64,000 bases of DNA from Microbacterium sp. B35-30 (GTDB lineage Bacteria; Actinomycetota; Actinomycetes; Actinomycetales; Microbacteriaceae). The position numbers were made by a program, and so were the translations under genes. Location: the NCBI RefSeq assembly GCF_010634855.1, contig NZ_MWLQ01000008.1, positions 1 to 64,000 of the forward strand, read 5' to 3'. Of this stretch, positions 1 to 64,000 are shown piece by piece. The first letter of the stretch is position 1, and each line of letters begins with the position of its first letter. The notes under the pieces are model-generated. The model made no database searches and was not told where the DNA came from. It saw only the letters and a program-made list of their open reading frames with translations.

Positions 1-8
1 CGGTGTTC

Positions 9-120
9 CCGGTCGTTGAGCGAGGGAGCGCCAGCGACCGAGACGAAACGCCTCGAGCCGAACGGATACGCCGGGTGCAGGCGTTTCGTCTCGCTCGTTC
101 CTCGCTCGCTCAACGACCGG
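9..120. repeat. Family-A inverted repeat (GGTCGTTGAG element), full copy
   Basis: The element opens with CCGGTCGTTGAG and closes with CTCAACGACCGG. Inside these lie a second matched pair, CGAGACGAAACGCC and GGCGTTTCGTCTCG, so the unit can fold into a long interrupted hairpin. Related copies lie near 40.93, 50.52 and 51.39-51.62 kb. It sits upstream of the first IclR gene and probably ends transcription from the gene left of the window. Confidence 0.85.
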
Positions 121-234
121 GAGGGGGGTGGCGTCCAGTCGGACCGAGCTCCCCGGACGACCGGGAGGAGCCCTCGGTTCGCCCCGAGCATCGTCGACCG
201 CGGCCGCGGAGTAACGTCGGGCGGGGGAGGATCC

Positions 235-993
235 ATGGCGGACGGCGAGGGCGTGCTCGAGCGCACGCTGCGCGTGCTCGGGTGCTTCACCGACGACGAG
301 CCGGCCGTCACCGCCGCCACGCTCGCGGCCCGCACGGGGCTCGCGATGTCGACGCTGCACCGGCTGCTCGCCACCCTCGTGACGCAGGGGCTGCTGACGC
401 GAGGCCCCGGCCACACGTACGCCATCGGTCCGCGGCTGTGGGAGCTCGGCGAGCTCTCGCCGCTGTCGCTGCGGCTCCGCGAGACGGCACTGCCCCACAT
501 GGTGCGTCTGTATGAGGCGACCGGCGAGAACGTGCACCTCGCCGTGCTCGATGGCGCCACCCCTGAGACCACGAGCGCGCTGTACGTCGGGCGCCTGACC
601 GGACGCCAGTCGATCCCGACTCTCAGCCGCATGGGCGGGCGCGGGCCGCTGCACGTGACGGGCGTCGGCAAGGCCCTGCTCGCGACGCGCGACGAGAGCT
701 GGCTGCGGCAGTACTTCCGGGCGCCGCTCGAGCGCGAGACCGTGAACTCGATCACGACCGAGCCCGAACTGCGCGCCGACATCGCCCGCACCCGCGCGCT
801 CGGCTACGCCACGACCCGCGAGGAGATGACCCTCGGCAACGTCTCGGTCGCCGCCGCGCTGCCCCGCGTCGACGGCCTGCCGCCCACCGCGCTCGGCCTG
901 GTCGTGCACCTCGAGCGCGCCGACGAGCGCCGGCTTGGTCCGCTCGTGGTGCAGGCCGCGAAGGACCTCCACCACGACCTCCGACACAACTGA
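235..993 (+). CDS. IclR-family transcriptional regulator, probable local pca regulator
   Basis: A 252-residue regulator with an N-terminal winged helix-turn-helix (about residues 20-50, containing TLHRLLATLVTQGLL) and a C-terminal IclR effector domain from about residue 75. The ATG at 235 is chosen because GGGGGAGG lies just upstream. An open frame continues further 5' but runs into the family-A repeat. The gene lies upstream of pcaHGBDC in the same direction, separated by about 250 bp that contain a perfect 8-3-8 palindrome. IclR proteins often control aromatic catabolism and bind an aromatic acid. Here, local control of pcaHGBDC is inferred from position. A second IclR protein at 11272-12096 fits the PcaR/PobR subfamily better. 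Confidence 0.85.
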   Translation: MADGEGVLERTLRVLGCFTDDEPAVTAATLAARTGLAMSTLHRLLATLVTQGLLTRGPGHTYAIGPRLWELGELSPLSLRLRETALPHMVRLYEATGENVHLAVLDGATPETTSALYVGRLTGRQSIPTLSRMGGRGPLHVTGVGKALLATRDESWLRQYFRAPLERETVNSITTEPELRADIARTRALGYATTREEMTLGNVSVAAALPRVDGLPPTALGLVVHLERADERRLGPLVVQAAKDLHHDLRHN

Positions 994-1001
994 GCGGGAC
1001 C

Positions 1002-1021
1002 GATGCCGCGGCCGCGGCATC
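1002..1021 (+). terminator. Palindromic terminator after the IclR gene
   Basis: A perfect 20-bp palindrome (GATGCCGCGG and its complement) begins 8 nt after the IclR stop. There is no U tract, as is usual for actinobacterial terminators. It also contains two copies of the GGATGC/GCATCC-type word common in this window. Confidence 0.5.
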
Positions 1022-1069
1022 CGTCCGGCATGCCGTACCGCGGTCGCCCCGGTATGGGGCGCATGCCGT

Positions 1070-1124
1070 GCGTTCGGGGCGCGCGTTTCGCGCCCCGAAC
1101 GGACGATTCGCGCCCCAAACCCCG
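1070..1124. repeat. Family-B GTTCGGGGCG hairpin element, copy 1
   Basis: Arms GTTCGGGGCGCG (1072-1083) and CGCGCCCCGAAC (1089-1100) flank a 5-nt loop. GGACG and CGCGCCCCAAACCCCG follow. A near-identical unit forms the 3' end of pcaB at 4168-4221. It lies in the iclR-pcaH gap. Confidence 0.75.
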
Positions 1125-1159
1125 ATGGAAGAGGGATGCCGCGAGCCGCGGCATCCGTC

Positions 1160-1178
1160 ATTCCCACTGGGTGGGAAT
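1160..1178. promoter_or_regulatory. 8-3-8 palindromic operator upstream of pcaH
   Basis: ATTCCCACTGGGTGGGAAT is a perfect inverted repeat with a 3-bp spacer, 65 bp before the pcaH start. Its geometry equals that of the palindrome before pcaI (7757-7775), but the half-site differs, which suits a different regulator. The adjacent IclR protein is the natural candidate. A GGATGCCGC/GCGGCATCC hairpin (1134-1156) lies immediately upstream. Confidence 0.6.
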
Positions 1179-1242
1179 CTGCGACGCGCACCCGACCCGG
1201 CGGTGCGAACCTGGGACCACCCGAGTCGTCGAAGGAGACCTC

Positions 1243-2145
1243 ATGACCGCGACCCAGCCCGATCCCCGGGACGAGGAGGCGTTCTCGTCATCGGTGGTGC
1301 TCGAGCAGCACGCCGCAGCGCCGCCCGCCGGGGGAAGCCTGAACGCGGCAGCGCCCGAGTCGCTGCTGGCGTCGCCCGACCAGCTGACGCAGCGCGAGAT
1401 CACTCAGGAGATCGTCGACTACCACGCCGCCGCCGCGCGCCGAGAGAAGGCGGGGGAGAGGCTCAACATGAGCCTGCACGACTTCCCGCCGTACCGCTCG
1501 ACCCTGCTGCGCCACCCGACGAAGAACCCCAAGCTCGTCGACCCCGAGACCATCGAGCTGTGGTCGCCGGCCTTCGGTCAGCGCGATGTCGCCGCGATCG
1601 AGTCCGACCTGACGCTGCAGCACCTCGGCGAGCCGCAGGGTGAGCGGATGACCGTCGAGGGCCGCGTGCTCGACTCCTGGGGCCGGCCGGTCCGCAACCA
1701 GCTCGTCGAGCTCTGGCAGGCGAATGCCGCTGGCCGGTACATCCACCAGCGCGACCAGCATCCCGCACCCCTCGACCCGAACTTCACCGGCGCCGGCCGC
1801 ACCGTCACCGACGACGACGGTTTCTACAAGTTCACGACGATCAAGCCCGGCGCCTACCCGTGGAAGAACCACGTGAACGCGTGGCGTCCGGCGCACATCC
1901 ACTTCTCGATCTTCGGCTCGGGATTCACGCAGCGCCTCGTGACGCAGATGTACTTCCCAGGCGACCCGCTGTTTCCGCTCGACCCGATCTACAACACCAT
2001 CTGGCGGCAGAAGGACCGCGACCGGCTCATCGGGCTGTACGACCACGACCTGTCGGTTCCGGAGTTCTCGATGGGCTACCGCTTCGACATCGTCGTCGAC
2101 GGCCCCGACGCCACCTGGTTCGAGCCCGAAGAAGGAGAGCACTGA
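1243..2145 (+). CDS. pcaH: Protocatechuate 3,4-dioxygenase beta subunit
   Basis: Intradiol ring-cleaving subunit (300 aa) that holds the catalytic Fe(III) and, with PcaG, converts protocatechuate to 3-carboxy-cis,cis-muconate in the cytoplasm. The family's iron ligands are visible: Tyr in GRYIHQRD, Tyr in GAYPWKNH and the two His of RPAHIHFS. An N-terminal segment of about 65 residues, rich in Ala/Ser/Gln, precedes the conserved PPYRSTLLRHP block. The ATG at 1243 follows GAAGGAGA. The stop overlaps the pcaG start as TGATG, so the two subunits are translationally coupled. It is the first gene of the pcaHGBDC operon. Confidence 0.96.
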   Translation: MTATQPDPRDEEAFSSSVVLEQHAAAPPAGGSLNAAAPESLLASPDQLTQREITQEIVDYHAAAARREKAGERLNMSLHDFPPYRSTLLRHPTKNPKLVDPETIELWSPAFGQRDVAAIESDLTLQHLGEPQGERMTVEGRVLDSWGRPVRNQLVELWQANAAGRYIHQRDQHPAPLDPNFTGAGRTVTDDDGFYKFTTIKPGAYPWKNHVNAWRPAHIHFSIFGSGFTQRLVTQMYFPGDPLFPLDPIYNTIWRQKDRDRLIGLYDHDLSVPEFSMGYRFDIVVDGPDATWFEPEEGEH

Positions 2146-2747
2146 TGGCCGCCGACGAGCTCGACCAGCAGGGCGCGCGCGTGAAGCGCGACCTGGGTCC
2201 GAAGACCCATGAGGCCACCGGCGGGCAGACGGTGGGTCCGTTCTTCGCCTTCGGCCTGGACTATCCGAAGAAGCACGAGGTGGTCTTCCCGCACAGCCCC
2301 GGCGCCATCGTGCTCGGCGGCACGGTGTTCGACGGCGGCGGTGCGCCGATCCCCGACGCGGTCGTCGAGATCTGGAGCGCCGACGAGAACGGCGACATCC
2401 CGCGCGCGCACGGCGCGTTCCGCCGCGACGACCACTCGTTCACCGGCTTCGGCCGCGCCGCGACGACGGATGTCGGCCGCTACGAGTTCTGGACCCGCAA
2501 CCCCGGTCCGGTCGACGGCGGCGCCCCGTTCTACTCGGTGGTCGTCTTCGCCCGGGGCCTGCCCGACAAGCTCGTGACCCGGGTCTACCTGCCCGAGCAC
2601 GAGGAACTCCTCGCCGCCGATCCGCTGCTGTCCTCGCTCGACGATGACGAGCGCGCTACGCTCATCGCGACGCGCCTGCCCGATGGCAACCTGCACCACG
2701 ACATCCACCTGCAGGGCGAGAAGGAGACCGTGTTCCTTGCCTTCTGA
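2145..2747 (+). CDS. pcaG: Protocatechuate 3,4-dioxygenase alpha subunit
   Basis: 200-residue alpha subunit, the structural partner of PcaH. The typical PcaG landmarks are present: the TVGPFF block near residue 28, EIWSADENGDIP, FTGFGRAATTD, FYSVVVFARGL and LVTRVYLPEH. It lacks the full iron-ligand set, as expected of the alpha chain. The ATG at 2145 shares a base with the pcaH TGA, and GAAGGAGA lies inside the end of pcaH. Its 3' end overlaps the TTG start of pcaB by 11 bp. Confidence 0.95.
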   Translation: MAADELDQQGARVKRDLGPKTHEATGGQTVGPFFAFGLDYPKKHEVVFPHSPGAIVLGGTVFDGGGAPIPDAVVEIWSADENGDIPRAHGAFRRDDHSFTGFGRAATTDVGRYEFWTRNPGPVDGGAPFYSVVVFARGLPDKLVTRVYLPEHEELLAADPLLSSLDDDERATLIATRLPDGNLHHDIHLQGEKETVFLAF

Positions 2748-4248
2748 CCGTGACCGGCCCCCACTCGATGAGGGCCTGCTCTCGCCGGTGACCGTGGGTC
2801 ACGACGAGACGGTGACGGATGCCGCGTACCTCGACGCGCTGGTCACCGCCGAGGTCGCGCTGGCCAGGGCCTATCGCGAGGTCGGCATCGCGCCGGCGGA
2901 CGCGGTGGACGAGATCGAGACGGAGTTCGGCTGGCAGGGCGGACTGCGTGGATGCCCCGAGCACGGCGTGGCTCTGACGGCGCTGGCTGCGGCATCCGTG
3001 TCCGGCGGGAATCCCGTCATCCCCCTGGTCGCGCGGCTCAAGGAGCGGGTGTCGGAGGACGCCCGCACCTGGGTGCACCGCGGCGCGACGAGCCAGGACA
3101 TCGTCGACACCGCCGTGATGCTCATCGCTCGGACGGCGACCAGCAAGGTCGTCGCCGCGCTCGCGCACACGGAGGTCTCGCTGCGCTCGCTGGCCCGCTC
3201 ACGGCGCGACGAGGTGGCGGCGGCTCGCACGCTGACGCAGCACGCGGTCCCGACGACCGTGGGCCTGCGCGCCGCAGGGTGGCTGCGGGGCGTCGCGCGT
3301 GCCAAGGAGCGTGTCGAAGAGGTGGAGCACCGGCTTCCGGCACAGCTGGGCGGCGCGGCGGGAACGCTGGCGTCGTTCGCCGAGATCGCCGGGCCGGACG
3401 TGGCGGTCGACCTTCCCGCCGCGTTCGCGCGCGAGCTCGGACTCGCGGCGCCCGACGCGCCCTGGCACACGACGCGCTGGCCGGTCACCGAGCTCGGCGA
3501 CGCGCTCGTGCAGGCGATCGACGCCGTGGGCAAGATCGCCGGGGATGTCGCCACCCTCAGCCGCACCGAGATCGGCGAGCTGGCCGAGGGCTCGGGCGGC
3601 GGGTCGTCGGCGATGCCGCAGAAGCGCAACCCCGCGGCATCCGTGCTCATCCGCTCGGCCGCGCTGCGTGCACCGCAGCTTGGCGCGACGCTGCACCTCG
3701 CCTCGGCGCTGGCCGCCGACGAGCGGCCCGACGGCGCCTGGCACGCGGAATGGCCGACGCTCCGGGAACTCCTGCGGCTGGCGCTGGGTGCGACGGCGAA
3801 CGCCGCTGCGCTCGTGGCCGACGTGCACGTCGACACCGACGCCGTGGCGCGGAACCTGGCCGCGACGGGCGGACTCATCGTGGCGGAGCGGCTCTCGCTC
3901 GTGCTCGGCCCGGCGCTCGGCGCGCAGCGCGTCTCGCGGCTGGTGTCGGATGCCGCCGCGGGCGGCGACCTGGCGTCGACGCTCGCCGGCACGCCCGAGA
4001 TCGCCGCGCTCGCCGCTGAGCGCGGTGCGACGCCCGGGGCGTTCGTCGCCGACCTGCTCGACCCCGCGAACTACACCGGCCTCGCCGGAGCCCTCGTCGA
4101 CGACGCGGTCAGGCCCTCCGGCCGGACCGGCGCCGACGTCGGTCCCCGGTTCGGGGCGCACGACGGGCGTTCGGGGCGCGCGGCGCACGCCCCGAACGGA
4201 CGTGACGCGCCCCCAACCCCGCTTCCGGACCAGGAGGAGAACCCGTGA
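2737..4248 (+). CDS. pcaB: 3-carboxy-cis,cis-muconate cycloisomerase with an aberrant C-terminal tail
   Basis: Fumarase/aspartase-superfamily enzyme that lactonises 3-carboxymuconate to 4-carboxymuconolactone. The superfamily signature GGSSAMPQKRNP is at about residues 288-299. I chose the TTG at 2737: AAGGAGA lies 9 nt upstream and the frame opens MPSDRDRP, whereas no ATG near this point fits. At 503 residues it is about 50 longer than usual. The excess is C-terminal (about residues 455-503), and much of it (from GRSGRAAHAPNGRDAPP onward) is translated from a family-B hairpin repeat. GTGA overlap with pcaD. Confidence 0.93.
   Translation: MPSDRDRPPLDEGLLSPVTVGHDETVTDAAYLDALVTAEVALARAYREVGIAPADAVDEIETEFGWQGGLRGCPEHGVALTALAAASVSGGNPVIPLVARLKERVSEDARTWVHRGATSQDIVDTAVMLIARTATSKVVAALAHTEVSLRSLARSRRDEVAAARTLTQHAVPTTVGLRAAGWLRGVARAKERVEEVEHRLPAQLGGAAGTLASFAEIAGPDVAVDLPAAFARELGLAAPDAPWHTTRWPVTELGDALVQAIDAVGKIAGDVATLSRTEIGELAEGSGGGSSAMPQKRNPAASVLIRSAALRAPQLGATLHLASALAADERPDGAWHAEWPTLRELLRLALGATANAAALVADVHVDTDAVARNLAATGGLIVAERLSLVLGPALGAQRVSRLVSDAAAGGDLASTLAGTPEIAALAAERGATPGAFVADLLDPANYTGLAGALVDDAVRPSGRTGADVGPRFGAHDGRSGRAAHAPNGRDAPPTPLPDQEENP
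4168..4221. repeat. Family-B element, copy 2, inside the pcaB 3' end
   Basis: Arms GTTCGGGGCG (4169-4178) and CGCCCCGAAC (4188-4197), followed by GGACG and CGCGCCCCCAACCCCG, match the 1070-1124 unit in order and spacing. Here the unit is read in frame as the tail of PcaB and ends shortly before the Shine-Dalgarno sequence of pcaD. Confidence 0.75.
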
Positions 4249-5129
4249 CCCTTCCCGCCATCGCCGTCAGCGCGCCCGTGGGCCCTTCGACAAGCGCAGG
4301 CGCTGGGAGCGGCTCAGGCGCCGGAAGCGGCGCAGGCACCGGTAGCGGCTCAGGCACCGGTAGCGGCTCGGGCGCCGGAAGCGGCGCAGGCGCCGGCGCG
4401 CCGACGCTCGTGCTCGGCCCGTCGCTCGGCACCTCGACGATGCTGTGGGAGCGGGTGATCCCGGCGCTCGCCGAGCACTATCGCGTCGTCGCCTGGGACC
4501 TGCCGGGCCACGGCGCCGCGCCGGCGGCGACGGAGCCGTTCACGATGGCAGACCTCGCCGATGCCGTCGCCGCGGCGGTCGACGGCCCGATCCTCTACGC
4601 CGGCGTGTCCCTGGGCGGGTGCGTCGGCCTCGAGCTGCTGCTGCGCCACGGTGAGCGGATCGGCGCGGCAGCCATCCTGTGCTCCGGCGCGGCGATCGGC
4701 GCGCCGCAGGGCTGGCATGACCGGGCCGCGCAGGTGCGGGCGCAGAGCACGTCGAGCCTCGTCGTCGGGTCGGCGCAGCGCTGGTTCGCGCCGGGGACCA
4801 TCGCGCGAGATCCCGACCTGACCGGGCGCATGCTGCACGTCCTGCAGGACACCGACGACGAGAGCTACGCACTGTGCTGCGAAGCGCTCGCCGCCTTCGA
4901 CGTGCGCGACCGGCTCGGCGAGATCGCCACCCCGGTGCTCGCGGTGTGGGGCGATCACGACGGCGTCACGCCCGAGGCATCCGCTCGCGAGATCGCCGAC
5001 GGGGTGCAGCACGGCGAGGCGACCGGGATCGCGGATGCCGCGCACCTGCCTCCTGCGGACGACCCGGCGGCGACGGCCGCGGCGCTGCGCGCGTTCTTCG
5101 ACACCGTCGCCCGGGAGCGTGCCGCATGA
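4245..5129 (+). CDS. pcaD: 3-oxoadipate enol-lactonase with a Gly/Ser repeat insertion
   Basis: Alpha/beta-hydrolase (294 aa) that opens 3-oxoadipate enol-lactone to 3-oxoadipate. Visible triad: nucleophile Ser in GVSLGG (about residue 121), Asp in VWGDHDGVTP (about 236) and His in DAAHLPP (about 266). The GTG start overlaps the pcaB stop and follows AGGAGGAGA. Between the start and the first core strand (APTLVLGPSLGTS) lies a stretch absent from typical PcaD: a family-C repeat copy, then five GSGSGA-like hexapeptides. These read as a flexible linker and probably leave the fold intact. Overlaps pcaC by ATGA. Confidence 0.93.
   Translation: MTLPAIAVSAPVGPSTSAGAGSGSGAGSGAGTGSGSGTGSGSGAGSGAGAGAPTLVLGPSLGTSTMLWERVIPALAEHYRVVAWDLPGHGAAPAATEPFTMADLADAVAAAVDGPILYAGVSLGGCVGLELLLRHGERIGAAAILCSGAAIGAPQGWHDRAAQVRAQSTSSLVVGSAQRWFAPGTIARDPDLTGRMLHVLQDTDDESYALCCEALAAFDVRDRLGEIATPVLAVWGDHDGVTPEASAREIADGVQHGEATGIADAAHLPPADDPAATAAALRAFFDTVARERAA
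4283..4300. repeat. Family-C element (CCCTTCGACAAG..CAGG) inside pcaD
   Basis: CCCTTCGACAAGCGCAGG matches the short repeat seen at 8516, 25331, 38654 and 40083. It is read in frame, contributing PSTSAG near the PcaD N-terminus, directly before the 18-bp tandem array. Confidence 0.65.
4305..4394 (+). repeat. Tandem array of five 18-bp units in pcaD
   Basis: Five consecutive 18-mers of the form GGNAGCGGCKCRGGCRCC run without a gap from 4305 to 4394 and encode five GSGSGA/GSGAGT hexapeptides (residues 21-50). The unit length keeps the frame, so copy-number changes would lengthen or shorten the linker without inactivating PcaD. Confidence 0.9.
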
Positions 5130-5527
5130 GCCGCCCGGAGGGGGAGGGCCTCACCGACGAGGAGCGCTACGACCAGGGGATGGCCGTGCGGCGAGAGGTG
5201 CTGTCGGACGCGCACGTCGACCGGGCCGTCGCCGGCACGACCGAGCTCACCGCCGACTTCCAGGACTTCATCACCCGCGTCGCGTGGGGCGATGTCTGGT
5301 CGCGGCCGGGTCTCGATCGGCGATCTCGGTCGGTGGCGGTGCTCACGGCGCTCATCGCGCTCGGGCACCACGAAGAGCTCGCGATGCACCTGCGGGCGGC
5401 GCTGCGCAACGGGCTGACCGTCGACGAGATCAAGGAGGTGATCCTGCAGGCCGGCCTGTATTGCGGGGTCCCCGCCGCCAACACCGCGTTCCGCATCGCG
5501 AGTGAGGTCTTCGCCGAGTCCGCCTGA
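5126..5527 (+). CDS. pcaC: 4-carboxymuconolactone decarboxylase
   Basis: 133-residue single-domain enzyme that decarboxylates 4-carboxymuconolactone to 3-oxoadipate enol-lactone. The PcaC/CMD core is recognisable in DRRSRSVAVLTALIALGHHEELAMHLRAA and the end of the family motif in GVPAANTAFRIA. The ATG overlaps the pcaD stop (ATGA), making this the last gene of pcaHGBDC. In some actinobacteria PcaC and PcaD are fused as PcaL; here they are separate. Confidence 0.95.
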   Translation: MSRPEGEGLTDEERYDQGMAVRREVLSDAHVDRAVAGTTELTADFQDFITRVAWGDVWSRPGLDRRSRSVAVLTALIALGHHEELAMHLRAALRNGLTVDEIKEVILQAGLYCGVPAANTAFRIASEVFAESA

Positions 5528-5572
5528 CCGTTCGCATGGCACGACACGCCGCTGCGCCCGCATGAAGACACC

Positions 5573-5589
5573 TTTCGCGACCCGCGAAC
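5573..5589. promoter_or_regulatory. PcaR-type palindrome between pcaC and the MarR gene
   Basis: TTCGCGACCCGCGAA (5574-5588) is a perfect 6-3-6 palindrome. In reverse orientation it reads GTTCGCGGGTCGCGAA, close to two sites before pcaI (7691-7707 and 7757-7775). A looser half-match, GTTCGCATGGCACGA, lies at 5530-5544. The shared sequence suggests one regulator acting at both promoters. Confidence 0.5.
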
Positions 5590-5635
5590 GGATGCCGCGG
5601 CACTGCGCGAGACGTCGGTCCCCCGTGGGACCCCC

Positions 5636-5672
5636 TATGCTTCATCGCATGACGGACCCGGGGACCGCATGA
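5636..5672 (+). CDS. Putative 7-codon leader peptide (MTDPGTA) coupled to the MarR gene
   Basis: A -10-like TATGCT (5636-5641) is followed after 7 nt by ATG at 5649. The frame is ATG ACG GAC CCG GGG ACC GCA TGA. Its stop (5670-5672) overlaps the MarR start as ATGA. The -10-to-ATG spacing equals that of other apparent leaderless genes here, so this could be a leaderless upstream ORF that tunes MarR translation. The feature spans the -10 box to the stop; the coding part is 5649-5672. This is inference from spacing only. Confidence 0.4.
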
Positions 5673-6103
5673 CGGCCGAGCACGCGCCCCGCATCCTCTA
5701 TCAGGTGAAGCAGGTCGAACTGGCGGTCCGCGGGCGCCTCGATGCCGTCGTGCGACCCCACGGCATCACCGTGACCCAGTACACGGCGCTCACGGTGCTG
5801 GAGCAGCATCCCGGTATGAGCTCCGCTCAGCTCGCCCGCCACGCGTTCGTGTCGGCGCAGGCGATGGAGGGGATCGTGCGCGCCCTGGGCGAGGCCGGGT
5901 TGATCGAGCGCGTGCGCGACGCCGACAACCGCCGGCGCATGACGATCTCGCTCACTGCGGCGGGCACCGCGCTGCTGGCCGCATGCCGGAGTGACGTTGA
6001 CCGCATCGAGGCCGAGGCGTTCGCCGGACTGTCGTCGACGGAGCGCTCGGCGCTCGGCCGATGGCTGCAGGATGCTCGGCGCGCGCTCGAGCAATCGCCC
6101 TGA
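5669..6103 (+). CDS. MarR-family transcriptional regulator
   Basis: A 144-residue winged-helix regulator. The DNA-binding helix lies in AQLARHAFVSAQAMEGIVRALGEAGLIERV and the wing in RVRDADNRRRMTISLT. MarR proteins commonly repress hydrolase or phenolic-acid genes and release DNA on binding a small aromatic. The next gene is a secreted hydrolase with a strong promoter and an overlapping palindrome (6108-6135), the likely target. The start overlaps the stop of a possible 7-codon leader ORF. GGGGA lies 6 nt upstream. Confidence 0.88.
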   Translation: MTAEHAPRILYQVKQVELAVRGRLDAVVRPHGITVTQYTALTVLEQHPGMSSAQLARHAFVSAQAMEGIVRALGEAGLIERVRDADNRRRMTISLTAAGTALLAACRSDVDRIEAEAFAGLSSTERSALGRWLQDARRALEQSP

Positions 6104-6107
6104 CCCA

Positions 6108-6135
6108 TTGACTCATCATCAGGAAACTTGATAAT
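6108..6135 (+). promoter_or_regulatory. Sigma-70-like promoter with embedded MarR-type operator
   Basis: TTGACT (6108-6113), a 16-bp spacer and GATAAT (6130-6135) form one of the best consensus promoters in the window. The imperfect palindrome at 6115-6135 (ATCATCA..TTGATAAT, 7 of 10 pairs) covers the spacer and -10, where a repressor would block polymerase. The adjacent MarR protein is the obvious ligand. Confidence 0.65.
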
Positions 6136-6197
6136 TGGTCCTAGCTCCGTCGCCGATGTCGGAGTCCCTGTCGATGATGACAACGGAAGGACCCCCC

Positions 6198-7565
6198 ATG
6201 TCCCCGCACGTACGCACCCGCGTCCTCGGAGTCGCAGCGGTCGCCGCCGGCGCGCTGCTCTCCGCTGGTCTCGTCGCCCCGCCCGCCGTCGCAGCCGCCC
6301 CGGTCGATTACTCCGGCTCGCTCCCCACGGGAACGACCTGGCTCGCCTCGGTTCCCTCGGACTGGAACGGCACCGTGCTGCTCTACAGTCACGGCTACCG
6401 GCCCTCGTTCGTCCCCGGGAACCCGGCATCCGTCGCTCCCAATGAGGCGACGAAGGCGCTGCTGCTCGAGCAGGGCTACGCGCTCGTCGGCTCGTCGTAC
6501 GCCGCGAGCGGATGGGCGGTTCCCACCGCCGTTGACGACCAGCTGCAGTCGCTCGACGCGATGCTCGATGAGACCGGGCTCGATCCCCACCACATCCTGG
6601 CGTACGGCACTTCCATGGGCGGCCTCGTCACCGGCCGGATCGCCGAATCCGCGGGCGACGTCATCGAGGGCGCGATGCCCACCTGCGGGCTGATGGAGGG
6701 CGGCGTCGACCTGAACAACTACCAGCTCGACGGTGCGCACGCGATCGACCAGCTGCTGGCCCCCGCGCAGGAGATCGACATCGAGGGCTACGCCACGCTT
6801 CCCGATGCGTTCGCGGCATCGTCGGCACTGACTGCGGCGGTCGAGGCCGGCCAGCAGACGCCCGAGGGGCGTGCGCGGATCGCCCTCGCCGCCGCCCTGT
6901 TCCACCTCTCGGACGGCGTGCTCGCGGCGGACGCTCCCACCGATCCCGCCGTGGCGCAGCAGTCGCTCTACGCGCAGCTGGTCGACACCATCGGGTTCGT
7001 CACGCCGGGGCGCTTCGACATCGAGTCGACCGCGGGTGGCAACGCGACGTGGAACGTCGGCGTCGACTACGCGAAGCTCTTCGCGCAGTCCGCGGACCGC
7101 ACGCTCGTCCAGGAGCTGTACCGGCAGGCCGGTCTGGACCTGAAGGCCGACCTCGCAGCGCTGACGCAGACAGCCGACGTCGCCGCAGACCCGGGATCTG
7201 TCGAGACGCTGCGCGCGTCGTCGGGTCTCACCGGCGATCTGCAGATGCCCGTGCTGTCGCTCCACACGCTCGACGACATCCTCGCCCCGGTGCAGGTCGA
7301 GCAGGAGTACGCCGAGGACGTCCGCGCGGCGGGCGACCAGAACCTGCTCCGTCAGTACTTCGTCGACCACGTCGGGCACTGCGTCTTCACGCCGGCCGAG
7401 ATCGCGGCCGGCATCGAGACGCTGATGGACCGCGTCGAGAGCGGACACTGGGGTGGTCAGTCGGCCGAGCTCATGAACCGCCTCGCGGCGTCGCTGGACG
7501 AGAGCGGATCCGCCTTCGTGCCGACGAAGCCCGGCGAGTTCCTGGGCGACCGCGATCGGCGCTGA
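6198..7565 (+). CDS. Secreted alpha/beta-hydrolase (esterase)
   Basis: 455 residues with a Sec signal peptide: basic start, hydrophobic LGVAAVAAGALLSAGLV, and AXA cleavage near residue 34. The mature part shows an alpha/beta-hydrolase fold with nucleophile elbow GTSMGG (about residues 136-141) and a late DHVGHCVF segment carrying the likely catalytic His. GGAAGGA upstream supports the ATG at 6198. It is controlled by its own strong promoter next to a MarR gene and lies between two pca operons. A role in releasing phenolic acids from extracellular esters, which would then feed the pca genes, is plausible but unproven. Ends at a strong terminator. Confidence 0.8.
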   Translation: MSPHVRTRVLGVAAVAAGALLSAGLVAPPAVAAAPVDYSGSLPTGTTWLASVPSDWNGTVLLYSHGYRPSFVPGNPASVAPNEATKALLLEQGYALVGSSYAASGWAVPTAVDDQLQSLDAMLDETGLDPHHILAYGTSMGGLVTGRIAESAGDVIEGAMPTCGLMEGGVDLNNYQLDGAHAIDQLLAPAQEIDIEGYATLPDAFAASSALTAAVEAGQQTPEGRARIALAAALFHLSDGVLAADAPTDPAVAQQSLYAQLVDTIGFVTPGRFDIESTAGGNATWNVGVDYAKLFAQSADRTLVQELYRQAGLDLKADLAALTQTADVAADPGSVETLRASSGLTGDLQMPVLSLHTLDDILAPVQVEQEYAEDVRAAGDQNLLRQYFVDHVGHCVFTPAEIAAGIETLMDRVESGHWGGQSAELMNRLAASLDESGSAFVPTKPGEFLGDRDRR

Positions 7566-7591
7566 CCAACGCAGATCGCCGCAGTCACAGA

Positions 7592-7621
7592 GAGGCCGCA
7601 CCCCGACCCGGGTGCGGCCTC
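7592..7621 (+). terminator. Intrinsic-type terminator after the secreted hydrolase
   Basis: A perfect 12-bp stem (GAGGCCGCACCC with its complement at 7610-7621) and a 6-nt loop begin 27 nt after the stop codon. Confidence 0.85.
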
Positions 7622-7690
7622 CGCGTCCCTCTCCGGCGGCGTCGGGTTCGGCTGTCACGACGCGCGGCTACGGGCGTGCCCGTTGCCACG

Positions 7691-7707
7691 TTTCGTGACA
7701 CGCGAAC
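7691..7707. promoter_or_regulatory. PcaR-type palindrome, distal site before pcaI
   Basis: TTCGTGACACGCGAA (7692-7706) is a near copy of the 5574-5588 palindrome. It lies about 27 bp upstream of the probable pcaI -10 (TAGACT, 7734-7739), a position suited to an activator. Confidence 0.5.
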
Positions 7708-7756
7708 GGATACCGCACCCGGGCGTGGTGCGGTAGACTGGCCGCACAACGGACGA

Positions 7757-7775
7757 CTGTTCGCAGAGCGAACAG
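7757..7775. promoter_or_regulatory. PcaR-type palindrome, proximal site before pcaI
   Basis: CTGTTCGCAGAGCGAACAG is a perfect 8-3-8 inverted repeat that abuts the Shine-Dalgarno AGGAGG of pcaI. Its GTTCG..CGAAC halves resemble operators of PcaR/PcaU/PobR-type IclR regulators. The IclR protein at 11272-12096 belongs to that subfamily. Confidence 0.6.
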
Positions 7776-7786
7776 GAGGGGATCGC

Positions 7787-8557
7787 ATGATCGATAAGAC
7801 CGTGGGCTCCGTCGAGGACGCCGTGGCCGGCATCCGTGATGGAGCGACCATCATGATCGGCGGCTTCGGGCGCGCCGGGCAGCCCGTGGAGCTGATCGAC
7901 GCCCTCATCGCCCAGGGTGCCGGCGACCTCACGATCATCAACAACAACGCGGGCAACGGCGACACGGGGCTGGCAGCCCTCCTCGCCAAGAAGCGCGTGC
8001 GAAAGATCGTGTGCTCCTTTCCCCGTCAGCACGACTCGTGGGTGTTCGACGACTTGTACCGGGCCGGTGAGATCGAGCTCGAGCTGGTGCCGCAGGGCAA
8101 TCTCGCCGAGCGCATCCGGGCAGCGGGCGCGGGCATCGGGGCGTTCTTCTCGCCGACCGGCGTCGGCACCCAGCTCGCCGACGGCAAGGAGCTCCGCGAG
8201 ATCGACGGGCGCACCTATGCGCTCGAGTACCCGATCAAGGCGGATGTCGCGCTGGTGGGCGCGTACCGGGCCGACCGCTGGGGCAACCTGATCTACCGAG
8301 AGACAGCGCGCAACTTCGGTCCGATCATGGCCGCCGCCGCCTCGACCACGATCGTGCAGGTCGACGAGATCGTGCCGCTCGGGTCGCTCGACCCCGAGAC
8401 GGTGGTCACGCCGGGCATCTTCGTCGACCGCGTGGTCGCCGTGGGGGAGCGCGCGTGGCTGCGTGACGGCGCCTTCGTCGGGGGCGTGGACATCGAAGGG
8501 CGCGCCCTCGCGGACGCGTCGACAGCCTCAGCGACCGGAGCGGAGGGCGACCAGTGA
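7787..8557 (+). CDS. pcaI: 3-oxoadipate CoA-transferase subunit A
   Basis: 256-residue alpha subunit of the family I CoA-transferase that moves CoA from succinyl-CoA to 3-oxoadipate. Family hallmarks are the GGFGRAGQP loop near residue 25, NNNAGNGDTGLAALL and CSFPRQHDSWVFD. The ATG follows AGGAGGGG. The last about 14 residues (DASTASATGAEGDQ) are encoded by a family-C repeat copy and lie beyond the conserved core. GTGA overlap with pcaJ. The promoter carries a TAGACT -10 and two palindromic sites. Confidence 0.95.
   Translation: MIDKTVGSVEDAVAGIRDGATIMIGGFGRAGQPVELIDALIAQGAGDLTIINNNAGNGDTGLAALLAKKRVRKIVCSFPRQHDSWVFDDLYRAGEIELELVPQGNLAERIRAAGAGIGAFFSPTGVGTQLADGKELREIDGRTYALEYPIKADVALVGAYRADRWGNLIYRETARNFGPIMAAAASTTIVQVDEIVPLGSLDPETVVTPGIFVDRVVAVGERAWLRDGAFVGGVDIEGRALADASTASATGAEGDQ
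8516..8538. repeat. Family-C element at the 3' end of pcaI
   Basis: TCGACAGCCTCAGCGACCGG matches the copy inside the 25-kb FAH gene (25331-25353) at 18 of 20 positions. It is read in frame as the PcaI C-terminal tail. Confidence 0.55.
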
Positions 8558-9264
8558 GCGCCACAGAGTCCACGACGCCCGCCACGCGCATCACGCGCCA
8601 GCAGCTCGCGGCGCGCATCGCGCAGGACATCCCCGAGGGCTCCTACGTCAACCTCGGCATCGGGGCGCCGACGCTCGTCGCCGACTACCTGCCGCACGAC
8701 CAGGAGATCATCCTCCACACCGAGAACGGGATGCTCGGAATGGGACCGTCGCCGGCCGCCGGCGAGATCGACCCCGACCTCATCAACGCCGGCAAGCAGC
8801 CGGTCACCGCGCTCGCCGGATCCGCGTACTTCCACCACGCCGACTCGTTCGGCATGATGCGCGGCGGTCACCTCGACGTGTGCGTGCTCGGTGCGTTCCA
8901 GGTGTCGCAGGCGGGCGACCTCGCCAACTGGTCGACGGGGGCGCCCGGCGCCATTCCCGCCGTCGGCGGCGCGATGGATCTCGCGATCGGCGCGAAGAAC
9001 GTCTACGTCATGACCGACCTGCTCACCAAGACCGGGGAGTCCAAGCTGGTCGAGGCGTGCACGTATCCGCTCACCGGCGTCGGGTGCGTCACCCGCGTGT
9101 ACACCGACCGCGCCGTCTTCGACGTCACTCCCGACGGCTTCGCGGTGCGGGAGGCGTTCGGCGACAACACCGTCGAGCTCCTCGCCGAGCTCACCGGACT
9201 GGAACTGACCGATGCATCGGAGACAGCGGATGCCGCGACCCGCAGCATCCGGGAGGAGAACTGA
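8554..9264 (+). CDS. pcaJ: 3-oxoadipate CoA-transferase subunit B
   Basis: 236-residue beta subunit. The catalytic Glu lies in HTENGMLGMGP (about residues 54-64), the site that forms the glutamyl-CoA intermediate in family I transferases. GIGAPTLVADYLP and GGAMDLAIGAKNV are also conserved. The GTG start overlaps the pcaI stop (GTGA). pcaF begins 1 bp after its stop, so I, J and F form one operon. Confidence 0.95.
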   Translation: MSATESTTPATRITRQQLAARIAQDIPEGSYVNLGIGAPTLVADYLPHDQEIILHTENGMLGMGPSPAAGEIDPDLINAGKQPVTALAGSAYFHHADSFGMMRGGHLDVCVLGAFQVSQAGDLANWSTGAPGAIPAVGGAMDLAIGAKNVYVMTDLLTKTGESKLVEACTYPLTGVGCVTRVYTDRAVFDVTPDGFAVREAFGDNTVELLAELTGLELTDASETADAATRSIREEN

Positions 9265-9265
9265 C

Positions 9266-10438
9266 ATGGCGACCCACATCTATGACGCCGTCCGCACGCC
9301 GTTCGGGCGCGCCGGCGGTGCCCTGTCGGGCGTGCGGCCCGACGACCTCGCCGCGATCGTGATGAAGGCGACGGTCAAGCGCACCGGCCTCGACCCGGCC
9401 CGGATCGACGACGTCATCTTCGGCGATGCGAACCAGGCAGGCGAAGACAACCGCAACGTCGCGCGCATGGGTGCGCTGCTGGCGGGGTTTCCGACATCCG
9501 TCACGGGCGTCACGGTGAACCGGCTGTGCGCCTCGTCTGTCGAGGCGGTGATCCAGGGATCCCGTGCGATCGAGGCCGGTGACACCGACATCGTGCTCGC
9601 GGGCGGCGTCGAGTCGATGAGCCGCGCGCCGTATGTCGTCGAGAAGTCCCCGCGGCCGTGGCCGAGCGTGGGCAACCAGACGATGTGGAACACGTCGATC
9701 GGGTGGCGCATGACCAACCCGAAGCTGCCGAAGCAGTGGACGATCTCGAACGGCGAGTCCGCCGAGCTCATCGCGCGCGAGTGGGGCATCTCGCGCGAGG
9801 CGCAGGACGAGTTCGCCGTGCGCTCGCACCGGCTCGCCGCCGAGGCATGGGCGGCAGGGCATTACGACGGCGAGATCGTGCAGGTGCCAGGGGCGGAGCT
9901 CGCCCGCGACGAGGGCATCCGCGACGACACCTCGGTCGAGAAGCTCGCGGGGCTGAAGGCGCTGTTCGCGGCCGACGGCGAGGGAACGGTGACGGCCGGC
10001 AACTCGTCGCCGATCAACGACGGCGCGTCCGCCGTGCTCCTCGCCCGCGAGGGTGCGCTGCCTGGCGAGCCGCTCGCCCGCATCACCGCGCGGGCCGCTC
10101 ACGGCGTCGACCCCGACCAGTTCCCGATCGCGCCGATCGAAGCCGCGAACAAGGCGCTGGCGCGCGCCGGTCGCACCTGGGCGGACGTCGACTTCGTCGA
10201 GCTCAACGAGGCGTTCGCGTCGCAGTCGCTCGCGTGCCTGGCCGGTTGGCCCGAGCTCGATCCCGACAAGCTCAACGTGCACGGCGGCGCACTGGCGATC
10301 GGCCATCCGCTCGGCGCCTCCGGCGGGCGCATCATCGGCCACGCCGCGCACGAGCTGCGTCGGCGCGGCGGCGGGGTGGCCGTCGCCGCCATCTGCATCG
10401 GCGTCGGGCAGGGCCTTGCCGTCGTGCTGGAGCGTTGA
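9266..10438 (+). CDS. pcaF: 3-oxoadipyl-CoA thiolase
   Basis: 390-residue thiolase that splits 3-oxoadipyl-CoA into succinyl-CoA and acetyl-CoA, the last step of the pathway. Nucleophile Cys in NRLCASSVEAV (about residue 89), His in AIGHPLGASGGR (about 347) and acid/base Cys in AICIGVGQG (about 377) are all present. GGGAGGAG precedes the ATG at 9266. This completes a full pcaHGBDCIJF set in the window. Confidence 0.95.
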   Translation: MATHIYDAVRTPFGRAGGALSGVRPDDLAAIVMKATVKRTGLDPARIDDVIFGDANQAGEDNRNVARMGALLAGFPTSVTGVTVNRLCASSVEAVIQGSRAIEAGDTDIVLAGGVESMSRAPYVVEKSPRPWPSVGNQTMWNTSIGWRMTNPKLPKQWTISNGESAELIAREWGISREAQDEFAVRSHRLAAEAWAAGHYDGEIVQVPGAELARDEGIRDDTSVEKLAGLKALFAADGEGTVTAGNSSPINDGASAVLLAREGALPGEPLARITARAAHGVDPDQFPIAPIEAANKALARAGRTWADVDFVELNEAFASQSLACLAGWPELDPDKLNVHGGALAIGHPLGASGGRIIGHAAHELRRRGGGVAVAAICIGVGQGLAVVLER

Positions 10439-10546
10439 CGCGCGCCGCTGGTCGAAACTTCACGAATGCACACTCTCAGCTCGAATTCGATGGCATCTGT
10501 GAAGTCTCGCGATGCGAAGCACGGGTAGACGGGTAGATCGGCAGGC

Positions 10547-10562
10547 TCTACCAGGGTAGAAT
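10547..10562 (+). promoter_or_regulatory. VapBC operator overlapping a leaderless -10
   Basis: TCTACCAGGGTAGA (10547-10560) is a perfect 6-2-6 palindrome overlapping TAGAAT (10557-10562), which lies 6 nt before the vapB ATG. Two direct GGGTAGA words lie at 10523-10538. This suits the autorepression typical of VapBC complexes and a leaderless vapB mRNA. Confidence 0.6.
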
Positions 10563-10568
10563 CGGCGG

Positions 10569-10874
10569 ATGAGTCTGAACATCAAGAACGAGCGCACGCA
10601 CGCGCTCGTGCGCGAGCTCGCCGAGCTCACCGGCATGAGTCAGACGAGTGCGGTGGAAGATGCGGTACGCCGGCGCCTGGACGAGCTCCGGACGGATGCG
10701 ACGACGCGAGGCCATCGCCCTGCACCGAAGTTCTCCTCCACGGAGATCGAACGACGGCGTGCGGCGGTGGAGCGGATCCTCGATGAACTGCACGCGGAGA
10801 CGACGCCCGCTCAATGGCGGGCGTTGGCGCGAGCACAAGATGAGATGTACGACGACTTGGGTCTTCCCCGGTGA
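10569..10874 (+). CDS. vapB: VapB-type antitoxin (Rv0623-like)
   Basis: 101-residue antitoxin. The N-terminal part (MSLNIKNERTHALVRELAELTG, then SQTSAVEDAVRRRLDEL) matches the Rv0623-like ribbon-helix-helix class. The charged C-terminal half, ending QDEMYDDLGLPR, should wrap the toxin. The start fits a leaderless transcript (TAGAAT, 6 nt, ATG), and no Shine-Dalgarno sequence is visible. Its stop overlaps the vapC GTG (GTGA), usual for toxin-antitoxin coupling. Confidence 0.88.
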   Translation: MSLNIKNERTHALVRELAELTGMSQTSAVEDAVRRRLDELRTDATTRGHRPAPKFSSTEIERRRAAVERILDELHAETTPAQWRALARAQDEMYDDLGLPR

Positions 10875-11275
10875 TCGTCGACACCTCGGCCGTCGTCGCC
10901 GTTCTGAAGCGCGAGCACGGGCACGAGCGACTGCTCCGCCTGCTGCTGACGTATCCGGCGCGGATGTCGGCGCCCGTCCTCGTCGAGACGCGGATCGTCG
11001 TGACCTCGAGTGTCGGACCCATCGGGCTGCGTCGGCTGCACGCACTCCTCGCCCAGGCCGATGTCGAGATCGTGGCGTTCGATGAAGCGCACGCGGACAT
11101 CGCCGCTGACGCCTACCGTGACTATGGGAGAGGCTCGCGGCATCCGGCGCGACTCAACTTGGCCGACGCGTACAGCTACGCGCTCGCCTCCGCGGCGGAC
11201 GAGCCGTTGCTTTTCGTGGGCGACGACTTCTCGCGCACCGACGTCCGCTCCGCCCTCGAGGAGTACGGCGAATGA
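10871..11275 (+). CDS. vapC: VapC-type PIN-domain toxin
   Basis: 134-residue PIN-domain ribonuclease. The acidic metal site is visible: D4 in MIVDTSA, Glu in VLVETRIV (about residue 39), Asp in NLADAYSYALA and Asp in FVGDDFSRTD. VapC toxins cleave specific RNAs when VapB is degraded. The active site looks intact, so I expect a working toxin. Unusually, its stop overlaps the start of the pcaR-type regulator by ATGA, tying the toxin-antitoxin pair to a catabolic regulator. Confidence 0.9.
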   Translation: MIVDTSAVVAVLKREHGHERLLRLLLTYPARMSAPVLVETRIVVTSSVGPIGLRRLHALLAQADVEIVAFDEAHADIAADAYRDYGRGSRHPARLNLADAYSYALASAADEPLLFVGDDFSRTDVRSALEEYGE

Positions 11276-12096
11276 GCGACGCTGCCGAGGCCTCGCCCAC
11301 GGACGCGTCGCCGCGCTCCGACACCGTCCAATCGCTTGCGCGCGGGCTCGCGGTGATCCGCGCGTTCGACGCGGAGCATCCCGAACTCACGCTGAGCGAG
11401 GTCGCGCGAGGAGCCGGCATCACCCGTGCCGCGGCGGGCCGGTTCCTGCGCACACTGGAAGAGCTCGGCTACGTGCGCGCGTCAACCGTCCCGGCGAACG
11501 GGTCGGGCGTCGGTCGCACATTCGCGCTCACCCCGCGGGTGCTCGAACTGGGCTTCAGTTACCTGTCAGCGCTGTCGATCCCCGAGATCGTGCAGCCGCA
11601 TCTCGAGCGGCTGTCGCGCGAGGTCGACGAGAGCGTGTCGGCGGCCGTCCTCGACGGCGAGGAGATCGTGTACATCGCGCGCGTGCCGACGCGCCGCATC
11701 ATGAGCGTGCGCATCACGATCGGCACGAGGTTCCCCGCCTTCGCGACGTCCATGGGACGCGTGCTGCTGGCCGGGATGCCGGCTGCTGAGCGCGACGCGC
11801 TGCTCGCGGCATCCGCACTCCACGCCTTCACCGACCGCACCCTGACGAGCCCCGGCGCGCTGCGTGACGAGCTGGCACGGGTGGCCGAGCAGGGCTGGGC
11901 GCTGGTGGACGGCGAACTCGAGCCCGGCCTGCGCTCGGTGGCCGTGCCGCTGCACGATCGCCGTGGGGACGTGGTCGCGGCGGTCAACGTCTCGACCAGC
12001 GCGACCCGCGACAGCGTCGATCACGTCGTGGCGCAGTACCTGCCGCCGCTGCAGCGGACCGCGGCGGCCATCGACGCCGAGCTGCGCCTGGTCTGA
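11272..12096 (+). CDS. pcaR: PcaR/PobR-type IclR regulator of the beta-ketoadipate pathway
   Basis: 274-residue IclR protein. The N-terminal block VQSLARGLAVIRAFDAEHPELTLSEVARGAGITRAA is divided here as VQSLARGLAVIRAF and LTLSEVARGAGITRAA; both parts are characteristic of the PcaR/PcaU/PobR subfamily. The C-terminal effector domain spans about residues 90-270. These proteins sense protocatechuate, 4-hydroxybenzoate or 3-oxoadipate. GTTCG..CGAAC palindromes before pcaI and before the MarR gene are likely sites. It has no promoter of its own in view and starts within the vapC stop (ATGA), so it is probably co-transcribed with vapBC or read through from pcaIJF. Confidence 0.85.
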   Translation: MSDAAEASPTDASPRSDTVQSLARGLAVIRAFDAEHPELTLSEVARGAGITRAAAGRFLRTLEELGYVRASTVPANGSGVGRTFALTPRVLELGFSYLSALSIPEIVQPHLERLSREVDESVSAAVLDGEEIVYIARVPTRRIMSVRITIGTRFPAFATSMGRVLLAGMPAAERDALLAASALHAFTDRTLTSPGALRDELARVAEQGWALVDGELEPGLRSVAVPLHDRRGDVVAAVNVSTSATRDSVDHVVAQYLPPLQRTAAAIDAELRLV

Positions 12097-12129
12097 TCGC
12101 TGCAACCGTGGGGCGGGAAGCGCAACGCC

Positions 12130-13005
12130 TCAGAACACGATCGTGTGGTTGCCGTGGCGGATGACGCGGTCCTCGGCGTGCCACAGCACGGCGCGCGAGA
12201 GCACCTGGCGCTCGACGTCGGCGCCGCGACGGGCGAGCTCGGCGGCGGAGTCGGCGTGGGTGACCCGCACGGTGTCCTGCTCGATGATCGGACCCTCGTC
12301 GAGGTCGTCGGTGACGTAGTGGGACGTCGCGCCGATGAGCTTGACGCCGCGCTCCTTGGCCTTCTTGTACGGCTCCGCGCCGATGAAGGCGGGCAGGAAC
12401 GAGTGGTGGATGTTGATCACGGGCACGCCCAGCTGCGACAGGAAGTCGCCCGACAGGATCTGCATGTAGCGCGCGAGCACGACGACATCGACGTTGCCCC
12501 TGAGCAGCTCCAGGATCTTCGCCTCGGAGGCCGACTTGTCGGGCCCGGGAACGCCCGGCACGTGGAAGAACGGCACCCCGAACGAGCGGACATCCTCGGC
12601 TGAGGTGGTGTGGTTCGAGATCACCATCGGGATCGTGACGGGCAGGTCGCCGCGGCGGTGACGCCACAGCAGGTCGAGCAGGCAATGGTCCTGCTTAGAG
12701 GCCAGGATCGCCATGCGCTTGGGCACCGATTGGTCGGTGAGCGACCACTCGAGCTCGAATCCGGCGAGCGTCTGCGCGATCTCGGCCTCGATGGCGGGAC
12801 GGTCGGCGGCGAAGCCCGGGCGGTGGAACACCACGCGCTGGAAGTACGCCCCGCCGGTGGGGTCGTCGGAGTACTGGTCGAACGCGACGATGTTGCCGCC
12901 GATGCGCGTGATCATCGCCGAGACGGCGGCCACGATTCCGGGCCGGTCGCTGCCGTGCACGATGAGGCAGGCGTGGTCGGGCTTCAGGTTGGGTGAGGCG
13001 GGCAC
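12130..13005 (-). CDS. purU: Formyltetrahydrofolate deformylase
   Basis: 291-residue enzyme that hydrolyses 10-formyl-THF to THF and formate, balancing one-carbon pools and supplying formate for purine synthesis. An N-terminal ACT domain (about residues 8-90, HGSDRPGIVAAVSAMI) precedes the formyltransferase domain, with catalytic Asn/His in INIHHSFLPAF and Asp in EGPIIEQD. I chose the GTG at 13005: a -10-like CAGAAT lies exactly 6 nt upstream on this strand, as in other leaderless genes here. Not functionally tied to its neighbours. Confidence 0.93.
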   Translation of the reverse strand: MPASPNLKPDHACLIVHGSDRPGIVAAVSAMITRIGGNIVAFDQYSDDPTGGAYFQRVVFHRPGFAADRPAIEAEIAQTLAGFELEWSLTDQSVPKRMAILASKQDHCLLDLLWRHRRGDLPVTIPMVISNHTTSAEDVRSFGVPFFHVPGVPGPDKSASEAKILELLRGNVDVVVLARYMQILSGDFLSQLGVPVINIHHSFLPAFIGAEPYKKAKERGVKLIGATSHYVTDDLDEGPIIEQDTVRVTHADSAAELARRGADVERQVLSRAVLWHAEDRVIRHGNHTIVF

Positions 13006-13103
13006 CGTTCGATTCTGCCCTGTGCGAAGGATCGCCGCTTCTTGGCACCGGATCCGCAGGTCCACAGGCGACAAGCGGATGCGGCGGCCAATACCCTGAC
13101 GGC

Positions 13104-14147
13104 ATGAACGCCGCCACGCCCACCCGTGCAGCGGGTCGTGACGACCGGATCACGCTGCGGTTCATGGCGGTCCCCTCCGACACCGCCGCCGGCGGACGAT
13201 CCGTCGCCGCCGGAAGCGTCATGGAGTGGATCGACAAGGCCGGCTACGCGTGCGCGGTCGGCTGGGCGGGCGCCTACTGCGTCACCGCGTACGTCGGGAA
13301 TGTCCGCCATCGACGGGCGATCGCCCCGGGAAGCCTCATCGAGGTGCAGGCGCGCATCGTGTACACCGGCCGCACGAGCATGCACGTGGTGGTCACCGTC
13401 TCGTCGGCGCGGGTGAATGAGCGCGCCTACACACCGGCGACGACGTGCATCCTCGTCTTCGTCGCGAAGGGCGAGGACGGCCGGCCGACCGAGGTGCCCG
13501 CGTGGGAGCCGGTCTCGCGGTCGGATCACAAGCTCGCCGACGGTGCGCTCGAACGGATCGAGTCGCGCGCCGAGATCAAGCGGCTCATGCTGGCGCAGGA
13601 GTACACGGACGCGTCGGGGGCGCCGCGCACCACGCTCCGCTTCCTCGCCCCGCCGGGCGTCGTGAACTTCGGCGGCAAGGCTCACGGCGGCACCGTCATG
13701 CGGTGGATCGACGAGGCCGGCTACGCGTGCGCTGCGGCGTGGGCGAAGGACGGTCTCGGCACTCCTCGTTCCTCGGCACTCGAGCCGGCGGACGCCGACG
13801 CCAGCGGGGCGGTCGGTGTCTACTCCGGCGGCATCCACTTCCTCGCGCCCGTCGTCATCGGGCACCTCGTGGATGTGGACGCGCGCATCGTCCACACCAG
13901 CCGGCACAGCATGCACCTGAGCACGCAGGTGTGGACGGCCGATCCTCGCACGCCGGCGGAGCGCATGCTGACGACCCAGTGCCTGAGCGTGTTCGTCGTG
14001 CCCGGCGCCGATGGCGTCGCTCGGCCGGTTCCGCAGTGGACCCCGGCGCTGCCCGAGGATGTGCGCCTGCAGGAGCACGTGCGCGGGGTCATGCGCCTGC
14101 GCGAGCAGATCCCGCCCATCGCGGCATCTCTTACCCTCGAGCCCTGA
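13104..14147 (+). CDS. Double-hotdog acyl-CoA thioesterase
   Basis: 347 residues made of two homologous hotdog halves. Each has the same catalytic helix: VMEWIDKAGYACAVGWAG near residue 36 and VMRWIDEAGYACAAAWAK near residue 197, where Asp is the likely catalytic residue. It should hydrolyse acyl-CoA esters in the cytoplasm (ACOT/YciA type). The start is leaderless-like: TACCCT, 6 nt, ATG. The second half has an inserted low-complexity stretch, LGTPRSSALEPADADASG, at about residues 216-233, whose DNA (CTCGTTCCTCGG) resembles part of the family-A repeat. Confidence 0.85.
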   Translation: MNAATPTRAAGRDDRITLRFMAVPSDTAAGGRSVAAGSVMEWIDKAGYACAVGWAGAYCVTAYVGNVRHRRAIAPGSLIEVQARIVYTGRTSMHVVVTVSSARVNERAYTPATTCILVFVAKGEDGRPTEVPAWEPVSRSDHKLADGALERIESRAEIKRLMLAQEYTDASGAPRTTLRFLAPPGVVNFGGKAHGGTVMRWIDEAGYACAAAWAKDGLGTPRSSALEPADADASGAVGVYSGGIHFLAPVVIGHLVDVDARIVHTSRHSMHLSTQVWTADPRTPAERMLTTQCLSVFVVPGADGVARPVPQWTPALPEDVRLQEHVRGVMRLREQIPPIAASLTLEP

Positions 14148-14188
14148 GCCACCGGACGTCGGGCGTCGCGACGGCGGGAAGGATGCCG

Positions 14189-14572
14189 CTACGCCGCCAC
14201 CCCGCCGCGCAGCAGGTCGCCGTTGCGGGTGAGTTCGAGGTACTCGGCGACGGCGTCGCGGCTCTTCGTGAGGCAGGCGAGGCGCTCATCGAGGGCGGCC
14301 AGCTCGGTCGCGAGCATCTCGGCCAGCTCCCGCGAGCACGTCGGCGCTGCCATCGCGCACTGCCGCTCGACGTCGAGCACGACCTTCGCGAGCCGCGTCG
14401 TGAGGCCCGCCTGCACGAGCCCGCGTGCGCGGGTGGCACGCTCGACGTCCGCCTCGTCGTACGAGCGATAGCCGTTCGCCGACCGCTCGGACGCCAGCAG
14501 ACCCTGCTCTTCGTAGTACCGCAGCATCCTCGGCGGGATGCCGGTGCGCTCCGCCAGTTCGCCGATCTTCAC
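14189..14572 (-). CDS. MerR-family regulator
   Basis: 127-residue regulator: MerR winged helix (KIGELAERTGIPPRMLRYYEEQGLL), then a dimerisation coiled coil (about residues 75-115). It is divergent from an MFS exporter and shares a control region with a near-ideal MerR operator. The GTG at 14572 follows GAGAGGCAGG. MerR proteins twist the long-spaced promoter of an adjacent efflux gene when a ligand binds. The ligand is unknown; the only Cys residues form a C-A-M-A-A-P-T-C pair that could sense a metal or redox state, but this is weak evidence. Confidence 0.88.
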   Translation of the reverse strand: MKIGELAERTGIPPRMLRYYEEQGLLASERSANGYRSYDEADVERATRARGLVQAGLTTRLAKVVLDVERQCAMAAPTCSRELAEMLATELAALDERLACLTKSRDAVAEYLELTRNGDLLRGGVAA

Positions 14573-14612
14573 GCTGTCCTGCCTCTCGGATCGATTCGTG
14601 TGGCACGAAAGC

Positions 14613-14650
14613 TTGACATTGACATTGATGTCAAAGTTTAGCCTCGGTGC
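14613..14650. promoter_or_regulatory. MerR operator and leaderless MFS promoter
   Basis: Perfect arms TTGACAT (14613-14619) and ATGTCAA (14628-14634) are separated by 8 bp. TTGACA doubles as a -35. TAGCCT (14639-14644) is the -10, giving a 20-bp spacer, overlong as expected for MerR activation. The MFS ATG follows the -10 by 6 nt, with no Shine-Dalgarno sequence. Confidence 0.7.
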
Positions 14651-15895
14651 ATGACCACGTCCACCCTCGCCGCTCGTTCCCCCACGGCCGAGCGGTTCCC
14701 CCTCGGCCCGCTGCTCCTGCTCTCACTCGGCGTCTTCGTCACCGTCACCGCAGAGTCGCTGCCCGCCGGACTCATGCCCGAGATGGCCGCCGATCTGGGC
14801 GTCGACCCGCTGCGCATCGGGCTGCTGGTGTCGGTGTGGGCCCTCGTCGTGATCGGCACGAGCATTCCGCTGACCCGCGCCACCCGCCGTATCGACCGCC
14901 GCGTCGTGGTGGCGACCTCGCTCGCCGTGTTCGCGCTGGCGAACGTGGCCACCGCGTTCTCTCCGAGCTACGAGTTCGCATTCGGCACGCGGGTGGTGGC
15001 CGCCATCGCGCACGGCGTGTTCTGGGCGATCGTGATCGTGTACGCGTCTTCGCTGCTGTCGGGCGTGCAGCTGGGGCGCGGGCTGGCGCTCGTCACGGGC
15101 GGCGGCACGGCGGCCACCGTCCTGGGCCTCCCGGTCGCGACCGCTCTGGCGCAGCTGACCAGCTGGCGCGTCTCGTTCGCGGCGATGGGCATCGGGATGC
15201 TGCTGCTCGCGGTCGTCGTGTACCGCAGGCTGCCCCGATCGGTCGTGGCCCCGGTGCCGGCGGCCGAGCGCGCGCCGCTCCGGAACGACCGCTCCCTCCC
15301 GCCTCTCCTCGCCTTCGGGTTCGCGGGCCTGCTCATCGGCCTCGCGCAGTTCCTCGCCTTCGTCTACATCCGGCCGTACCTCGCAGAGTCGGCGGGGATC
15401 GCCGACGGCTGGGCGAGCGTGCTGCTGTTCGTCTTCGGCGCAGCCGGGATGGCCGGCGTGGCGGTCGCCGGCACCCTCGCCGACCGGTTCCCGCGGACGG
15501 CGCTGAGCGCGACCCTCCTCGTCTTCGTCGCCGCCTACGCCGCCCTTGCGCTGCTGCCGCATGTCACGCCCGTCATGGTCGTCGCCCTGGCGCTGTGGGG
15601 CGCGGGCACCGGCGCGATGTTCCCGCTCATCCAGACGGCGCTCATGCGCGCGGCATCCGATCGCTTGCGCGACCTCGCGAGCGCATCCATCGTTGTGCTG
15701 TTCAACGTCGGGATCGCCGGCGGCTCGTGGGCGGGCGGTCAGCTCGCCGCGACCTACGGGCCGACGTCGAACATGGCGGTCTCGGCCGTCGTGGTGCTGA
15801 TCGCCACGGTATTCACCGCGGTCGGTGCGGCCCTCGCCGCGCGGCGCGCCGCAGTCGGGCCCGGCGTCGGGGAGGAGGCGGCCGGCGTGCGCTGA
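14651..15895 (+). CDS. MFS transporter, DHA1-type efflux
   Basis: 414-residue major facilitator with about 12 hydrophobic segments. It opens with the efflux-subfamily pattern ESLPAGLMPEMAADLGV and has a motif-A-like loop after TM2 (TRATRRIDRRVVV). It resembles sugar- and drug-efflux carriers of the arabinose-efflux (AraJ/YdhP) group and probably exports a toxic compound. Divergent from the MerR gene, which likely controls it. Leaderless-type start. Confidence 0.85.
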   Translation: MTTSTLAARSPTAERFPLGPLLLLSLGVFVTVTAESLPAGLMPEMAADLGVDPLRIGLLVSVWALVVIGTSIPLTRATRRIDRRVVVATSLAVFALANVATAFSPSYEFAFGTRVVAAIAHGVFWAIVIVYASSLLSGVQLGRGLALVTGGGTAATVLGLPVATALAQLTSWRVSFAAMGIGMLLLAVVVYRRLPRSVVAPVPAAERAPLRNDRSLPPLLAFGFAGLLIGLAQFLAFVYIRPYLAESAGIADGWASVLLFVFGAAGMAGVAVAGTLADRFPRTALSATLLVFVAAYAALALLPHVTPVMVVALALWGAGTGAMFPLIQTALMRAASDRLRDLASASIVVLFNVGIAGGSWAGGQLAATYGPTSNMAVSAVVVLIATVFTAVGAALAARRAAVGPGVGEEAAGVR

Positions 15896-15960
15896 TCCGC
15901 GCTGAGCGAGGAGGACGGGACGCCGGTCCCGCGCGGCCGCCGCCGCGGCTCAGCCGTGGC

Positions 15961-16914
15961 TCAGGTCAGCGGGCGGTCGGGGACGTGGGCTCCGGCATCC
16001 ACGATCCGTCCCGCTTCGACGAAGAGGTCGCGCATCCAGGCATGTTCGGGATCGCGGCCGTGCACCGGGTGCCACCACAGCGCATTGGTCAGGGGCGTCG
16101 GGTCGAAGGGCAACCCCACCACGCGCACGCCCCCGGCGCGCAGGGCCAGGGGCGCGATGGCAGCCTGGATGATGGCGACGCGCGAGGTGCCGACGATGAA
16201 GTGCGTCATGGAGAGGAAGCTCTCGACCACGACCTCGATGCGCGGCTCGATGCCGAGCTGCTGCACCTGTCTGGCCGCCGACGTGAACGCCGAGCGCGAC
16301 TGGTACGTCATCGCCCAGGGCAGTTCGCCCAGCTGCTCACGGGTCAGGACGTCGCCCACGGCGTCGTTGGAATCGGCCACGATGGCCACCCAGTCGTCGT
16401 GCCAGAGGTCGGCGTAGGGCAGCTCCGAGAGCGGCCCGTGCGGGATGATGATGCCGTCGACCGAGCGCAGGCGCGCGGCCGCGTCATCCACGATGGCGGG
16501 GTTGTGCAGCATGAAGCGGAAGCGCACGCCGGGGGCGCGCTCCTCCGCCAGCCGCGACACCACGTTGCCGACCGTCACGAAACCGTAATCCGAGCCGTAG
16601 ATCGCGAACTCGCGCGTGGACTCCTCGGGCGACCACGTCGCCTGGCTCTCGAACACCCGGCGCGCGGCCTCCAGCGCCGCCGTCGTGTGGTCGGCGAGAT
16701 GAAGGGCGAACGGGGTCAGCTCGTAGGTGTTGCCGCGTCGCGCGAGGATCGGATCGTTGAAGTGGGTGCGCAGGCGCGCGAGGGACGCGCTCAGCGCGGG
16801 CTGACTGAGGTGCAGGCGCTCGGCCGCGCGGGTCACGCTGCGCTCGGTGAGGAGCGCGTCGAGGGCGACGAGCAGGTTGAGGTCGAGGCGGGAGAGCAGC
16901 GGTCGGTCGGACAC
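15961..16914 (-). CDS. LysR-family regulator divergent from the extradiol dioxygenase
   Basis: 317 residues: N-terminal LysR helix-turn-helix (RSVTRAAERLHLSQPALSASLARLR) and a C-terminal periplasmic-binding-like co-inducer domain. The GTG at 16914 is preceded by AAGGAA. It is divergent from the dioxygenase/FAH/monooxygenase/amidohydrolase operon, the arrangement of naringenin-responsive FdeR and its operon in Herbaspirillum. Residues before the DLNLL block match the second LysR at 21661-22626, so the two are paralogues. Probably an activator of the operon at 17058-21602, with an aromatic or flavonoid co-inducer. Confidence 0.88.
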   Translation of the reverse strand: MSDRPLLSRLDLNLLVALDALLTERSVTRAAERLHLSQPALSASLARLRTHFNDPILARRGNTYELTPFALHLADHTTAALEAARRVFESQATWSPEESTREFAIYGSDYGFVTVGNVVSRLAEERAPGVRFRFMLHNPAIVDDAAARLRSVDGIIIPHGPLSELPYADLWHDDWVAIVADSNDAVGDVLTREQLGELPWAMTYQSRSAFTSAARQVQQLGIEPRIEVVVESFLSMTHFIVGTSRVAIIQAAIAPLALRAGGVRVVGLPFDPTPLTNALWWHPVHGRDPEHAWMRDLFVEAGRIVDAGAHVPDRPLT

Positions 16915-17057
16915 GGCGATGTGTTCCTTCGGTTTGGGACGCTGGGATCAGTGTATCCACGAGATTTATGCAGGGGATAGTCGATATCGCGTTGCTGGAT
17001 GACCTGGCCGCGGCGAGAGTGGTCCAGGGAACACCGAAGTCGTTGAAGGGATCGAAG

Positions 17058-18095
17058 ATGATCAAACTCCTGTCTCACCTGTCGTATGTGGCGATCACGT
17101 CGCCGGACGTCGAGGCATCCGTCGAGTTCTACAAGAACCAGGTCGGCCTCGTCGAGGTCGACCGCATCGACGGCGCCGTGTACCTGCGCTGCTGGGGCGA
17201 CTACTACGCCTACTCGGTCGTGGTCGTGCCCGGCGACGAGCCGGCCCTCGACACGATGGCCTGGCGCACCTCGAGCGCCGAGGCGCTCGAGGAGGCCGCC
17301 CGCCGCATCGAGGCCGCCGGCGTCGAGGGCGAATGGCTCGACGCCGTGCCGCACATCGGCCGCGCGTACCGCTTCACCGGCCCGTGGGGTCACTCGATGA
17401 CGCTCCACTGGGATGTCACCCGCCACCACGCCACCGACGCGAACGCGCTCGCGGGCGAGTCCGCCTCGATCTACCCCGACCGCCCGTCGCGGCGCAGCAA
17501 GGTCGCCGGCGCGCCGCGCCAGCTCGACCACGTCACGATCGCGTGCAGCGACGTCGACGCGTTCGCGGCCTGGTACAACGACGTGCTCGGCTTCCGCATC
17601 ATGGCGCGCACGGTCCTCGACGAGGCCCCGATCTCGGTGTTCTCGGTGCTCACCACGAACGAGAAGTCGCACGACCTCGGCGTCGTGCTCGACGGCTCGA
17701 GCCGCGCCGGACGCATCAACCACTACGCCTTCTGGGTCGACACCCGTGAGGAGCTGCTCATCGCCGCCGACGTCCTGGGCGAGAACGGCTACCCGATCGA
17801 GTACGGTCCCTCGATCCACGGCATCGGGGAGCAGAACTTCCTGTACTACCGCGAGCCGTCGACCCTCCGCATCGAGCTGAACACCGGCGGCTACCGCAAC
17901 TACGTTCCCGACTGGGAGCCGAACACCTGGCGGCCGTCGCAGGGCTCGAACAACTTCTACCGCAACAGCGCCATGCCGATGTCGATGACCGAGTCGTTCC
18001 CGCCCGCCGACGGTCCGTCGGCGACCGAGGAGGGCGTGCCCGACGAGATCAAGGAAGCGCTCTTCAACCCCTACGCCAAACACGGCCAGGGCTGA
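17058..18095 (+). CDS. Type I extradiol (VOC) ring-cleavage dioxygenase
   Basis: 345 residues in two vicinal-oxygen-chelate modules (about 1-145 and 150-300). The 2-His-1-Glu iron triad is visible in the second module: H158 (QLDHVTI), H222 (INHYAFW) and E273 (LRIELNT). It should cleave a catechol-like ring next to the hydroxyls. I start at ATG 17058, behind GAAGGG at 7 nt; an in-frame upstream ATG at 16968 lies in the promoter. Substrate unknown. Context (FAD hydroxylase, FAH hydrolase, divergent LysR) parallels FdeC of the flavonoid pathway; homoprotocatechuate-type substrates are an alternative. Confidence 0.88.
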   Translation: MIKLLSHLSYVAITSPDVEASVEFYKNQVGLVEVDRIDGAVYLRCWGDYYAYSVVVVPGDEPALDTMAWRTSSAEALEEAARRIEAAGVEGEWLDAVPHIGRAYRFTGPWGHSMTLHWDVTRHHATDANALAGESASIYPDRPSRRSKVAGAPRQLDHVTIACSDVDAFAAWYNDVLGFRIMARTVLDEAPISVFSVLTTNEKSHDLGVVLDGSSRAGRINHYAFWVDTREELLIAADVLGENGYPIEYGPSIHGIGEQNFLYYREPSTLRIELNTGGYRNYVPDWEPNTWRPSQGSNNFYRNSAMPMSMTESFPPADGPSATEEGVPDEIKEALFNPYAKHGQG

Positions 18096-18102
18096 GACCC
18101 GG

Positions 18103-18134
18103 CCGGGGCGGCGCGGCCGATCGCGCCGCCCCGG
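18103..18134 (+). terminator. GC hairpin between the dioxygenase and FAH genes
   Basis: A perfect 13-bp stem (CCGGGGCGGCGCG with complement 18122-18134) and a 6-nt loop lie between two genes of the same operon, 30 nt before the FAH start. It may attenuate transcription or protect the upstream mRNA. Confidence 0.7.
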
Positions 18135-18164
18135 TCGCACCATTCGAACCCCCAGGAAGCAGAC

Positions 18165-19154
18165 ATGACGACGACGTCGACCGCACCCGAAGCCCCCTTC
18201 GCCCTCGCCCGCTACCGGGAGGAGGGTGGTGTGCGCCTGGGCCTCGTGGCCGGCGACCGCATCCGCCCGCTCGCCTCCGACGACCTCGGTGCGCCCGGAC
18301 TGAACGCCTTCCTCGCCGCCCCCGACTGGGACCGGCTGGCGACGCTCGCGAAGAACGCCGAGGGCGGATGGATGCCGCTGGCCGACGTGACCCTGACGGC
18401 GCCGGTCGAGCCGCGACAGGTGCTGCAGACCGGTGCGAACTACCGGCAGCACGTGATCGAGCTGGTCGCGGCGGGGCTCACGAACAACAGCGATCGCACG
18501 CCCGAGGAGGCGCGTGAGTCCGCGGCGAAGATGATGGACGACCGTGCCGCGAACGGTGAGCCGTACTTCTTCATCGGCCTGCCCGCGTGTGTGGTCGGCG
18601 ACGACGTGCCGCTCGCGCTGCCGGCCTACAGCGAGGTGCACGACTGGGAGCTCGAGCTCGCCGTCGTGATCGGCCGCGAGGCGTTCCGCGTCTCTCGCGA
18701 GGAGGCGCTCGACCATGTCGCGGGGTACACCATCGCCAACGACATCACCACGCGCGACCTCGTCTTCCGCAAGGACATGAAGGAGATCGGCACCGACTGG
18801 TACCGCGCGAAGAACGCGCCCGGCTTCCTGCCCACCGGACCCTTCCTCGTGCCGGCGCCGTTCGTCGACGGCTCGGACCTCGCCGTGCGGCTCGAGCTCA
18901 ACGGCGATGTGATGCAGGATGCCTCGACCAGCGACCTGCTGTTCGACATCCCGGCTCTCATCTCCGGCGCCTCGCAGACCATGCCCCTGCTGCCGGGCGA
19001 CATCCTGCTCACCGGCAGCCCTGCCGGCAACGGCCAGCACTGGAAGCGGTTCCTGCGCGACGGCGATGTCATGACGGGCACCATCGCCGGTCTGGGCACC
19101 CAGGTGGTCCGCTGCGTCGCGGATCCCGTCGCCGATCCCGCGGCCGCCCGATGA
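18165..19154 (+). CDS. FAH-superfamily C-C hydrolase
   Basis: 329 residues. An N-terminal cap (1-80) precedes the fumarylacetoacetase-like core. Metal-binding acids are visible in HDWELELAVVIG (about residues 162-173) and ANDITTRD. The family hydrolyses or decarboxylates 1,3-diketo acids produced by ring fission, so it probably acts on the product of the adjacent extradiol dioxygenase. AGGAAG precedes the ATG. One of four FAH paralogues in the window; their different flanking genes suggest different substrates. Confidence 0.87.
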   Translation: MTTTSTAPEAPFALARYREEGGVRLGLVAGDRIRPLASDDLGAPGLNAFLAAPDWDRLATLAKNAEGGWMPLADVTLTAPVEPRQVLQTGANYRQHVIELVAAGLTNNSDRTPEEARESAAKMMDDRAANGEPYFFIGLPACVVGDDVPLALPAYSEVHDWELELAVVIGREAFRVSREEALDHVAGYTIANDITTRDLVFRKDMKEIGTDWYRAKNAPGFLPTGPFLVPAPFVDGSDLAVRLELNGDVMQDASTSDLLFDIPALISGASQTMPLLPGDILLTGSPAGNGQHWKRFLRDGDVMTGTIAGLGTQVVRCVADPVADPAAAR

Positions 19155-19156
19155 TG

Positions 19157-19226
19157 TCCCACTTTCTGCCCATCGTGTCCCGATTCCGATTGGTTCAGCC
19201 CACCGCAATCGATCGAAATCGGGACA
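19157..19226. repeat. Nested inverted repeat with TGTCCC words (possible IS481-like end remnant)
   Basis: Outer arms TGTCCCGATT (19176-19185) and AATCGGGACA (19217-19226) are perfect. Inner arms CGATTG and CAATCG (19187-19192, 19206-19211) nest inside. Another TGTCCC lies 20 bp upstream. Repeated TGTCCC near a terminus recalls IS481-type ends, but no transposase or partner end is present. An operator or hairpin is equally possible. Confidence 0.4.
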
Positions 19227-19254
19227 TGCTGACCGCAGGCACAAGAGGCTTCGC

Positions 19255-19392
19255 GTGAGCACGCCTTCCGAGCACCCCGCCGACCTCGACCGCCGGAACC
19301 CCGAGGCTGAGATCGCCGCGCGCGCGGCGGCTCACCGGCGCACCCGCCGCGAGGGCTTCGGCTCGCCGATCCGCCCCGTGGCCATCCTCTGA
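19255..19392 (+). CDS. Small hypothetical protein (45 aa) before the FAD monooxygenase
   Basis: A GTG-started frame preceded by AAGAGG, ending 36 bp before the monooxygenase. The peptide is short and charged: an acidic start (STPSEHPADLDRR), then an Ala/Arg helix (EAEIAARAAAHRRTRREG) and the end FGSPIRPVAIL. I recognise no family. Support is the ribosome-binding site, operon position and a protein-like composition. It could instead be a chance frame in a 5' leader. Confidence 0.4.
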   Translation: MSTPSEHPADLDRRNPEAEIAARAAAHRRTRREGFGSPIRPVAIL

Positions 19393-19428
19393 CCCGCACA
19401 CCATCCTGAAGAACAGAGAGGTTCTGAC

Positions 19429-20565
19429 ATGACCGCCGTACGCAAGGTCGCCGTCATCGGCGCCGGAGTCACCGGCCTCGCCGCCGCCATCCAGCTCGCG
19501 AAGGCGGGCGTCGAGGTCGACGTCTTCGAGGCGAAGCCCGAGCTCAGCGCGCTCGGCTCCGGCATCTCGCTGCAGGGCAACGCCCTGCGCGTCTTCGACG
19601 CCCTGGGCGCGTGGGACGACATCCGCGCTGCCGGCTATCCCTTCGAGGGCCTCAACCTGCGCGCGCCCGGACCGGCTGCGCCGATCGTCGCCGAGCTCCC
19701 GGACGTCAAGACGGGCGGGCCGGATTATCCGGCGGCGATGGGGATGCCGCGGCCCGCGCTCGCGCAGATCCTGCTGGCCCATGCGGAGAAGGCGGGCGCC
19801 CACGTGCGCTTCGGCGTGAAGCTGACGGCGCTGGAGACCGGCCCCGGCGACAGCGTGAGCGTGGTCGTCGACGGCGAGAGCGCGGAGGAGTACGACCTCG
19901 TGATCGGCGCGGACGGTCTGCACTCGACGGTGCGGGAGCTCATCGGCATCGACGAGAAGCCGCAGCCGACCGGCATGGGCATCTGGCGCACCTTCGTCTC
20001 GCGCCCCGCCGACGTCGTGCGCAGCGAGCTGTACTACGGCGGCCCGGTCTACATCGCTGGCTACACGCCGACCGGCGACGACACGATGTACGCCTTCCTC
20101 GTCGAGAAGGCGCAGGACCGCTTCGCCGTCTCGGACGAAGAAGCCACGCGCATCATGCTCGAGGAGTCGCGTGCGTATGGCGGGCCGTGGAACGCCATCC
20201 GCGCCGACCTCGAGAAGGGAGCGCGCGCGAACTACACCTGGTTCACCCAGCACATCGTGACCGAGCCGTGGAACCGCGGACGGGTGGTGATCATCGGGGA
20301 TGCCGCGCACTCGTGCCCGCCGACGATCGCCCAGGGCGCGGCGCAGGGCCTCGAAGACGCCTTCGTGCTGACCGAGCTGCTCACCTCGCGCGACGCCGTG
20401 GACCAAGGGCTGTGGGACGAGTTCCACGCACGACGGCTGCCGCGTGCGACCGCGGTGGTGGAGGCATCCGTCCAGCTGGGCCAGTGGCAGATCGACGGCA
20501 ACCGCGACGCGGACGCCGGCGGGCTGATCTTCGGCATCGCACAGAAGATGGCGCAGCCCGCATGA
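19429..20565 (+). CDS. Class-A FAD-dependent aromatic monooxygenase
   Basis: 378 residues with the three flavoprotein-hydroxylase fingerprints: GAGVTG dinucleotide motif (residues 11-16), the DG motif in IGADGLHSTVR (about 160) and the GD motif in IIGDAAHSCPP (about 290). It should hydroxylate an electron-rich ring using NAD(P)H and O2, making a catechol for the dioxygenase upstream. Closest in style to salicylate and 3-hydroxybenzoate hydroxylases; FdeE of the naringenin pathway has the same function class. AGAGAGG precedes the ATG. Overlaps the amidohydrolase by ATGA. Confidence 0.9.
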   Translation: MTAVRKVAVIGAGVTGLAAAIQLAKAGVEVDVFEAKPELSALGSGISLQGNALRVFDALGAWDDIRAAGYPFEGLNLRAPGPAAPIVAELPDVKTGGPDYPAAMGMPRPALAQILLAHAEKAGAHVRFGVKLTALETGPGDSVSVVVDGESAEEYDLVIGADGLHSTVRELIGIDEKPQPTGMGIWRTFVSRPADVVRSELYYGGPVYIAGYTPTGDDTMYAFLVEKAQDRFAVSDEEATRIMLEESRAYGGPWNAIRADLEKGARANYTWFTQHIVTEPWNRGRVVIIGDAAHSCPPTIAQGAAQGLEDAFVLTELLTSRDAVDQGLWDEFHARRLPRATAVVEASVQLGQWQIDGNRDADAGGLIFGIAQKMAQPA

Positions 20566-21602
20566 GCGCCGGCGAAGCCGGAGCGATCACCCGCACCGCG
20601 GTCACCGATGTCCACGCCCACCTTCTCCTGCCTGCGCTGCATGCGGAGGTGGAGCGGCGGGCGCCGGAGGGCGTGGCCGAGGCCGCCGACCTCGAGCGTC
20701 GCCGCAACGGCGTCGAGAGCCTGCAGGCCTCCGGGGCGATGGTCGGCGCGCGCATCCCGAAGCTCACCGACGTGAACGCACGGTTGGCCGCGATGGATGC
20801 GCAGGGCGTTGAGCGGCAGTGGGTCAGCGTATCCCCGAACCATTTCTACCCGTGGGCGCCTGAGGGTCTTGCGGTGTGGGTGGCCATGGAGACCAACCGC
20901 CTCATCGCCGAGCACGTCGCGCAGGCACCCGACCGGCTCACCGGGCTCGGAGTTGTGCCACTGCAGCATCCGTCGCGGATCGTCGAGTATCTCGACGACG
21001 CCGTGCTCGGGCGGGGGCTCGCCGGCGTCGAGATCTCGTCGTTCGCCGGCGACGTCGAACTGTCGGACGAACGACTCGAGCCGTTCTGGGCGCGTGCGGC
21101 CGAGCTCGGGTGCGTCGTGTTCCTGCACCCGTTCGGCTGCAGCCTCGACGAACGGCTCGACCGGTTCTACCTGTCGAACACCGTCGGCCAGCCCACCGAG
21201 AACGCCGTCGCGCTGTCGCACCTGATCTTCGCGGGCGTCCTCGACCGCCACCCGGGCCTCAAGATCGTCGCCGCGCACGGCGGCGGCTACCTGCCGTTCG
21301 CGATCGGCCGATCCGACCGCGCGTGGCGCGTGCGACCCGAGGCCCACGGCTGCGTGCACGAGCCGTCGAGCTACCTGAAGAAGCTCTGGTTCGACACCGT
21401 CGTGCACGACCCGGTCGCGCTCCGGCACCTGGTCGAGGTGGCCGGCGCGGGCCGCGTGCTGCTGGGAAGCGACTTCCCTTTCGACATGGGCCTGGACGAC
21501 CCGGTCTCCTTCGTGCGCGGCGCCGGCCTGCCCGCCGAGCTCACCCAGCGCATCCTCGGCGGCAACGCCGACGCGCTCCTCGCGACCAAGGTGCCGGCAT
21601 GA
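20562..21602 (+). CDS. ACMSD-like amidohydrolase (probable decarboxylase)
   Basis: 346-residue TIM-barrel metal enzyme. Zinc-site residues are visible: H18 and H20 (DVHAHLLLP), His in FLHPFG (about 189), His in AAHGGGYLP (about 239) and Asp in GSDFPFDMG (about 304). This is the pattern of the ACMSD/gamma-resorcylate/5-carboxyvanillate decarboxylase family, which removes CO2 from aromatic or ring-opened acids. In this operon it could decarboxylate a hydroxybenzoate such as 2,4,6-trihydroxybenzoate, or the meta-cleavage product. Translationally coupled to the monooxygenase. Confidence 0.87.
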   Translation: MSAGEAGAITRTAVTDVHAHLLLPALHAEVERRAPEGVAEAADLERRRNGVESLQASGAMVGARIPKLTDVNARLAAMDAQGVERQWVSVSPNHFYPWAPEGLAVWVAMETNRLIAEHVAQAPDRLTGLGVVPLQHPSRIVEYLDDAVLGRGLAGVEISSFAGDVELSDERLEPFWARAAELGCVVFLHPFGCSLDERLDRFYLSNTVGQPTENAVALSHLIFAGVLDRHPGLKIVAAHGGGYLPFAIGRSDRAWRVRPEAHGCVHEPSSYLKKLWFDTVVHDPVALRHLVEVAGAGRVLLGSDFPFDMGLDDPVSFVRGAGLPAELTQRILGGNADALLATKVPA

Positions 21603-21606
21603 GGCA

Positions 21607-21623
21607 CGCCCGGTGCACGGGCG
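21607..21623. terminator. Small hairpin between convergent genes
   Basis: CGCCCG and CGGGCG arms around GTGCA lie just after the amidohydrolase stop and before the converging LysR stop. Short stem; weak evidence. Confidence 0.35.
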
Positions 21624-21660
21624 GTTCCCGCGCAGGGGACGGCGGCGCCTGATCCGATCG

Positions 21661-22626
21661 TCAGGGTGTCATGCGGAGGCGCTTCGGCAGCGGTCCGCTG
21701 GGCTCGCGCGACAGCGTGGGGACGGTGCGCATCAGCGCCTCGCGCAGCCAGACGATGGCTGCGTCATCCTCGTCGCGGGGGTGCCAGTAGACGCACTCCC
21801 TCATCGGAATCGTGATTCCCTCGGGCAGCTCGAAGATCGCCAGGTGGAGGGTGCGCGACGCTTTCGCGGCCAGCATCCGAGGCACGAGCGCCACCATCTC
21901 GGTGCCCGACACGAGCAGCGGAAGCGAGGCGAGACCGAACAGCCGCGCGCCGACGACGTGATCGATGCCGGCTTTGCGGAGGACGTCCTGCATGTTGTCG
22001 TGGTCGGGGTCGTTCAGGTACGCGATGGCGTGCGGCAGCTCCGACAGGCGGGCGATGCTGGGCTCCGGAGAGGACAGCGCGGCGTTCCCGGGATCGGCGA
22101 TGAGCACGAAGTCATCGGTGAACAGCGCTTGGCTGTCTCCCGGGATGTTGAACCCGACCGGCCCGACGATGACGTCCAGCCGACTGTAGGGACTGAGCGT
22201 TCCGTCGCGCTCCGGCTGCGGAACGAAATCGACGGACGCGCGCGGGGCCATCTCCGAGAACGTCCGCAGCAGGGGCCCCGCAAGGATCGCCGTCATGTAG
22301 TCCGTCGCACCGATGACGAAGCGCCGCTCTGTCTGGGTGGGATCGAAGGACTCCTTCCGGTCGATCACCGGCTCCAGTTCGCGCACGGCGCGACTCACGG
22401 CCGGAAGCAGATCCCGCGCGAACGGCGTGAGCTGCATCGTGCGACCGGCGCGCACCAGCAGATCGTCGTCATAGTGCCGGCGCAGCCGGGCCAGCGCGGC
22501 CGATGTGGCGGGCTGGCTCAGATGCAGCCGCTCGGCGGCGCGCGTGACGTTCCGCTCTTCGAGCAGCGCCAGGAGCGGACGCAGCAGGTTCAGATCGAAC
22601 GTCGCCAACGTCGCCTTCCTATCCAT
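21661..22626 (-). CDS. LysR-family regulator divergent from an MFS carrier
   Basis: 321 residues from ATG 22626. HTH: RNVTRAAERLHLSQPATSAALARLR, nearly the same as in the LysR at 15961-16914. I prefer 22626 over the in-frame ATG at 22644 because it leaves about the same short lead before DLNLL as the paralogue has; neither start shows a clear Shine-Dalgarno sequence. Divergent from the MFS/MBL/FAH operon (22746-25945), its likely target. The gap holds TGGTGTGGATACCA-like and TGCATGAATAC words, candidate LysR half-sites. Confidence 0.85.
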   Translation of the reverse strand: MDRKATLATFDLNLLRPLLALLEERNVTRAAERLHLSQPATSAALARLRRHYDDDLLVRAGRTMQLTPFARDLLPAVSRAVRELEPVIDRKESFDPTQTERRFVIGATDYMTAILAGPLLRTFSEMAPRASVDFVPQPERDGTLSPYSRLDVIVGPVGFNIPGDSQALFTDDFVLIADPGNAALSSPEPSIARLSELPHAIAYLNDPDHDNMQDVLRKAGIDHVVGARLFGLASLPLLVSGTEMVALVPRMLAAKASRTLHLAIFELPEGITIPMRECVYWHPRDEDDAAIVWLREALMRTVPTLSREPSGPLPKRLRMTP

Positions 22627-22745
22627 GGTGTGGATACCACGCATGCCCGATTGCAGATTGCATGAATACTACGCCGTTGAAACCATGGAACGTCGCACGC
22701 GGACGCGCGGCATCCGACTTCACCGTTGAAGGAAGCAGTACCCTC

Positions 22746-23981
22746 ATGGCCGAGACCATCACGTCACCCAGCCCATCCCAGGCCAAGGCATCCGGCGAGT
22801 TCCGCCGCGGATGGCCGACGCTCGTGTTCAGCACGTTCGGCGCGGCGGTGGGCCTCAGCTCGCTGGGCTACATCCTGGGCACGATGGTCGTGCCGCTGCA
22901 GGCGGAGTTCGGCTGGGGGCGGGGCGAGATCAACCTCGCGTCCCTGATGAGCTCGCTCGGGCTGGCGGCAGCGCTCCCCTTCGTCGGCCGATTCCTCGAC
23001 CGGTTCGGCGTCAAGCGCGTCGCGATCATCTCGATCCCGCTCTTCGTGCTCATGCTCGTCATGATCGGCCTGTTCACCACGAGCCTGGCGACCTTCCTCG
23101 CGTTCTACGCGCTCGCCGGCATCCTGGGCGCCGGAACCTCGGCCGTGACGTACTCCAAGGCCGTCGTCGAGAAGTTCGACCGTCGCCGCGGCATCGCCCT
23201 GGGCATCGTCGCCGGCGGGCTCGGCGCGGCCGGTCTGTTCCTGCCACCGCTCATGGGCATCGTGATCGCCGACAACGGCTGGCGCGCGGCGTACCTCACG
23301 ATGGCGCTGCTCGGTGCGCTGCCGTTCGTCCTCGTGTTCTTCGCCCGCCTCAGCGCACCGGCAACCGTCGCGGCGGTGGACCGCTCCACACTGCCGGGAC
23401 TCACGGTCGCGACCGCCCTGCGCAACCGGGCGTTCTGGAGCCTGTGCGTCGTCTTCTTCCTGCTCGGCTGGGCGCTGTTGACGATGGTGCCCCACTTCGT
23501 TCCGCTGCTGATCGACTCCGGAGTCGATCCGGTGCGGGCCGCGTTCCTGTCGTCGCTGGTCGGAGTGGGGACCGTCATCGCCCGGCCGCTGATCGGCTGG
23601 CTCTTCGACCGGTTCTACGCCACCTATGTCGCCGTCCCCCTCTTCCTCGCTGCCGCGCTGGGGTGCCTCCTCCTGCTGTGGGCCGGCCCGAGCTTCGCCC
23701 CGCTGACCGCGCTCCTCATCGGCATCGGATTCGGCGCCGAGATCGACCTCATGGGGTACCTCAGCTCGCGCTACTTCGGCCCGCGCGCCTTCGGCACCCT
23801 TTACAGCATCGTCTACAGCGTGTTCATGATCGGCAGCGCCTTCGGCCCGGTCACCGCCGGCTTCGCGTTCGATGCCACGGGCAGCTACGACATCCCCCTC
23901 ATCACGGCCGCGAGCATGATGGTGGTCGCCACCGTCATCCTCCTGACGCTGCCGCGCTTCTCGAAGGAGACCGACGCATGA
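22746..23981 (+). CDS. MFS transporter (oxalate/formate antiporter-like), probable aromatic acid uptake
   Basis: 411 residues, about 12 membrane segments, with the MFS motif GRFLDRFGVKRV after TM2. The ATG at 22746 is preceded by GAAGGAAG; an ATG at 22662 exists but has no ribosome-binding site. Overlaps the MBL gene by ATGA and is divergent from a LysR gene. Its membership in a catabolic operon suggests import of an aromatic or organic acid. The substrate cannot be read from sequence. Confidence 0.85.
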   Translation: MAETITSPSPSQAKASGEFRRGWPTLVFSTFGAAVGLSSLGYILGTMVVPLQAEFGWGRGEINLASLMSSLGLAAALPFVGRFLDRFGVKRVAIISIPLFVLMLVMIGLFTTSLATFLAFYALAGILGAGTSAVTYSKAVVEKFDRRRGIALGIVAGGLGAAGLFLPPLMGIVIADNGWRAAYLTMALLGALPFVLVFFARLSAPATVAAVDRSTLPGLTVATALRNRAFWSLCVVFFLLGWALLTMVPHFVPLLIDSGVDPVRAAFLSSLVGVGTVIARPLIGWLFDRFYATYVAVPLFLAAALGCLLLLWAGPSFAPLTALLIGIGFGAEIDLMGYLSSRYFGPRAFGTLYSIVYSVFMIGSAFGPVTAGFAFDATGSYDIPLITAASMMVVATVILLTLPRFSKETDA

Positions 23982-24874
23982 CCGATGCCCCGCAGCTGCA
24001 GCGGCTCGCGGAAGGAGTCTGGGCGTACGTCCAGCCCGACGGCGGGTGGATGATCAACAACACCGGGCTGGTCGACGATCCGAGCGGTGCGACGAGCATC
24101 GACGTCGCCTCCACGGCCGCGAGGACGCGCGCGTACCTCGATGCGGCCGCACAGGTCGCGTCCTCGCCGATCCGGCGGGTGGTGCTCACCCACTCCCATC
24201 CGGATCACTGCAACGGCGCTTCGCTGCTGCCGGATGCCGAGATCGTCGCGCACCGCCGGGTCGCCGACGATCTGCGTGCGCCCCACCGGCTGGCACCGCA
24301 CATCTTCACGCCGTTCGTGCAGGGGGATGTCGCGCCGCGGATCCCGACGCTCGTGTTCGACGACGCGCTGACGATCGCGCCCGAAGGGCGACGGATCGAG
24401 GTGCGGCATCCGGGCACGCCCGCGCACACCACGGGGGATTCGTACGTCTGGCTTCCCGCCGAGCGGGTGCTCTTCACCGGCGACCTGGTCTTCCACGGCG
24501 GCACCCCGTTCGCGCTGTCGGGATCGCCCGTGGGCTGGCTGCGCGCCCTCGAGCAGATGGCGTCGCTCCAGCCCGAGATCGTCGTGCCCGGCCACGGGCC
24601 GGTCGGCGGGCCGGAGCTGTTCGCTCCCGTCGCGGATTACCTCCGGTTCCTGATCGACGCCGCGGCCGATGCGCGCGTTCGCGGGCTCTCGCCGCTCGAG
24701 GCGGCGCGCACGCTCGATCTGGGCCGGTTCGCCGGACTCGCGGAGAAGGAGCGGATCGTGGGAAACCTCCATCGCGCGATCGCCGAAGCGGAGGGCGGGC
24801 AGCCCGACATCCCCGCCGCCTGGCAGGACATGTACGAGTACAACGGCGCCCAGCCGCTGGAGTGCCATGCCTGA
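23978..24874 (+). CDS. Metallo-beta-lactamase-fold hydrolase
   Basis: 298 residues with the MBL metal motif HSHPDHCNG (about residues 72-80), GTPAHTTGDS, FTGDLVFHGG and PGHGPVGG, so both metal sites look complete. The family includes thioesterases, lactonases and cyclases. In this operon, between an MFS carrier and an FAH hydrolase, lactone or thioester hydrolysis in a ring-cleavage route is likely. Starts within the MFS stop (ATGA). The next gene begins 30 bp downstream. Confidence 0.85.
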   Translation: MTDAPQLQRLAEGVWAYVQPDGGWMINNTGLVDDPSGATSIDVASTAARTRAYLDAAAQVASSPIRRVVLTHSHPDHCNGASLLPDAEIVAHRRVADDLRAPHRLAPHIFTPFVQGDVAPRIPTLVFDDALTIAPEGRRIEVRHPGTPAHTTGDSYVWLPAERVLFTGDLVFHGGTPFALSGSPVGWLRALEQMASLQPEIVVPGHGPVGGPELFAPVADYLRFLIDAAADARVRGLSPLEAARTLDLGRFAGLAEKERIVGNLHRAIAEAEGGQPDIPAAWQDMYEYNGAQPLECHA

Positions 24875-24904
24875 TCCGCTCATCGCACGAGAGGAAGCGC
24901 CCGA

Positions 24905-25945
24905 ATGAGAATCGCCCGCTGGAGTCACGACGGTGCCGTCGACGAGGGGTTCGTCGTGGACGATCGCGTCGTCGGCTTCCCGGACGGTCTGACCGTCGCC
25001 GGGATCCTCGCCGGGGGACTGGATGCCGCGCACGCGGCGTTCGCGCACGTCCAGGGCGACCTCGGCGCCTCGCTCGCCGAGGTGCGGCTGCTCGCGCCGC
25101 TGGTGCCGGCATCCGTCCGCGACTTCGTCGCCTTCGAGGAGCACGTCGAGGGGGTGAGCGCGGGGGTGGAAGGCAAGAGCCACGTCGCCGACGAGTGGTA
25201 CGAGGCCCCCACGTTCTACTTCACGAACCCGCACACGATCCTCGGTCCCGGCGACGTGCTGCATCCACCGGTGACCCAGCGGCTCGACTTCGAGCTGGAG
25301 GTCGCGGTGGTCATCGGCGGTGCAGCGGGCGCTTCGACAAGCTCAGCGACCGGCGGGTCGGACGCGGCGACCGATGGCTCGGCGACCGGCTGGACCAACC
25401 TGACCGTCGAGGACGCGGCATCCGTCGTCTTCGGGTACACGATCATGAACGACTGGTCGGCCCGCGACCTGCAGGGCCGCGAGATGAAGGTGCGCCTCGG
25501 GCCCGCGAAGGGCAAGGACTTCGGGACCTCGCTCGGCCCGTGGATCGTCACGGCCGACGAGCTCGAGCCCTTCCTCGACGCCGACGGCTTCCTTGCGATC
25601 CGCGCCGAGGTCTACGTCAACGGCGAGCTCATCGGCGAAGACCTGGTGTCCAACGCCGGCTGGCCGTTCCCCGAGTTCGTCGCCTACGCGTCGCGCAATT
25701 CTCGCGTGGTGCCGGGCGACGTGCTGGGCAGCGGGACGGTTGGCAACGGCGGATGCCTCGGCGAGCTGTGGGGCCGCAACGGCAGGCTCGTGCCGCCGCC
25801 GCTGCAGCAGGGCGACGAGGTGCGCATGGTCGTGGAGGGCATCGGGGAGCTCATCGGCACGGTCGGCCTCGCGGTGCCGGCGCCGGAAGTGCCGCCCGCA
25901 CGCCCGCGTGCGCGTCTGCGGCGCCGGGAGATCGACCCCGCCTGA
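24905..25945 (+). CDS. FAH-superfamily hydrolase with a repeat-derived insertion
   Basis: 346-residue fumarylacetoacetase-type hydrolase. Recognisable blocks are DFVAFEEHVEG, FYFTNPHTILGPGD, LDFELEVAVVIGG and IMNDWSARDLQ, with metal acids in the last two. Between GG of the VVIGG strand and VEDAASVVFGYT lies an extra low-complexity segment, AAGASTSSATGGSDAATDG (about residues 139-157), where homologues have a short loop. Its DNA contains a family-C repeat. The loop position suggests the fold tolerates it. Last gene of the LysR-divergent operon; followed by two terminators. Confidence 0.85.
   Translation: MRIARWSHDGAVDEGFVVDDRVVGFPDGLTVAGILAGGLDAAHAAFAHVQGDLGASLAEVRLLAPLVPASVRDFVAFEEHVEGVSAGVEGKSHVADEWYEAPTFYFTNPHTILGPGDVLHPPVTQRLDFELEVAVVIGGAAGASTSSATGGSDAATDGSATGWTNLTVEDAASVVFGYTIMNDWSARDLQGREMKVRLGPAKGKDFGTSLGPWIVTADELEPFLDADGFLAIRAEVYVNGELIGEDLVSNAGWPFPEFVAYASRNSRVVPGDVLGSGTVGNGGCLGELWGRNGRLVPPPLQQGDEVRMVVEGIGELIGTVGLAVPAPEVPPARPRARLRRREIDPA
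25331..25353. repeat. Family-C element inside the FAH gene
   Basis: GCTTCGACAAGCTCAGCGAC plus CGG: the clearest intragenic copy of the TTCGACAAGCTCAG repeat, translated as ASTSSATG within an enzyme loop. Confidence 0.75.
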
Positions 25946-25949
25946 GACC

Positions 25950-25985
25950 TTCGCCGTCGGTGCGGTTTCCGCTGCCGACGGCGAA
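25950..25985 (+). terminator. Terminator hairpin 1 after the FAH gene
   Basis: A perfect 11-bp stem (TTCGCCGTCGG with its complement at 25975-25985) starts 4 nt after the stop codon. Confidence 0.8.
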
Positions 25986-26005
25986 CTCCCGCGAGCACGA
26001 ACGAA

Positions 26006-26037
26006 AGGGCCGGATCATCCACGGACGATCCGGCCCT
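26006..26037. terminator. Bidirectional terminator between FAH and MFS genes
   Basis: Perfect 11-bp arms AGGGCCGGATC and GATCCGGCCCT with a 10-nt loop lie between convergent genes. A and T residues flank the stem, suiting both strands. Confidence 0.85.
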
Positions 26038-26047
26038 CTCGTGTCGA

Positions 26048-27280
26048 TCAGGCGCCTGCGACCGGGGCCGGCTGCTGCCGGCGGAGGATGAACGCGAGGA
26101 TCACCGCGACGATGGCCGCGGCGATGCCGACGATGCCCACGGCGACGGGCAGCGGCGCTCCGGTGCCGGCGGTGAGCGCGCCCATCACGAGCGGCGTGAC
26201 GAACTGCCCGAAGAAGAACGCGGCGGTCCACCAGCCGGTCGCGCGGCCGCGCTCCTCGAACCGGGTCCGCGAGACGACCCACGTGACGAGCGAGGGCAGC
26301 AGGATGCCGGAGCCGTAGCCCGCGACGATCGCGCCGATCAGCACCCCGGCGAAGCCGCCGAAGAGCCACACGATGATCATGCCGGCGGCCTGGAGCCCGA
26401 ACGCCAGCGGCAGCTGGAGCCGCGTGCCTGCCTTCGCGATGCGGGGGAACGTGAAGGCGCCGGCGGCGGTGGCGAGCGAGGCGATCGCCGCGACCAGGCC
26501 GATCGTGGCCGTGTCATCGGCGGCGACGCCCGTGCCCACGACGAGGTAGCTGACCTCGATGATCATGACGTAGAACGTGAAGCCGCCGAAGAGTGTGACC
26601 ACGAGCGGCAGGCCGAGGATGCGCCACGGCACGCGCGCCTTCTCGCCGGTCGGCACGTGGAGGTCGGTCGAGTCGCCGCGACCAGGCTCCCACAGCGAGA
26701 ACACCATGGCCACGGCGATCGGGATCGCGATGGCGTAGATCCAGAACGGCGCGTGCCAGCCGGCTGAACCCACTGCGCCGCCGAGGGCGATGAACACCGT
26801 CGCACCGAGGGTCGTGGCGACGGTCTGCAGGCTGAGGTACCGGTTGCGGCGGTTCTCCTCGTGGAAGTAGTCCACGATGAGCGTCGTGCAGACGGTCATG
26901 ATGGCCGCCTCGAAGAGCCCCACGAAAGCGCGGCTGATCAGGATGCCGGTCAGGTTGTCGAGCCACGCCGGCACGGTGCCGGCCACGGCGTAGGCGAACA
27001 TCGCCACGACCAGCAGCGTCTTGCGGCCGGTGCGGTCGATGATCTGCCCCGCGAACGGTGCGAACAGCGCGATCATCAGCGCCGGGATGGCGACGATCAT
27101 CGGCACCAGTACGTCTGCACCCGGCGCTTCTGCGAAGTGCGCCGAGAGCTGGGGCAGGACGGGAGTGATGAGGACCGACCCCATCACGGGCATGCAGCTG
27201 CCGGCCAGCAGGAGGGCGGCCTGCCAGGCTCCGGCGCGTCGGGTCGGCGTCGGGGCGACCTCGAGGTTGGGCTTCGTCAT
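26048..27280 (-). CDS. MFS transporter
   Basis: 410 residues, about 12 membrane segments. The loop GQIIDRTGRKTLLVVAM is the MFS motif A, and SRAFVGLFEAAIMT matches the TM4 motif of drug and aromatic carriers. GGAGATTCAATG gives a ribosome-binding site. It lies alone between the LysR-driven operon and GH1, convergent with the former. The control region has a perfect CCTTCATTGAAGG palindrome. Its substrate is unknown; position suggests an aromatic or glycoside-related solute. Confidence 0.85.
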   Translation of the reverse strand: MTKPNLEVAPTPTRRAGAWQAALLLAGSCMPVMGSVLITPVLPQLSAHFAEAPGADVLVPMIVAIPALMIALFAPFAGQIIDRTGRKTLLVVAMFAYAVAGTVPAWLDNLTGILISRAFVGLFEAAIMTVCTTLIVDYFHEENRRNRYLSLQTVATTLGATVFIALGGAVGSAGWHAPFWIYAIAIPIAVAMVFSLWEPGRGDSTDLHVPTGEKARVPWRILGLPLVVTLFGGFTFYVMIIEVSYLVVGTGVAADDTATIGLVAAIASLATAAGAFTFPRIAKAGTRLQLPLAFGLQAAGMIIVWLFGGFAGVLIGAIVAGYGSGILLPSLVTWVVSRTRFEERGRATGWWTAAFFFGQFVTPLVMGALTAGTGAPLPVAVGIVGIAAAIVAVILAFILRRQQPAPVAGA

Positions 27281-27298
27281 TGAATCTCCTTTGACTCA

Positions 27299-27311
27299 CC
27301 TTCATTGAAGG
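27299..27311. promoter_or_regulatory. Palindrome CCTTCATTGAAGG upstream of the MFS gene
   Basis: A perfect 6-1-6 palindrome about 20 bp before the MFS start on the minus strand, a plausible repressor site. No cognate regulator is adjacent. Confidence 0.4.
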
Positions 27312-27432
27312 CCGTGCGGGGAGATCAGCGAAGAGCGATGCGGTTATCCGGGGCATCGATGCCATTGATGCCTTCGCAGCCCGCTCCGCACGCGGGCCCC
27401 GTTCCGTCGCGCCGCCCCGGCGCGACGGACTC

Positions 27433-28677
27433 TCAGCCTGCGGAGCGGAACCGATCCACGAGCCGGCGGTACACCTCTGCGCTGGGCTTGGCGGTGCGCT
27501 CGAAGGTCTCCCGGTCGACGCTGTGCAGCCCGAGCTGCGGGCCGTAGCCGAAGATCCACTCGAAGTTGTCCATGAGCGTCCAGTGGCAGTAGCCGATCAC
27601 CGGCACCCCGTCGGCGATCGCCTGCGCCAGCCCGGCGAGCGACGGCTCGATGAACGCGGCACGGATGCTGTCGTCCGGCGTGCCTACGCCGTGCTCGCTG
27701 ACGAGGATCGGAACGCGCGCGACCGAGTAGGCGTACTCGACGGCACCGCGCAGCGAATCGGGTTCGACCGCGGTGCCCATGCCGTTGACGCTCGCGCCGG
27801 GTTCCGGCGGGAGTTGGCCGTCGGGGCCGTACGCGATGCGCTCGTAGTTCTGGACGCCGACGAAGTCGTCGTCGCGGGCGAGCTCCAGCCAGTGCTCGTA
27901 GACCTCGGCGCGCTTGCGATCGCGCGTCGCCTCGCCGCCGGGGCCGGCGACGTCATCGACCAGCGCGAGCGAGAGGCCGACGCGCAGGTCGGGGCGACGC
28001 GCCTTGATCGCCGCCTTGCCTGCGCGGTGGCCGGCGGTCATGCCGGCGCGCATGCCGGCGAAGTCCTCGCGCAGCATGACGTTGCCTGCGCGGTAGGTCT
28101 CGACGCCGGCTTCCCGCCCGGCAGCCTCGAGCGTCTGGCGCTCCAGTTCGGCGACGAACTCGGGCAGGTGCGCCCACGTCAGCATCTCGGGCAGGTCCGG
28201 CTCGTTGAAGGTGACGCCGAGGGCGATCCGATCGCCGAAGCGGTCCATGACGACACCGCAGTACCGGGCGAACAGCTCCGGCGCCTCGGGGTCGAGCCAC
28301 GCACCGCGCGCCGCGAACCAGTGCGGGGACGTGAAGTGATTGAACGTCACGATCGGCGCCAGGCCGCGGGCGAGGCATCCGTCGATCACAGCCTCGTAGT
28401 GCGCGAGCGCCTCGTCCGAGAACTCGCCCCCCTGAGGTTCGATGCGCGCCCACTCCACGGAGAAGCGGTACGCGTTCAGCCCGAGTCCGGCGACGAGGTC
28501 GAGGTCGGACTCCCACAGCTCCCAGCCGTTCGTCGCTTTGCCTGAGCGGTCCTGGAAGACGGTGGGCGTCACGTTCTCGAGGAACCAGGTGTCGCTGTGG
28601 ACGTTGTCGCCCTCGTTCTGGTGTCCGGCGGTGGCGACGCCCCACAGGAAGTCGGAGGGGAAGACGGGCGATGTCAT
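27433..28677 (-). CDS. GH1 beta-glucosidase (cytoplasmic)
   Basis: 414-residue glycoside hydrolase family 1 protein. Acid/base Glu lies in VTFNEPDLPEM (about residue 158) and the nucleophile Glu in LVSEHGVGT (about 326), where the usual ENG is EHG. WGVATAGHQNEG near residue 10 carries the Gln/His sugar contacts. No signal peptide, so the substrate must be imported. ATG 28677 follows AAAGGA; in-frame upstream codons reach into the promoter. Divergent from an Opp-type ABC importer, a usual layout for beta-glucoside use. Aryl-glucosides or deglycosylation of flavonoids is inferred from context. Confidence 0.9.
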   Translation of the reverse strand: MTSPVFPSDFLWGVATAGHQNEGDNVHSDTWFLENVTPTVFQDRSGKATNGWELWESDLDLVAGLGLNAYRFSVEWARIEPQGGEFSDEALAHYEAVIDGCLARGLAPIVTFNHFTSPHWFAARGAWLDPEAPELFARYCGVVMDRFGDRIALGVTFNEPDLPEMLTWAHLPEFVAELERQTLEAAGREAGVETYRAGNVMLREDFAGMRAGMTAGHRAGKAAIKARRPDLRVGLSLALVDDVAGPGGEATRDRKRAEVYEHWLELARDDDFVGVQNYERIAYGPDGQLPPEPGASVNGMGTAVEPDSLRGAVEYAYSVARVPILVSEHGVGTPDDSIRAAFIEPSLAGLAQAIADGVPVIGYCHWTLMDNFEWIFGYGPQLGLHSVDRETFERTAKPSAEVYRRLVDRFRSAG

Positions 28678-28716
28678 GGGCGAGTCCTTTCTCGGCATCC
28701 TCAGCCTGCCACAATT

Positions 28717-28793
28717 GTTCACTGAATAAAAGTATGTTTCACTGTGCGGATCCGCAGGAGATCGCCAACATTAGGCGCTCACTAACGGTGAGC
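28717..28793. promoter_or_regulatory. Divergent control region of GH1 and the ABC importer
   Basis: AT-rich for this genome. Two direct words, GTTCACTG (28717-28724) and GTTTCACTG (28736-28744), lie about two helical turns apart. A perfect 6-5-6 palindrome GCTCACTAACGGTGAGC lies at 28777-28793. These suit binding of one or two regulators, but no regulator gene is adjacent. The rest of the 236-bp gap shows nothing further. Confidence 0.45.
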
Positions 28794-28913
28794 AGGCGAA
28801 TCCGAATGGCCAAACGGGTCGTCCGGGGTCAGCCTTGGTCGAAGGATCGCGCCACCCGACGGCGATCCGCGACACCGAAGTCCGCAGCAGCACACCGATC
28901 ACAGGAGATCAGG

Positions 28914-30476
28914 ATGTCCCTTCACACCATCCGCGGCGCCGCCGTCATTGCGGCCGTCGCCGCCACCGTCCTCACCCTCACCGCGTGCAGCGGAGCTGCC
29001 GAATCCAGCGACGGCGGAGATACGGCCGACACGTCGAAGCTCACCATCGCCCTCGACTCCGACCAGGCCGCGCTCGGCTACGACCCCGTGCGCTACGGCA
29101 GCGGACAGCGGTTCTTCTACGAGGGCATCTACGACTCGCTGTTCCTCCTCGACGAGGAAGGTCAGGTCGTGCCCGACCTCGTCACGTCGTTCGAGTACAA
29201 CGAGGACCAGACGCAGCTGACGCTCGACCTCGACACCACCGCCACGTTCGACGACGGCACCGCGCTCAGCGCCGACCTTGTCAAGGAGAACCTCGACGCC
29301 CGCGGCAATCCCGATCTCTCGGCCTACAGCGGGTTCGCCGCCGGCGGTGAGAGCGAGATCTCGGACGTCACGGTCGTCGACGACGACACCGTCACGCTCA
29401 CCTTCGCCGCAGCCCAGCCCGGATTCGAGGCGAACCTCGTGCTGCCCGCGGGCGCCATCGTCGGCCCCACGGGGGCCGCGGACCGTTCCAGCCTCGACAC
29501 GACGCCGGACGGCTCCGGCCCGCTCACCGTCGACGAGGATGCGACCGTCAAGGGCAACTCGTACCTGCTCGTGAAGAAGGACGACCACGACGCGGCAGCG
29601 GACTACCCGTTCGACTCCTATGAGTTCCGTCCGATCCTCGACCCCCAGGCGCGCGTCAACGCGGCGATCTCGGGCGAGGTGGATCTCGCGTTCATCACGT
29701 CGGACACGCAGGCGCAGGTCGAGTCGGCCGGCGTCGGGCTCGTCGCGAACGGCGGCACCGTCCAGAACATCGTCGCGTTCGACAAGACCGGGGCCCTCGG
29801 CCCGCAGTGGGCGGACCCGCGCGTCTACCAGGCGCTCTCGATGGCCATCGATCGTGAGGCGTACGTCAACGCCGTGCACCCCGGCGAGCTGCCGACGGCG
29901 AACGCCCTGCCTGCCGACGACCCCGGGTACCTGCCTGAGCTCGATGAGGAGTACGCCTACGACCCCGACGCCGCCAAGGACCTCCTCGCCGAGGCCGGCT
30001 ACCCCGACGGGTTCGACTTCACCTTCACGATCTCGTCCGCGAGCCAGCGCGATCTCGAGGCCCTGCAGCCGTACTGGGAGGCGATCGGCGTGAACATGAC
30101 GCTGAAGAACGCGGCCTCGACCGAGGAGATCTTCGCGGTCGTGCAGACCGAGCCGCTCGGCGGCCCGCTGCCGCTGACCTGGACCAACCCGCTCGGCAAC
30201 GTGTTCGGCGTGCTGTTCGGCTTCGCGAACTTCCACGGTGCGGAGAACCCAGAGATCCAGGCGGCCGCCGGTGCCTACGGTGCGGCGACGGGCGACGAAG
30301 AGGCCCAGGCCGCGGCGCTGAAGGACCTCAACCGCGCGATCGTCGACTCGGGATGGCTCATCCCGCTGTTCGAGCAGCTCGCACCGTGGGCCTACAACAC
30401 CGCGAAGGTGGCAGAGCCCACCTTCCCGGGCGCCGAGGCCTTCCCGATCCTGGCCACGATCCAGCCCGCATCCTGA
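28914..30476 (+). CDS. ABC importer substrate-binding lipoprotein (Opp/Dpp family 5)
   Basis: 520 residues with a lipoprotein signal peptide, lipobox LTAC and Cys25. The mature part is a family 5 extracellular solute-binding protein (YEGIYDSLFLLDEEG, LTLDLDTTATFDDGTALSADLVKENLDA). In actinobacteria these bind peptides or oligosaccharides/glycosides. Next to GH1 a glycoside is more likely. ATG 28914 is preceded by AGGAG. First gene of an SBP-permease-fusion-ATPase operon. Confidence 0.9.
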   Translation: MSLHTIRGAAVIAAVAATVLTLTACSGAAESSDGGDTADTSKLTIALDSDQAALGYDPVRYGSGQRFFYEGIYDSLFLLDEEGQVVPDLVTSFEYNEDQTQLTLDLDTTATFDDGTALSADLVKENLDARGNPDLSAYSGFAAGGESEISDVTVVDDDTVTLTFAAAQPGFEANLVLPAGAIVGPTGAADRSSLDTTPDGSGPLTVDEDATVKGNSYLLVKKDDHDAAADYPFDSYEFRPILDPQARVNAAISGEVDLAFITSDTQAQVESAGVGLVANGGTVQNIVAFDKTGALGPQWADPRVYQALSMAIDREAYVNAVHPGELPTANALPADDPGYLPELDEEYAYDPDAAKDLLAEAGYPDGFDFTFTISSASQRDLEALQPYWEAIGVNMTLKNAASTEEIFAVVQTEPLGGPLPLTWTNPLGNVFGVLFGFANFHGAENPEIQAAAGAYGAATGDEEAQAAALKDLNRAIVDSGWLIPLFEQLAPWAYNTAKVAEPTFPGAEAFPILATIQPAS

Positions 30477-30533
30477 TCCGATGGCGGTGCCGGCGGGCTC
30501 ATCCCGCCGGCACCGCCGTCAGGAGGAGTTCCG

Positions 30534-31475
30534 ATGCTCATCTTCGTCCTGAAGCGCGTCGCCTGGGCCCTGCTCACGCTGCTGATCGCGTCGTGGATCG
30601 CGTTCGTGCTCGTCCATCTCTCGGGCTCGACGCCCGGGGGCGTGGCGCTCGGCCAGTCCGCGACGCCCGAGCAGGTGGTCGCCTACAACGAGTCCATCGG
30701 CTGGTACGAGCCCTGGATCCAGCAGTACGTCGCCTGGGTCGGGCAGGTGCTGCAGGGGAACCTCGGCACGTCTCTGATCGACGGGCGCCCGATCGGCCCC
30801 GACATCGCGAAGCGGCTGCCGGTCACGGCGGCGCTCGCCGCCGGGGGAACGATCCTGAGCGCCGTGCTCGGCATCGTGCTCGGGGTGATCGCCGCCGTCC
30901 GCCGCGGCGCCGTCGACCGGTTCATCACGGTGCTCACCGGCGTCATGCTGTCGCTGCCCGCCTTCTGGGTCGGCATCCTGCTGGTGTACGTCTTCGCCGT
31001 GCAGCTGCGACTGCTGCCGGCCACGGGCTTCGTCCCGTTCGAGGTCAGCCCCGAGAAGTGGTTCAAGTCCCTCGTGCTCCCCGTGCTCACGATCGCGATC
31101 ACCTCGGCCGGGTTCATCGCCCGGCAGACCCGCGCCTCGATGGCGGAGGCGCTCGCGCAGGAGCACATCCGCACCCTCCGCGCCGTCGGCACGCCGAGCG
31201 GGCGCATCATCTACGTGCACGCCCTGCGCAGCGCGAGCCTGCCGATCCTCGCGACGATCGCGGTCCAGTTCATCGTCCTGTTCGGCGGCTCGGTCATGAT
31301 CGAGCTCCTGTTCGCGCTGCCCGGCATCGGGCAGGCGATGCAGTCGGCCGTCGGCTCGGCTGATCTGCCGTTCGTCCAGGCCCTCGTGCTCGTGGCGACT
31401 CTCGTCGTCGTCATCGTCAACGTGGTGCTCGAGACCCTCAACCGCACCCTCGACCCGAAACTGCGCACATCATGA
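30534..31475 (+). CDS. ABC importer permease, DppB/OppB type
   Basis: 313 residues with six predicted membrane spans. MLIFVLKRVAWALLTLL is the typical OppB N-terminus, and the cytoplasmic EAA-like loop is QTRASMAEALAQEHIRTLRAVG. It forms the channel with the permease half of the next protein. AGGAGG precedes the ATG. Overlaps the next gene by ATGA. Confidence 0.93.
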   Translation: MLIFVLKRVAWALLTLLIASWIAFVLVHLSGSTPGGVALGQSATPEQVVAYNESIGWYEPWIQQYVAWVGQVLQGNLGTSLIDGRPIGPDIAKRLPVTAALAAGGTILSAVLGIVLGVIAAVRRGAVDRFITVLTGVMLSLPAFWVGILLVYVFAVQLRLLPATGFVPFEVSPEKWFKSLVLPVLTIAITSAGFIARQTRASMAEALAQEHIRTLRAVGTPSGRIIYVHALRSASLPILATIAVQFIVLFGGSVMIELLFALPGIGQAMQSAVGSADLPFVQALVLVATLVVVIVNVVLETLNRTLDPKLRTS

Positions 31476-33580
31476 CGGTCTCGACCACCTCCATCCTCAC
31501 CATCCGCCGTACCGAGCGGCGGAAGGGCTACCGGCTGTTCCGGTCGCCGACCGCCGTCCTCGCCCTCGCCTGGCTCATCGGGCTGGTCGTCGCATCGCTG
31601 ACCTCGCCGCTGTGGCTGCGGTACGGGCCGCTCGAGCAGGACCTCTCCGCCGTGCTGCAGGGCCCGTCCGCCGCGCACCTCCTCGGCACAGACGAGCTCG
31701 GTCGCGATCTGCTGTCGCGCATCGTGACGGCGGCCGCATCGACGCTCGCGATCGGATGCATCCCGCCGATCGTCGCGGTGCTCATCACCGTTCCGGTCAC
31801 CCTGTGGGCTGTGCGCAGCCCGCGGGCCGAGGCGACGATGAACCGCGTCAGCGAGATCGTGATGTCGCTGCCGGGGACGGTGATCATCCTCGCGTTCATC
31901 GCGGCGGTCGGCACCAACATGCCGCTCGTCATGACGCTCCTCGGCGTGCTCCTCTTCGGTGCCCTCTACCGGATCTTCTTCGGTCAGGCTAAGGCGCTGC
32001 AGAAGCAGCTGTTCGTCGAGGCCGCCGCGGTCGACGGCGTGCGGCCGACCGCGGCGAGCTTCCGCCACGTGCTCCCGAACATGTCCACGACGGTGATCGT
32101 GCAGTTCGTGCTCTTCTTCGGCGTCGGCATCATGATGCAGGCCGGCCTCGCGTTCATCGGCCTCGGCCCGCAGCCGCCCGAGCCCACCTGGGGCGGCATG
32201 ATCCAGACGGCCGCCCGGTTCATCTTCCAGCAGCCCTGGATGATGGTGCCCACCGGCGCGGTGCTTGCTCTGACGATCATCGCGGCGAACTCGCTCGCCG
32301 ATGTGCTCTCGGGCGGCGCGGCCACGCCGCCCCCGCTCGTCGCGCTGCGCCGGCGCAAGAAGAAGACCGCGTCGGATGACGAGTACCTCGTCGCGCTGTC
32401 GCCCGCGGGTGCCGGGGCCTCCGTCCCCGCCGAGGCGACGGCGCTGTTCCCCGTGGAGACCTCCGCCGACCTGCCTGAGGTCGTCGCCGCGCTGCCGGCC
32501 GACAACATGGGCACCAGCGCGCCGGATCTGACCGACCGCACGCCTGCCCGCGCCGCCGCCGACGGTGAGCTCATCATCGAGGACCTCGTGCTGGGCGTCG
32601 AGGGCGGGCCGGCGCTCGTGACGGGGGTCTCCCTGCGCGTGCAGCCCGGCCGCGTCATGGGCCTCGTCGGCGAATCCGGCTGCGGCAAGAGCGTGACGTC
32701 GTACGCGATCCTCGGCCTGCTCTCGCCCGGCCTCGCCGTGCGCTCCGGCCGCATCCAGTGGGGTGCGGCCGACCTCGCCCAGGCCGACGAGCGCACCCTC
32801 GCCAAGGTGCGCGGTCACGACATCGCCTTCATCTCGCAGGAGCCCGGTCGCGCTCTCGATCCCATGTTCACGGTCGGGTGGCAGCTCGGCGCCGCAGTCA
32901 AGCGACTGCGGGGAGTAGCGTCGCGCGAGGCGAAACGGATCGCCGCAGGCCTCCTCGAAGACGTCGGAATCGTCGACGTCCCACGGGTGCTCAAGAGCTA
33001 TCCGCATCAGATCTCGGGGGGCATGGCGCAGCGCGTCGCGATCGCCCTCGCCCTGGCCGGCTCGCCGCGGCTGCTCGTGGCCGACGAGCCCACGACGGCG
33101 CTGGACGTCACCATCCAGGCCGAGATCCTCGCCTTGCTGCGCGGTCTCGTCGCGGCACGGGGCATGTCGATCATCCTGGTCACGCACGATCTCGGCGTCG
33201 TCGCCGACCTCTGCGACGACGTCTCGGTCATGTACGCCGGTCAGATCGTCGAGACGGGCACCGTCCGTGACGTGCTCGTGCGACCGGAGCACCCGTACAC
33301 GATGGCGCTCCTGGCTGCGGACCCGCATGCGATCGTCGAGTTCGAGGGCACGACGAGGCTGGCGTCGATCCCGGGCCAGGTCCCGCTGCCCGGATCGTGG
33401 ACGACCGGATGCCGGTTCGCCCAGCGCTGCCGCTTCGCCCGCGACGAGTGCCTGACGGCGATCCCGCTGCTGCCGCGTGCCGAGGGCGTGGGCGGCGTGC
33501 GCTGCGTCCGCCGGGACGCGGTCCTGGGCCGCCAGGAGGAATGGCGACAGCCCGTCGCCGTCGGAGGGGGAGACCTGTGA
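31472..33580 (+). CDS. Fused ABC permease (DppC type) and ATPase (DppD type)
   Basis: 702 residues joining two subunits that are normally separate. Residues 1-290 are a DppC-type permease with its EAA loop ([20 protein letters not shown], about 177-196). Residues 290-365 form a charged, Ala/Pro-rich linker starting [13 protein letters not shown]. The rest is a DppD-type ATPase: Walker A GESGCGKS (about 400), signature ISGGMAQR (about 513), Walker [13 protein letters not shown], and a C-terminal Cys-rich [14 protein letters not shown] segment. No internal stop or new ribosome-binding site lies in the linker, so one chain is expected. It overlaps its neighbours by ATGA and GTGA. Confidence 0.92.
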
Positions 33581-34437
33581 GCACTGTGCAGGATCGAGGG
33601 GATGCCGTCGGCACCCCGCTTCTCGAGGTGCGCAACCTCGTCGTCCGCTACGGCAGGAAGGGCCCGGCCGCCGTGGACGATGTGTCGTTCACGATCGCGC
33701 GCGGTGAGACCCTCGGCCTCGTCGGCGAGTCCGGCTCCGGCAAGACCACCATCGGGCGCGCCATCCTGGGCCTCCAGCCGGTCACGAGCGGCCGGATCCT
33801 GTTCGACGGTCGCGACATCACCCGCCTGGGCGCCTCGCAGCGGCGTGCCCTGCAGGGCGACCTGCGGGCCGTGTTCCAGGATCCGTTCTCTTCGCTCAAC
33901 CCGCGGCGCCCGATCGGCGACGCGATCACCGAGCCGTTGCGTGTGGCGGGTGTGCCGCGGGCGGAACGCGACCGGCGCGTGCAGGAGGTGCTCGACGCCG
34001 TCGGCCTCGCGCCGGGGTCGGAAGCCCGCTACCCGCGCCAGTTCTCGGGCGGGCAGCGCCAGCGGATCGCGATCGCCCGCGCGCTCGTCACCGATCCGCG
34101 GCTCGTGGTGTGCGACGAAGCCGTGAGCGCTCTGGATCTGTCGACGCAGGCCCAGGTGCTGAACCTCCTCGCCGACCTCCGGGCCGGCAAGGACCTCGGC
34201 TATCTCTTCATCGCGCACGACATGGCCGTCGTCGAGTTCCTCGCCCAGCGCGTGGTCGTCCTCAACCGCGGCCGTGTGGTGGAGGAGGGACCGACGCTGG
34301 AGGTGATGCGCAACCCGCGCGAGCACTACACGCGCGTGCTGATGGCGGCGTCGCCGGTTCCCGATCCGGACGAACAGGCGCGCCGTCGGGAGGCGTGGCG
34401 GGAACTCAAGGCCTCCGCCCCGGCGCCCACCGCCTGA
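33577..34437 (+). CDS. ABC importer ATPase, DppF/OppF type
   Basis: 286-residue nucleotide-binding subunit: Walker [10 protein letters not shown] (about residue 48), Q-loop [12 protein letters not shown], signature [15 protein letters not shown] and Walker [14 protein letters not shown]. The GTG start overlaps the fusion gene's stop and follows GGAGGGGG. It pairs with the ATPase half of the fusion to drive import. Confidence 0.93.
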
Positions 34438-34441
34438 GCGC

Positions 34442-34471
34442 GGCCAGTGGCCTGACCGCAGGGCACTGGCC
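34442..34471. terminator. Terminator between the ABC operon and a LysR gene
   Basis: GGCCAGTG and CACTGGCC arms (8 bp, extended to 13 with one mismatch) just after the ATPase stop, in a 44-bp convergent gap. Confidence 0.75.
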
Positions 34472-34481
34472 CGGCTGCTGG

Positions 34482-35393
34482 TCAGTGGAACGTCGCGTCG
34501 ACGAGGGGTGAGAGCGCCTGCGCGGTCTCGCGGAACGCGTTGACCATGGGGTTGAGGCTGTCGGTGAGGCTGCAGAGCACGATCGTGGCGGGTTGGATGT
34601 CGTGGATCGGGATGAACGCCAGCTCCTCACGCCGGTAGTGCCGGCTCGCCGATTCGCCCGCGATGTTGACTCCGGCGCCCGCCGCGACAAGTTCGAGCAG
34701 ACCCTCGACGCTGTCGGCGGTCGGTCCACGCCGGGGGCGGGTGCCGTCGGGGCGAGGATCCACGAGCCACCAGTCCACGACCTCGGGCACGCCCTTCGCG
34801 ACGGAGACGAACACCTCGTCGCCCGTCTCCAGGATCGAGAGCGACTCGCGGTGCGCCAGCGGGTGATCCGAGCGGACCACGAGGACGCGCGCCTCGCGCC
34901 AGAGCGGCTCGGCGCGCACACGCGGGGGCAGGTGCATCGGCCACGGGGCGAAGACCACATCCACCCGTCCGGCCTCGAGATCCTCGGCGACATCGAAGAA
35001 CCCCAGGCGCCGCATCTCGATCCTCGCCTGCGGGATCGCCTGCATGGTCGCGGCGATGGCAGCGGTCGTGAGCGTGCCCGCACCGGCCGCGACGACGCCC
35101 ACCCGAAGCACCGGGGCGTCCCGGTCCCGCTTCACCGAACGAGCCCATCCGAGCAGCTGGTCGTGGTCGTCCTGCACCCGCCGGGCGAGGGGCAGCAGGT
35201 CCCGGCCGTAGGGCGTCAGCTCGACCTTGCGCGGGCTCCGGTCGAACAGCTTCACGCCGAGCTGCTGCTCGAGGCGACTGATCTGCTGGCTGAGCGACGG
35301 CGGCGTGATGCTGAGGCGTTCCGCGGCCCGGCCGAAGTGCAGCTCCTCGGCGAGCACGCAGAAGTACCGGATCACGTGGATAGGCACATCCAT
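34482..35393 (-). CDS. LysR-family regulator divergent from the quercetinase gene
   Basis: 303 residues: HTH LHFGRAAERLSITPPSLSQQISRLEQQLG, then a LysR co-inducer domain. The start is leaderless-like on this strand (TAAGAT, 6 nt, ATG), and the -10 overlaps a TTAGCC..GGCTAA palindrome. It is divergent from the cupin dioxygenase/esterase pair, which it probably controls. In sequence type it belongs to the BenM/CatM-like LysR group (MDVPIHVIRYFCVLAEELHF) and differs from the other two LysR proteins here. Confidence 0.88.
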   Translation of the reverse strand: MDVPIHVIRYFCVLAEELHFGRAAERLSITPPSLSQQISRLEQQLGVKLFDRSPRKVELTPYGRDLLPLARRVQDDHDQLLGWARSVKRDRDAPVLRVGVVAAGAGTLTTAAIAATMQAIPQARIEMRRLGFFDVAEDLEAGRVDVVFAPWPMHLPPRVRAEPLWREARVLVVRSDHPLAHRESLSILETGDEVFVSVAKGVPEVVDWWLVDPRPDGTRPRRGPTADSVEGLLELVAAGAGVNIAGESASRHYRREELAFIPIHDIQPATIVLCSLTDSLNPMVNAFRETAQALSPLVDATFH

Positions 35394-35402
35394 GCTCGGA
35401 TC

Positions 35403-35417
35403 TTAGCCTGCGGCTAA
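35403..35417. promoter_or_regulatory. LysR box TTAGCC-TGC-GGCTAA
   Basis: A perfect 6-3-6 palindrome that contains the T-N11-A LysR consensus. It overlaps the leaderless -10 of the LysR gene, suiting autorepression, and lies 132 bp before the cupin gene. Confidence 0.65.
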
Positions 35418-35549
35418 CGCCGGGTAGGGATGTCGAACTTCCTTCCTCCCGGCATCCTGCTGAGACTGGAGAGGTCCGGAACACCCGATCGGAATGGCCC
35501 GACAGTTCCGGCTGCCTAACGGCACGCACTGCTTTACGAGGAGGTAAGC

Positions 35550-36095
35550 ATGACTCTTTTCCCCGTCGACGACCCCGACAAGGTCGCCTTCACCGGTGTC
35601 CTGCCCGCGGGGCCCCGTCCGTTCGTCCTCGGCGAGGGCCAGGGCGAGAAGTCCCTCGTCTTCGACCAGCTGTTCGAGATCCTGCTCTCGGGCGACGAGA
35701 CCGACGACCAGTTCGGGGCCTGGACCATGAAGGCGCGTCAGGGCGACCGCATCCCCGCGCACGTCCACCTCAAGACGCACGAGTTCTTCTACGTCGTGGA
35801 CGGCGAGATCTCGGTGTGGATGGATGACCAGGACGGCTACCACTCCAAGACCACGCTGACGACCGGCGACTTCGCCTACGTTCCGGCAGGGATCGTCCAC
35901 GCCTTCAAGATCGAGAACACCACGACCGTGTTCGGTGCGGGCACCGCGGGCTTCGAGCGGTTCTTCCACGCCATCGGGCAGAAGACCGAGGCGGCCGAGC
36001 CGCAGGGCATCTTCGTGCCCGACTTCTCGGTGATGCGCGCGGCGGGGGAGAAGTACGCGACGATCTTCATGCCCGAGTTCCAGTTCCGCGACTGA
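35550..36095 (+). CDS. Mono-cupin quercetin 2,4-dioxygenase-like enzyme (QueD of Streptomyces type)
   Basis: 181-residue single-cupin protein. Metal ligands of the 3-His-1-Glu set are H71, H73, E78 (IPAHVHLKTHEFFYV) and H117 (PAGIVHAF). To my recollection, the Streptomyces mono-cupin quercetinase QueD has the same ligand spacing, offset by two residues, and a similar length (about 186). GTAGFERFF and the FVPDF end also fit. Such enzymes open the flavonol C-ring, releasing CO and a depside. No signal peptide, so it works on imported aglycone. AGGAGG precedes the ATG. The esterase starts 8 bp downstream. Other cupin functions are possible. Confidence 0.75.
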   Translation: MTLFPVDDPDKVAFTGVLPAGPRPFVLGEGQGEKSLVFDQLFEILLSGDETDDQFGAWTMKARQGDRIPAHVHLKTHEFFYVVDGEISVWMDDQDGYHSKTTLTTGDFAYVPAGIVHAFKIENTTTVFGAGTAGFERFFHAIGQKTEAAEPQGIFVPDFSVMRAAGEKYATIFMPEFQFRD

Positions 36096-36102
36096 CCGCG
36101 CC

Positions 36103-36888
36103 ATGTCCACGATCCTCGAGATCGACTTCGCACAGCCGTCCGGATTCCGACCGCTGTCGCTCGATCTGCGGACTCCGCCGGCCGCGGACGCCCCCGTCGT
36201 CGTGTTCCTGCACGGCGGCGGGTGGCTCCGCGGCAGCCGCAAGGTCTTCACGCCGGGGATCGGCGTCGAGGAGTCGTTCGACCGGATCGTGGCGGCGGGC
36301 TTCGCGGTCGCCTCGTGCGAGTACCGGCTGAGCGGCGAGGCGCTGTTCCCGGCGCAGCTGGACGATGTGGCGGCGGCACTGGCCTGGATTCACGCGCACG
36401 GCGCGGACCACGGCGTCGACGCCTCTCGCCTCGTACTGTGGGGAGTGTCGGCGGGCGCGACGCTGGCCGCCCTCACCGGGCTCGGCCGCGACGACGTGGG
36501 CGGGGTCGTGGACTGGTTCGGTCCCGCGGACCTGATCGCCCTGGCGCAGCACGACACCGGCGAGCCGCCGGCCGAGACGCGCGAGGCCCGCTGGCTGGGC
36601 GGTCCGGCGCCGGAGATCCCGGATGCCGCGCTCCAGGCGAGCCCGATCGCCCAGGTGCATGCCGGCTCGCCGCCGTTCCACATCTCGCACGGCACCGACG
36701 ACGAGCACGTGCCGTTCGCGCAGAGCGCGTCGTTCGCCCGCGCGCTGCGCGCCGCCGGCGCCGACGTCGAGTTCCACCCGGTCGACGGCGGCCGGCACTT
36801 CTGGCAGGGGCTCGACGACACCGGGCCGGTGTTCGACCGCGCCATCGAATTCGTCGCGCGCGTCACCGCGCGCACGCAGCCGGGGTGA
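36103..36888 (+). CDS. Alpha/beta-hydrolase next to the quercetinase (candidate depside esterase)
   Basis: 261 residues of the BD-FAE/kynurenine-formamidase-like group: oxyanion motif HGGGW (about residues 33-37), nucleophile Ser in GVSAGAT (about 115), Asp in HGTDDEHVP and His in GGRHFWQG. Only 7 nt separate it from the cupin gene, so they are co-expressed. If the cupin is a quercetinase, this enzyme is well placed to hydrolyse the 2-protocatechuoyl-phloroglucinol carboxylate product to protocatechuate, linking to the pca operon. Confidence 0.82.
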   Translation: MSTILEIDFAQPSGFRPLSLDLRTPPAADAPVVVFLHGGGWLRGSRKVFTPGIGVEESFDRIVAAGFAVASCEYRLSGEALFPAQLDDVAAALAWIHAHGADHGVDASRLVLWGVSAGATLAALTGLGRDDVGGVVDWFGPADLIALAQHDTGEPPAETREARWLGGPAPEIPDAALQASPIAQVHAGSPPFHISHGTDDEHVPFAQSASFARALRAAGADVEFHPVDGGRHFWQGLDDTGPVFDRAIEFVARVTARTQPG

Positions 36889-36899
36889 GGGCGATGCGC

Positions 36900-37712
36900 T
36901 CAGGTCGCGCGCAGCAGCCGCGAGATCTCGTCGGCGGTCGCGCGCAGGCGGGTCAGCAACGGGCCGCGCAGCGACGCGAGGTCGTGGCGCGACGAGGCGA
37001 CGGCGATGTTGATGGCCGCGGCGGGCTTCGCGTCGCGGCCGAACACCGGCACCGACACCGACCGCAGGCCCGCGGCGACCTCCTCGTCCTGCAGTGCGTA
37101 GCCCTGCTCGCGGATCACGGCGAGGCGTTCGCGCAGCTGGTCGAGCGAGGTCGCGGCGTTGGGGCCGGCATCCGTTCCGAAATCGTGGCGCGCCAGCGTC
37201 GCGGCGAGCTCCGCGTCGCTGAGGTAGGCGAGCAGCAGCTTGCCCATCGACGTGTACGCGGCGGGCAGCGTCGAGCCCACCTGGATGTTCGCGGTGACGA
37301 GATCGGAGTTGCGCAGTCGCGCGAGGTACAGCACCTGGTCGCCGACGAGGACGCCGAGGTTCACGGTCTCGCCGGACTCCTCGGCGAGGTGACGCAGCGG
37401 CTGCTCGCTGAGCTGGACGAGGCTCGATCCGCGCAGCGCCGCCGATCCGAGCAGGAGCACGGCGACGCCGGGACGGATGCTGCCGTCGGGCAGGCGCTCG
37501 AGATAGCCGCCCTCTTCGAGCGTCGCGACGACGCGGAAGGCGGTCGGCATGGGGATGCCCGTGCGATCGCAGATCTCGCGCAGCTTGAGCGAGGTCACCG
37601 ACTCGTCGAACAGACGCAAGACGTCGAGGCCTTTCGCGAGGGCCTCGATGCGATAGCGACTGTGGGCCTTGTCGCCGTCCCCGGTAGCGGGCGCCTCGTC
37701 CGGTGCTTTCAT
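36900..37712 (-). CDS. IclR-family regulator
   Basis: 270 residues. HTH: LKLREICDRTGIPMPTAFRVVATLEEGGYLER; IclR effector domain from about residue 95. Lies 39 bp downstream of the CMD gene on the same strand and converges with the esterase. Probably controls the divergent promoters at 38.31-38.40 kb. The ligand is likely an aromatic or sugar-derived acid. Confidence 0.87.
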   Translation of the reverse strand: MKAPDEAPATGDGDKAHSRYRIEALAKGLDVLRLFDESVTSLKLREICDRTGIPMPTAFRVVATLEEGGYLERLPDGSIRPGVAVLLLGSAALRGSSLVQLSEQPLRHLAEESGETVNLGVLVGDQVLYLARLRNSDLVTANIQVGSTLPAAYTSMGKLLLAYLSDAELAATLARHDFGTDAGPNAATSLDQLRERLAVIREQGYALQDEEVAAGLRSVSVPVFGRDAKPAAAINIAVASSRHDLASLRGPLLTRLRATADEISRLLRAT

Positions 37713-37751
37713 CGTGTGAAACCGTATCTGCTGGTCAGGGCTGCTGCAATG

Positions 37752-38309
37752 TCACGGGCGCACGCGGAAGACGCGGAGCTGCAACGCGAGCGTGGCGTAG
37801 TAGCCGACGAGCACCGTCAGCTCGAACACGACCTCGGGGCCGAGGGTGACGGATGCCGCGTGCCAGGCGTCGTCGTCGAGGTCTCCGTCGAGCAGCTGCT
37901 GGGTGGCAGCTGCCACGGCGGCCTCGTCGCCGGCGAACGACGAGGTGTCGCCGGCGCGCAGAGCGGCGAGTTCGGAGGACGTGAGCCCCGCCGCGGTCCC
38001 GACGGCCTCATGTGCCTCTCGCTCGAAGTCGCTGTCCCACCGCGCGGCGACGAGCAGGATCGCCATCTCCCGGGCGCGGGAGCTGAGCGCACCGCGGTAC
38101 CGGATCGTCGCGCCGACGTCCTGCAGGGCGCCGCCGAGCTCGGGCACCAAGAGGAAGGCGTTGAAGGGACCGCGCAGCGAGCCGTCGGCGCGCGTCAGCG
38201 CGAAGTGCTGCGGCCCCTGGGCTCGCGGCCCGCCGGTGATGGCGTCGTACAGCTCGCGTTGTGCGCCGGCAAGGGCGCCGGGTGGGAACGGAGGCAGGCG
38301 CTCGGTCAT
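37752..38309 (-). CDS. Carboxymuconolactone decarboxylase-family protein (PcaC paralogue)
   Basis: 185 residues with a CMD domain in the middle (YRGALSSRAREMAILLVAARW, then EREAHEAVGTAAGLTSSE). It lacks the CXXC of AhpD-type peroxidases, so it belongs to the PcaC-like, non-redox side. Longer than the true PcaC at 5126-5527 and in a different cluster, so it probably decarboxylates or isomerises another intermediate. AAGGAG precedes the ATG. It is the first gene before the IclR regulator and is divergent from the HSL-type hydrolase. Confidence 0.83.
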   Translation of the reverse strand: MTERLPPFPPGALAGAQRELYDAITGGPRAQGPQHFALTRADGSLRGPFNAFLLVPELGGALQDVGATIRYRGALSSRAREMAILLVAARWDSDFEREAHEAVGTAAGLTSSELAALRAGDTSSFAGDEAAVAAATQQLLDGDLDDDAWHAASVTLGPEVVFELTVLVGYYATLALQLRVFRVRP

Positions 38310-38322
38310 CGTGCTCCTTCAT

Positions 38323-38382
38323 TTGACGGACCGCTCCGATCAGCATACATTCGGTAGACGAAACTGACTTTCATCCAATGAA
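38323..38382 (+). promoter_or_regulatory. Promoter and operator of the 38.4-45.6 kb operon
   Basis: TTGACG (38323-38328), a 16-bp spacer and ATACAT (38345-38350) form a good promoter. Downstream is a TTCATCCAATGAA palindrome (38370-38382), a likely operator in the 5' leader. The adjacent IclR gene is the best candidate regulator. Confidence 0.5.
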
Positions 38383-38401
38383 CTCACCTGAGAGAAGTGT
38401 C

Positions 38402-39316
38402 ATGGCCGACACCCTTCCCATCACGGACGTCGAACTCAGCGCGGCGGAGCACGACTTCCGCCTGCGGGTGTATCCCGCACCGCAGCCCGATGGCACCGTG
38501 CTCGTCTGGCTCCACGGCGGCGCCTTCATGTTCGGCGACTTCGACATGCCCGAGGCCGATGAGACGGCGCGGCAGCTCGCGCGCCGCGGCACGACCGTCG
38601 TCTCGCTCGACTACACGCTCGCGCCGACCGACGCGATCCCGGCGCTGCCCGTACCCGAGCCGGTCGAAGGGATGCCGTCCCCGGAAGAGCTCATCGCGTC
38701 GTACGGCGGTGACCGGGCACGGGCGCCGTATCCGGTCGCGTCGCTCCAGGCCGTCGCGGCGTTCGATTGGGCGCGCGCTCATGCGGCGGAGTTCGGCGGG
38801 CGCACGGATGCCGTGGCGATCGGCGGTGCGAGCGCCGGAGGCAATCTCGCGGCGGGCGCCGCGCTGCGGCTGCGCGACCGGGGCGCGGCCGGTCTGCTGG
38901 CGCAGGTGCTCGTGTACCCGGTGCTGCACGCGGTGCTGCCCGAGCCGGACGACGAGCTCGCCGCGATCCTCGCGCAGCAGCCGCCCGCACTGCGGTTCCC
39001 GCCGGAGGCGACGCGGGCGATCAACGCGAACTACCTCGGCGGCGCGTCGCCGGACGAGCTCTACGCATTCCCCGGTGGTCACCGTGTGCGCGGAGCGGCG
39101 CCGGCGCTCGTCGTGGCCAGCGAGGGCGACGAACTGCGGCCGTCGGCCGAGGCCTACGTCGGGGACCTCGCCGGCAGCGGCGTCGACGTCGAGTACGTCA
39201 AGGAGCGCGGCGCGATCCACGGATACCTGAACGTGGTCGGCGACGTCACCGCCGCACGCACCGCGGACCGCATCTCGCGCTTCCTGAACGAGCGCGCCGC
39301 CGAGGCGAACGCATGA
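38402..39316 (+). CDS. HSL-family esterase with a repeat-derived PEPVEG segment
   Basis: 304-residue hormone-sensitive-lipase-type alpha/beta hydrolase: HGGAF oxyanion motif (about residue 40), nucleophile Ser in GGASAGGN (about 143) and late catalytic His in GAIHGY. ATG 38402 follows GAGAGAAG; the upstream ATG at 38378 lies in the operator. An added segment, PVPEPVEGMPSPEELIAS, near residues 83-100 is encoded by a family-C repeat in inverse orientation. First gene of a hydrolase-SDR-SDR-FAH-FAH run leading to GH78. Natural substrates may be acylated glycosides or phenolic esters. Confidence 0.85.
   Translation: MADTLPITDVELSAAEHDFRLRVYPAPQPDGTVLVWLHGGAFMFGDFDMPEADETARQLARRGTTVVSLDYTLAPTDAIPALPVPEPVEGMPSPEELIASYGGDRARAPYPVASLQAVAAFDWARAHAAEFGGRTDAVAIGGASAGGNLAAGAALRLRDRGAAGLLAQVLVYPVLHAVLPEPDDELAAILAQQPPALRFPPEATRAINANYLGGASPDELYAFPGGHRVRGAAPALVVASEGDELRPSAEAYVGDLAGSGVDVEYVKERGAIHGYLNVVGDVTAARTADRISRFLNERAAEANA
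38654..38672. repeat. Family-C element (inverse) in the HSL-type esterase gene
   Basis: CCCGAGCCGGTCGAAGGGA is the reverse-complement orientation of the TTCGACAAGCTCAG repeat. It is translated as PEPVEG, a peptide that often marks such repeats in bacterial ORFs. Confidence 0.7.
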
Positions 39317-40074
39317 ACGGGGACTGGCTCGGGCTCGGCGGGTCGCGCGTGCTCGTCGCCGGCGCCGGCGGCATCGGCGGCGCCTGCGCGCTCGCGTATG
39401 CGGGTGCCGGGGCATCCGTCGCCGTCGTCGACCGCGATCAGCGCGCTCTGGACGCGATCGGCGCGGAGCTCGCGGCGACCGGCTCGCCCTTCGAGCTGAT
39501 CCAGGCGGATCTCACCGAGCACGGGGCGGGGAAGCGCGTGGTCGCCGAAGCCGTCGAACGGCTGGGCGGGCTCGATGTGCTGCTGCACGCCGTCGGGGTC
39601 AACGACCGCCGCCCGATCCTCGAGTTCACGGAGGACGAGTGGGACCACATCCTCCGCGTGAACCTGTCGTCGCTGTTCGGCCTGGCCCAGGCCGCGGGGC
39701 GGCACATGGTCGGCCAGGGCCACGGTCGCGTGCTCGCGCTGTCGAGTGTCTCGGGGCTCCTCGCGCACCACTCGCACGGTCCGTACGCCGCCTCCAAGGG
39801 AGGCATCAATCAGCTGCTGCGCGTCATGGCGCGCGAGTGGGCGTCCGCAGGGGTCACCGTCAACGCGCTCGCCCCCGGCTACATCGAGACGCCGCTGACC
39901 GCGGGTCACCTGTCCAAGCCGGGCAAGCGGGAGGAGCTGGAGAGCCTCGTCCCCGCCGGCCGGCTCGGCACCCCGGACGAACTCACCGGCCCTGCGCTCT
40001 TCCTGTCCTCACGTCATGCCGGATTCGTCACCGGCCATGTCATGTACATCGACGGCGGGCGCACGCTCGTCTGA
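39313..40074 (+). CDS. SDR-family dehydrogenase 1
   Basis: 253-residue classical short-chain dehydrogenase: cofactor loop GAGGIGG (residues 16-22), Ser in LSSVSGLL and catalytic YAASK (about 157-161). Starts in the esterase stop (ATGA). Its cluster ends in a rhamnosidase and includes two FAH hydrolases, so an L-rhamnose or 2-keto-3-deoxy-rhamnonate dehydrogenase of the non-phosphorylated rhamnose route is a reasonable guess. Oxidation of a phenolic side chain is an alternative. Confidence 0.83.
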   Translation: MNGDWLGLGGSRVLVAGAGGIGGACALAYAGAGASVAVVDRDQRALDAIGAELAATGSPFELIQADLTEHGAGKRVVAEAVERLGGLDVLLHAVGVNDRRPILEFTEDEWDHILRVNLSSLFGLAQAAGRHMVGQGHGRVLALSSVSGLLAHHSHGPYAASKGGINQLLRVMAREWASAGVTVNALAPGYIETPLTAGHLSKPGKREELESLVPAGRLGTPDELTGPALFLSSRHAGFVTGHVMYIDGGRTLV

Positions 40075-40082
40075 CAACTGCC

Positions 40083-40105
40083 GGTCCCCGAGCTCGTCGA
40101 GGGAC
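40083..40105. repeat. Family-C element between the two SDR genes
   Basis: GGTCCCCGAGCTCGTCGAGG plus GAC: a full-length, extended copy of the repeat with self-complementary ends (GGTCCC/GGGAC), directly before the ribosome-binding site of the second SDR. Confidence 0.65.
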
Positions 40106-40122
40106 GGAACGAAGGAGACACC

Positions 40123-40908
40123 ATGACCGACCCGCAGATCTATCCGCGCTTCGCTGGGAAGACCGTGCTCGTCACCGGCGCCGGCACCGGCTTCGGCGCA
40201 GAGATCGCCGTTCGCGCCGCGCAGGAGGGTGCGAAGGTCGCCGTGCACTACCGCTCGTCGAAGGCGGGCGCCGAGGCGACGCTGCAGCGTATCCGCGAGG
40301 CGGGCAGCGACGGCATCCTGGTCCAGGCCGACATCGGCTCGTGGGACCAGATCAAGCGCATGGCCGACGAGGTGTGGGCGGCTTTCGGGACTCTCGACGT
40401 GCTCGTGAACAACGTCGGCGACGTCTCGAGCGAGCAGATGAACTGGGACGAGCTCACGCAGGAGGCCCTCGACGCGGTCATCGACATCGACGTCAAGGGG
40501 ACGCTCCTCATGACCCATGAGTTCGGCGAGCGGATGCTGGACCAGGGGCACGGCAATATCGTCCAGGTCGGCTCGACCGTGATCGTGCGGGGCTCCGCCC
40601 GCGCACCGCAGTACGCGGCCGCGAAGTACGCCATCCTCGGCATCACGAAGTCGTATGCGAAGGCGTTCGCCCCCGCGGTGCGCGTCAACACCTTCGCGCC
40701 GGGATTCATGGAGACCGAGCGGCTGCTGAACCGCGAGGACTGGAAGAACGGCCGCCGCGAGGTGCTGCTCTCGCAGACGCCGATGGGCGTCATCCCGCCG
40801 CCCGAGTTCGTCACCGGCGCCTGCCTGTGGCTCGCGACCGACGAGGCAGCCCATCTGACCGGCGGCTACATGCTCGCCGACGGCGGATTCAACATGGTCG
40901 GCGCCTGA
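40123..40908 (+). CDS. SDR-family dehydrogenase 2
   Basis: 261-residue short-chain dehydrogenase: TGAGTGFG cofactor motif near residue 19, NNVGD (usually NNAG), catalytic YAAAK (about 164-168) and a C-terminal DGGFNMVGA. GAAGGAGA precedes the ATG. As with SDR 1, a sugar-acid dehydrogenase role in rhamnose use is inferred from GH78 and FAH neighbours, not from diagnostic residues. Confidence 0.83.
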   Translation: MTDPQIYPRFAGKTVLVTGAGTGFGAEIAVRAAQEGAKVAVHYRSSKAGAEATLQRIREAGSDGILVQADIGSWDQIKRMADEVWAAFGTLDVLVNNVGDVSSEQMNWDELTQEALDAVIDIDVKGTLLMTHEFGERMLDQGHGNIVQVGSTVIVRGSARAPQYAAAKYAILGITKSYAKAFAPAVRVNTFAPGFMETERLLNREDWKNGRREVLLSQTPMGVIPPPEFVTGACLWLATDEAAHLTGGYMLADGGFNMVGA

Positions 40909-40931
40909 GCGCGGGCCCACCCCCTCTCCTT

Positions 40932-40964
40932 CGGTCGTTGAGCGAGCGAAGCGAGACGAAACGC
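40932..40964. repeat. Family-A element, single arm
   Basis: CGGTCGTTGAGCGAGCGAAG followed by CGAGACGAAACGC: the left arm only, with no matching right arm. It lies in the 76-bp gap between SDR 2 and the FAH gene, just before the AAGGAG of the latter. Confidence 0.8.
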
Positions 40965-40984
40965 ACTGAACCAAGGAGAAACCA

Positions 40985-41860
40985 ATGAAGCTCATCACCT
41001 TCGACGGCGGCCGCGTGGGCCGTCTGGAACTCGAGGAGGGCGTGGTCATCGAGCTCGACGTGCCCTCGACCCGCGAGTACTTCGAGCGCGGCGGCAAGGT
41101 CACCGAGACCGGTGAACGCCTCGCGTACGCCGACGTCCGGCTCGAGGCGCCGATCCGCCCCAAGAAGTTCTTCCACACCGCCGGCAACTTCGCCGACCAC
41201 CACAACGAGCTGACCGCCGTGGACTGGTCGCACCCCGTACACAAGGGCATCGTGTTCTTCCAGAACGTCGACGCGATCATCGGCCCGGGTGACGACATCG
41301 TGTACCCCGATCACCTGACCAAGGAGATGGACTACGAGCTCGAGCTGGCGATCGTGATCGGCAAGTCCGGCAAGTTCTTCGGCCCCGACGAGGCCGATGA
41401 CTACATCGCGGGCTTCACGGTGTTCAACGACATCTCCGCGCGCGACATCCAGCGCAAGGAGATGGAGTCCGGCGTCTTTTCGTTCTCGAAGGCCATCGAC
41501 ACGTTCTGCCCGATCGGCCCGTGGATCGTCACGCGCGACGAGGTGCCCGACATGCACGAGCTGCCGATGCAGCTGCGGGTCAACGGCGAGGTGCGCCAGC
41601 AGGGCAACACGAACCAGACCCGCATCAAGTTCCCGCACCTGGTGGCGTACCACTCGCCGCAGACCTACACCGCCGGCGACCTCATCACGACCGGCACCAT
41701 CTCGGGCGTCGCCGCCGTGCAGCCGAATCCGTTCGACTTCTACCTCAAGCCCGGCGACGAGATCGAGGCCGAGATCACCGGCATCGGCACGCTCCGCAAC
41801 CGGGTGATCAGCTGGGAGGACCGCTACGGCGAGCCCGCTCCGCAGCGGGTCGACTGGTGA
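40985..41860 (+). CDS. FAH-superfamily hydrolase
   Basis: 291 residues. The core blocks KKFFHTAGNFADHH, MDYELELAIVIG and VFNDISARDIQRKEME carry the family metal acids. The family cleaves or tautomerises diketo acids. Translationally coupled (GTGA) to a second, distinct FAH gene, suggesting consecutive steps or two substrates. Context with SDRs and GH78 allows a role in rhamnose or ring-fission product breakdown. Confidence 0.87.
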   Translation: MKLITFDGGRVGRLELEEGVVIELDVPSTREYFERGGKVTETGERLAYADVRLEAPIRPKKFFHTAGNFADHHNELTAVDWSHPVHKGIVFFQNVDAIIGPGDDIVYPDHLTKEMDYELELAIVIGKSGKFFGPDEADDYIAGFTVFNDISARDIQRKEMESGVFSFSKAIDTFCPIGPWIVTRDEVPDMHELPMQLRVNGEVRQQGNTNQTRIKFPHLVAYHSPQTYTAGDLITTGTISGVAAVQPNPFDFYLKPGDEIEAEITGIGTLRNRVISWEDRYGEPAPQRVDW

Positions 41861-42708
41861 GGCTCGCCAACCTCGCCGGCCGCGCCGCCCTCGTCATCGA
41901 CGGCGGCGCGGTCGACGTCGAGACCGCGTCGGACGGACGCTTCGGCCCAGACCCCCAGGCGCTGTTCGACGACTGGCCGGCGTTCGCGGAGTGGGCTGAG
42001 ACGGTTCCGGATGCTGCGCCCGCGGCATCCGTCGCGTTCGACGTCACCGACCTCGGCGCGCCGGTGCCGCGTCCGCGGCAGGTGTTCGCCATCGGCCTGA
42101 ACTATGCCGAGCACGCCGCGGAGGCGGGCTACCCGCCAGACTCGATGCCCGTCACCTTCACCAAGTTCCCGTCGTCGATCGTGGGGCAGCAGGCCGTGGT
42201 CGAGCTGCCTGAAGGCAACGTGGACTGGGAGGTCGAGCTCGTCGTCGTGATCGGGCGCGAGGCGCACAAGGTCGACCGCGAGAGCGCCTGGGATCACGTC
42301 GCCGGGCTGACCATCGGCCAGGATCTGTCGGAGCGCATCACCCAGCTGCAGGGTTCCGCGCCGCAGTTCAGCCTCGGCAAGTCGTTCCCGGGCTTCGGTC
42401 CCACCGGGCCGTGGCTGGTGACCCCCGACGAGTTCGCCGATCGCGACGACCTCGCCATCTCGTGCCGCCTGTCGGACGAGACCATGCAGTCCTCTCGGAC
42501 GTCGATGATGCTCTACGACGTGCCCGAGCTGCTCGTGCGGCTCTCGGCCGTCTGCCCGCTGCTGCCCGGCGACATCGTCTTCTCGGGCACGCCGGCCGGC
42601 ATCGGCAACCGTCGCACACCGCCGCGGTTCCTCACGCCCGACGACGTGCTGGTGAGCGAGATCGAGGGCATCGGCACGCTCACCACACGCTTCACCGTCG
42701 CCGACTGA
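41857..42708 (+). CDS. FAH-superfamily hydrolase (candidate diketo-rhamnonate hydrolase)
   Basis: 283 residues from a GTG inside the previous stop. Core: VFAIGLNYAEHAAEAG, VDWEVELVVVIG, GQDLSERITQLQG and SGTPAGIGNRRTPPRFL. In the non-phosphorylated rhamnose pathway the last enzyme (2,4-diketo-3-deoxy-L-rhamnonate hydrolase) is of this superfamily. The gene directly precedes GH78, so this role is the leading idea, but no rhamnonate dehydratase is nearby. A meta-cleavage hydrolase remains possible. Confidence 0.85.
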   Translation: MRLANLAGRAALVIDGGAVDVETASDGRFGPDPQALFDDWPAFAEWAETVPDAAPAASVAFDVTDLGAPVPRPRQVFAIGLNYAEHAAEAGYPPDSMPVTFTKFPSSIVGQQAVVELPEGNVDWEVELVVVIGREAHKVDRESAWDHVAGLTIGQDLSERITQLQGSAPQFSLGKSFPGFGPTGPWLVTPDEFADRDDLAISCRLSDETMQSSRTSMMLYDVPELLVRLSAVCPLLPGDIVFSGTPAGIGNRRTPPRFLTPDDVLVSEIEGIGTLTTRFTVAD

Positions 42709-42801
42709 CCGCTGGCCGACTGACCGCCCAGGCGCCTGGCCGCGACCTCCCGACCGCCTGGCCGATGAGCCCGTTGAAGCGTCCGAGATTTGCGAGGATC
42801 C

Positions 42802-45621
42802 ATGACCCCGTACGACCTGCGCGTCGAGTACCTGCACGCGCCGATCGGCGTCGGCACCCGCGAGCCCCGGTTCTCGTGGCTGGTCGACCTCGTCCAGGAC
42901 GCCTTCGAGCTGGAGGTGTCCACCGGCGGACGGGTCGTCTGGGCGAGCGGTCCGGTGGACGGCTCGAACGCCGGACTCGTCGCCTACGCGGGGGAGCGGC
43001 TCGCCTCGAACAGCGCCTGCCGATGGCGCGTGCGCAGCAGGTCGTCCGAGGGCGATTGGTCGGAGTGGGCGGCGTCGACGTTCGAGATGTCCCTCCTCGA
43101 TCCCGCGGACTGGTCGGCGGAATGGGTCGAACCCGCGCAGCAGGAGGCCGTCGTCGAACGGTGGAGCATCGTGGACTGGGTCCGAGGGCTCGGCCCCGAG
43201 GCGCCGCCCGAGGAGCGACTTCGGCCGCCGCAACTGCTGCGCCACGGGTTCCAGGTCGGCCCGGGCGCGGTGCGCGCCCGGCTGTTCGCCACCGCTCGCG
43301 GTGTGTACTCGGCGTTCGTCAACGGCCACCGCGCCGACGACGCTGTGCTCGCGCCGGGCTTCGACAGCTACGCGCAGCGCATCTCGTTCTCGTCGTCCGA
43401 TGTGACGGCGGCGCTGACCGAGGGCGAGAACGTGCTCGGAGTCGCGCTGGCCGACGGCTGGTGGGCCGGCCGCATCGGTCTCACCGGATCGAGCGCGCAG
43501 TTCGGCACCCGCACGTCGGCGATCTGGCAGCTGCACATCGACTACGCCGACGGCACCACGCAGGTCGTGGCATCGTGCTCCGACGTGCGCAGCACGACGG
43601 GGCCCTGGGCGTACGCCGACCTGTTCGTCGGCGAGCGTTTCGACCGCCGTGCCGAGCCGCTGGGATGGCGCAGTCCGGGATTCGACGACGGCGAATGGAT
43701 GCCGGTGGCCGAGGCCGGCGCCGACCACCGGCTTCTCGTGCCCTTCCGCGGCGAGCCCGTTCGCCGCGTGCTCGAGGTCGCTCCCGTCGCCCTCGTCGAG
43801 ACAGCGGACGGCACGATCGTGGACTTCGGCCAGGTGCTCGTCGGACGCCTGCGGCTGCGGCTGCGCGACGCGGCGCCGGGGCAGGAGATCGTGCTCGAGC
43901 ACACCGAGACGCTCGCCGCCGACGGCTCGTGGTTCGAGAACATCGTCGGCATCAACAAGGAGCAGACCGATGTCTATGTCGCCGCGGGCGGCGCCAGCGA
44001 AGGGGGTCGAGAACGCGCCGAGGAGTGGGAGCCTGAGTTCACGTTCCACGGCTTCCGGTACGCGAGGATCAGCGGGCTGACGGCCGCGCTCGTCGCTGAT
44101 GACGTGGTCGCCGTGGTGCTGGCCAGCGACCTGGAGCAGACCGGCTCGTTCGCGTCATCCGATCCGCGCCTGAACCGCCTGCACGAGAACGTGGTGTGGA
44201 GTCAGCGCGGCAACTTCCTCTCGGTGCCCACCGACTGCCCGCAGCGGGAGCGGGCCGGGTGGACGGGCGACATCCAGGCGTTCGTCGGCACCGCGACCGA
44301 CAACGCGCAGGTCGTTCCGTTCCTCTCGCGCTGGCTCGACAACGTGCGCGCCGACCAGCTGCCCGACGGGCGGATCCCGATCTTCTCGCCGCGCTCGCCG
44401 TTCGACGCCGAGGCGGCGGCCGCGGCGCAGGGCATCGGCTCGATCGTCGCGGCGGCCGGCTGGAGCGACGCCATCGCGATCGTGCCGTGGACCCTGTACG
44501 AGCGCACCGGAGACCGTCGCGTGCTCGAGGAGAACTACGAAGCGATGCTCCGCTGGATCGAGTACCAGCGCGCGACCGCCGCGGCGGAGCTGCCCGAGGC
44601 GCTCGCCGGCACCGAACTCGCGGACGAGCGCAGGCGCGCGCAGTCATCGCTCTACAACACCGGCCTGCACTTCGGAGACTGGCTGACTCCGAGCACGATG
44701 GAGGGCCGCCCGGTGCACGAGGCGATCGGGATCGCCCCGGCGCTCACCAGCGAGTATCTCGCGCCGATGTTCCAGGCGCGGACGCTGACGATCGCCGCGC
44801 GCGCTGCAGCGGTTCTCGGACGGGATGCGGAAGCCGCAGCCTTCGCCGCGCGTGCTGCCGAGGTGCGCGCGGCCTTCGCCGCCGAGTACATCGACGCCGA
44901 CGGCGTCCTCCCCGTGCACCTGCAGGGGGTGTACGTCCTCGCGCTCGCCTTCGACATGGTCCCGCCCGGGCTGCGTGCCCGCACGGCGGCGCGGCTCGTG
45001 GAGCTCATCCGCAAGCGAGGGAACCGGCTCGACACCGGATTCCTCTCCACGCCGTACCTGCTCGACGTGCTGTGCGACAACGGCTACTCCGACGTCGCAC
45101 GCACGCTGCTGTGGCAGTCCGAGATGCCGTCGTGGCTCTATGAGATCGACCGCGGAGCGACGACGATCTGGGAGACGTGGGATGCGATCTCACCGGACGG
45201 CGAGATCCGGCCCATGTCGTTCAACCACTACGCGCCGGGCAGCGTCGACGACTGGCTGTACCGCCGGGTCGCCGGCATCCGCTCCACCTCGCCCGGCTAC
45301 CGCACCGCGGTGATCGAGCCCGATTTCGATGCGGGCGTGGACGAGGTGCGCGCCCATGTCGGCACGCCCTTCGGCCGATTGGCTGTGGAGTGGACGAGCA
45401 CGGCGGGCGCTGCTGCTGGGCGCACGCGGCCGGAGGCTCCGCTCTACTCGCCAGCGGGGTCGGCGCTTGGGGGGTCCGCGGGGACGGCACGCGGAGGGGG
45501 CGTGGGGACCGTCACCGTCGACGTGCCGTTCGGCGTCACGGCCCGTCTCGTCGCGGGTGGTGTCGACGTCGCGCTCCCGCCGGGGCGCAGCACCCACGCG
45601 ATCGAGCTCGGCGGATCGTGA
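42802..45621 (+). CDS. GH78 alpha-L-rhamnosidase (cytoplasmic)
   Basis: 939 residues. N-terminal Ig-like and beta-sandwich domains precede the (alpha/alpha)6 barrel. The GH78 general-acid region PTDCPQRERAGWTGDIQAF is at about residues 476-494, and the second conserved acid is in TTIWETWDAIS (about 789). A final beta-domain contains an unusual Gly/Ala-rich stretch (about 869-903). No signal peptide, so imported rhamnosides such as flavonoid rutinosides are the likely substrate. ATG 42802 follows GAGGAT; a TTG at 42790 is an alternative. Confidence 0.92.
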   Translation: MTPYDLRVEYLHAPIGVGTREPRFSWLVDLVQDAFELEVSTGGRVVWASGPVDGSNAGLVAYAGERLASNSACRWRVRSRSSEGDWSEWAASTFEMSLLDPADWSAEWVEPAQQEAVVERWSIVDWVRGLGPEAPPEERLRPPQLLRHGFQVGPGAVRARLFATARGVYSAFVNGHRADDAVLAPGFDSYAQRISFSSSDVTAALTEGENVLGVALADGWWAGRIGLTGSSAQFGTRTSAIWQLHIDYADGTTQVVASCSDVRSTTGPWAYADLFVGERFDRRAEPLGWRSPGFDDGEWMPVAEAGADHRLLVPFRGEPVRRVLEVAPVALVETADGTIVDFGQVLVGRLRLRLRDAAPGQEIVLEHTETLAADGSWFENIVGINKEQTDVYVAAGGASEGGRERAEEWEPEFTFHGFRYARISGLTAALVADDVVAVVLASDLEQTGSFASSDPRLNRLHENVVWSQRGNFLSVPTDCPQRERAGWTGDIQAFVGTATDNAQVVPFLSRWLDNVRADQLPDGRIPIFSPRSPFDAEAAAAAQGIGSIVAAAGWSDAIAIVPWTLYERTGDRRVLEENYEAMLRWIEYQRATAAAELPEALAGTELADERRRAQSSLYNTGLHFGDWLTPSTMEGRPVHEAIGIAPALTSEYLAPMFQARTLTIAARAAAVLGRDAEAAAFAARAAEVRAAFAAEYIDADGVLPVHLQGVYVLALAFDMVPPGLRARTAARLVELIRKRGNRLDTGFLSTPYLLDVLCDNGYSDVARTLLWQSEMPSWLYEIDRGATTIWETWDAISPDGEIRPMSFNHYAPGSVDDWLYRRVAGIRSTSPGYRTAVIEPDFDAGVDEVRAHVGTPFGRLAVEWTSTAGAAAGRTRPEAPLYSPAGSALGGSAGTARGGGVGTVTVDVPFGVTARLVAGGVDVALPPGRSTHAIELGGS

Positions 45622-45764
45622 CACCGCCGGCGGATATCGCCCGATAGCTCGCGCACCTCCTCCACAGGGCGGTCGTGCGCTCTGTGCAGACGGCGCTATC
45701 CACAGGCGAGAAAAGAGCTTTGATCTGGGGTTCAAATGTCGGAGGCCCCCATCAGAATGGGTGC

Positions 45765-45950
45765 ATGACGAACCTCGCCGCCGCCCTCACTCTGGTGGTG
45801 TCAGTGCGCGAGGAAGACCTGTCCACCGGCCGCGGCCGCGCACACCGGCCCGACGATGACGAGCCGATCTCGCTCGCCGCGGCCCGGCACATCGCGTGCG
45901 TCGGCGCGGTGCAGCGGGTCGTGTTCGGCAACTCCTGGACAGCGTCACTC
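45765..45950 (+). pseudogene. Remnant of a DUF222/HNH (13E12-type) endonuclease gene
   Basis: The frame reads LTLVVSVREEDLSTGRGRA, then PISLAAARHIACVGAVQRVVFGNS, which matches the internal region before the HNH motif in actinobacterial DUF222-HNH proteins. The long N-terminal domain and the HNH motif itself are missing. Similarity stops near 45950, and the frame then runs antisense into the POT gene. An ATG follows a GTTCAAATGTCGGAGG leader that looks like the native 5' end, so an internal deletion plus 3' loss is likely. Confidence 0.55.
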
Positions 45951-45967
45951 CGCGGCGGCGCCGAGCC

Positions 45968-47590
45968 TCAGCGCACGCCGCGCATCATCTTCAGCACCGG
46001 CTTGGCGGCGGCGAGGAGCGCGAGGCCGAGCACGATCGCGATGCCGCCGAGGATCGTGAAGTACGGCACCTCGTTCGTGGGGTCGTAGAACTGCGCGAGC
46101 CAGCCGGCGATCGCGGTGCCAAGGGCGATCGAGAGGAAGTACAGCGCGACCATCTGGGTGTGGAACCGCTGAGGCGCGAGCTTCGTGGTCACCGACAGCC
46201 CCGGGGGCGAGATGAACAGCTCGGCGATCGTGAACACCAGGAGGATCAGGACGATCGCGAGGAGCGGCGTGGAGTTCGGCGCACCGTTCGCCCACGGCAG
46301 GAACAGCAGGAAGGCGACGCCCATGATCATCGCGCCGAGGGAGAACTTCACCGGCGCTGAGGGTGCCCTGTCGCCGAGTTTGGTCCAGACGGCGGCGAAG
46401 ACGCCCGACAGGATGATCACGAAGATCGGGTTGATCGAGTTCACCCACGACACCGGCATCTCCCAGCCGAGGATCGTCCGATCGAGCTGCTTGTCGGAGT
46501 AGATCGTCAGCACCGTGAACTGCTGCTGGTACAGCGACCAGAATCCGACGTTCACGACGAACAGCGGGATGAAGCCGATGACACGCGAGCGATCGTCGGC
46601 GGTGATGGCGCGCGAGGAGATGATGACGGAGAAGTAGGCGATCGCCGCGGCGAGCGTGACGAGGATCACGATGCCGGCGAGGTTGTCGGCACGGATCACG
46701 CCCGTCAGCACGAGCACCACGATGAGCAGCAGTCCGGCGACGCCGATGCCGATCATCACGCCGCGGCGGTTGGCGGGCAGGGGGTTCGCCACCACACGCG
46801 ACGACGCGGGAAGCTGCTTGCGCCCGAACGAGTATTGGATGAGGCCGATCGCCATGCCGACCGCGGCGGCGCCGAAGCCCCAGTGGAACCCGACGTTGCT
46901 CTGCAGGAACCCGGTGACGATCGGCCCGAGGAACGCACCCAGGTTGATGCCGAGGTAGAACAGCGAGAATCCCGCGTCGCGTCGCGGATCCTTCGGGGAG
47001 TAGAGCGTGCCGACGACCGCGGTCGCGTTCGCCTTCAGGCCGCCCGATCCGACGGCGACGAGGATGAGGCCGACGCCGAGCCCCCACACGCTCGGGAGCA
47101 GGGCGAGCGCGATGTGACCGGCCATGATCACCCAGGCGCTGAAGAACAGCACCCGCTCCGAGCCGAGCAGGCGGTCGGCGACCCACGCGCCGAGGATCGT
47201 CGACAGGTAGACCGTGCCGCCGTACGCGCCGACGATGCCGGTGGCGGTCGCCTCCGGGATGCCGAGCCCGCCGTCCGCGACGGAGTAGTACATGTAGATG
47301 AGCAGGATGCCCTGCATGCCGTAGAAGCTGAACCGCTCCCACATCTCGACGCCGAAGATGTGCGCGAGCGCCCAGGGCTGTCCGAAGAACCTCGCGTCGT
47401 GGTCGGCCCCGTCGTCCGGTGCGGTGGTTCCCGCTGCGTCAGTTCCGCTCGCCGCAGCGACGGTGCCGGTCCTCGTGGCGTCGCCCGCCGCCGTCGCGCC
47501 GTCCGGCGGCCCTACGGGCACCTGCTCGGGCTCGCCACTGCCGGGTCGAGTCCCGTCGTCGTCCTGAAAGCCCTGATCACGCCCGCTCAT
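45968..47590 (-). CDS. POT/PTR-family peptide transporter
   Basis: 540-residue proton-coupled oligopeptide carrier. About 65 hydrophilic residues come first (rich in Gly/Asp/Thr), then 14 or so membrane spans. POT markers are EMWERFSFYGMQGIL in TM1 (the ExxERFxxY motif), YGGTVYLSTILGAWVADRLLG and FSLFYLGINLGAFLGP (PTR2 signature). It takes up di- and tripeptides. ATG 47590 has GGGAGCGGG upstream; a start 16 codons earlier is possible. Convergent with the HNH remnant. Confidence 0.92.
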   Translation of the reverse strand: MSGRDQGFQDDDGTRPGSGEPEQVPVGPPDGATAAGDATRTGTVAAASGTDAAGTTAPDDGADHDARFFGQPWALAHIFGVEMWERFSFYGMQGILLIYMYYSVADGGLGIPEATATGIVGAYGGTVYLSTILGAWVADRLLGSERVLFFSAWVIMAGHIALALLPSVWGLGVGLILVAVGSGGLKANATAVVGTLYSPKDPRRDAGFSLFYLGINLGAFLGPIVTGFLQSNVGFHWGFGAAAVGMAIGLIQYSFGRKQLPASSRVVANPLPANRRGVMIGIGVAGLLLIVVLVLTGVIRADNLAGIVILVTLAAAIAYFSVIISSRAITADDRSRVIGFIPLFVVNVGFWSLYQQQFTVLTIYSDKQLDRTILGWEMPVSWVNSINPIFVIILSGVFAAVWTKLGDRAPSAPVKFSLGAMIMGVAFLLFLPWANGAPNSTPLLAIVLILLVFTIAELFISPPGLSVTTKLAPQRFHTQMVALYFLSIALGTAIAGWLAQFYDPTNEVPYFTILGGIAIVLGLALLAAAKPVLKMMRGVR

Positions 47591-47698
47591 CGCCCGCTCC
47601 CGTCGCCCCGGTGACGTCAGGCTAGCGACCGGGCGCACGAGCCGATAGACCCACCTCGGGCCCTAGTCTGAGCACGACCCCTCACAGGACGGCGCCAC

Positions 47699-48952
47699 AT
47701 GCGGATCGGAATCATCGGCGGGGGAGCGGCGGGACTCGCGACCGCGTGGCTGCTGGAGCGCGATCACGAGGTGACGCTGTTCGAGCGGGACGACCGCTTC
47801 GGCGGTCATGCGCACACGGTCGACATCGAGGTCGACGGGCAGCGGATCCCCGTCGACGCGGGCTTCCAGTTCTTCGCGCCGAGTGCGGCTTACGCGACCT
47901 TCAACCGGCTGCTCGACGCGCTCCAGGTCTGCCGCGAGTCGTACCCGGCGACCCTCACCGTGGCCGGCAGCGACGGCACCGGACCGACCGCGATGCCGCC
48001 GTTCCGCGGGGTGCGTCCGGTGCGGTCGTCGTTGCGTCCCGAAGCGATCGGCCGGCTGCTGCGCTTCCGATCGTTCCTCGCCGGGATTCCGGCGTTCCTC
48101 GCCGAGCACGACACCACCGTCACCATCGCGGAGTACATCGAGCGCAAGCGGCTGCCTCGGTCGTTCGTCGACGGCTTCCTGCTCCCGCTCCTGCTCGCAT
48201 TCTGGTGCGTCGACCTCGCCGACTTCCGCCGCTTCTCGGCCTACAACGCGCTCTACTACCTCGGAGCCAACCTCCCGAGGGGTCTTCGGCCGCCGGTACA
48301 GAGCCAGATCCCGGGCGGACTCCGCGTCTACGTCGAGGCCCTCATCGCCTCCTTCGAGCGGGCGACGCTGCACTCCGGCTCACCGGTCGAGTCCGTCACG
48401 CGGGAAGGCGACGGCACTCTCGGGATCGAGGCGGGCGGGGTACGGCATCCGTTCGACCATCTCGTGTTCGCGTGCAGCGCCCGCCAAGCCCATGCGCTGC
48501 TTGCTCACCTTCCCGAAGTCGCCGAGCTGACGCAGCAGCTTGCGAGGTTCGACTACTTCACGACGACGATCGCGATCCACGGTGACCGAAGGCTGATGCC
48601 GCGCGACGAGGCGGCGTGGTCGGTGGTGAACATCCGCGCGGATGCCGCGCACAGCTCGCTGTCGATCTGGGATCCGGCGCGCGGGCTCCCGGTCTTCAAG
48701 AGCTGGGTCACGTACGACGACGTGCTTCCGGAGCCCCTCTATGCCACCGCGACCTACGAGCACGGCCTGATCGACACCGCCTACTTCGACGCCCAGCGGC
48801 GGCTGCGCCCGCTCCAGGGGCGCCACGGGATCTCGCTCGCCGGGCTCTATACCGCCGACGCCGACTCGCACGAGAGCGCGATCCTGTCGGCGGTGGCCGT
48901 CGCCGAGCGGCTCGCCCCGGACTCCCTCCGCCTCGCGCGCCTGCGGGGCTGA
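47699..48952 (+). CDS. FAD/NAD(P)-binding amine-oxidase-like flavoprotein (COG2907 type)
   Basis: 417 residues. N-terminal dinucleotide fold GIIGGGAAGLATAWLLE (residues 4-20), then ERDDRFGGHAHTVDIEVDG as in protoporphyrinogen/amine-oxidase-like proteins, and a C-terminal FAD contact AGLYTADADSHESAILS. COG2907 proteins are often found near cyclopropane-fatty-acid and photolyase genes, none of which is here. The exact reaction is unknown. Monocistronic. Confidence 0.78.
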   Translation: MRIGIIGGGAAGLATAWLLERDHEVTLFERDDRFGGHAHTVDIEVDGQRIPVDAGFQFFAPSAAYATFNRLLDALQVCRESYPATLTVAGSDGTGPTAMPPFRGVRPVRSSLRPEAIGRLLRFRSFLAGIPAFLAEHDTTVTIAEYIERKRLPRSFVDGFLLPLLLAFWCVDLADFRRFSAYNALYYLGANLPRGLRPPVQSQIPGGLRVYVEALIASFERATLHSGSPVESVTREGDGTLGIEAGGVRHPFDHLVFACSARQAHALLAHLPEVAELTQQLARFDYFTTTIAIHGDRRLMPRDEAAWSVVNIRADAAHSSLSIWDPARGLPVFKSWVTYDDVLPEPLYATATYEHGLIDTAYFDAQRRLRPLQGRHGISLAGLYTADADSHESAILSAVAVAERLAPDSLRLARLRG

Positions 48953-49018
48953 CCCGGGTACGTCCTGACGGGCTCAGGCGCTTACGCGACCCCGGCCGGG
49001 TGCGCGCACGTCAGGAGG

Positions 49019-50464
49019 TCACTCGCGGAGGGACGGATGCCGCTCCTCGGGCGCGTGATGGCGCGGGATGAACAGGGCCACCACGAGGGCGACGATCGCG
49101 GCGGCCCCGCCGAGGATCAGCGACAGGGTGAAGCCGGTCGTCGTCGGGACCGGGACGCCTTCGAAGTCGACGGTGTAGGTGGCCAGCACCGCGCCGATGA
49201 CCGCCGCGGCGGTGCTGGTGCCGAGCGAGCGGAACAGGGCATTGAGGCCGTTCGACGCGCCGGTCTCGCTCTGCGGGACCGAGCGCATGATGAGCATCGG
49301 CATCGAGGCGTACCCGAAGCCGATGCCGGCACCGATGAGGATGTTCGCGACGAGGATGTGCCACACCTCGGAGGAGAACAGCAGCGTGAAGCCGTAGGCC
49401 GCGATCAGCGAGAGCGCGCCGAGCAGCAGCAGGAGCTTGGGTCCGGTGCGGAACGCGATGCGACCGGCGATCGGCGACAGCAGCATCATGACGATCCCGG
49501 AGGGCATGACGATCAGGCTCGCGACCAGCAGCGACAGCCCGAACCCGGCGCCGGTCGCAACGGGCAGCTCGAGCATCTGCGGGTACACGACGTTCGAGGC
49601 GAAGAGCGAGAACCCCATCGCCACCGAGGCGATGTTCGTGAGCAGCACCGCGGGCCGGGCGGCGACCCGCAGGTCGAGCAGCGGCTCGTCGATGCGCAGC
49701 TCGAACCATCCCCAGAGCAGCAGCACGACCAGACCACCGAGTCCGCACACCAGCACCGGCGGGGACCCCCAGCCCCATTCGTTGCCGCGCGAGATCGCCA
49801 GCAGGATGCCGATGAGGCCGACCGCGAGTCCAGCGGCGCCGAGGTAGTCGAATCGGCCGGCGGTGCGCAGCACGCTGACCGGCACGATCCAGAGGACGAG
49901 CGCGAACACGACGACGCCGAGGCCGGCCGCCATCCAGAACAGCAGGTGCCAGTCGCTGCGCTCGGTGATGAGCGCGCTGATCGGCAGGCCGAGCGCGCCG
50001 CCGACGCCGAGCGTCGCGCTCATGAAGGCGATCGCGGAGTCGACGCGGTCCTCATGCAGCACGTCGCGCATGATCGAGATGCCGAGCGGTACCACGCCGA
50101 CGATGGCGCCCTGCAGCGTGCGTCCGACGATGATGCCGACGATCCCTGGCGACAGTGCCGCCACGACCGAGCCGGCGACCATCACTGCGACGAGCACGAG
50201 CACGATGCGGCGCTTGCCGTACATGTCGCCGAGTCGCCCCGAGATCGGGGTGATCACGGCGGCCGCCAGCAGCGTCGAAGTGACCACCCACGCCGTGTCC
50301 TCGCGGCTGGAGTTCAGCAGCTCCGGCAGCTTGGACTGGATGGGCACCATGAGGGTGAACATGAAGGACGAGCACAGGCCCGCGACCGCCAGGACGGCGA
50401 CGATGGCGCCCTGCCGAGGCATCCGGGTGAGTCTTCTTCTCGCGTCCTCATCACCCGTGCCCAT
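49019..50464 (-). CDS. MFS multidrug exporter, DHA2 (EmrB/QacA) type
   Basis: 481 residues with about 14 membrane segments. Motif A is GRLGDMYGKRRIVLV and motif C is in TLGVGGALGLPISALI. The length and 14 spans mark DHA2 drug:H+ antiporters. The start is leaderless-like: TAGCCT, 6 nt, ATG at 50464. No adjacent regulator gene. Flanked on the 5' side by a family-A repeat. Confidence 0.87.
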   Translation of the reverse strand: MGTGDEDARRRLTRMPRQGAIVAVLAVAGLCSSFMFTLMVPIQSKLPELLNSSREDTAWVVTSTLLAAAVITPISGRLGDMYGKRRIVLVLVAVMVAGSVVAALSPGIVGIIVGRTLQGAIVGVVPLGISIMRDVLHEDRVDSAIAFMSATLGVGGALGLPISALITERSDWHLLFWMAAGLGVVVFALVLWIVPVSVLRTAGRFDYLGAAGLAVGLIGILLAISRGNEWGWGSPPVLVCGLGGLVVLLLWGWFELRIDEPLLDLRVAARPAVLLTNIASVAMGFSLFASNVVYPQMLELPVATGAGFGLSLLVASLIVMPSGIVMMLLSPIAGRIAFRTGPKLLLLLGALSLIAAYGFTLLFSSEVWHILVANILIGAGIGFGYASMPMLIMRSVPQSETGASNGLNALFRSLGTSTAAAVIGAVLATYTVDFEGVPVPTTTGFTLSLILGGAAAIVALVVALFIPRHHAPEERHPSLRE

Positions 50465-50522
50465 CGCTTCAGGCTATCGGCGCTCCGGGGCATCGGCTCC
50501 GGGGCAGGTGCGCCGCGGCATC

Positions 50523-50628
50523 CGGTTGTTGAGCGAGCGAAGCGAGACGAAACGCGTGGGTGTGCCGTCAGCGCCGCGCTCAGGCGTTTCGTCTCTGCAT
50601 TTCGACTCGCAAGCTCGCTCAACGACCG
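50523..50628. repeat. Family-A inverted repeat, full copy plus extra half
   Basis: Left arm CGGTTGTTGAGCGAGCGAAG (one change from consensus) and right arm ending CTCAACGACCG, with CGAGACGAAACGC and GGCGTTTCGTCTC inside. A further broken right half (CTCGCTCGCGCAACGAC, 50635-50651) follows. It lies between two divergent leaderless genes. Confidence 0.8.
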
Positions 50629-50679
50629 CGTTCCTCGCTCGCGCAACGACGTCTGATTGCACCGGAGTACCGTGAAGGG

Positions 50680-51396
50680 ATGGCCGAGACCGCGACGCCG
50701 CCCGGCATCGACATCCGCCCGCTCGACACCGTCGACGAGGTCCACCGTGCCTCGGAGGTGCTCGCCGAAGTGTGGGGCGGCGACCGCGGCGGCATGCCGC
50801 CGAACCTGCTGCGGGCCCTCGCGCACTCCGGCAACTACGCGGTCGGCCTGTACGACGGGGATCGCATGGTCGGGGCATCCGTCGCCTTCTTCGCCGTGCC
50901 CTCGGCGCGCTCGATGCACAGCCACATCACCGGCGTGCTGACCGACCACCAGTCTCAGGGGCTCGGCCGCGTGCTGAAGCAGCATCAGCGGGAGTGGGCG
51001 CTCTCCCGCGAGGTCGGGCACATCACCTGGACCTTCGACCCGCTCGTCGCCCGCAACGCGCACTTCAACCTCCGGGTGCTCGGCACGCGCGTCACCGAGT
51101 ACCTCGTGAACCACTACGGTCCGATGGACGACGGCGTCAACCGCGGCGACGAGACGGACCGCATCATGGTGTCGTGGGCGCTCGCCGCGCCGCCCGTGCC
51201 GACACCCGGCGACGACCGCGTGGTCGCGTCGGTCGGGATCCCGCACGACATCGAGGCGATGAGGCGCGAAGCGCCGACGGATGCCGCATCCTGGCGCCTT
51301 CGGGTACGCGAAGAGCTCACCGGGCACCTGGCCGAAGGCCTCGTGATCGGCGGCTTCGACGACGCGCGCGGCTACCTGCTCGTTCTCGGTCGTTGA
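50680..51396 (+). CDS. GNAT-family acetyltransferase (COG3375 type)
   Basis: 238 residues with a GNAT core: HITGVLTDHQSQGLGRVLKQHQREWALSREV contains the acetyl-CoA loop (QSQGLG). COG3375 proteins have unknown substrates. The start fits TACCGT, 6 nt, ATG. The last codons and stop (GGT CGT TGA, protein end LGR) are supplied by the family-A repeat that begins at 51387, so the repeat forms the 3' end of the gene. Confidence 0.85.
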   Translation: MAETATPPGIDIRPLDTVDEVHRASEVLAEVWGGDRGGMPPNLLRALAHSGNYAVGLYDGDRMVGASVAFFAVPSARSMHSHITGVLTDHQSQGLGRVLKQHQREWALSREVGHITWTFDPLVARNAHFNLRVLGTRVTEYLVNHYGPMDDGVNRGDETDRIMVSWALAAPPVPTPGDDRVVASVGIPHDIEAMRREAPTDAASWRLRVREELTGHLAEGLVIGGFDDARGYLLVLGR

Positions 51397-51615
51397 GCGA
51401 GCGCGCGGACTCCGATCCCCGGTCGTTGAGCGAGCGAGCGCGGACTCCGATTCCCGGTCGTTGAGCGAGCGCGCGCGGACTCCGATTCCCGGTCGTTGAG
51501 CGAGCGCGCGCGGACTCCGATCCCCGGTCGTTGAGCGAGCGAGCGCCAGCGAGCGAGACGAAACGCCTCGAGCACGCCGAAGACGTTTCGTCTCGCTTCG
51601 CTCGCTCAACGACCG
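51387..51615. repeat. Family-A array: four tandem units plus a full inverted copy
   Basis: Units start at 51387, 51420, 51455 and 51490 (33, 35, 35 and 35 bp). Each is the left arm CGGTCGTTGAGCGAGCG plus a GCGCGGACTCCGATYCC spacer. A full element (51525-51615) with GACGAAACGCC and its partner arm follows and closes with CTCAACGACCG. The array provides stop codons for the convergent genes on both sides. Confidence 0.9.
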
Positions 51616-51821
51616 GGTGGCTCCTTCGTGGGGTCGCCGGGTCGCACGTCGGCGTCGTCGCGGATGTCGATGCGTGTGACGCCGTCGCGGTGCGTGACGT
51701 CGATGCGCGGGTCGGCGTCGGACTCCACCGCGTCCGGTGCCGAGGTCAGCTGGTCGCGCCGCTTCTCCTCGTCGGTCATGCCGGTGCCGTCGGTCTCGTC
51801 GGTGTTGTCAGGGGCGTTCAT
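51606..51821 (-). CDS. Small acidic hypothetical protein (71 aa) coupled to an SDR
   Basis: Sequence type: strongly acidic and hydrophilic (MNAPDNTDETDGTGMTDEEK, then RIDVTHRDGVTRIDIRDDADV). No family recognised. The ATG at 51821 follows GGAAAGG at 6 nt; the preceding SDR stop overlaps an ATG two codons earlier. Its last codons (PGR, stop) come from the right arm of the family-A repeat. Probably co-transcribed with the SDR. Confidence 0.55.
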   Translation of the reverse strand: MNAPDNTDETDGTGMTDEEKRRDQLTSAPDAVESDADPRIDVTHRDGVTRIDIRDDADVRPGDPTKEPPGR

Positions 51822-51823
51822 GG

Positions 51824-52630
51824 TCATCCTTTCCGCCACTCGTCGCTCTTCAGGTGGGAACCTGCCTGCGGGCCCATCTGCAGCATCCCGCCGTCGACGG
51901 TCCAGCTCGCGCCGGTCACGTAGCTGGCCGCCGGAGACGCGAGGAACGCGACGACCGCGGCGATCTCGTCGGGCTTTCCTGGGCGCCCGAGCGGGATGCC
52001 CGGGCGGCGGGTGCGCTCGGCGTCCTCGGGTTCCTGATCGGTCAGCGGCGTCGCGATCTCGCCCGGAGCGACGGCGTTCGCGGTGATCGCATGCTCGCCG
52101 AGCTCCTGAGCCATGGTCTCGATGAGGCCGCCGAGGCCGTGCTTGGCGGCGACGTACGCCGCCGACCCCACGCGCGGCTGCGTCTCGTGCACGCTCGTGA
52201 TCGCGACGAGGCGCCCGCCGGCGCCCGCGCGCACCATGTGCCGGGCGGCCGCCTGAAGTCCGGCGAAGGCGCCGTCGAGGTTGAGGGCGACGACCTGACG
52301 CCAGTCCTCGATCGAGACCTCGAGGAACGGTCCGCCCGAACCGCCGCCCGCGTTGTTCACGAAGACGTCGAGCCCGCCGAGACGCTCGACGAGCCCGTCG
52401 ATCGTGCCCGCGACCTCGTCGAGCCTGGTGGCGTCGAACCGCGTCACCTCGGCCCGCTGCCCGCGCTCGCGCACGGCGGCGGCAGTGCGTTCGGCGCCCT
52501 CCTCGTCGCTGTGCCACGTGATGCCGACGTCGAGCCCCGCGTCGGCCAATGCCAGCGCGGTCGCCTGCCCGATGCCCGAGTCCGAGGCGGTCACGATCGC
52601 GTGCCGCGGGGCGAAGTCGAAGGTGTCCAT
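51824..52630 (-). CDS. SDR-family oxidoreductase
   Basis: 268-residue short-chain dehydrogenase: TASDSGIGQA cofactor motif near residue 14, NNAGGG, catalytic YVAAK (about 158) and DGGMLQMGPQAGSHL at the end. The ATG at 52630 is supported by a -10-like TAGCGT 7 nt upstream; an ORF extension to 52678 lacks support. Glucose-dehydrogenase-like or general ketoreductase. No pathway context. Confidence 0.84.
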   Translation of the reverse strand: MDTFDFAPRHAIVTASDSGIGQATALALADAGLDVGITWHSDEEGAERTAAAVRERGQRAEVTRFDATRLDEVAGTIDGLVERLGGLDVFVNNAGGGSGGPFLEVSIEDWRQVVALNLDGAFAGLQAAARHMVRAGAGGRLVAITSVHETQPRVGSAAYVAAKHGLGGLIETMAQELGEHAITANAVAPGEIATPLTDQEPEDAERTRRPGIPLGRPGKPDEIAAVVAFLASPAASYVTGASWTVDGGMLQMGPQAGSHLKSDEWRKG

Positions 52631-52793
52631 GCGCCCGACGCTACGAGCGTGCTCGGAGAGCGCGCACGGGGTTGCCATCGGGACGACGACCGGCTACTGG
52701 TCCTCGGCGCGCTTACGGGCGGTTCGCACACCGCCGGCGAGGCACCCCGCGGTGCCGGGTGGCGCGGCCGGGCGCACCGCAGCTGAACTGCCC

Positions 52794-52831
52794 TTCCGCA
52801 GGCGGAATCCTGCCCACTTCGTCCTGCGGAA
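52794..52831. other. Palindromic spacer before the cyclase gene
   Basis: TTCCGCAGG and CCTGCGGAA arms (9 bp) with a 20-bp spacer lie in the 248-bp divergent gap. It could be an operator or a chance dyad. The rest of the gap shows only the two leaderless -10 boxes. Confidence 0.3.
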
Positions 52832-52878
52832 GCGTGAATCTCCTGCGCAACAACCCCTGCAGTCGTAGGCTCTCGCCC

Positions 52879-53814
52879 ATGCCTCCCGCACCCGAGTACC
52901 GCGCGCACTTCGACTTCGACATCCGCTTCGCCAACGGGGGCGGCCTGTCGGGCACGGGGTTCCGGCTCGACCTGCCCTCGCCCGAGCTCACGCAGGACGA
53001 GATCGCGCGCCTGCTGATCGTGCACCTCGGGCTCGCGCTCGTCGACGAGGTGGAGCTGCGCGGCCTTCGGGTCGTCGAGGAGGCGCACCGTGGCAGCCGC
53101 GGCGTCGAGACGGTTCCGGATGCCGCAGCTTACGGCTCGTCGACCCGCATCGTGGATCTCAGCCATCCGATCCGGGCCGGTCTCGTGACGTACCCGGGGC
53201 TCCCCGCGCCGACAATCACACCCCACCTCACCCGTGAGGACTCGCGTGCCCGCTACGCGCCGGGCACCGAGTTCGCGATGGACGTCATCCACATGATCGG
53301 CAACACCGGCACGTACCTCGACTCGCCGTTCCACCGGTACGCCGCCGGCCCCGACCTGGCAGGCCTCGACATCTCGTCGCTCGTCGGCCTTCGCGCCGAG
53401 GTGTTCCACCTCGAGGACGCGTGGGATGTCGGGCGCCGAGGCATCCGTTCGTCCACGCTCGCCGATCGTGACGTGCGTGGAGCCGCCGTGCTGCTGCACA
53501 CCGGCTGGGACCGGTGGTTCGGGCAGCCGGAGTACGGGACCGGCGCGCCGTACCTCACCGGCGAGGCCGCGCAGTGGCTCGTCGATGCCGGCGCGGTGCT
53601 CGTGGGCATCGACTCGGTCAACATCGACGACACCGAGTCGGGAGGTGAGCGGCCCGCGCACAGCCTGCTGCTCGGCGCCGGTGTGCACGTCGTGGAGCAC
53701 CTCACGAACCTTGCGGCACTGCCGCCGCGCGGCGCGCGGTTCACCGCGGCCCCGCCCGCGGTCGAGGGCTTCGGCACGTTCCCGGTGCGCGCCTTCGCCG
53801 AGCTCCCCGCCTGA
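52879..53814 (+). CDS. Cyclase-family protein with variant metal motif and N-terminal extension
   Basis: 311 residues. An uncharacterised N-terminal part (1-85) precedes a cyclase/kynurenine-formamidase domain starting RIVDLSHPIRAGLVTYPG. The family's HxGTHxDxPxH metal motif reads GNTGTYLDSPFH here: Asp and the last His remain, but the first His is Asn and the middle His is Tyr, so metal binding may differ. SVNIDD and HVVEHLTNL are conserved. Leaderless-like start (TAGGCT, 7 nt, ATG). Substrate unknown; an amide or lactone is likely. Confidence 0.82.
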   Translation: MPPAPEYRAHFDFDIRFANGGGLSGTGFRLDLPSPELTQDEIARLLIVHLGLALVDEVELRGLRVVEEAHRGSRGVETVPDAAAYGSSTRIVDLSHPIRAGLVTYPGLPAPTITPHLTREDSRARYAPGTEFAMDVIHMIGNTGTYLDSPFHRYAAGPDLAGLDISSLVGLRAEVFHLEDAWDVGRRGIRSSTLADRDVRGAAVLLHTGWDRWFGQPEYGTGAPYLTGEAAQWLVDAGAVLVGIDSVNIDDTESGGERPAHSLLLGAGVHVVEHLTNLAALPPRGARFTAAPPAVEGFGTFPVRAFAELPA

Positions 53815-53821
53815 CCTGTCA

Positions 53822-53885
53822 GGAATCGCGAAAGGGTAGATTTCCTCACGCCCGCGCGCGCGGAAATCTACCCTTTCGCGATTCC
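53822..53885. repeat. Perfect 24-bp inverted repeat (hairpin or MITE-like)
   Basis: Arms 53822-53845 and 53862-53885 are perfectly complementary, starting GGAATCGCGAAAGGG, with a 16-nt GC loop. It begins 7 nt after the cyclase stop. It can act as a terminator, but the arm length exceeds usual need and suggests a dispersed element. Confidence 0.85.
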
Positions 53886-53916
53886 GGATGTCGGAACCCC
53901 CTCGTACCGTGAAGAC

Positions 53917-54150
53917 ATGGACGCGGTACGTGTGACGTATCAGCCCCGGCATGCGGGCCTCTTCTCGTGGGAACGAGGAGAAGAGATGCGCGAGCACATC
54001 GAGACACTGATCATCGCCCTAGGCGACGGGTGGCGGCACACGGAGCACCGCACCGCACCGCGGGAGCCCCGACGCCGTCGGCCCCGCATCGCACGGTCGA
54101 CCTACATCCCGGTCCGGCGCGACGTCGTCGACGCGCGCTTCGCCCACTGA
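53917..54150 (+). CDS. Small hypothetical protein (77 aa)
   Basis: A TACCGT -10 lies exactly 6 nt before ATG 53917, the leaderless pattern of this genome, so I prefer this start to an internal ATG (53986, 54 aa) that has GAGGAG upstream. The C-terminal half is very Arg-rich (REPRRRRPRIARSTYIPVRR), suggesting nucleic-acid contact. No family recognised. A protein-like frame, NFAYVSWGEIADALGLKV, follows in another frame (54158-54254), so a frameshifted longer gene is possible. Confidence 0.45.
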   Translation: MDAVRVTYQPRHAGLFSWERGEEMREHIETLIIALGDGWRHTEHRTAPREPRRRRPRIARSTYIPVRRDVVDARFAH

Positions 54151-54262
54151 CCCCGTCAGCCACGAACTTCGCGTACGTCTCGTGGGGCGAGATCGCCGAC
54201 GCGCTCGGGCTGAAGGTCGACACCGCACCGCGCAACGACCCGCGCTTCCGCTGAGGGCCGTG

Positions 54263-54294
54263 CGCCCGGCCGCCGTGGGGGCGGCGGCCGGGCG
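54263..54294 (+). terminator. GC-rich terminator before menC
   Basis: A perfect 12-bp stem (CGCCCGGCCGCC with complement 54283-54294) and an 8-nt loop, immediately before the TACGCT -10 of menC. Confidence 0.8.
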
Positions 54295-54306
54295 TACGCT
54301 GAGCGC

Positions 54307-55470
54307 ATGCCCATCGCCCGGCCTGCGGCATCCGTCGCCCTCGAAGGATTCGAGCTGCGGGTGCTGCACCTGCCGCTCGTCGCCCCCTTCACGACGTCGT
54401 TCGGGACCGAGACGGTGCGCGAGGTGATCGTCGTCCGCGCGCTGACGTCCGGTGGCGACGGGTGGGGCGAGATCGTCACACAGGCCGACCCGCTGTACTC
54501 CAGCGAGTACACGCAGGGCGCGTGGGACGTCGCGCTGCGCTTCCTCGTGCCGGCGCTGCTCGACGGTGCCGTGGGCGACCGTGCCGTCCGTGAGCCCGGC
54601 CTGCTCGCCCCCGACGACGTCGCGGGAGTGCTCGAGCCCTTCAAGGGTCACCGCATGGCGAAGGCCGGGCTCGAGCTGGCGGTGCTCGATGCCGCCCTCC
54701 GTGCCGAGGGCCGGAGTCTCGGCGAGTACGTCGGCGCGGTGCGCGACCGCGTGCCGAGCGGGGTCTCCGTGGGCATCCAGCGCGACCCCGCAGCCCTCGT
54801 CGACACCGTGCGCGGGTATCTCGACGAGGGGTACGTGCGCATCAAGATCAAGATCAAGCCCGGTCGCGACGTCGGCGATACGGCGGCGGTGCGCGACGCC
54901 TTCGGCACGATCCCGCTTCAGGTCGACGCGAATTCGGCCTACACGCTGGCGGATGCCGACACCCTGGCCGAGCTCGACCGCTTCGACCTCCTCCTGATCG
55001 AGCAGCCGCTGCAGGAGGACGACCTCGTCGACCACGCGACGCTGGCCCGGCGCCTCCGCACGCCGGTGTGCCTGGACGAGTCGATCGTGTCCGACAAGGC
55101 CGCGGCCGACGCGCTGGCGCTGGGCTCGGCATCCGTCGTCAACATCAAGGCGGGACGGGTCGGCGGCTACCTCGAAGCGGTCCGCATCCACGATCGCTGC
55201 CTCGCCGCCGGAGTGCCGGTGTGGTGCGGCGGCATGCTCGAGACCGGCATCGGGCGGGCCGCCAACGCCGCGCTCGCCGCCCTCCCGGGTTTCACACTGC
55301 CGGGCGACGTGTCGGCGTCGAGCCGTTTCTACACGCGTGACATCGTGACTGAGCCTGCGGTGCTCGAGGACGGTCACGTGCGCGTGCCGACAGGCCACGG
55401 CCTCGGCGTAGAGATCGATCCCGTGGCGCTCGACGATTTCACCGTCGCCCGCGAGACGCTGACGCGGTAG
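54307..55470 (+). CDS. menC: o-Succinylbenzoate synthase (MenC, class 2)
   Basis: 387-residue enolase-superfamily enzyme. Catalytic lysine motif KIKIK (about residues 180-184), metal ligands Asp in LQVDANSAY (about 206), Glu in LIEQPL (about 232) and Asp in CLDESI (about 257), and second Lys in NIKAGRVGG (about 280). It dehydrates SHCHC to o-succinylbenzoate in menaquinone synthesis; some class 2 members also racemise N-succinyl amino acids. No other men gene is near. Leaderless-like start (TACGCT, 6 nt, ATG). Confidence 0.88.
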   Translation: MPIARPAASVALEGFELRVLHLPLVAPFTTSFGTETVREVIVVRALTSGGDGWGEIVTQADPLYSSEYTQGAWDVALRFLVPALLDGAVGDRAVREPGLLAPDDVAGVLEPFKGHRMAKAGLELAVLDAALRAEGRSLGEYVGAVRDRVPSGVSVGIQRDPAALVDTVRGYLDEGYVRIKIKIKPGRDVGDTAAVRDAFGTIPLQVDANSAYTLADADTLAELDRFDLLLIEQPLQEDDLVDHATLARRLRTPVCLDESIVSDKAAADALALGSASVVNIKAGRVGGYLEAVRIHDRCLAAGVPVWCGGMLETGIGRAANAALAALPGFTLPGDVSASSRFYTRDIVTEPAVLEDGHVRVPTGHGLGVEIDPVALDDFTVARETLTR

Positions 55471-55487
55471 CCGCCGGAGCCCCCGTG

Positions 55488-56504
55488 ATGTCCGCCGTGA
55501 GTGCCGTTCCCAGGAAGGCGGAACGGATGCCGCGGCCGGCCGCTTCGCCGGGGGCACAGCTCGCCGCGGCCCTGAGAACGGCACGGGTCACGGCGCGCAC
55601 CCGGCGCATCGCGGCGGGGGCGATGGTGGCGGCAGGCCTCGTGCTCTCTGGATGCGCCGGACCGCCCGCGGTGAGCCCCGACCCCGCATCCACCCTTCCG
55701 CCCGCTGTGAGCCCCGACCCCGCATCCACCCTGCCGGAGGGGGTGACCGTCGAGCTCGCGCAGCTGCGCGCCGACGTCGCGCCGCGGCAGGCGCAGGTGC
55801 GCGTCGCGAACGGGTCCGACATCGCCCTCAAGGTGAGGGGTGTGCGGGTCGACGATCCGCGGTTCGAAGGCTCGGCGACCCGGGTGATCCCCGATCGCGC
55901 GAGCACGATCCCCCCTGGTGGCCTCGTCGACATCCGCGTGCAGCTGCCGCCCGTCGACTGCACGGCGCCCGACGACGGAGAGGCGGAGGTGGTGCTCGAG
56001 ATCGTCGGGGAGTCGTCGTCGGCCGAGGTCACGGTGCCCGCTCCCGATGCGCTGGGCTTCCTGGCTCCGCTGCACGCCCGCGAATGCCTTCAAGAGCGGA
56101 TGTCGGATGCTGCGACCCTGGCGTTCACCGGCTTCCAGCCGTCGGCGCCCGGTGAGCCCGCCGCGCTCGAGCTGACGGTGACCCCCGCCGGCGCGGGCGA
56201 GGCCACCGTCGTCGGGCTGGAGCGCACGAACCTGCTGGAGTTCGCCGGCTCGTCCGCGCAGGGCGAGCTGTATCCGCTCGACCTGCACGTCGCGGCCACG
56301 GACACGGAGCCCGTCGTCGTGCAGATCCCGCTGCTGCCGTTCCGCTGCGACCCGCACGCGGTGCTGGAGGACAAGCGCGGCACGATCTTCGATGTGCGCG
56401 TGGAGCACGAGGGCGAGTCCGGCGAGTTCACGCTGTTCGTCGGCGACGATCTGCGCGGCCGGATCCTCACGTGGGTCGGCGACTGGTGCGGCTTCGGCAG
56501 CTGA
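55488..56504 (+). CDS. Hypothetical lipoprotein with a tandem N-terminal repeat
   Basis: 338 residues from ATG 55488 (a GTG one codon earlier is possible). After an Arg-rich lead comes a hydrophobic stretch with lipobox LSGC, then two exact 12-residue copies of PAVSPDPASTLP encoded by a 36-bp tandem repeat. The mature part is beta-rich, with four Cys that could form disulfides (VDCTAP, ARECLQ, FRCDPH, DWCGFG). It seems an extracytoplasmic protein of unknown role. 17 bp downstream of menC, so possibly co-transcribed. Confidence 0.7.
   Translation: MSAVSAVPRKAERMPRPAASPGAQLAAALRTARVTARTRRIAAGAMVAAGLVLSGCAGPPAVSPDPASTLPPAVSPDPASTLPEGVTVELAQLRADVAPRQAQVRVANGSDIALKVRGVRVDDPRFEGSATRVIPDRASTIPPGGLVDIRVQLPPVDCTAPDDGEAEVVLEIVGESSSAEVTVPAPDALGFLAPLHARECLQERMSDAATLAFTGFQPSAPGEPAALELTVTPAGAGEATVVGLERTNLLEFAGSSAQGELYPLDLHVAATDTEPVVVQIPLLPFRCDPHAVLEDKRGTIFDVRVEHEGESGEFTLFVGDDLRGRILTWVGDWCGFGS
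55665..55736 (+). repeat. 36-bp tandem duplication in the lipoprotein gene
   Basis: 55665-55700 and 55701-55736 are identical at 34 of 36 positions and encode the same 12 residues twice, next to the lipid-anchored Cys. Confidence 0.9.
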
Positions 56505-56629
56505 TCGGGTTCGTCTCGCCGGCGCTCGCTCGACGGACGGCCGAGGCCCGGGCTCAACGTCGCGGTCGTCGGATCGAACGCGCTCGAGGTGCCCGTCGAG
56601 CGATCGCTTCGGACGTCGACGGCATGCCA

Positions 56630-56659
56630 ACGGCCGGCCGCCCGAGGGCGACCGGCCGT
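56630..56659. terminator. Terminator of the rhamnogalacturonan lyase gene
   Basis: ACGGCCGG and CCGGCCGT arms with an inner CGCCC/GGGCG pair, 16 bp beyond the minus-strand stop. Convergent with the lipoprotein gene; may serve both. Confidence 0.75.
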
Positions 56660-56675
56660 GGGGTGTCGGCGCCGG

Positions 56676-59600
56676 CTACCTCACGGTCACCGTGATCGGC
56701 TTCGAGATGGTCGCCCCGGCCGCGTTGGCGAACTCGGCGACGTAGGTGTACGTGCCCGGTGCGCGTCCCGCGACGGCGGTCTTCGCCTGCTGCGCGTTCG
56801 GAGACGCGGCGACGAGGGTCTGCTCGTCGATCACCACGCCGCCCTCGTACAGCTTGTAGCTCGTTCCGTTCGTGCCCCACCACAGGTCGGCGGTGACCGT
56901 GTAATTGCCGTCCCTGTCCTTGTTGTCGTGGGACAGCACCGGCACTGCGGGTGCGGCATCCGCCACCTTCACGGTGACCGATGACGTCGCGGTGGTGCCG
57001 ACGGCGTTGATCAGCTCGCCCGTGTAGACGTAGGTGCCGTTGGGCTTGCCGGTCACGTCGACTGTCGAGACCTGCGCGTTCGGCGAGTTGGCGTCGAGCA
57101 GCTTCGTCGAGACCAGCGCGCCGTTCTCGTACAGCTTGAACACCGCCCCGTTGACCCCGTGCCACAGGTTCATCGACACCGTGAACGTGCCGTCGTGCAG
57201 GCCGTCCTCCCAGCCGGAGTTGGTCGACAGGATGCCGCGGGCCGGTGCCGCTGTCGGGCCCTCGTCGTCGAACACGAGCAGCCGCACCGACGCCTGGGTC
57301 ACCAGGCCGTCGTGGTTGACCGCGTTCACCGTGAGGGTGTGCGTGCCCACCTTGTCTGCGAGGTCGATCGCCTGACCCGGTGCGACGGGCACGCCGTCGA
57401 ACGCGATGTCGAGGTTGCGCACGCCCGACTCCGGGTCGTCCGCAGTCACCGCGACGGTGAAGTCCGACGTGCTCGGCAGCAGCGTGCCGTCGGCGGGGAG
57501 GCCGGCGAGCAGCGGTGCCGTGGTGTCGGTCGCCCCCGAGGGGTCGCCCGTCACCGCGATGCGCGGTGCCGGCGGCTGGGCCATGCCGTCGCCGAGGAAG
57601 AAGCTGGTCTGCGGCGGCTGGTTGTAGCCGGTGTTCTGCCACGCGACCGACAGGCGGTAGACCGGGTCGTGCATCAGCGTGCGCAGGCGCAGGTCGGTCT
57701 CGTCGGTGGTCGAGTAGATCCGCAGCTCGCTCGAGTCTGCCGAGCGCCACGCGATCTCCTCGCGCCAGTCGCCGAACAGGTCGGCCTGCAGGTTGGGCGT
57801 CCCCTTCGTGTCGTTGTTCGAGAGGGCGCCGTCCGCGCGCAGGATCACCTCCGCCGACTGCGACTCCGCGTCCCACTTCGAGACGGTCGGTACGCCGGTG
57901 CGCGGGCCGTCGTCGAACTCGTGGTCGACGATCTCGCGCAGCGGGTCGCCGTCGAACCAGGCCAGGAAGTTCGCGGCCGGGATCACGTTGCCGATCCGCT
58001 CGCCGTCGGCCGACACGAGGTAGCCCTCGCGCGAGTTCCACGCGGCGTCACCGCCGACGGCCCAGCCCTCGGCACCCGCGTAGCGCGGATCGATGTCGGC
58101 GGATGCCGCGCGACCGGTGTCGCGATCCGCCGGGATGTCCCAGAGGATCTCGCCGGTGCGCGCGTCGCGCATCGTGGCCCCGCGGTTCTCGGACGCGGTC
58201 ATGTTCTCGTGCGCCGCGAACACCTCGAGCCCGGGGTTCGAGGGGACGAGGTCCGACACGTGCAGGGCGTCGCCGTGGCCGAGGCCGGTGGCGTACAGCA
58301 CGTCACCGTCGTCGTCGATCGTCGCCGAGCCGAAGACGATCTCGTCCTTGGCGTCGCCGTCGACATCGGCCACCGACAGGTTGTGGTTGCCTTCGCCGTA
58401 GAGCCCCTCGTTGCCCGCGTCGTTCGAGTCGAGCACCCACCGCTCGGTGAGCTGCGCGCCGTCGAAGTCATAGGCGGCGACGACGGCCCGCGTGTAGTAC
58501 CCGCGGGTGAAGACCGCGCTCGGGTGCTCGCCGTCGAGGTAGGCGGTCGCCGCGAGGAACCGGTCGACGCGGTTGCCGTAGGCGTCGCCCCAAGCCCCGA
58601 CGTCGCCGCGCGGCGGAACGTAGTCCACCGTGTCGAGCGCCGCGCCGGTGGCACCGTCGAAGACCGTGAGGTACTCCGGCCCCTGCAGCACGTAGCCCGA
58701 GCTGTTGCGGTGGTCGGCGCCCGCGTTCCCGATCGGCTGCCCGATGCCGTCGATGGTGCCGTCGCCCGTCTTGGCCATGAGCTCCGCGCGGCCGTCGCCG
58801 TCGTAGTCGTACACCTGGAACTGCGTGTAGTGCGCGCCGGCGCGGATGTTGACGCCGAGGTCGATGCGCCACAGCCTGGTGCCGTCGAGGCGGTAGGCGT
58901 CCAGGTAGACGTTCCCGGTGTACCCGGCGGACGAGTTGTCCTTCGAGTTCGTCGGGTCCCACTTCACGAACAGCTCGTACTGCCCGTCGCCGTCCGCGTC
59001 GCCGACGCTTACATCGTTGGCGCGGTAGCCGTGCGGCTGCCCGTCCTTCGTGTACGCGTCGGCTGGCTTCTGCAGGGCGACCGAGCGATACGCCGCGGTC
59101 TGCACGCCGAACTCGGCGGTCTCGGTGGTCTCGACTCCGTCCAGCACCTTCGTGAGGAAGTACACGGATGCCGCGTCCCCGGCCTTGTCGAGATAGTTCG
59201 TCGAGTCGGTGATCGGCGTCGTCGTGACGCGTGCGCCGTCGCGGTAGACGTGGAACGCAACGCTGTCGGGATCGGTGCCGAGCATGCGCCACGACACCAG
59301 GTTGCCGGCATCCGTCGCCACCGCCACAGGGGCGCGGTCGAGGTACTCGGCCTGCCGCTGCAGCACTGTGACCGCCTCGGTCTTCAGCTGCGCGGATGCC
59401 GCACCGGCGCCACCCGCGTTCACCGCGACCACCGTGTAGAAGTACGGGATCGTGGTGAGCACGTCGGTGTCGGTGAAGCGGCTCGTGTCGGCGACGCCCA
59501 CGAGTTCACCGCGCTCGCCGTCCACCTCGGAGCGGAACACCAGGTAGTACTGCGCGCCGAGCGGCTGGGCCCACGACAGCCCCACGGAGTTCTTGTCGAT

Positions 59601-62600
59601 GCTCTCCACAGCAAGGCCGCTGGGCGCGGCGGGCGGCGCCACGTCGGCGTCGACGAACGAGACCTCGACTGTGGCGGACGGCACGGACTCGAGCTTCGTC
59701 TGGTCGACGGCGGTCACGTGGTAGTCGTAGTCGAGTCCGACGCGGGCGGTCGTGTCCGCGAACCCCGGCTCCGCGACGGCGCCGATCAGCACCGGCTCGT
59801 CGTCGAAGGGCGACTGGCGGTAGACGTTCCAGGTGAGGCCGGGCTCGGCATCCCAGGCCAGCGACACGCTGGGTGCCGCCGGGTCGGTGTTCAGGTCGGT
59901 GACCTCGAGGCCCACCGGCCCCAGCAGGATCGGCGTGATCTCCAGGCCGTTGAGCCGCGTGCCCGCCGCGGCGCCGTAGGCCTCGACGTTCAGCTGCCCG
60001 TCGGTGACGAGGAACGGTCCGCGCAGGGTCTCGTTGACCGCGCCGCGGCCGGCGTTGCCGGTGCCGGCCTCCTTGCCCTCGACGCGGAAGGTGGTGCGCG
60101 TCGAGCCGATCCAGTCGCCGGAGTACGTCTTCACCGAGTACGTGCCGTTGGGCACGTCGAGTGCGAAGGTGGACGAGTCGCCCGGCAGCACGAAGTCCCG
60201 CACGAGGTCGTTCGAGCCCTCGGCGGCGCCGCGGTCGCGGCCCGCGTTCGCGGCCAGGGTGTTGAGGAACCCGAAGCCGCGCTCGGCGTTGTACGCGAGG
60301 TCGGGAGTGACCTCGGTGTAGCCGGGCATCAGCGGATTGCCGGCGAGCTGGAAGTCGTACTTGTACAGCGCCTGCTTGGTGGTGAAGGTGACCACGGCGC
60401 TCGGCTCGGACTCGCCGCGGCCGTTCACCGCGACCACCCGGTAGCGGTAGCCGGTGCCCTCGGCGAGGCCCTGCACGATCGAGCTCGTCTGCGTGACCAT
60501 GCCCACGAGCGACCACGTCGGCTCGGGGTCCCCGACGGCCTGGCGGTAGATCTTGTAGATGTCGGCCGTCGGCGAGGCGTCCCACTGCAGGGTCGCGCCG
60601 CCGTTGCTGATCGCACCCGCGACCAGGTTCTGCGGGGCGATCGGCACCTCGGCGGGCGGTGCGATGTCGGCGACCTTGGCCGCCAGAGGGGTGTCGAGCG
60701 ACGCCACGTCCTGGGCGACGAGGCGAGCCATCTGGATCGCGCCGTACTCCTGGAAGTGCGTGTCGTCGACGGTGCCGGCCGGCCGGTTCGGGAAGACGCC
60801 CGGGTCGACGTGCAGGAACACCGCCTTCGCCGCCTCCGGGCCGATCTCGTCCAGATAGGCGCGGCTCGAGGCCGAAAGGTCGGCCAGCAGCACGTCCTCC
60901 TCGACCGCGAGTTCGGTCATCTTCGCGACGTACTCGGGGAAGCTGACGTTGAAGAGGCCCGTCTCGGCGTTGAACGACCGGCGCGACACCGGCGTGACCA
61001 GGATCGGCGTCGCACCGCGCTGGCGCGCACCCTCGACATAGACCCGCAGGTACTCCTTGTAGTCCGCGGGGCTCGCGTACCGGTCGTCGACACCCTGGGT
61101 GGCGTCGTTGTGCCCGAACTGCACGAAGAGATAGTCGCCGGGACGGATGCTGCGCAGCACCTCGTCGAGACGACCCTGGGTGAGGAAGTTCTTCGACGAG
61201 CGTCCGCCGATGGCGTGGTTGGCGAAGGCGATGTCGTCGGCGAAGAACCGGTCGATCATCTGGCCCCAGCCGGCCTGCGGAGCGTATGCGATCGGGTCGT
61301 ACGTCTGCACCGTCGAGTCGCCGGTGAGGTACGCCGTCGAGATGGCGCCGGCGACCCGCGCCGGCAGGCGCGTGATCGTCAGGGCGTTGACGGCCGGCGC
61401 GTCGCCCGCGAACTGCAGGGTGAGGGTGCCGTCGACGAGGGCGATCGTGAACGACATGTCGAGGTACGAGCCCGCCGTCTGCGGATTGGCGAGCACCTTC
61501 GCGATGCTCTCGGCCGTCACCGTGGTCGTCGTCGCGGCTGCGGCGTCTCCCGAGACGAGCCGCACCGAGTAGTCGCCGGCGCCGAGGTCCACCTCGAAGG
61601 TCGCACCGGCGGCGGCCACGAAGTCGCCGCGCAGGGCATCGTCTCCGCCGCGGTCGACGTCCGGCGTCGCCGACGTGGGAGCGGTCGAGAAGCCGTAGCC
61701 CCACTCCGCGTTGAACGCCGTCGACGACGTGACCGGCAGCGCACCGTCGGCGACCTGACCCGGACCGAAATCGAAGGTCACGACGTCGCCTTCGGGCAGC
61801 GGCGCAGGCGCGATGTACGCGGGTGAGGTCACCGTGGGCGAGGGCGCCGACGAGCCGGCCTGGTTGCGCGCGGTGACGCGGTAGGTCCACTGCTGCGCGG
61901 TGTCGGCGGCATCCGTGTATCCGGGCGTCGAGACGGTCGCGCGGCTCGAGAAGACGCCGTCCGCGCCGGCGCGCTCGACGATGTACTCATCGCCGTTCGC
62001 GACCGCGGTCCACGTCAGCACCACGGCGTCGCGCGTGACCTGCGCCACCGCGAGGTCGGCGGGAGCGGCGGGGGCGACCAGTTCGGGGATGACTCCCGAG
62101 CGCACTTCGGCCGAGGGCGCGGAGGTGCGCCCCTTGTCGTCGACGGTCACCACGGCATAGGCGTATGAGCCGGCTGCCGTCACCGACGCGTCGGTGTGGG
62201 CGGGCTCGGTGGTCTCGGCGATCTGCGCGAATTCGCCGGTGACGTCGTTCCCGACGTCGGCACGCAGCACCCGGTACTTCGCGGCGCCGTCGACGGCGGT
62301 CCACGTGAGGTCGACGCCGTTCCACGCGACGCGCGCCGTGGCGAGTCCGGTCGGGGCGTCGGGCACGACGGGTGCGACCACGAGGCCGTTCACGTACGCG
62401 CCGAGTCCCGAGCCGGCGAAGCCGATGGTGAGCTGGCCGTCGGTGACGGACGTCGGGAACGTCTCCGTGAGGTTGAGCCCCCTCGCCGAGAGCAGCCGCG
62501 TCTGCGCGACACCCTCGAGGGTCACAGTGGCGTTGGTGCCGGATGCCGAGCTCAGACCGTCGCCGATCGTCACGGTGACCTCGTAGTCGCCTTCCGGCAC

Positions 62601-62996
62601 GCCGTCGAGCTGGAAGCCCCAGTTCGTGCCGGCGACGAAGTCGTCCTCCATCGCGCCGGCGGGCGAGCCGTCCGTGCTGCGGTCGCGGTCGAACAGCGTC
62701 GCGCCGTCGGGGAGGGTGATGCCCCACCCCGACTCCGCGGTGTACCGGGTCGAGGTGAGCACCTGCTGGTAGCCGTCGGCGACCGCGCTCGTGGCCGTGC
62801 CGAAGTCGAAGCGCCAGGCGCCGTCCTCGGCGGGCGGGAGCGCGGCCGCGGCGGGCGTCGCGGTGATCAGCGACGCCACGACGACGGCAGCGCCGGCGAT
62901 CGCGGTGAGGCGGAGCCCACGGCGGGGAGCGCGGGGCGTGGTGGCGTGTTCAGCGGGTCGCGGTGCGCCGGCGGCGCGTGCGGACACGTGGGGCAC
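56676..62996 (-). CDS. Giant secreted rhamnogalacturonan lyase (PL11) with CE12-type acetylesterase
   Basis: 2106 residues. Signal peptide (1-51, AAAA cleavage). Order: malectin-like FDFG module (about 58-200), two Fn3 domains (205-400), a second FDFG module (404-540), an SGNH/CE12 rhamnogalacturonan acetylesterase (555-765: GDSTVQ, GGRSSKNF, FGHNDAT, DDTHF), Fn3, a third FDFG module, two Fn3, PL11 lyase (1210-1815: HGYRANDVSVGDADGDG, AGAHYTQFQVYDYDGDGR), an Ig-like domain and two C-terminal modules with DGxxTVxxxLWxGxNG. It would deacetylate and cleave pectin RG-I outside the cell. GTG 62996 follows AGGAGG. Confidence 0.92.
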   Translation of the reverse strand: MPHVSARAAGAPRPAEHATTPRAPRRGLRLTAIAGAAVVVASLITATPAAAALPPAEDGAWRFDFGTATSAVADGYQQVLTSTRYTAESGWGITLPDGATLFDRDRSTDGSPAGAMEDDFVAGTNWGFQLDGVPEGDYEVTVTIGDGLSSASGTNATVTLEGVAQTRLLSARGLNLTETFPTSVTDGQLTIGFAGSGLGAYVNGLVVAPVVPDAPTGLATARVAWNGVDLTWTAVDGAAKYRVLRADVGNDVTGEFAQIAETTEPAHTDASVTAAGSYAYAVVTVDDKGRTSAPSAEVRSGVIPELVAPAAPADLAVAQVTRDAVVLTWTAVANGDEYIVERAGADGVFSSRATVSTPGYTDAADTAQQWTYRVTARNQAGSSAPSPTVTSPAYIAPAPLPEGDVVTFDFGPGQVADGALPVTSSTAFNAEWGYGFSTAPTSATPDVDRGGDDALRGDFVAAAGATFEVDLGAGDYSVRLVSGDAAAATTTTVTAESIAKVLANPQTAGSYLDMSFTIALVDGTLTLQFAGDAPAVNALTITRLPARVAGAISTAYLTGDSTVQTYDPIAYAPQAGWGQMIDRFFADDIAFANHAIGGRSSKNFLTQGRLDEVLRSIRPGDYLFVQFGHNDATQGVDDRYASPADYKEYLRVYVEGARQRGATPILVTPVSRRSFNAETGLFNVSFPEYVAKMTELAVEEDVLLADLSASSRAYLDEIGPEAAKAVFLHVDPGVFPNRPAGTVDDTHFQEYGAIQMARLVAQDVASLDTPLAAKVADIAPPAEVPIAPQNLVAGAISNGGATLQWDASPTADIYKIYRQAVGDPEPTWSLVGMVTQTSSIVQGLAEGTGYRYRVVAVNGRGESEPSAVVTFTTKQALYKYDFQLAGNPLMPGYTEVTPDLAYNAERGFGFLNTLAANAGRDRGAAEGSNDLVRDFVLPGDSSTFALDVPNGTYSVKTYSGDWIGSTRTTFRVEGKEAGTGNAGRGAVNETLRGPFLVTDGQLNVEAYGAAAGTRLNGLEITPILLGPVGLEVTDLNTDPAAPSVSLAWDAEPGLTWNVYRQSPFDDEPVLIGAVAEPGFADTTARVGLDYDYHVTAVDQTKLESVPSATVEVSFVDADVAPPAAPSGLAVESIDKNSVGLSWAQPLGAQYYLVFRSEVDGERGELVGVADTSRFTDTDVLTTIPYFYTVVAVNAGGAGAASAQLKTEAVTVLQRQAEYLDRAPVAVATDAGNLVSWRMLGTDPDSVAFHVYRDGARVTTTPITDSTNYLDKAGDAASVYFLTKVLDGVETTETAEFGVQTAAYRSVALQKPADAYTKDGQPHGYRANDVSVGDADGDGQYELFVKWDPTNSKDNSSAGYTGNVYLDAYRLDGTRLWRIDLGVNIRAGAHYTQFQVYDYDGDGRAELMAKTGDGTIDGIGQPIGNAGADHRNSSGYVLQGPEYLTVFDGATGAALDTVDYVPPRGDVGAWGDAYGNRVDRFLAATAYLDGEHPSAVFTRGYYTRAVVAAYDFDGAQLTERWVLDSNDAGNEGLYGEGNHNLSVADVDGDAKDEIVFGSATIDDDGDVLYATGLGHGDALHVSDLVPSNPGLEVFAAHENMTASENRGATMRDARTGEILWDIPADRDTGRAASADIDPRYAGAEGWAVGGDAAWNSREGYLVSADGERIGNVIPAANFLAWFDGDPLREIVDHEFDDGPRTGVPTVSKWDAESQSAEVILRADGALSNNDTKGTPNLQADLFGDWREEIAWRSADSSELRIYSTTDETDLRLRTLMHDPVYRLSVAWQNTGYNQPPQTSFFLGDGMAQPPAPRIAVTGDPSGATDTTAPLLAGLPADGTLLPSTSDFTVAVTADDPESGVRNLDIAFDGVPVAPGQAIDLADKVGTHTLTVNAVNHDGLVTQASVRLLVFDDEGPTAAPARGILSTNSGWEDGLHDGTFTVSMNLWHGVNGAVFKLYENGALVSTKLLDANSPNAQVSTVDVTGKPNGTYVYTGELINAVGTTATSSVTVKVADAAPAVPVLSHDNKDRDGNYTVTADLWWGTNGTSYKLYEGGVVIDEQTLVAASPNAQQAKTAVAGRAPGTYTYVAEFANAAGATISKPITVTVR

Positions 62997-63443
62997 GGTT
63001 CCTCCTGTTGTCAGCATCGGCAAAGGATGACGGCGCAGGCCGCGGCGTCGCGGCATCGTCGTCGTGAACCGGGCGCGTACGGACTCGAGCCCTGTCCGGG
63101 TCGGCCGGCGCGGCATCGCCCCGGCCTGGTTTGTTGTCGGCGCCGACGGAAAGCGTATTCCGTCGACGACCGCTGGCAGTCTCGCACGGCGCCCCGCGGC
63201 GAGGCAAGAACTTTGTGAAACGTTTTTACGAACTTGCCTCTGAGCCTTGCGCAATGGTTCGGCCCTGGCTTAGTGTCACCGGCGAGCGCTTTCCCACACC
63301 CCCGCCGCCGGTGCGCATACGGACCGCACCGGCGGCGGGCTCGGCATGCCCTGCGTAGGTGCTGCCCACCATCGCCGAGCGGGTCGCGGGCACCCGCCTC
63401 TCGCCGTCGTGCATCGTGTCGGCGCGGGACTTACTCTGTACCC
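62997..63443. promoter_or_regulatory. 447-bp divergent control region with LacI-like sites
   Basis: Contains TGTGAAACGTTTTTACGA (63214-63231) around a palindromic AAACGTTT core, itself framed by AGGCAAG and CTTGCCT (63202-63208, 63233-63239). GGCGAGCGCTTTCCC (63281-63295) is a second LacI-like site. Right end: TACTCT -10 for the next gene. No LacI gene lies in the window. No other gene seen here. Confidence 0.5.
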
Positions 63444-64000
63444 ATGGCCCCTCGCCTGCCGCGACCGTCCGTCCCTTCCGCCCCGTCGATGCCGACGCCG
63501 AGCGGTCGCCGCGGCGCCCGTGCGAGTGGGGCGGGAGCCGTGCTGATCGTCGCCACGATCGCGCTCGCGGCCTGCACGGGCGGTGGGCCCGACGGGGGCG
63601 ACTTCGGCGACGGCGACTTCGCCGACGACGGCTGCACGAGCGTGGTCGTCGCCACCTCGTCCGAGAAGGTCAACATGCTCGACGCGCTCGCCGACGCCTT
63701 CAAGGAGTCGCCGCAGCACGAGCAGCTCGACGAATGCGCCACCGTGCACCCGATCAACGTCTCGTCGGGCGACGCGACGCGGTTCCTCACCTCCGGCGGC
63801 GACTGGCCCGACGAGAACCCGCGCCGCTGGCCCACGATGTGGTCGCCCGCATCGACGGTCTGGACCGACCGGGTCGCGGCCGCGGCATCCGCCTCCCTCG
63901 TCGGCGAACCCGAGTCCTTCACCCACACGCCCGTCGTGTTCGGGGTGCCCGAGACGATGGCAAAGGCCCTCGGCTGGCCCGGCACCGAGATCGGCATCGC
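63444..64000 (+). CDS. Substrate-binding lipoprotein (SBP/VWA type), 5' part
   Basis: The frame is open to the window end (185 codons seen). Signal peptide with lipobox LAAC, Cys44, then a Gly/Asp-rich linker and a binding-protein-like domain (VVVATSSEKVNMLDALADAF, INVSSGDATRFL, PTMWSPASTVWTDRV). This pattern matches actinobacterial lipoproteins that join a solute-binding domain to a von Willebrand A domain; the VWA part would lie beyond 64000. Leaderless-like start: TACTCT, 6 nt, ATG. Function unknown. Confidence 0.75.
   Translation, partial: MAPRLPRPSVPSAPSMPTPSGRRGARASGAGAVLIVATIALAACTGGGPDGGDFGDGDFADDGCTSVVVATSSEKVNMLDALADAFKESPQHEQLDECATVHPINVSSGDATRFLTSGGDWPDENPRRWPTMWSPASTVWTDRVAAAASASLVGEPESFTHTPVVFGVPETMAKALGWPGTEIGI

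Follow-up and report, generated by a model that had tools for sequence, protein, structure and literature searches.

The window, a stretch of 64,000 nucleotides from Microbacterium sp. B35-30 (contig NZ_MWLQ01000008.1), carries a gene unit at positions 15961-25945. A sequence-only reading had described five genes here: a LysR gene divergent from genes for a VOC dioxygenase, an FAH hydrolase, an FAD monooxygenase and an amidohydrolase. This set proved to be real, intact and conserved, each gene being a single open frame with a concordant Pfam assignment (5/5). The unit is larger than this set, since a second module of LysR2, MFS, MBL and FAH2 genes follows.

15961-16914, minus strand: LysR-type regulator (PF00126 and PF03466), divergent from the VOC gene; at the same place in M. 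salsuginis, 92%
17058-18095, plus strand: VOC extradiol dioxygenase, two-domain, catechol-2,3-dioxygenase-like, with H158/H222/E273 (Pfam, models, alignment)
18165-19154, plus strand: FAH1, FAH-superfamily hydrolase (PF01557, 199 bits), proposed acylpyruvate hydrolase
19251-19392, plus strand: deletion scar left by a PF04199 cyclase gene, in two pieces (5', 19251-19337; 3', from 19358)
19429-20565, plus strand: group A FAD monooxygenase, FdeE-type (PF01494; PRK06847; FdeE-type query)
20562-21602, plus strand: ACMSD-type amidohydrolase (AHD), proposed decarboxylase (PF04909; 4ign, 170 bits)
21661-22644, minus strand: LysR2, second LysR regulator; gene order shared with M. salsuginis (L169)
22662-23981, plus strand: MFS transporter (PF07690); 93% in L099
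23978-24874, plus strand: MBL, metallo-beta-lactamase-fold hydrolase with motif HSHPDH (PF00753), apparently replacing the cyclase
24905-25945, plus strand: FAH2, second FAH-family hydrolase (PF01557), best window match to FdeI-type FAH

The VOC frame is open from 16968, yet its homologues begin at 17058; with the latter start the residue numbers H158, H222 and E273 are exact, and all three are invariant in 8/8 aligned rows. The AHD start at 20562 overlaps the monooxygenase stop. The LysR2-MFS-MBL-FAH2 module has the identical order in M. salsuginis L169, and nine window genes, compared with relatives, give pN/pS values of 0.10-0.42. Protocatechuate/beta-ketoadipate genes lie upstream of the unit. 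A search against viral contigs gave no match.

The 274-bp gap between the FAH1 and monooxygenase genes is not ordinary spacing, since the two cyclase pieces in it are a deletion scar. About 0.87 kb of the cyclase gene of G013 has no counterpart in the scar. All 13 other operon genomes compared have a full-length cyclase, and only one weak partial cyclase match was found in the window's genome beyond the scar.

Family assignments of the enzymes

As FDE references we used proteins of plasmid clusters whose genes run in the order FdeB-C-D-E, which stand in for FdeC and FdeE themselves. The Diaphorobacter FdeE-type query returned the operon monooxygenase as its top match in 14/14 operon genomes (E 6e-60 to 6e-49), while the top match in the remaining genomes was at 2e-29. 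This FAD enzyme scores 395 bits with the PRK06847 model, above the cut-off of 372. Model scores led us to reject it as a salicylate hydroxylase (TIGR03219, 87.7 bits against a cut-off of 446), as a 3-hydroxybenzoate hydroxylase (NF006021, the gentisate-side 6-hydroxylase, 113.5 against 459) and as a 4-hydroxybenzoate hydroxylase (64). By sequence comparison the FAD enzyme belongs with the FdeE-type hydroxylases, at an identity to them of only 34-36%.

The comparison with FdeC and FdeE proposed in the sequence-only reading gave a split answer through these stand-ins, the monooxygenase being FdeE-type and the VOC not FdeC-type. The FdeC-type query matched no operon VOC at E <= 1e-6 among 58 genomes, and the FdeC type and the operon VOC form separate clades, on long branches, in the tree; orthology of the VOC with FdeC is thus not borne out. 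With the HpaD model TIGR02295 the VOC scores 145.2 bits (cut-off 321.4), while L158 and L029, taken as positive controls, reach 427 and 431 bits. One of the two VOC genes passing this cut-off belongs to the window's own genome, and both lie outside the operon VOC clade, so we rejected the VOC as an HpaD. It also stays below the cut-off of 320 of the catechol dioxygenase model TIGR03211 (243.6 bits) and reaches only 58 bits with HPCD. A grouping of the two enzymes with homoprotocatechuate, salicylate or gentisate enzymes was therefore not seen. In a search whose profile was a VOC alignment with the protein of R. rhizogenes K84 at its head, no Herbaspirillum protein was among the best 80 of 339 relatives.

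The nearest solved relatives of AHD are ACMSD decarboxylases (4ign, 170 bits, versus 74 for gamma-resorcylate decarboxylase). The metal-site set (HxH, His, His base, Asp) is present as H18, H20, H189, H239 and D304 and is near-invariant in the alignment; these positions are shared with ACMSD, and we presume that their metal-site and catalytic-His roles are as in ACMSD. ACMSD acts after ring cleavage. The gene context of AHD is a different one; there is no kynurenine-pathway gene among the window operon genes. An AlphaFold model of AHD made without an alignment was of no use (pLDDT 40.7). The closest solved proteins to FAH1 are HpcE-type isomerase/decarboxylases, followed by diketo-deoxyrhamnonate hydrolase and the FAHD1 acylpyruvase. 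An FdeI-type FAH query found its best window match in FAH2 (32% over 195 aa).

Conservation and exchange of genes among operons

The VOC has matches at 69-89% in 13/57 other genomes, namely 12/34 Microbacterium genomes (80-89%) and one genome of another family (69%). Because it is accompanied by FAH1, the monooxygenase, AHD and FAH2 in 11 of these 13, the gene set is not a chance assembly. We compared 92 loci, with a subset of 77 having 5 kb on either side of the VOC. Outside this count stand six Microbacterium loci (L045-L050), all with AHD and FAH1, and a second VOC copy (58%) in G022 (L052), near which FAH1 is found at 54% over 249/329 residues and AHD and the monooxygenase are absent. A LysR gene (at least 40%) is within reach in 18/92 loci; the operon does not always include the divergent LysR.

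AHD is found in 53 of the 92 loci and an FdeB-type hydrolase in 20, with both in 0 and neither in 19; the corresponding numbers in the 77-locus subset are 47, 16, 0 and 14. In that subset FAH1 accompanies AHD in 47/47 loci and, with 51 occurrences, is never alongside the FdeB-type hydrolase. Of the 7 independent pairs on the VOC tree, 6-7 show a joint change of AHD and FAH1 (p 0.016-0.031). AHD and the FdeB-type hydrolase change oppositely in 3-5 of 7 pairs and in the same direction in 0, which, with relatedness taken into account, falls short of significance (p 0.06-0.25). The FdeB-type hydrolases (41-75% when compared with that of G011) have 2jbw as the nearest solved structure and are related to 2,6-dihydroxypseudooxynicotine hydrolase. 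At E <= 1e-20 they occur in 2/58 genomes (G011 and G048), each time adjoining the operon VOC, and are absent from the window's genome. The fde-like sets of Rhizobium rhizogenes K84 and Deinococcus aetherius carry a window-type VOC joined to an FdeB-type hydrolase (51% in K84; 67% in Deinococcus, the latter to Diaphorobacter), together with either an fde-type cyclase or an FAH and a cupin. The likeness in kind to FDE that had been read from the sequence is upheld by the FdeE-type FAD enzyme, by the FdeB-type hydrolases in two sister operons and by these two sets.

In AHD operons the putative cyclase apparently alternates with MBL, which would stand in its place. MBL (E <= 1e-60) is found in 6/6 cyclase-less AHD-operon genomes (the window's and five others) and in 1/47 cyclase-bearing ones, and this sole genome has two extra cyclase-less operon copies that hold MBL. 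The count covers AHD operons, with nine cyclase-less hydrolase-type loci lying outside it, and on the pairs of the VOC tree, which allow for relatedness, the alternation does not reach significance.

C-glycoside deglycosidase genes (CGD-alpha) are found in 7/58 genomes, each of them one of the 12 other Microbacterium genomes with the operon, and in 0/22 Microbacterium without the operon. In 6 genomes they share a contig with the VOC gene, at a distance of about 4-5 kb, and in 1 they are on another contig; G346 has CGD-alpha without the operon. Because the window's genome has no CGD-alpha and CGD genes are near only 1/18 LysR-bearing operons, the C-glycoside link is taken over from a subset of operons under different regulation. 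The known systems CarABC, MtCGD and PurABC belong to the same or neighbouring genera, and in many relatives their homologues are located 4-5 kb away from the operon, but they concern deglycosylation only, and their genes are absent from the window's genome. The three main texts on them that were searched lack the word 'dioxygenase'.

A proposed route of ring opening and its alternatives

The nearest named pathway is FDE, for naringenin, of Herbaspirillum seropedicae (FdeE, Hsero_1007; FdeC, Hsero_1005; FdeD, a Rieske protein). The window shares with it an FdeE-type FAD hydroxylase, an extradiol VOC, FAH, LysR and MFS, and most relatives also share the cyclase. However, the window has FAH1 and AHD in addition, MBL where FDE has the cyclase, and a VOC that is not orthologous to FdeC. 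Searches found no FdeD-type Rieske partner in the window or in 68 named loci, and no FdeH-type (cupin) or FdeB-type gene in the window; of FdeG, presumably the cyclase of FDE, the window retains a scar only. The window pathway is not a member of FDE but probably works like it. A cupin gene lies at 35550-36095, 9.6 kb from the unit; it was rejected as FdeH-type (E 0.006).

In the IFC pathway of Variovorax for isoflavones, an FAD hydroxylase and then a VOC act on the A-ring, purified IfcA is active with NADPH, IfcB is 65.8% identical to FdeC, and the intermediate X3 is a 2-hydroxy-4-pyranone (PMC11069340). Activity of IfcA with NADPH is as expected for the window enzyme, which has no Rieske partner, whereas the window operon has nothing that corresponds to the IfcD cupins.

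On balance, we favour an FDE-like, LysR-controlled aerobic meta-cleavage of the A-ring of a flavonoid-type aglycone (5,7-dihydroxychromone or similar). Its substrate, positions, order and every reaction are proposed from homology, conservation, gene alternation and linkage in relatives. The FAD monooxygenase would hydroxylate beside a phenolic group of the A-ring (at C8 in FDE and IFC), and the VOC would cut the new catechol by extradiol cleavage to a pyranone that bears acylpyruvate as its side chain. FAH1 might then hydrolyze the acylpyruvate, giving pyruvate and a carboxylate left on the pyranone, which AHD would strip as CO2; in the sister operons, one C-C cut by the FdeB-type hydrolase would cover both steps and yield oxaloacetate. 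MBL, replacing the cyclase of relatives, may open the pyranone, and FAH2 may split the diketo acid that is left, with the aryl acid passing to the upstream protocatechuate/beta-ketoadipate genes. Against this pathway count the HpcE-type proteins, not acylpyruvases, as best solved relatives of FAH1, the lack of FdeD, FdeH and FdeB types in the window and of CGD-alpha in its genome, and an IFC mutant of the homologous hydrolase (locus 59470) that still degraded daidzein (PMC11069340).

The same reaction logic might serve a different phenol of polyketide type, freed from C- or O-glycosides, such as a xanthone (norathyriol), an anthraquinone (kermesic acid) or a dihydrochalcone (phloretin). C-glycoside oxidases and deglycosidases accept not only flavonoids but also mangiferin and carminic acid (PMC8563793, PMC10807413), and the modest identity of the FAD enzyme to FdeE-type enzymes would fit; the co-occurrence of window-type VOC with FdeB-type hydrolases and an fde-type cyclase, cupin or FAH makes such an aglycone rather unlikely. 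It had also been suggested that AHD might act on 2,4,6-trihydroxybenzoate, by decarboxylating it, after which the FAD enzyme would hydroxylate phloroglucinol and the VOC open the ring. AHD is in a decarboxylase superfamily, a cupin gene is in the window, and acylpyruvate products would suit FAH enzymes. Yet AHD is nearest to ACMSD, a post-cleavage enzyme, in the 77 loci it never occurs without FAH1 and has a C-C hydrolase type as its alternate, the cupin is distant and unlike FdeH, and the further hydrolases would have no obvious substrate, which renders this route improbable. Ordinary monocyclic meta-cleavage, of homoprotocatechuate or of 4-hydroxybenzoate via protocatechuate 2,3-cleavage (the PraA/PraH type, with an ACMSD-like decarboxylase), could account for the TIGR03211 and HpaD scores of the VOC and for the likeness of AHD to a decarboxylase of a meta-cleavage product. 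We consider it quite improbable: both scores and that with HPCD are low, the HpaD-type gene of this genome is a separate one outside the operon clade, the monooxygenase scores poorly as a 4-hydroxybenzoate hydroxylase, and the C-glycoside gene linkage in relatives would be unexplained. That cyclase loss broke the pathway in this strain, as the scar and the single weak match elsewhere might imply, is highly improbable given the other intact frames, their low pN/pS and the presence of MBL here and in the five other cyclase-less genomes.

More tentatively than the A-ring cleavage itself, we suggest that flavonoid-type ring opening is built from interchangeable non-homologous parts (two extradiol types, FAH1 and AHD or a C-C hydrolase, MBL or a cyclase) and is, in many Actinobacteria, plugged onto C-glycoside cleavage. 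The sequence-only reading knew of no such actinobacterial operon, and we found no account of it in the titles and abstract openings of the open-licence PMC literature; the main text on rhizoSMASH (PMC12462448) contains neither 'flavonoid' nor 'naringenin'.

If the proposal is true, the operon would be an actinobacterial, perhaps also Deinococcus, form of flavonoid A-ring catabolism, which to our knowledge is known genetically from a few Betaproteobacteria. It would suggest a fate for the aglycones after C-glycoside cleavage in soil, the missing aglycone-degrading half, and would give functions to clusters annotated merely as VOC, cyclase, FAH and amidohydrolase. The gene replacement would make a testable prediction of chemistry, pyruvate plus CO2 versus oxaloacetate.

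Gene set and extent of the operon

The sequence-only reading had described five genes at 15961-21602 as a ring-fission operon resembling FDE, the naringenin pathway of Herbaspirillum seropedicae. All five have intact frames and the expected domains, but the unit is larger than was proposed.

Genes of the unit downstream of its first LysR gene
17058-18095, extradiol dioxygenase (VOC)
18165-19154, FAH hydrolase (FAH1)
19429-20565, FAD monooxygenase (MO)
20562-21602, ACMSD-type amidohydrolase (AHD)
21661-22644, minus strand, second LysR regulator (LysR2)
22662-23981, MFS transporter
23978-24874, metallo-beta-lactamase-fold hydrolase, PF00753 (MBL)
24905-25945, second FAH hydrolase (FAH2), behind LysR2, the transporter and MBL

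The VOC start is better placed at 17058; with this start the numbering of H158, H222 and E273 agrees, and these residues are invariant across 8 aligned rows. In relatives, the gene order is VOC-FAH1-cyclase-MO-AHD-FAH2. LysR2-MFS-MBL-FAH2 stands as a separate locus, ordered as in the window, in M. salsuginis (L086, L169). Thus, judged by gene order, the window unit looks like two adjoining modules. Nine window genes are constrained (pN/pS 0.10-0.42 against the relatives compared).

Of 34 other Microbacterium genomes, 12 share VOC with the window genome (4.56 Mb) at 80-89%, as does G048, a member of another family, at 69%. FAH1, MO, AHD and FAH2 accompany VOC in 11 of 13 VOC-bearing genomes, and G011 and G048 lack FAH1 and AHD (the G048 contig starts at VOC). 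Across the order, VOC (E <= 1e-110) is present in 27 of 396 genomes and 9 of 109 genera. Five Pseudoclavibacter/Agromyces loci (L079, L080, L083, L085, L113) have a VOC at 68-69% and no other operon gene above threshold within 10 kb. In four loci of Thermogemmatispora (Chloroflexota; L069, L070, L081, L084), the VOC is of the window type (50-51%) and is joined by FAH1 (53-54%) and a monooxygenase of the FdeE type (39%). The window also holds an FAH-like stretch at 42040-42720 (41% to FAH1 over 258 aa), after an FAH gene at 40985-41860.

Relation to the naringenin pathway

Excerpts of the published work identify FdeC as Hsero_1005 and FdeE as Hsero_1007 (PMC10755750), and FdeD as a Rieske protein partnering FdeE (PMC8552027). 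As stand-ins for FDE we used clusters carried on plasmids in Diaphorobacter HDW4B, Burkholderia anthina and Azospirillum B510. There, hydrolase, VOC, Rieske and FAD enzyme genes are consecutive, followed by cyclase and FAH, which is the FdeB-C-D-E order; an EthD-domain gene interrupts the row in B. anthina. From gene order, we take FdeB to be the hydrolase and FdeG the cyclase.

With the Diaphorobacter FAD enzyme as query, the operon MO is the top match in 14 of 14 operon genomes (G009, G016 and G021 have a second good match outside the operon). The Diaphorobacter VOC did not match the operon VOC at E <= 1e-6, its three matches lying elsewhere (G013, G010, G004), and FdeC-type and window-type VOCs stand apart in a tree built by a quick method, with long branches. 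At E <= 1e-20, the Diaphorobacter hydrolase was found only in G048 and G011, full length and adjoining VOC, with one further partial match (37%) elsewhere in G011. In this comparison, MO is an FdeE-type relative, and VOC is not an FdeC orthologue. The operon would work like FDE without being a member of it, since no counterparts of FdeC, FdeD, FdeB and FdeG were found in the window. A small cupin at 35550-36095, adjoining an esterase-like gene, shows no similarity to the FdeH-type cupin and was rejected as such.

Some fde-like sets carry the window-type VOC. In R. rhizogenes K84 it accompanies an FdeE-type MO (40%), FAH (51%), cupin (48%) and hydrolase (51%). In Deinococcus aetherius its companions are a hydrolase (67%), a cyclase (42%) and a pair of FAD enzymes that match the FdeE-type enzyme at 24% and 37%. 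Plasmid loci of Nonomuraea and Streptomyces have FAH1, cyclase, MO, AHD, FAH2 and LysR but a different VOC, which groups on the FdeC side of the tree, with long branches. Because each VOC type is found in the gene set of the other, the two appear to replace each other.

Apparent exchange of operon parts

We then compared FAH1 and AHD with the FdeB-type hydrolase in 92 loci around VOC relatives (80 named, 12 added by hand): 53 carry AHD, 20 carry the hydrolase, 0 carry both and 19 carry neither. In the 77 loci with 5 kb either side of VOC, the counts are 47, 16, 0 and 14; FAH1 (51 loci) and the hydrolase (16) never occur together there, and AHD is always accompanied by FAH1. Named loci alone (n=68) give AHD 41, hydrolase 13, both 0. 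Of 7 independent pairs on the VOC tree, 6-7 show a joint change of AHD and FAH1 (p 0.016-0.031), while for AHD and hydrolase 3-5 of 7 are opposite and 0 the same (p 0.06-0.25).

Among solved structures, the hydrolase is closest to 2,6-dihydroxypseudooxynicotine hydrolase and to a 'Yellowish-green 1-like protein', both presumably C-C hydrolases that act on acyl groups of hydroxylated rings. FAH1 ranks nearest to HpcE-type isomerase/decarboxylases (136 bits), followed by diketo-deoxyrhamnonate hydrolase (116) and FAHD1 acylpyruvase (90), and all its NCBIfam scores are under cut-off; AHD is nearest to ACMSD. These relatives suggest that pyruvate release and decarboxylation by FAH1 and AHD would substitute for a single oxaloacetate-releasing cut by the hydrolase. 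However, work on the Variovorax isoflavone cluster found that daidzein was still broken down after mutation of the homologous hydrolase (locus 59470; PMC11069340).

The window has lost its cyclase (PF04199): a 5' piece (19251-19337) and a 3' piece (from 19358) persist, about 0.87 kb of the G013 cyclase gene has no counterpart, and the rest of the window genome gave just one weak partial match. Of the AHD+MO loci without cyclase, 2 of 4 have MBL within <= 10 kb, versus 0 of 46 cyclase-bearing ones. Genome-wide (E <= 1e-60), all 6 AHD-operon genomes that lack the cyclase have MBL (the window genome, L086, L099, L105, L129 and L067, the last at 45%), versus 1 of 47 cyclase-bearing genomes (12 + 35 from two sets, a few possibly counted twice), six others having weak partial matches (28-36%). 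These counts cover AHD operons; nine hydrolase-type loci also lack a cyclase. A tree-aware test, with L067 entered as MBL-less, found 2 of 3 pairs opposite, which is too few pairs. Both families are metal-dependent hydrolases, and MBL, like the cyclase of relatives, may therefore perform a lactone-type opening. The one exception, the Microbacterium MAG G094, has three operon copies (L135, L170, L171): one combines the cyclase with C-glycoside genes, and the two additional ones have MBL but no cyclase. This MAG thus offers the exchange a natural test. In M. elymi (L129, 5-19 kb), FAH1, AHD, MBL, GMC oxidase and C-glycoside deglycosidase (CGD) alpha matches are split across frames, by operon decay or sequencing errors.

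C-glycoside genes and the substrate

Genes near VOC in many relatives encode CGD alpha (nearest solved 7dnm), CGD beta (DUF6379 chains 8umc, 8qvc) and a GMC oxidase close to pyranose-oxidase types. CGD alpha or beta is found in 20 of 68 named loci and GMC in 19 of 68, the median CGD alpha-VOC distance being ~4.8 kb; ROK-family genes occur in 19 named loci. Searched with a query from one VOC-neighbour locus, CGD alpha is present in 7 of 58 genomes, every one an operon-bearing Microbacterium, and in 0 of 22 Microbacterium without the operon (Fisher 0.00015, window genome excluded). Among 396 genomes of the order, it occurs (E <= 1e-40) in four: three bear the operon within ~5 kb (p 0.001), and G346 has none. 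An excerpt of PMC8563793 gives C6-glycosyl flavonoids and a xanthone glycoside as substrates of AgCGD1 and MtCGD, a C8-glycosyl flavonoid for AgCGD2 and mainly carminic acid for MiCGD.

CGD genes are near just one of 18 loci with a window-type LysR (L111 and 17 others), so LysR-type and CGD-type operons seem to be under different regulation. Given also that CGD alpha was not found in the window genome, LysR-type operons may be used for free aglycones or for glycosides of another kind. Genes for a GH78 rhamnosidase and for a GH1 enzyme are also present in the window. Protocatechuate/beta-ketoadipate-domain genes (dioxygenase, lyase, two CoA transferase genes, thiolase) span 1-10.4 kb and, with IclR regulators (1003-12096), adjoin the operon; they could receive the B-ring acid. 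Between thiolase and IclR regulator, two small genes (10569-11275) resemble, by eye, a toxin-antitoxin pair, found in the same position in G013 (L043).

The proposed chemistry is plausible, and we lean towards an FDE-like A-ring-opening pathway for a flavonoid-type aglycone, held slightly less firmly because of the LysR-CGD separation and the FAH1 ranking. More tentatively, and likewise held slightly less firmly for these reasons, flavonoid-type ring opening might be assembled from interchangeable non-homologous parts (the VOC types, FAH1 and AHD versus hydrolase, MBL versus cyclase) and, in many Actinobacteria, be joined to C-glycoside cleavage.
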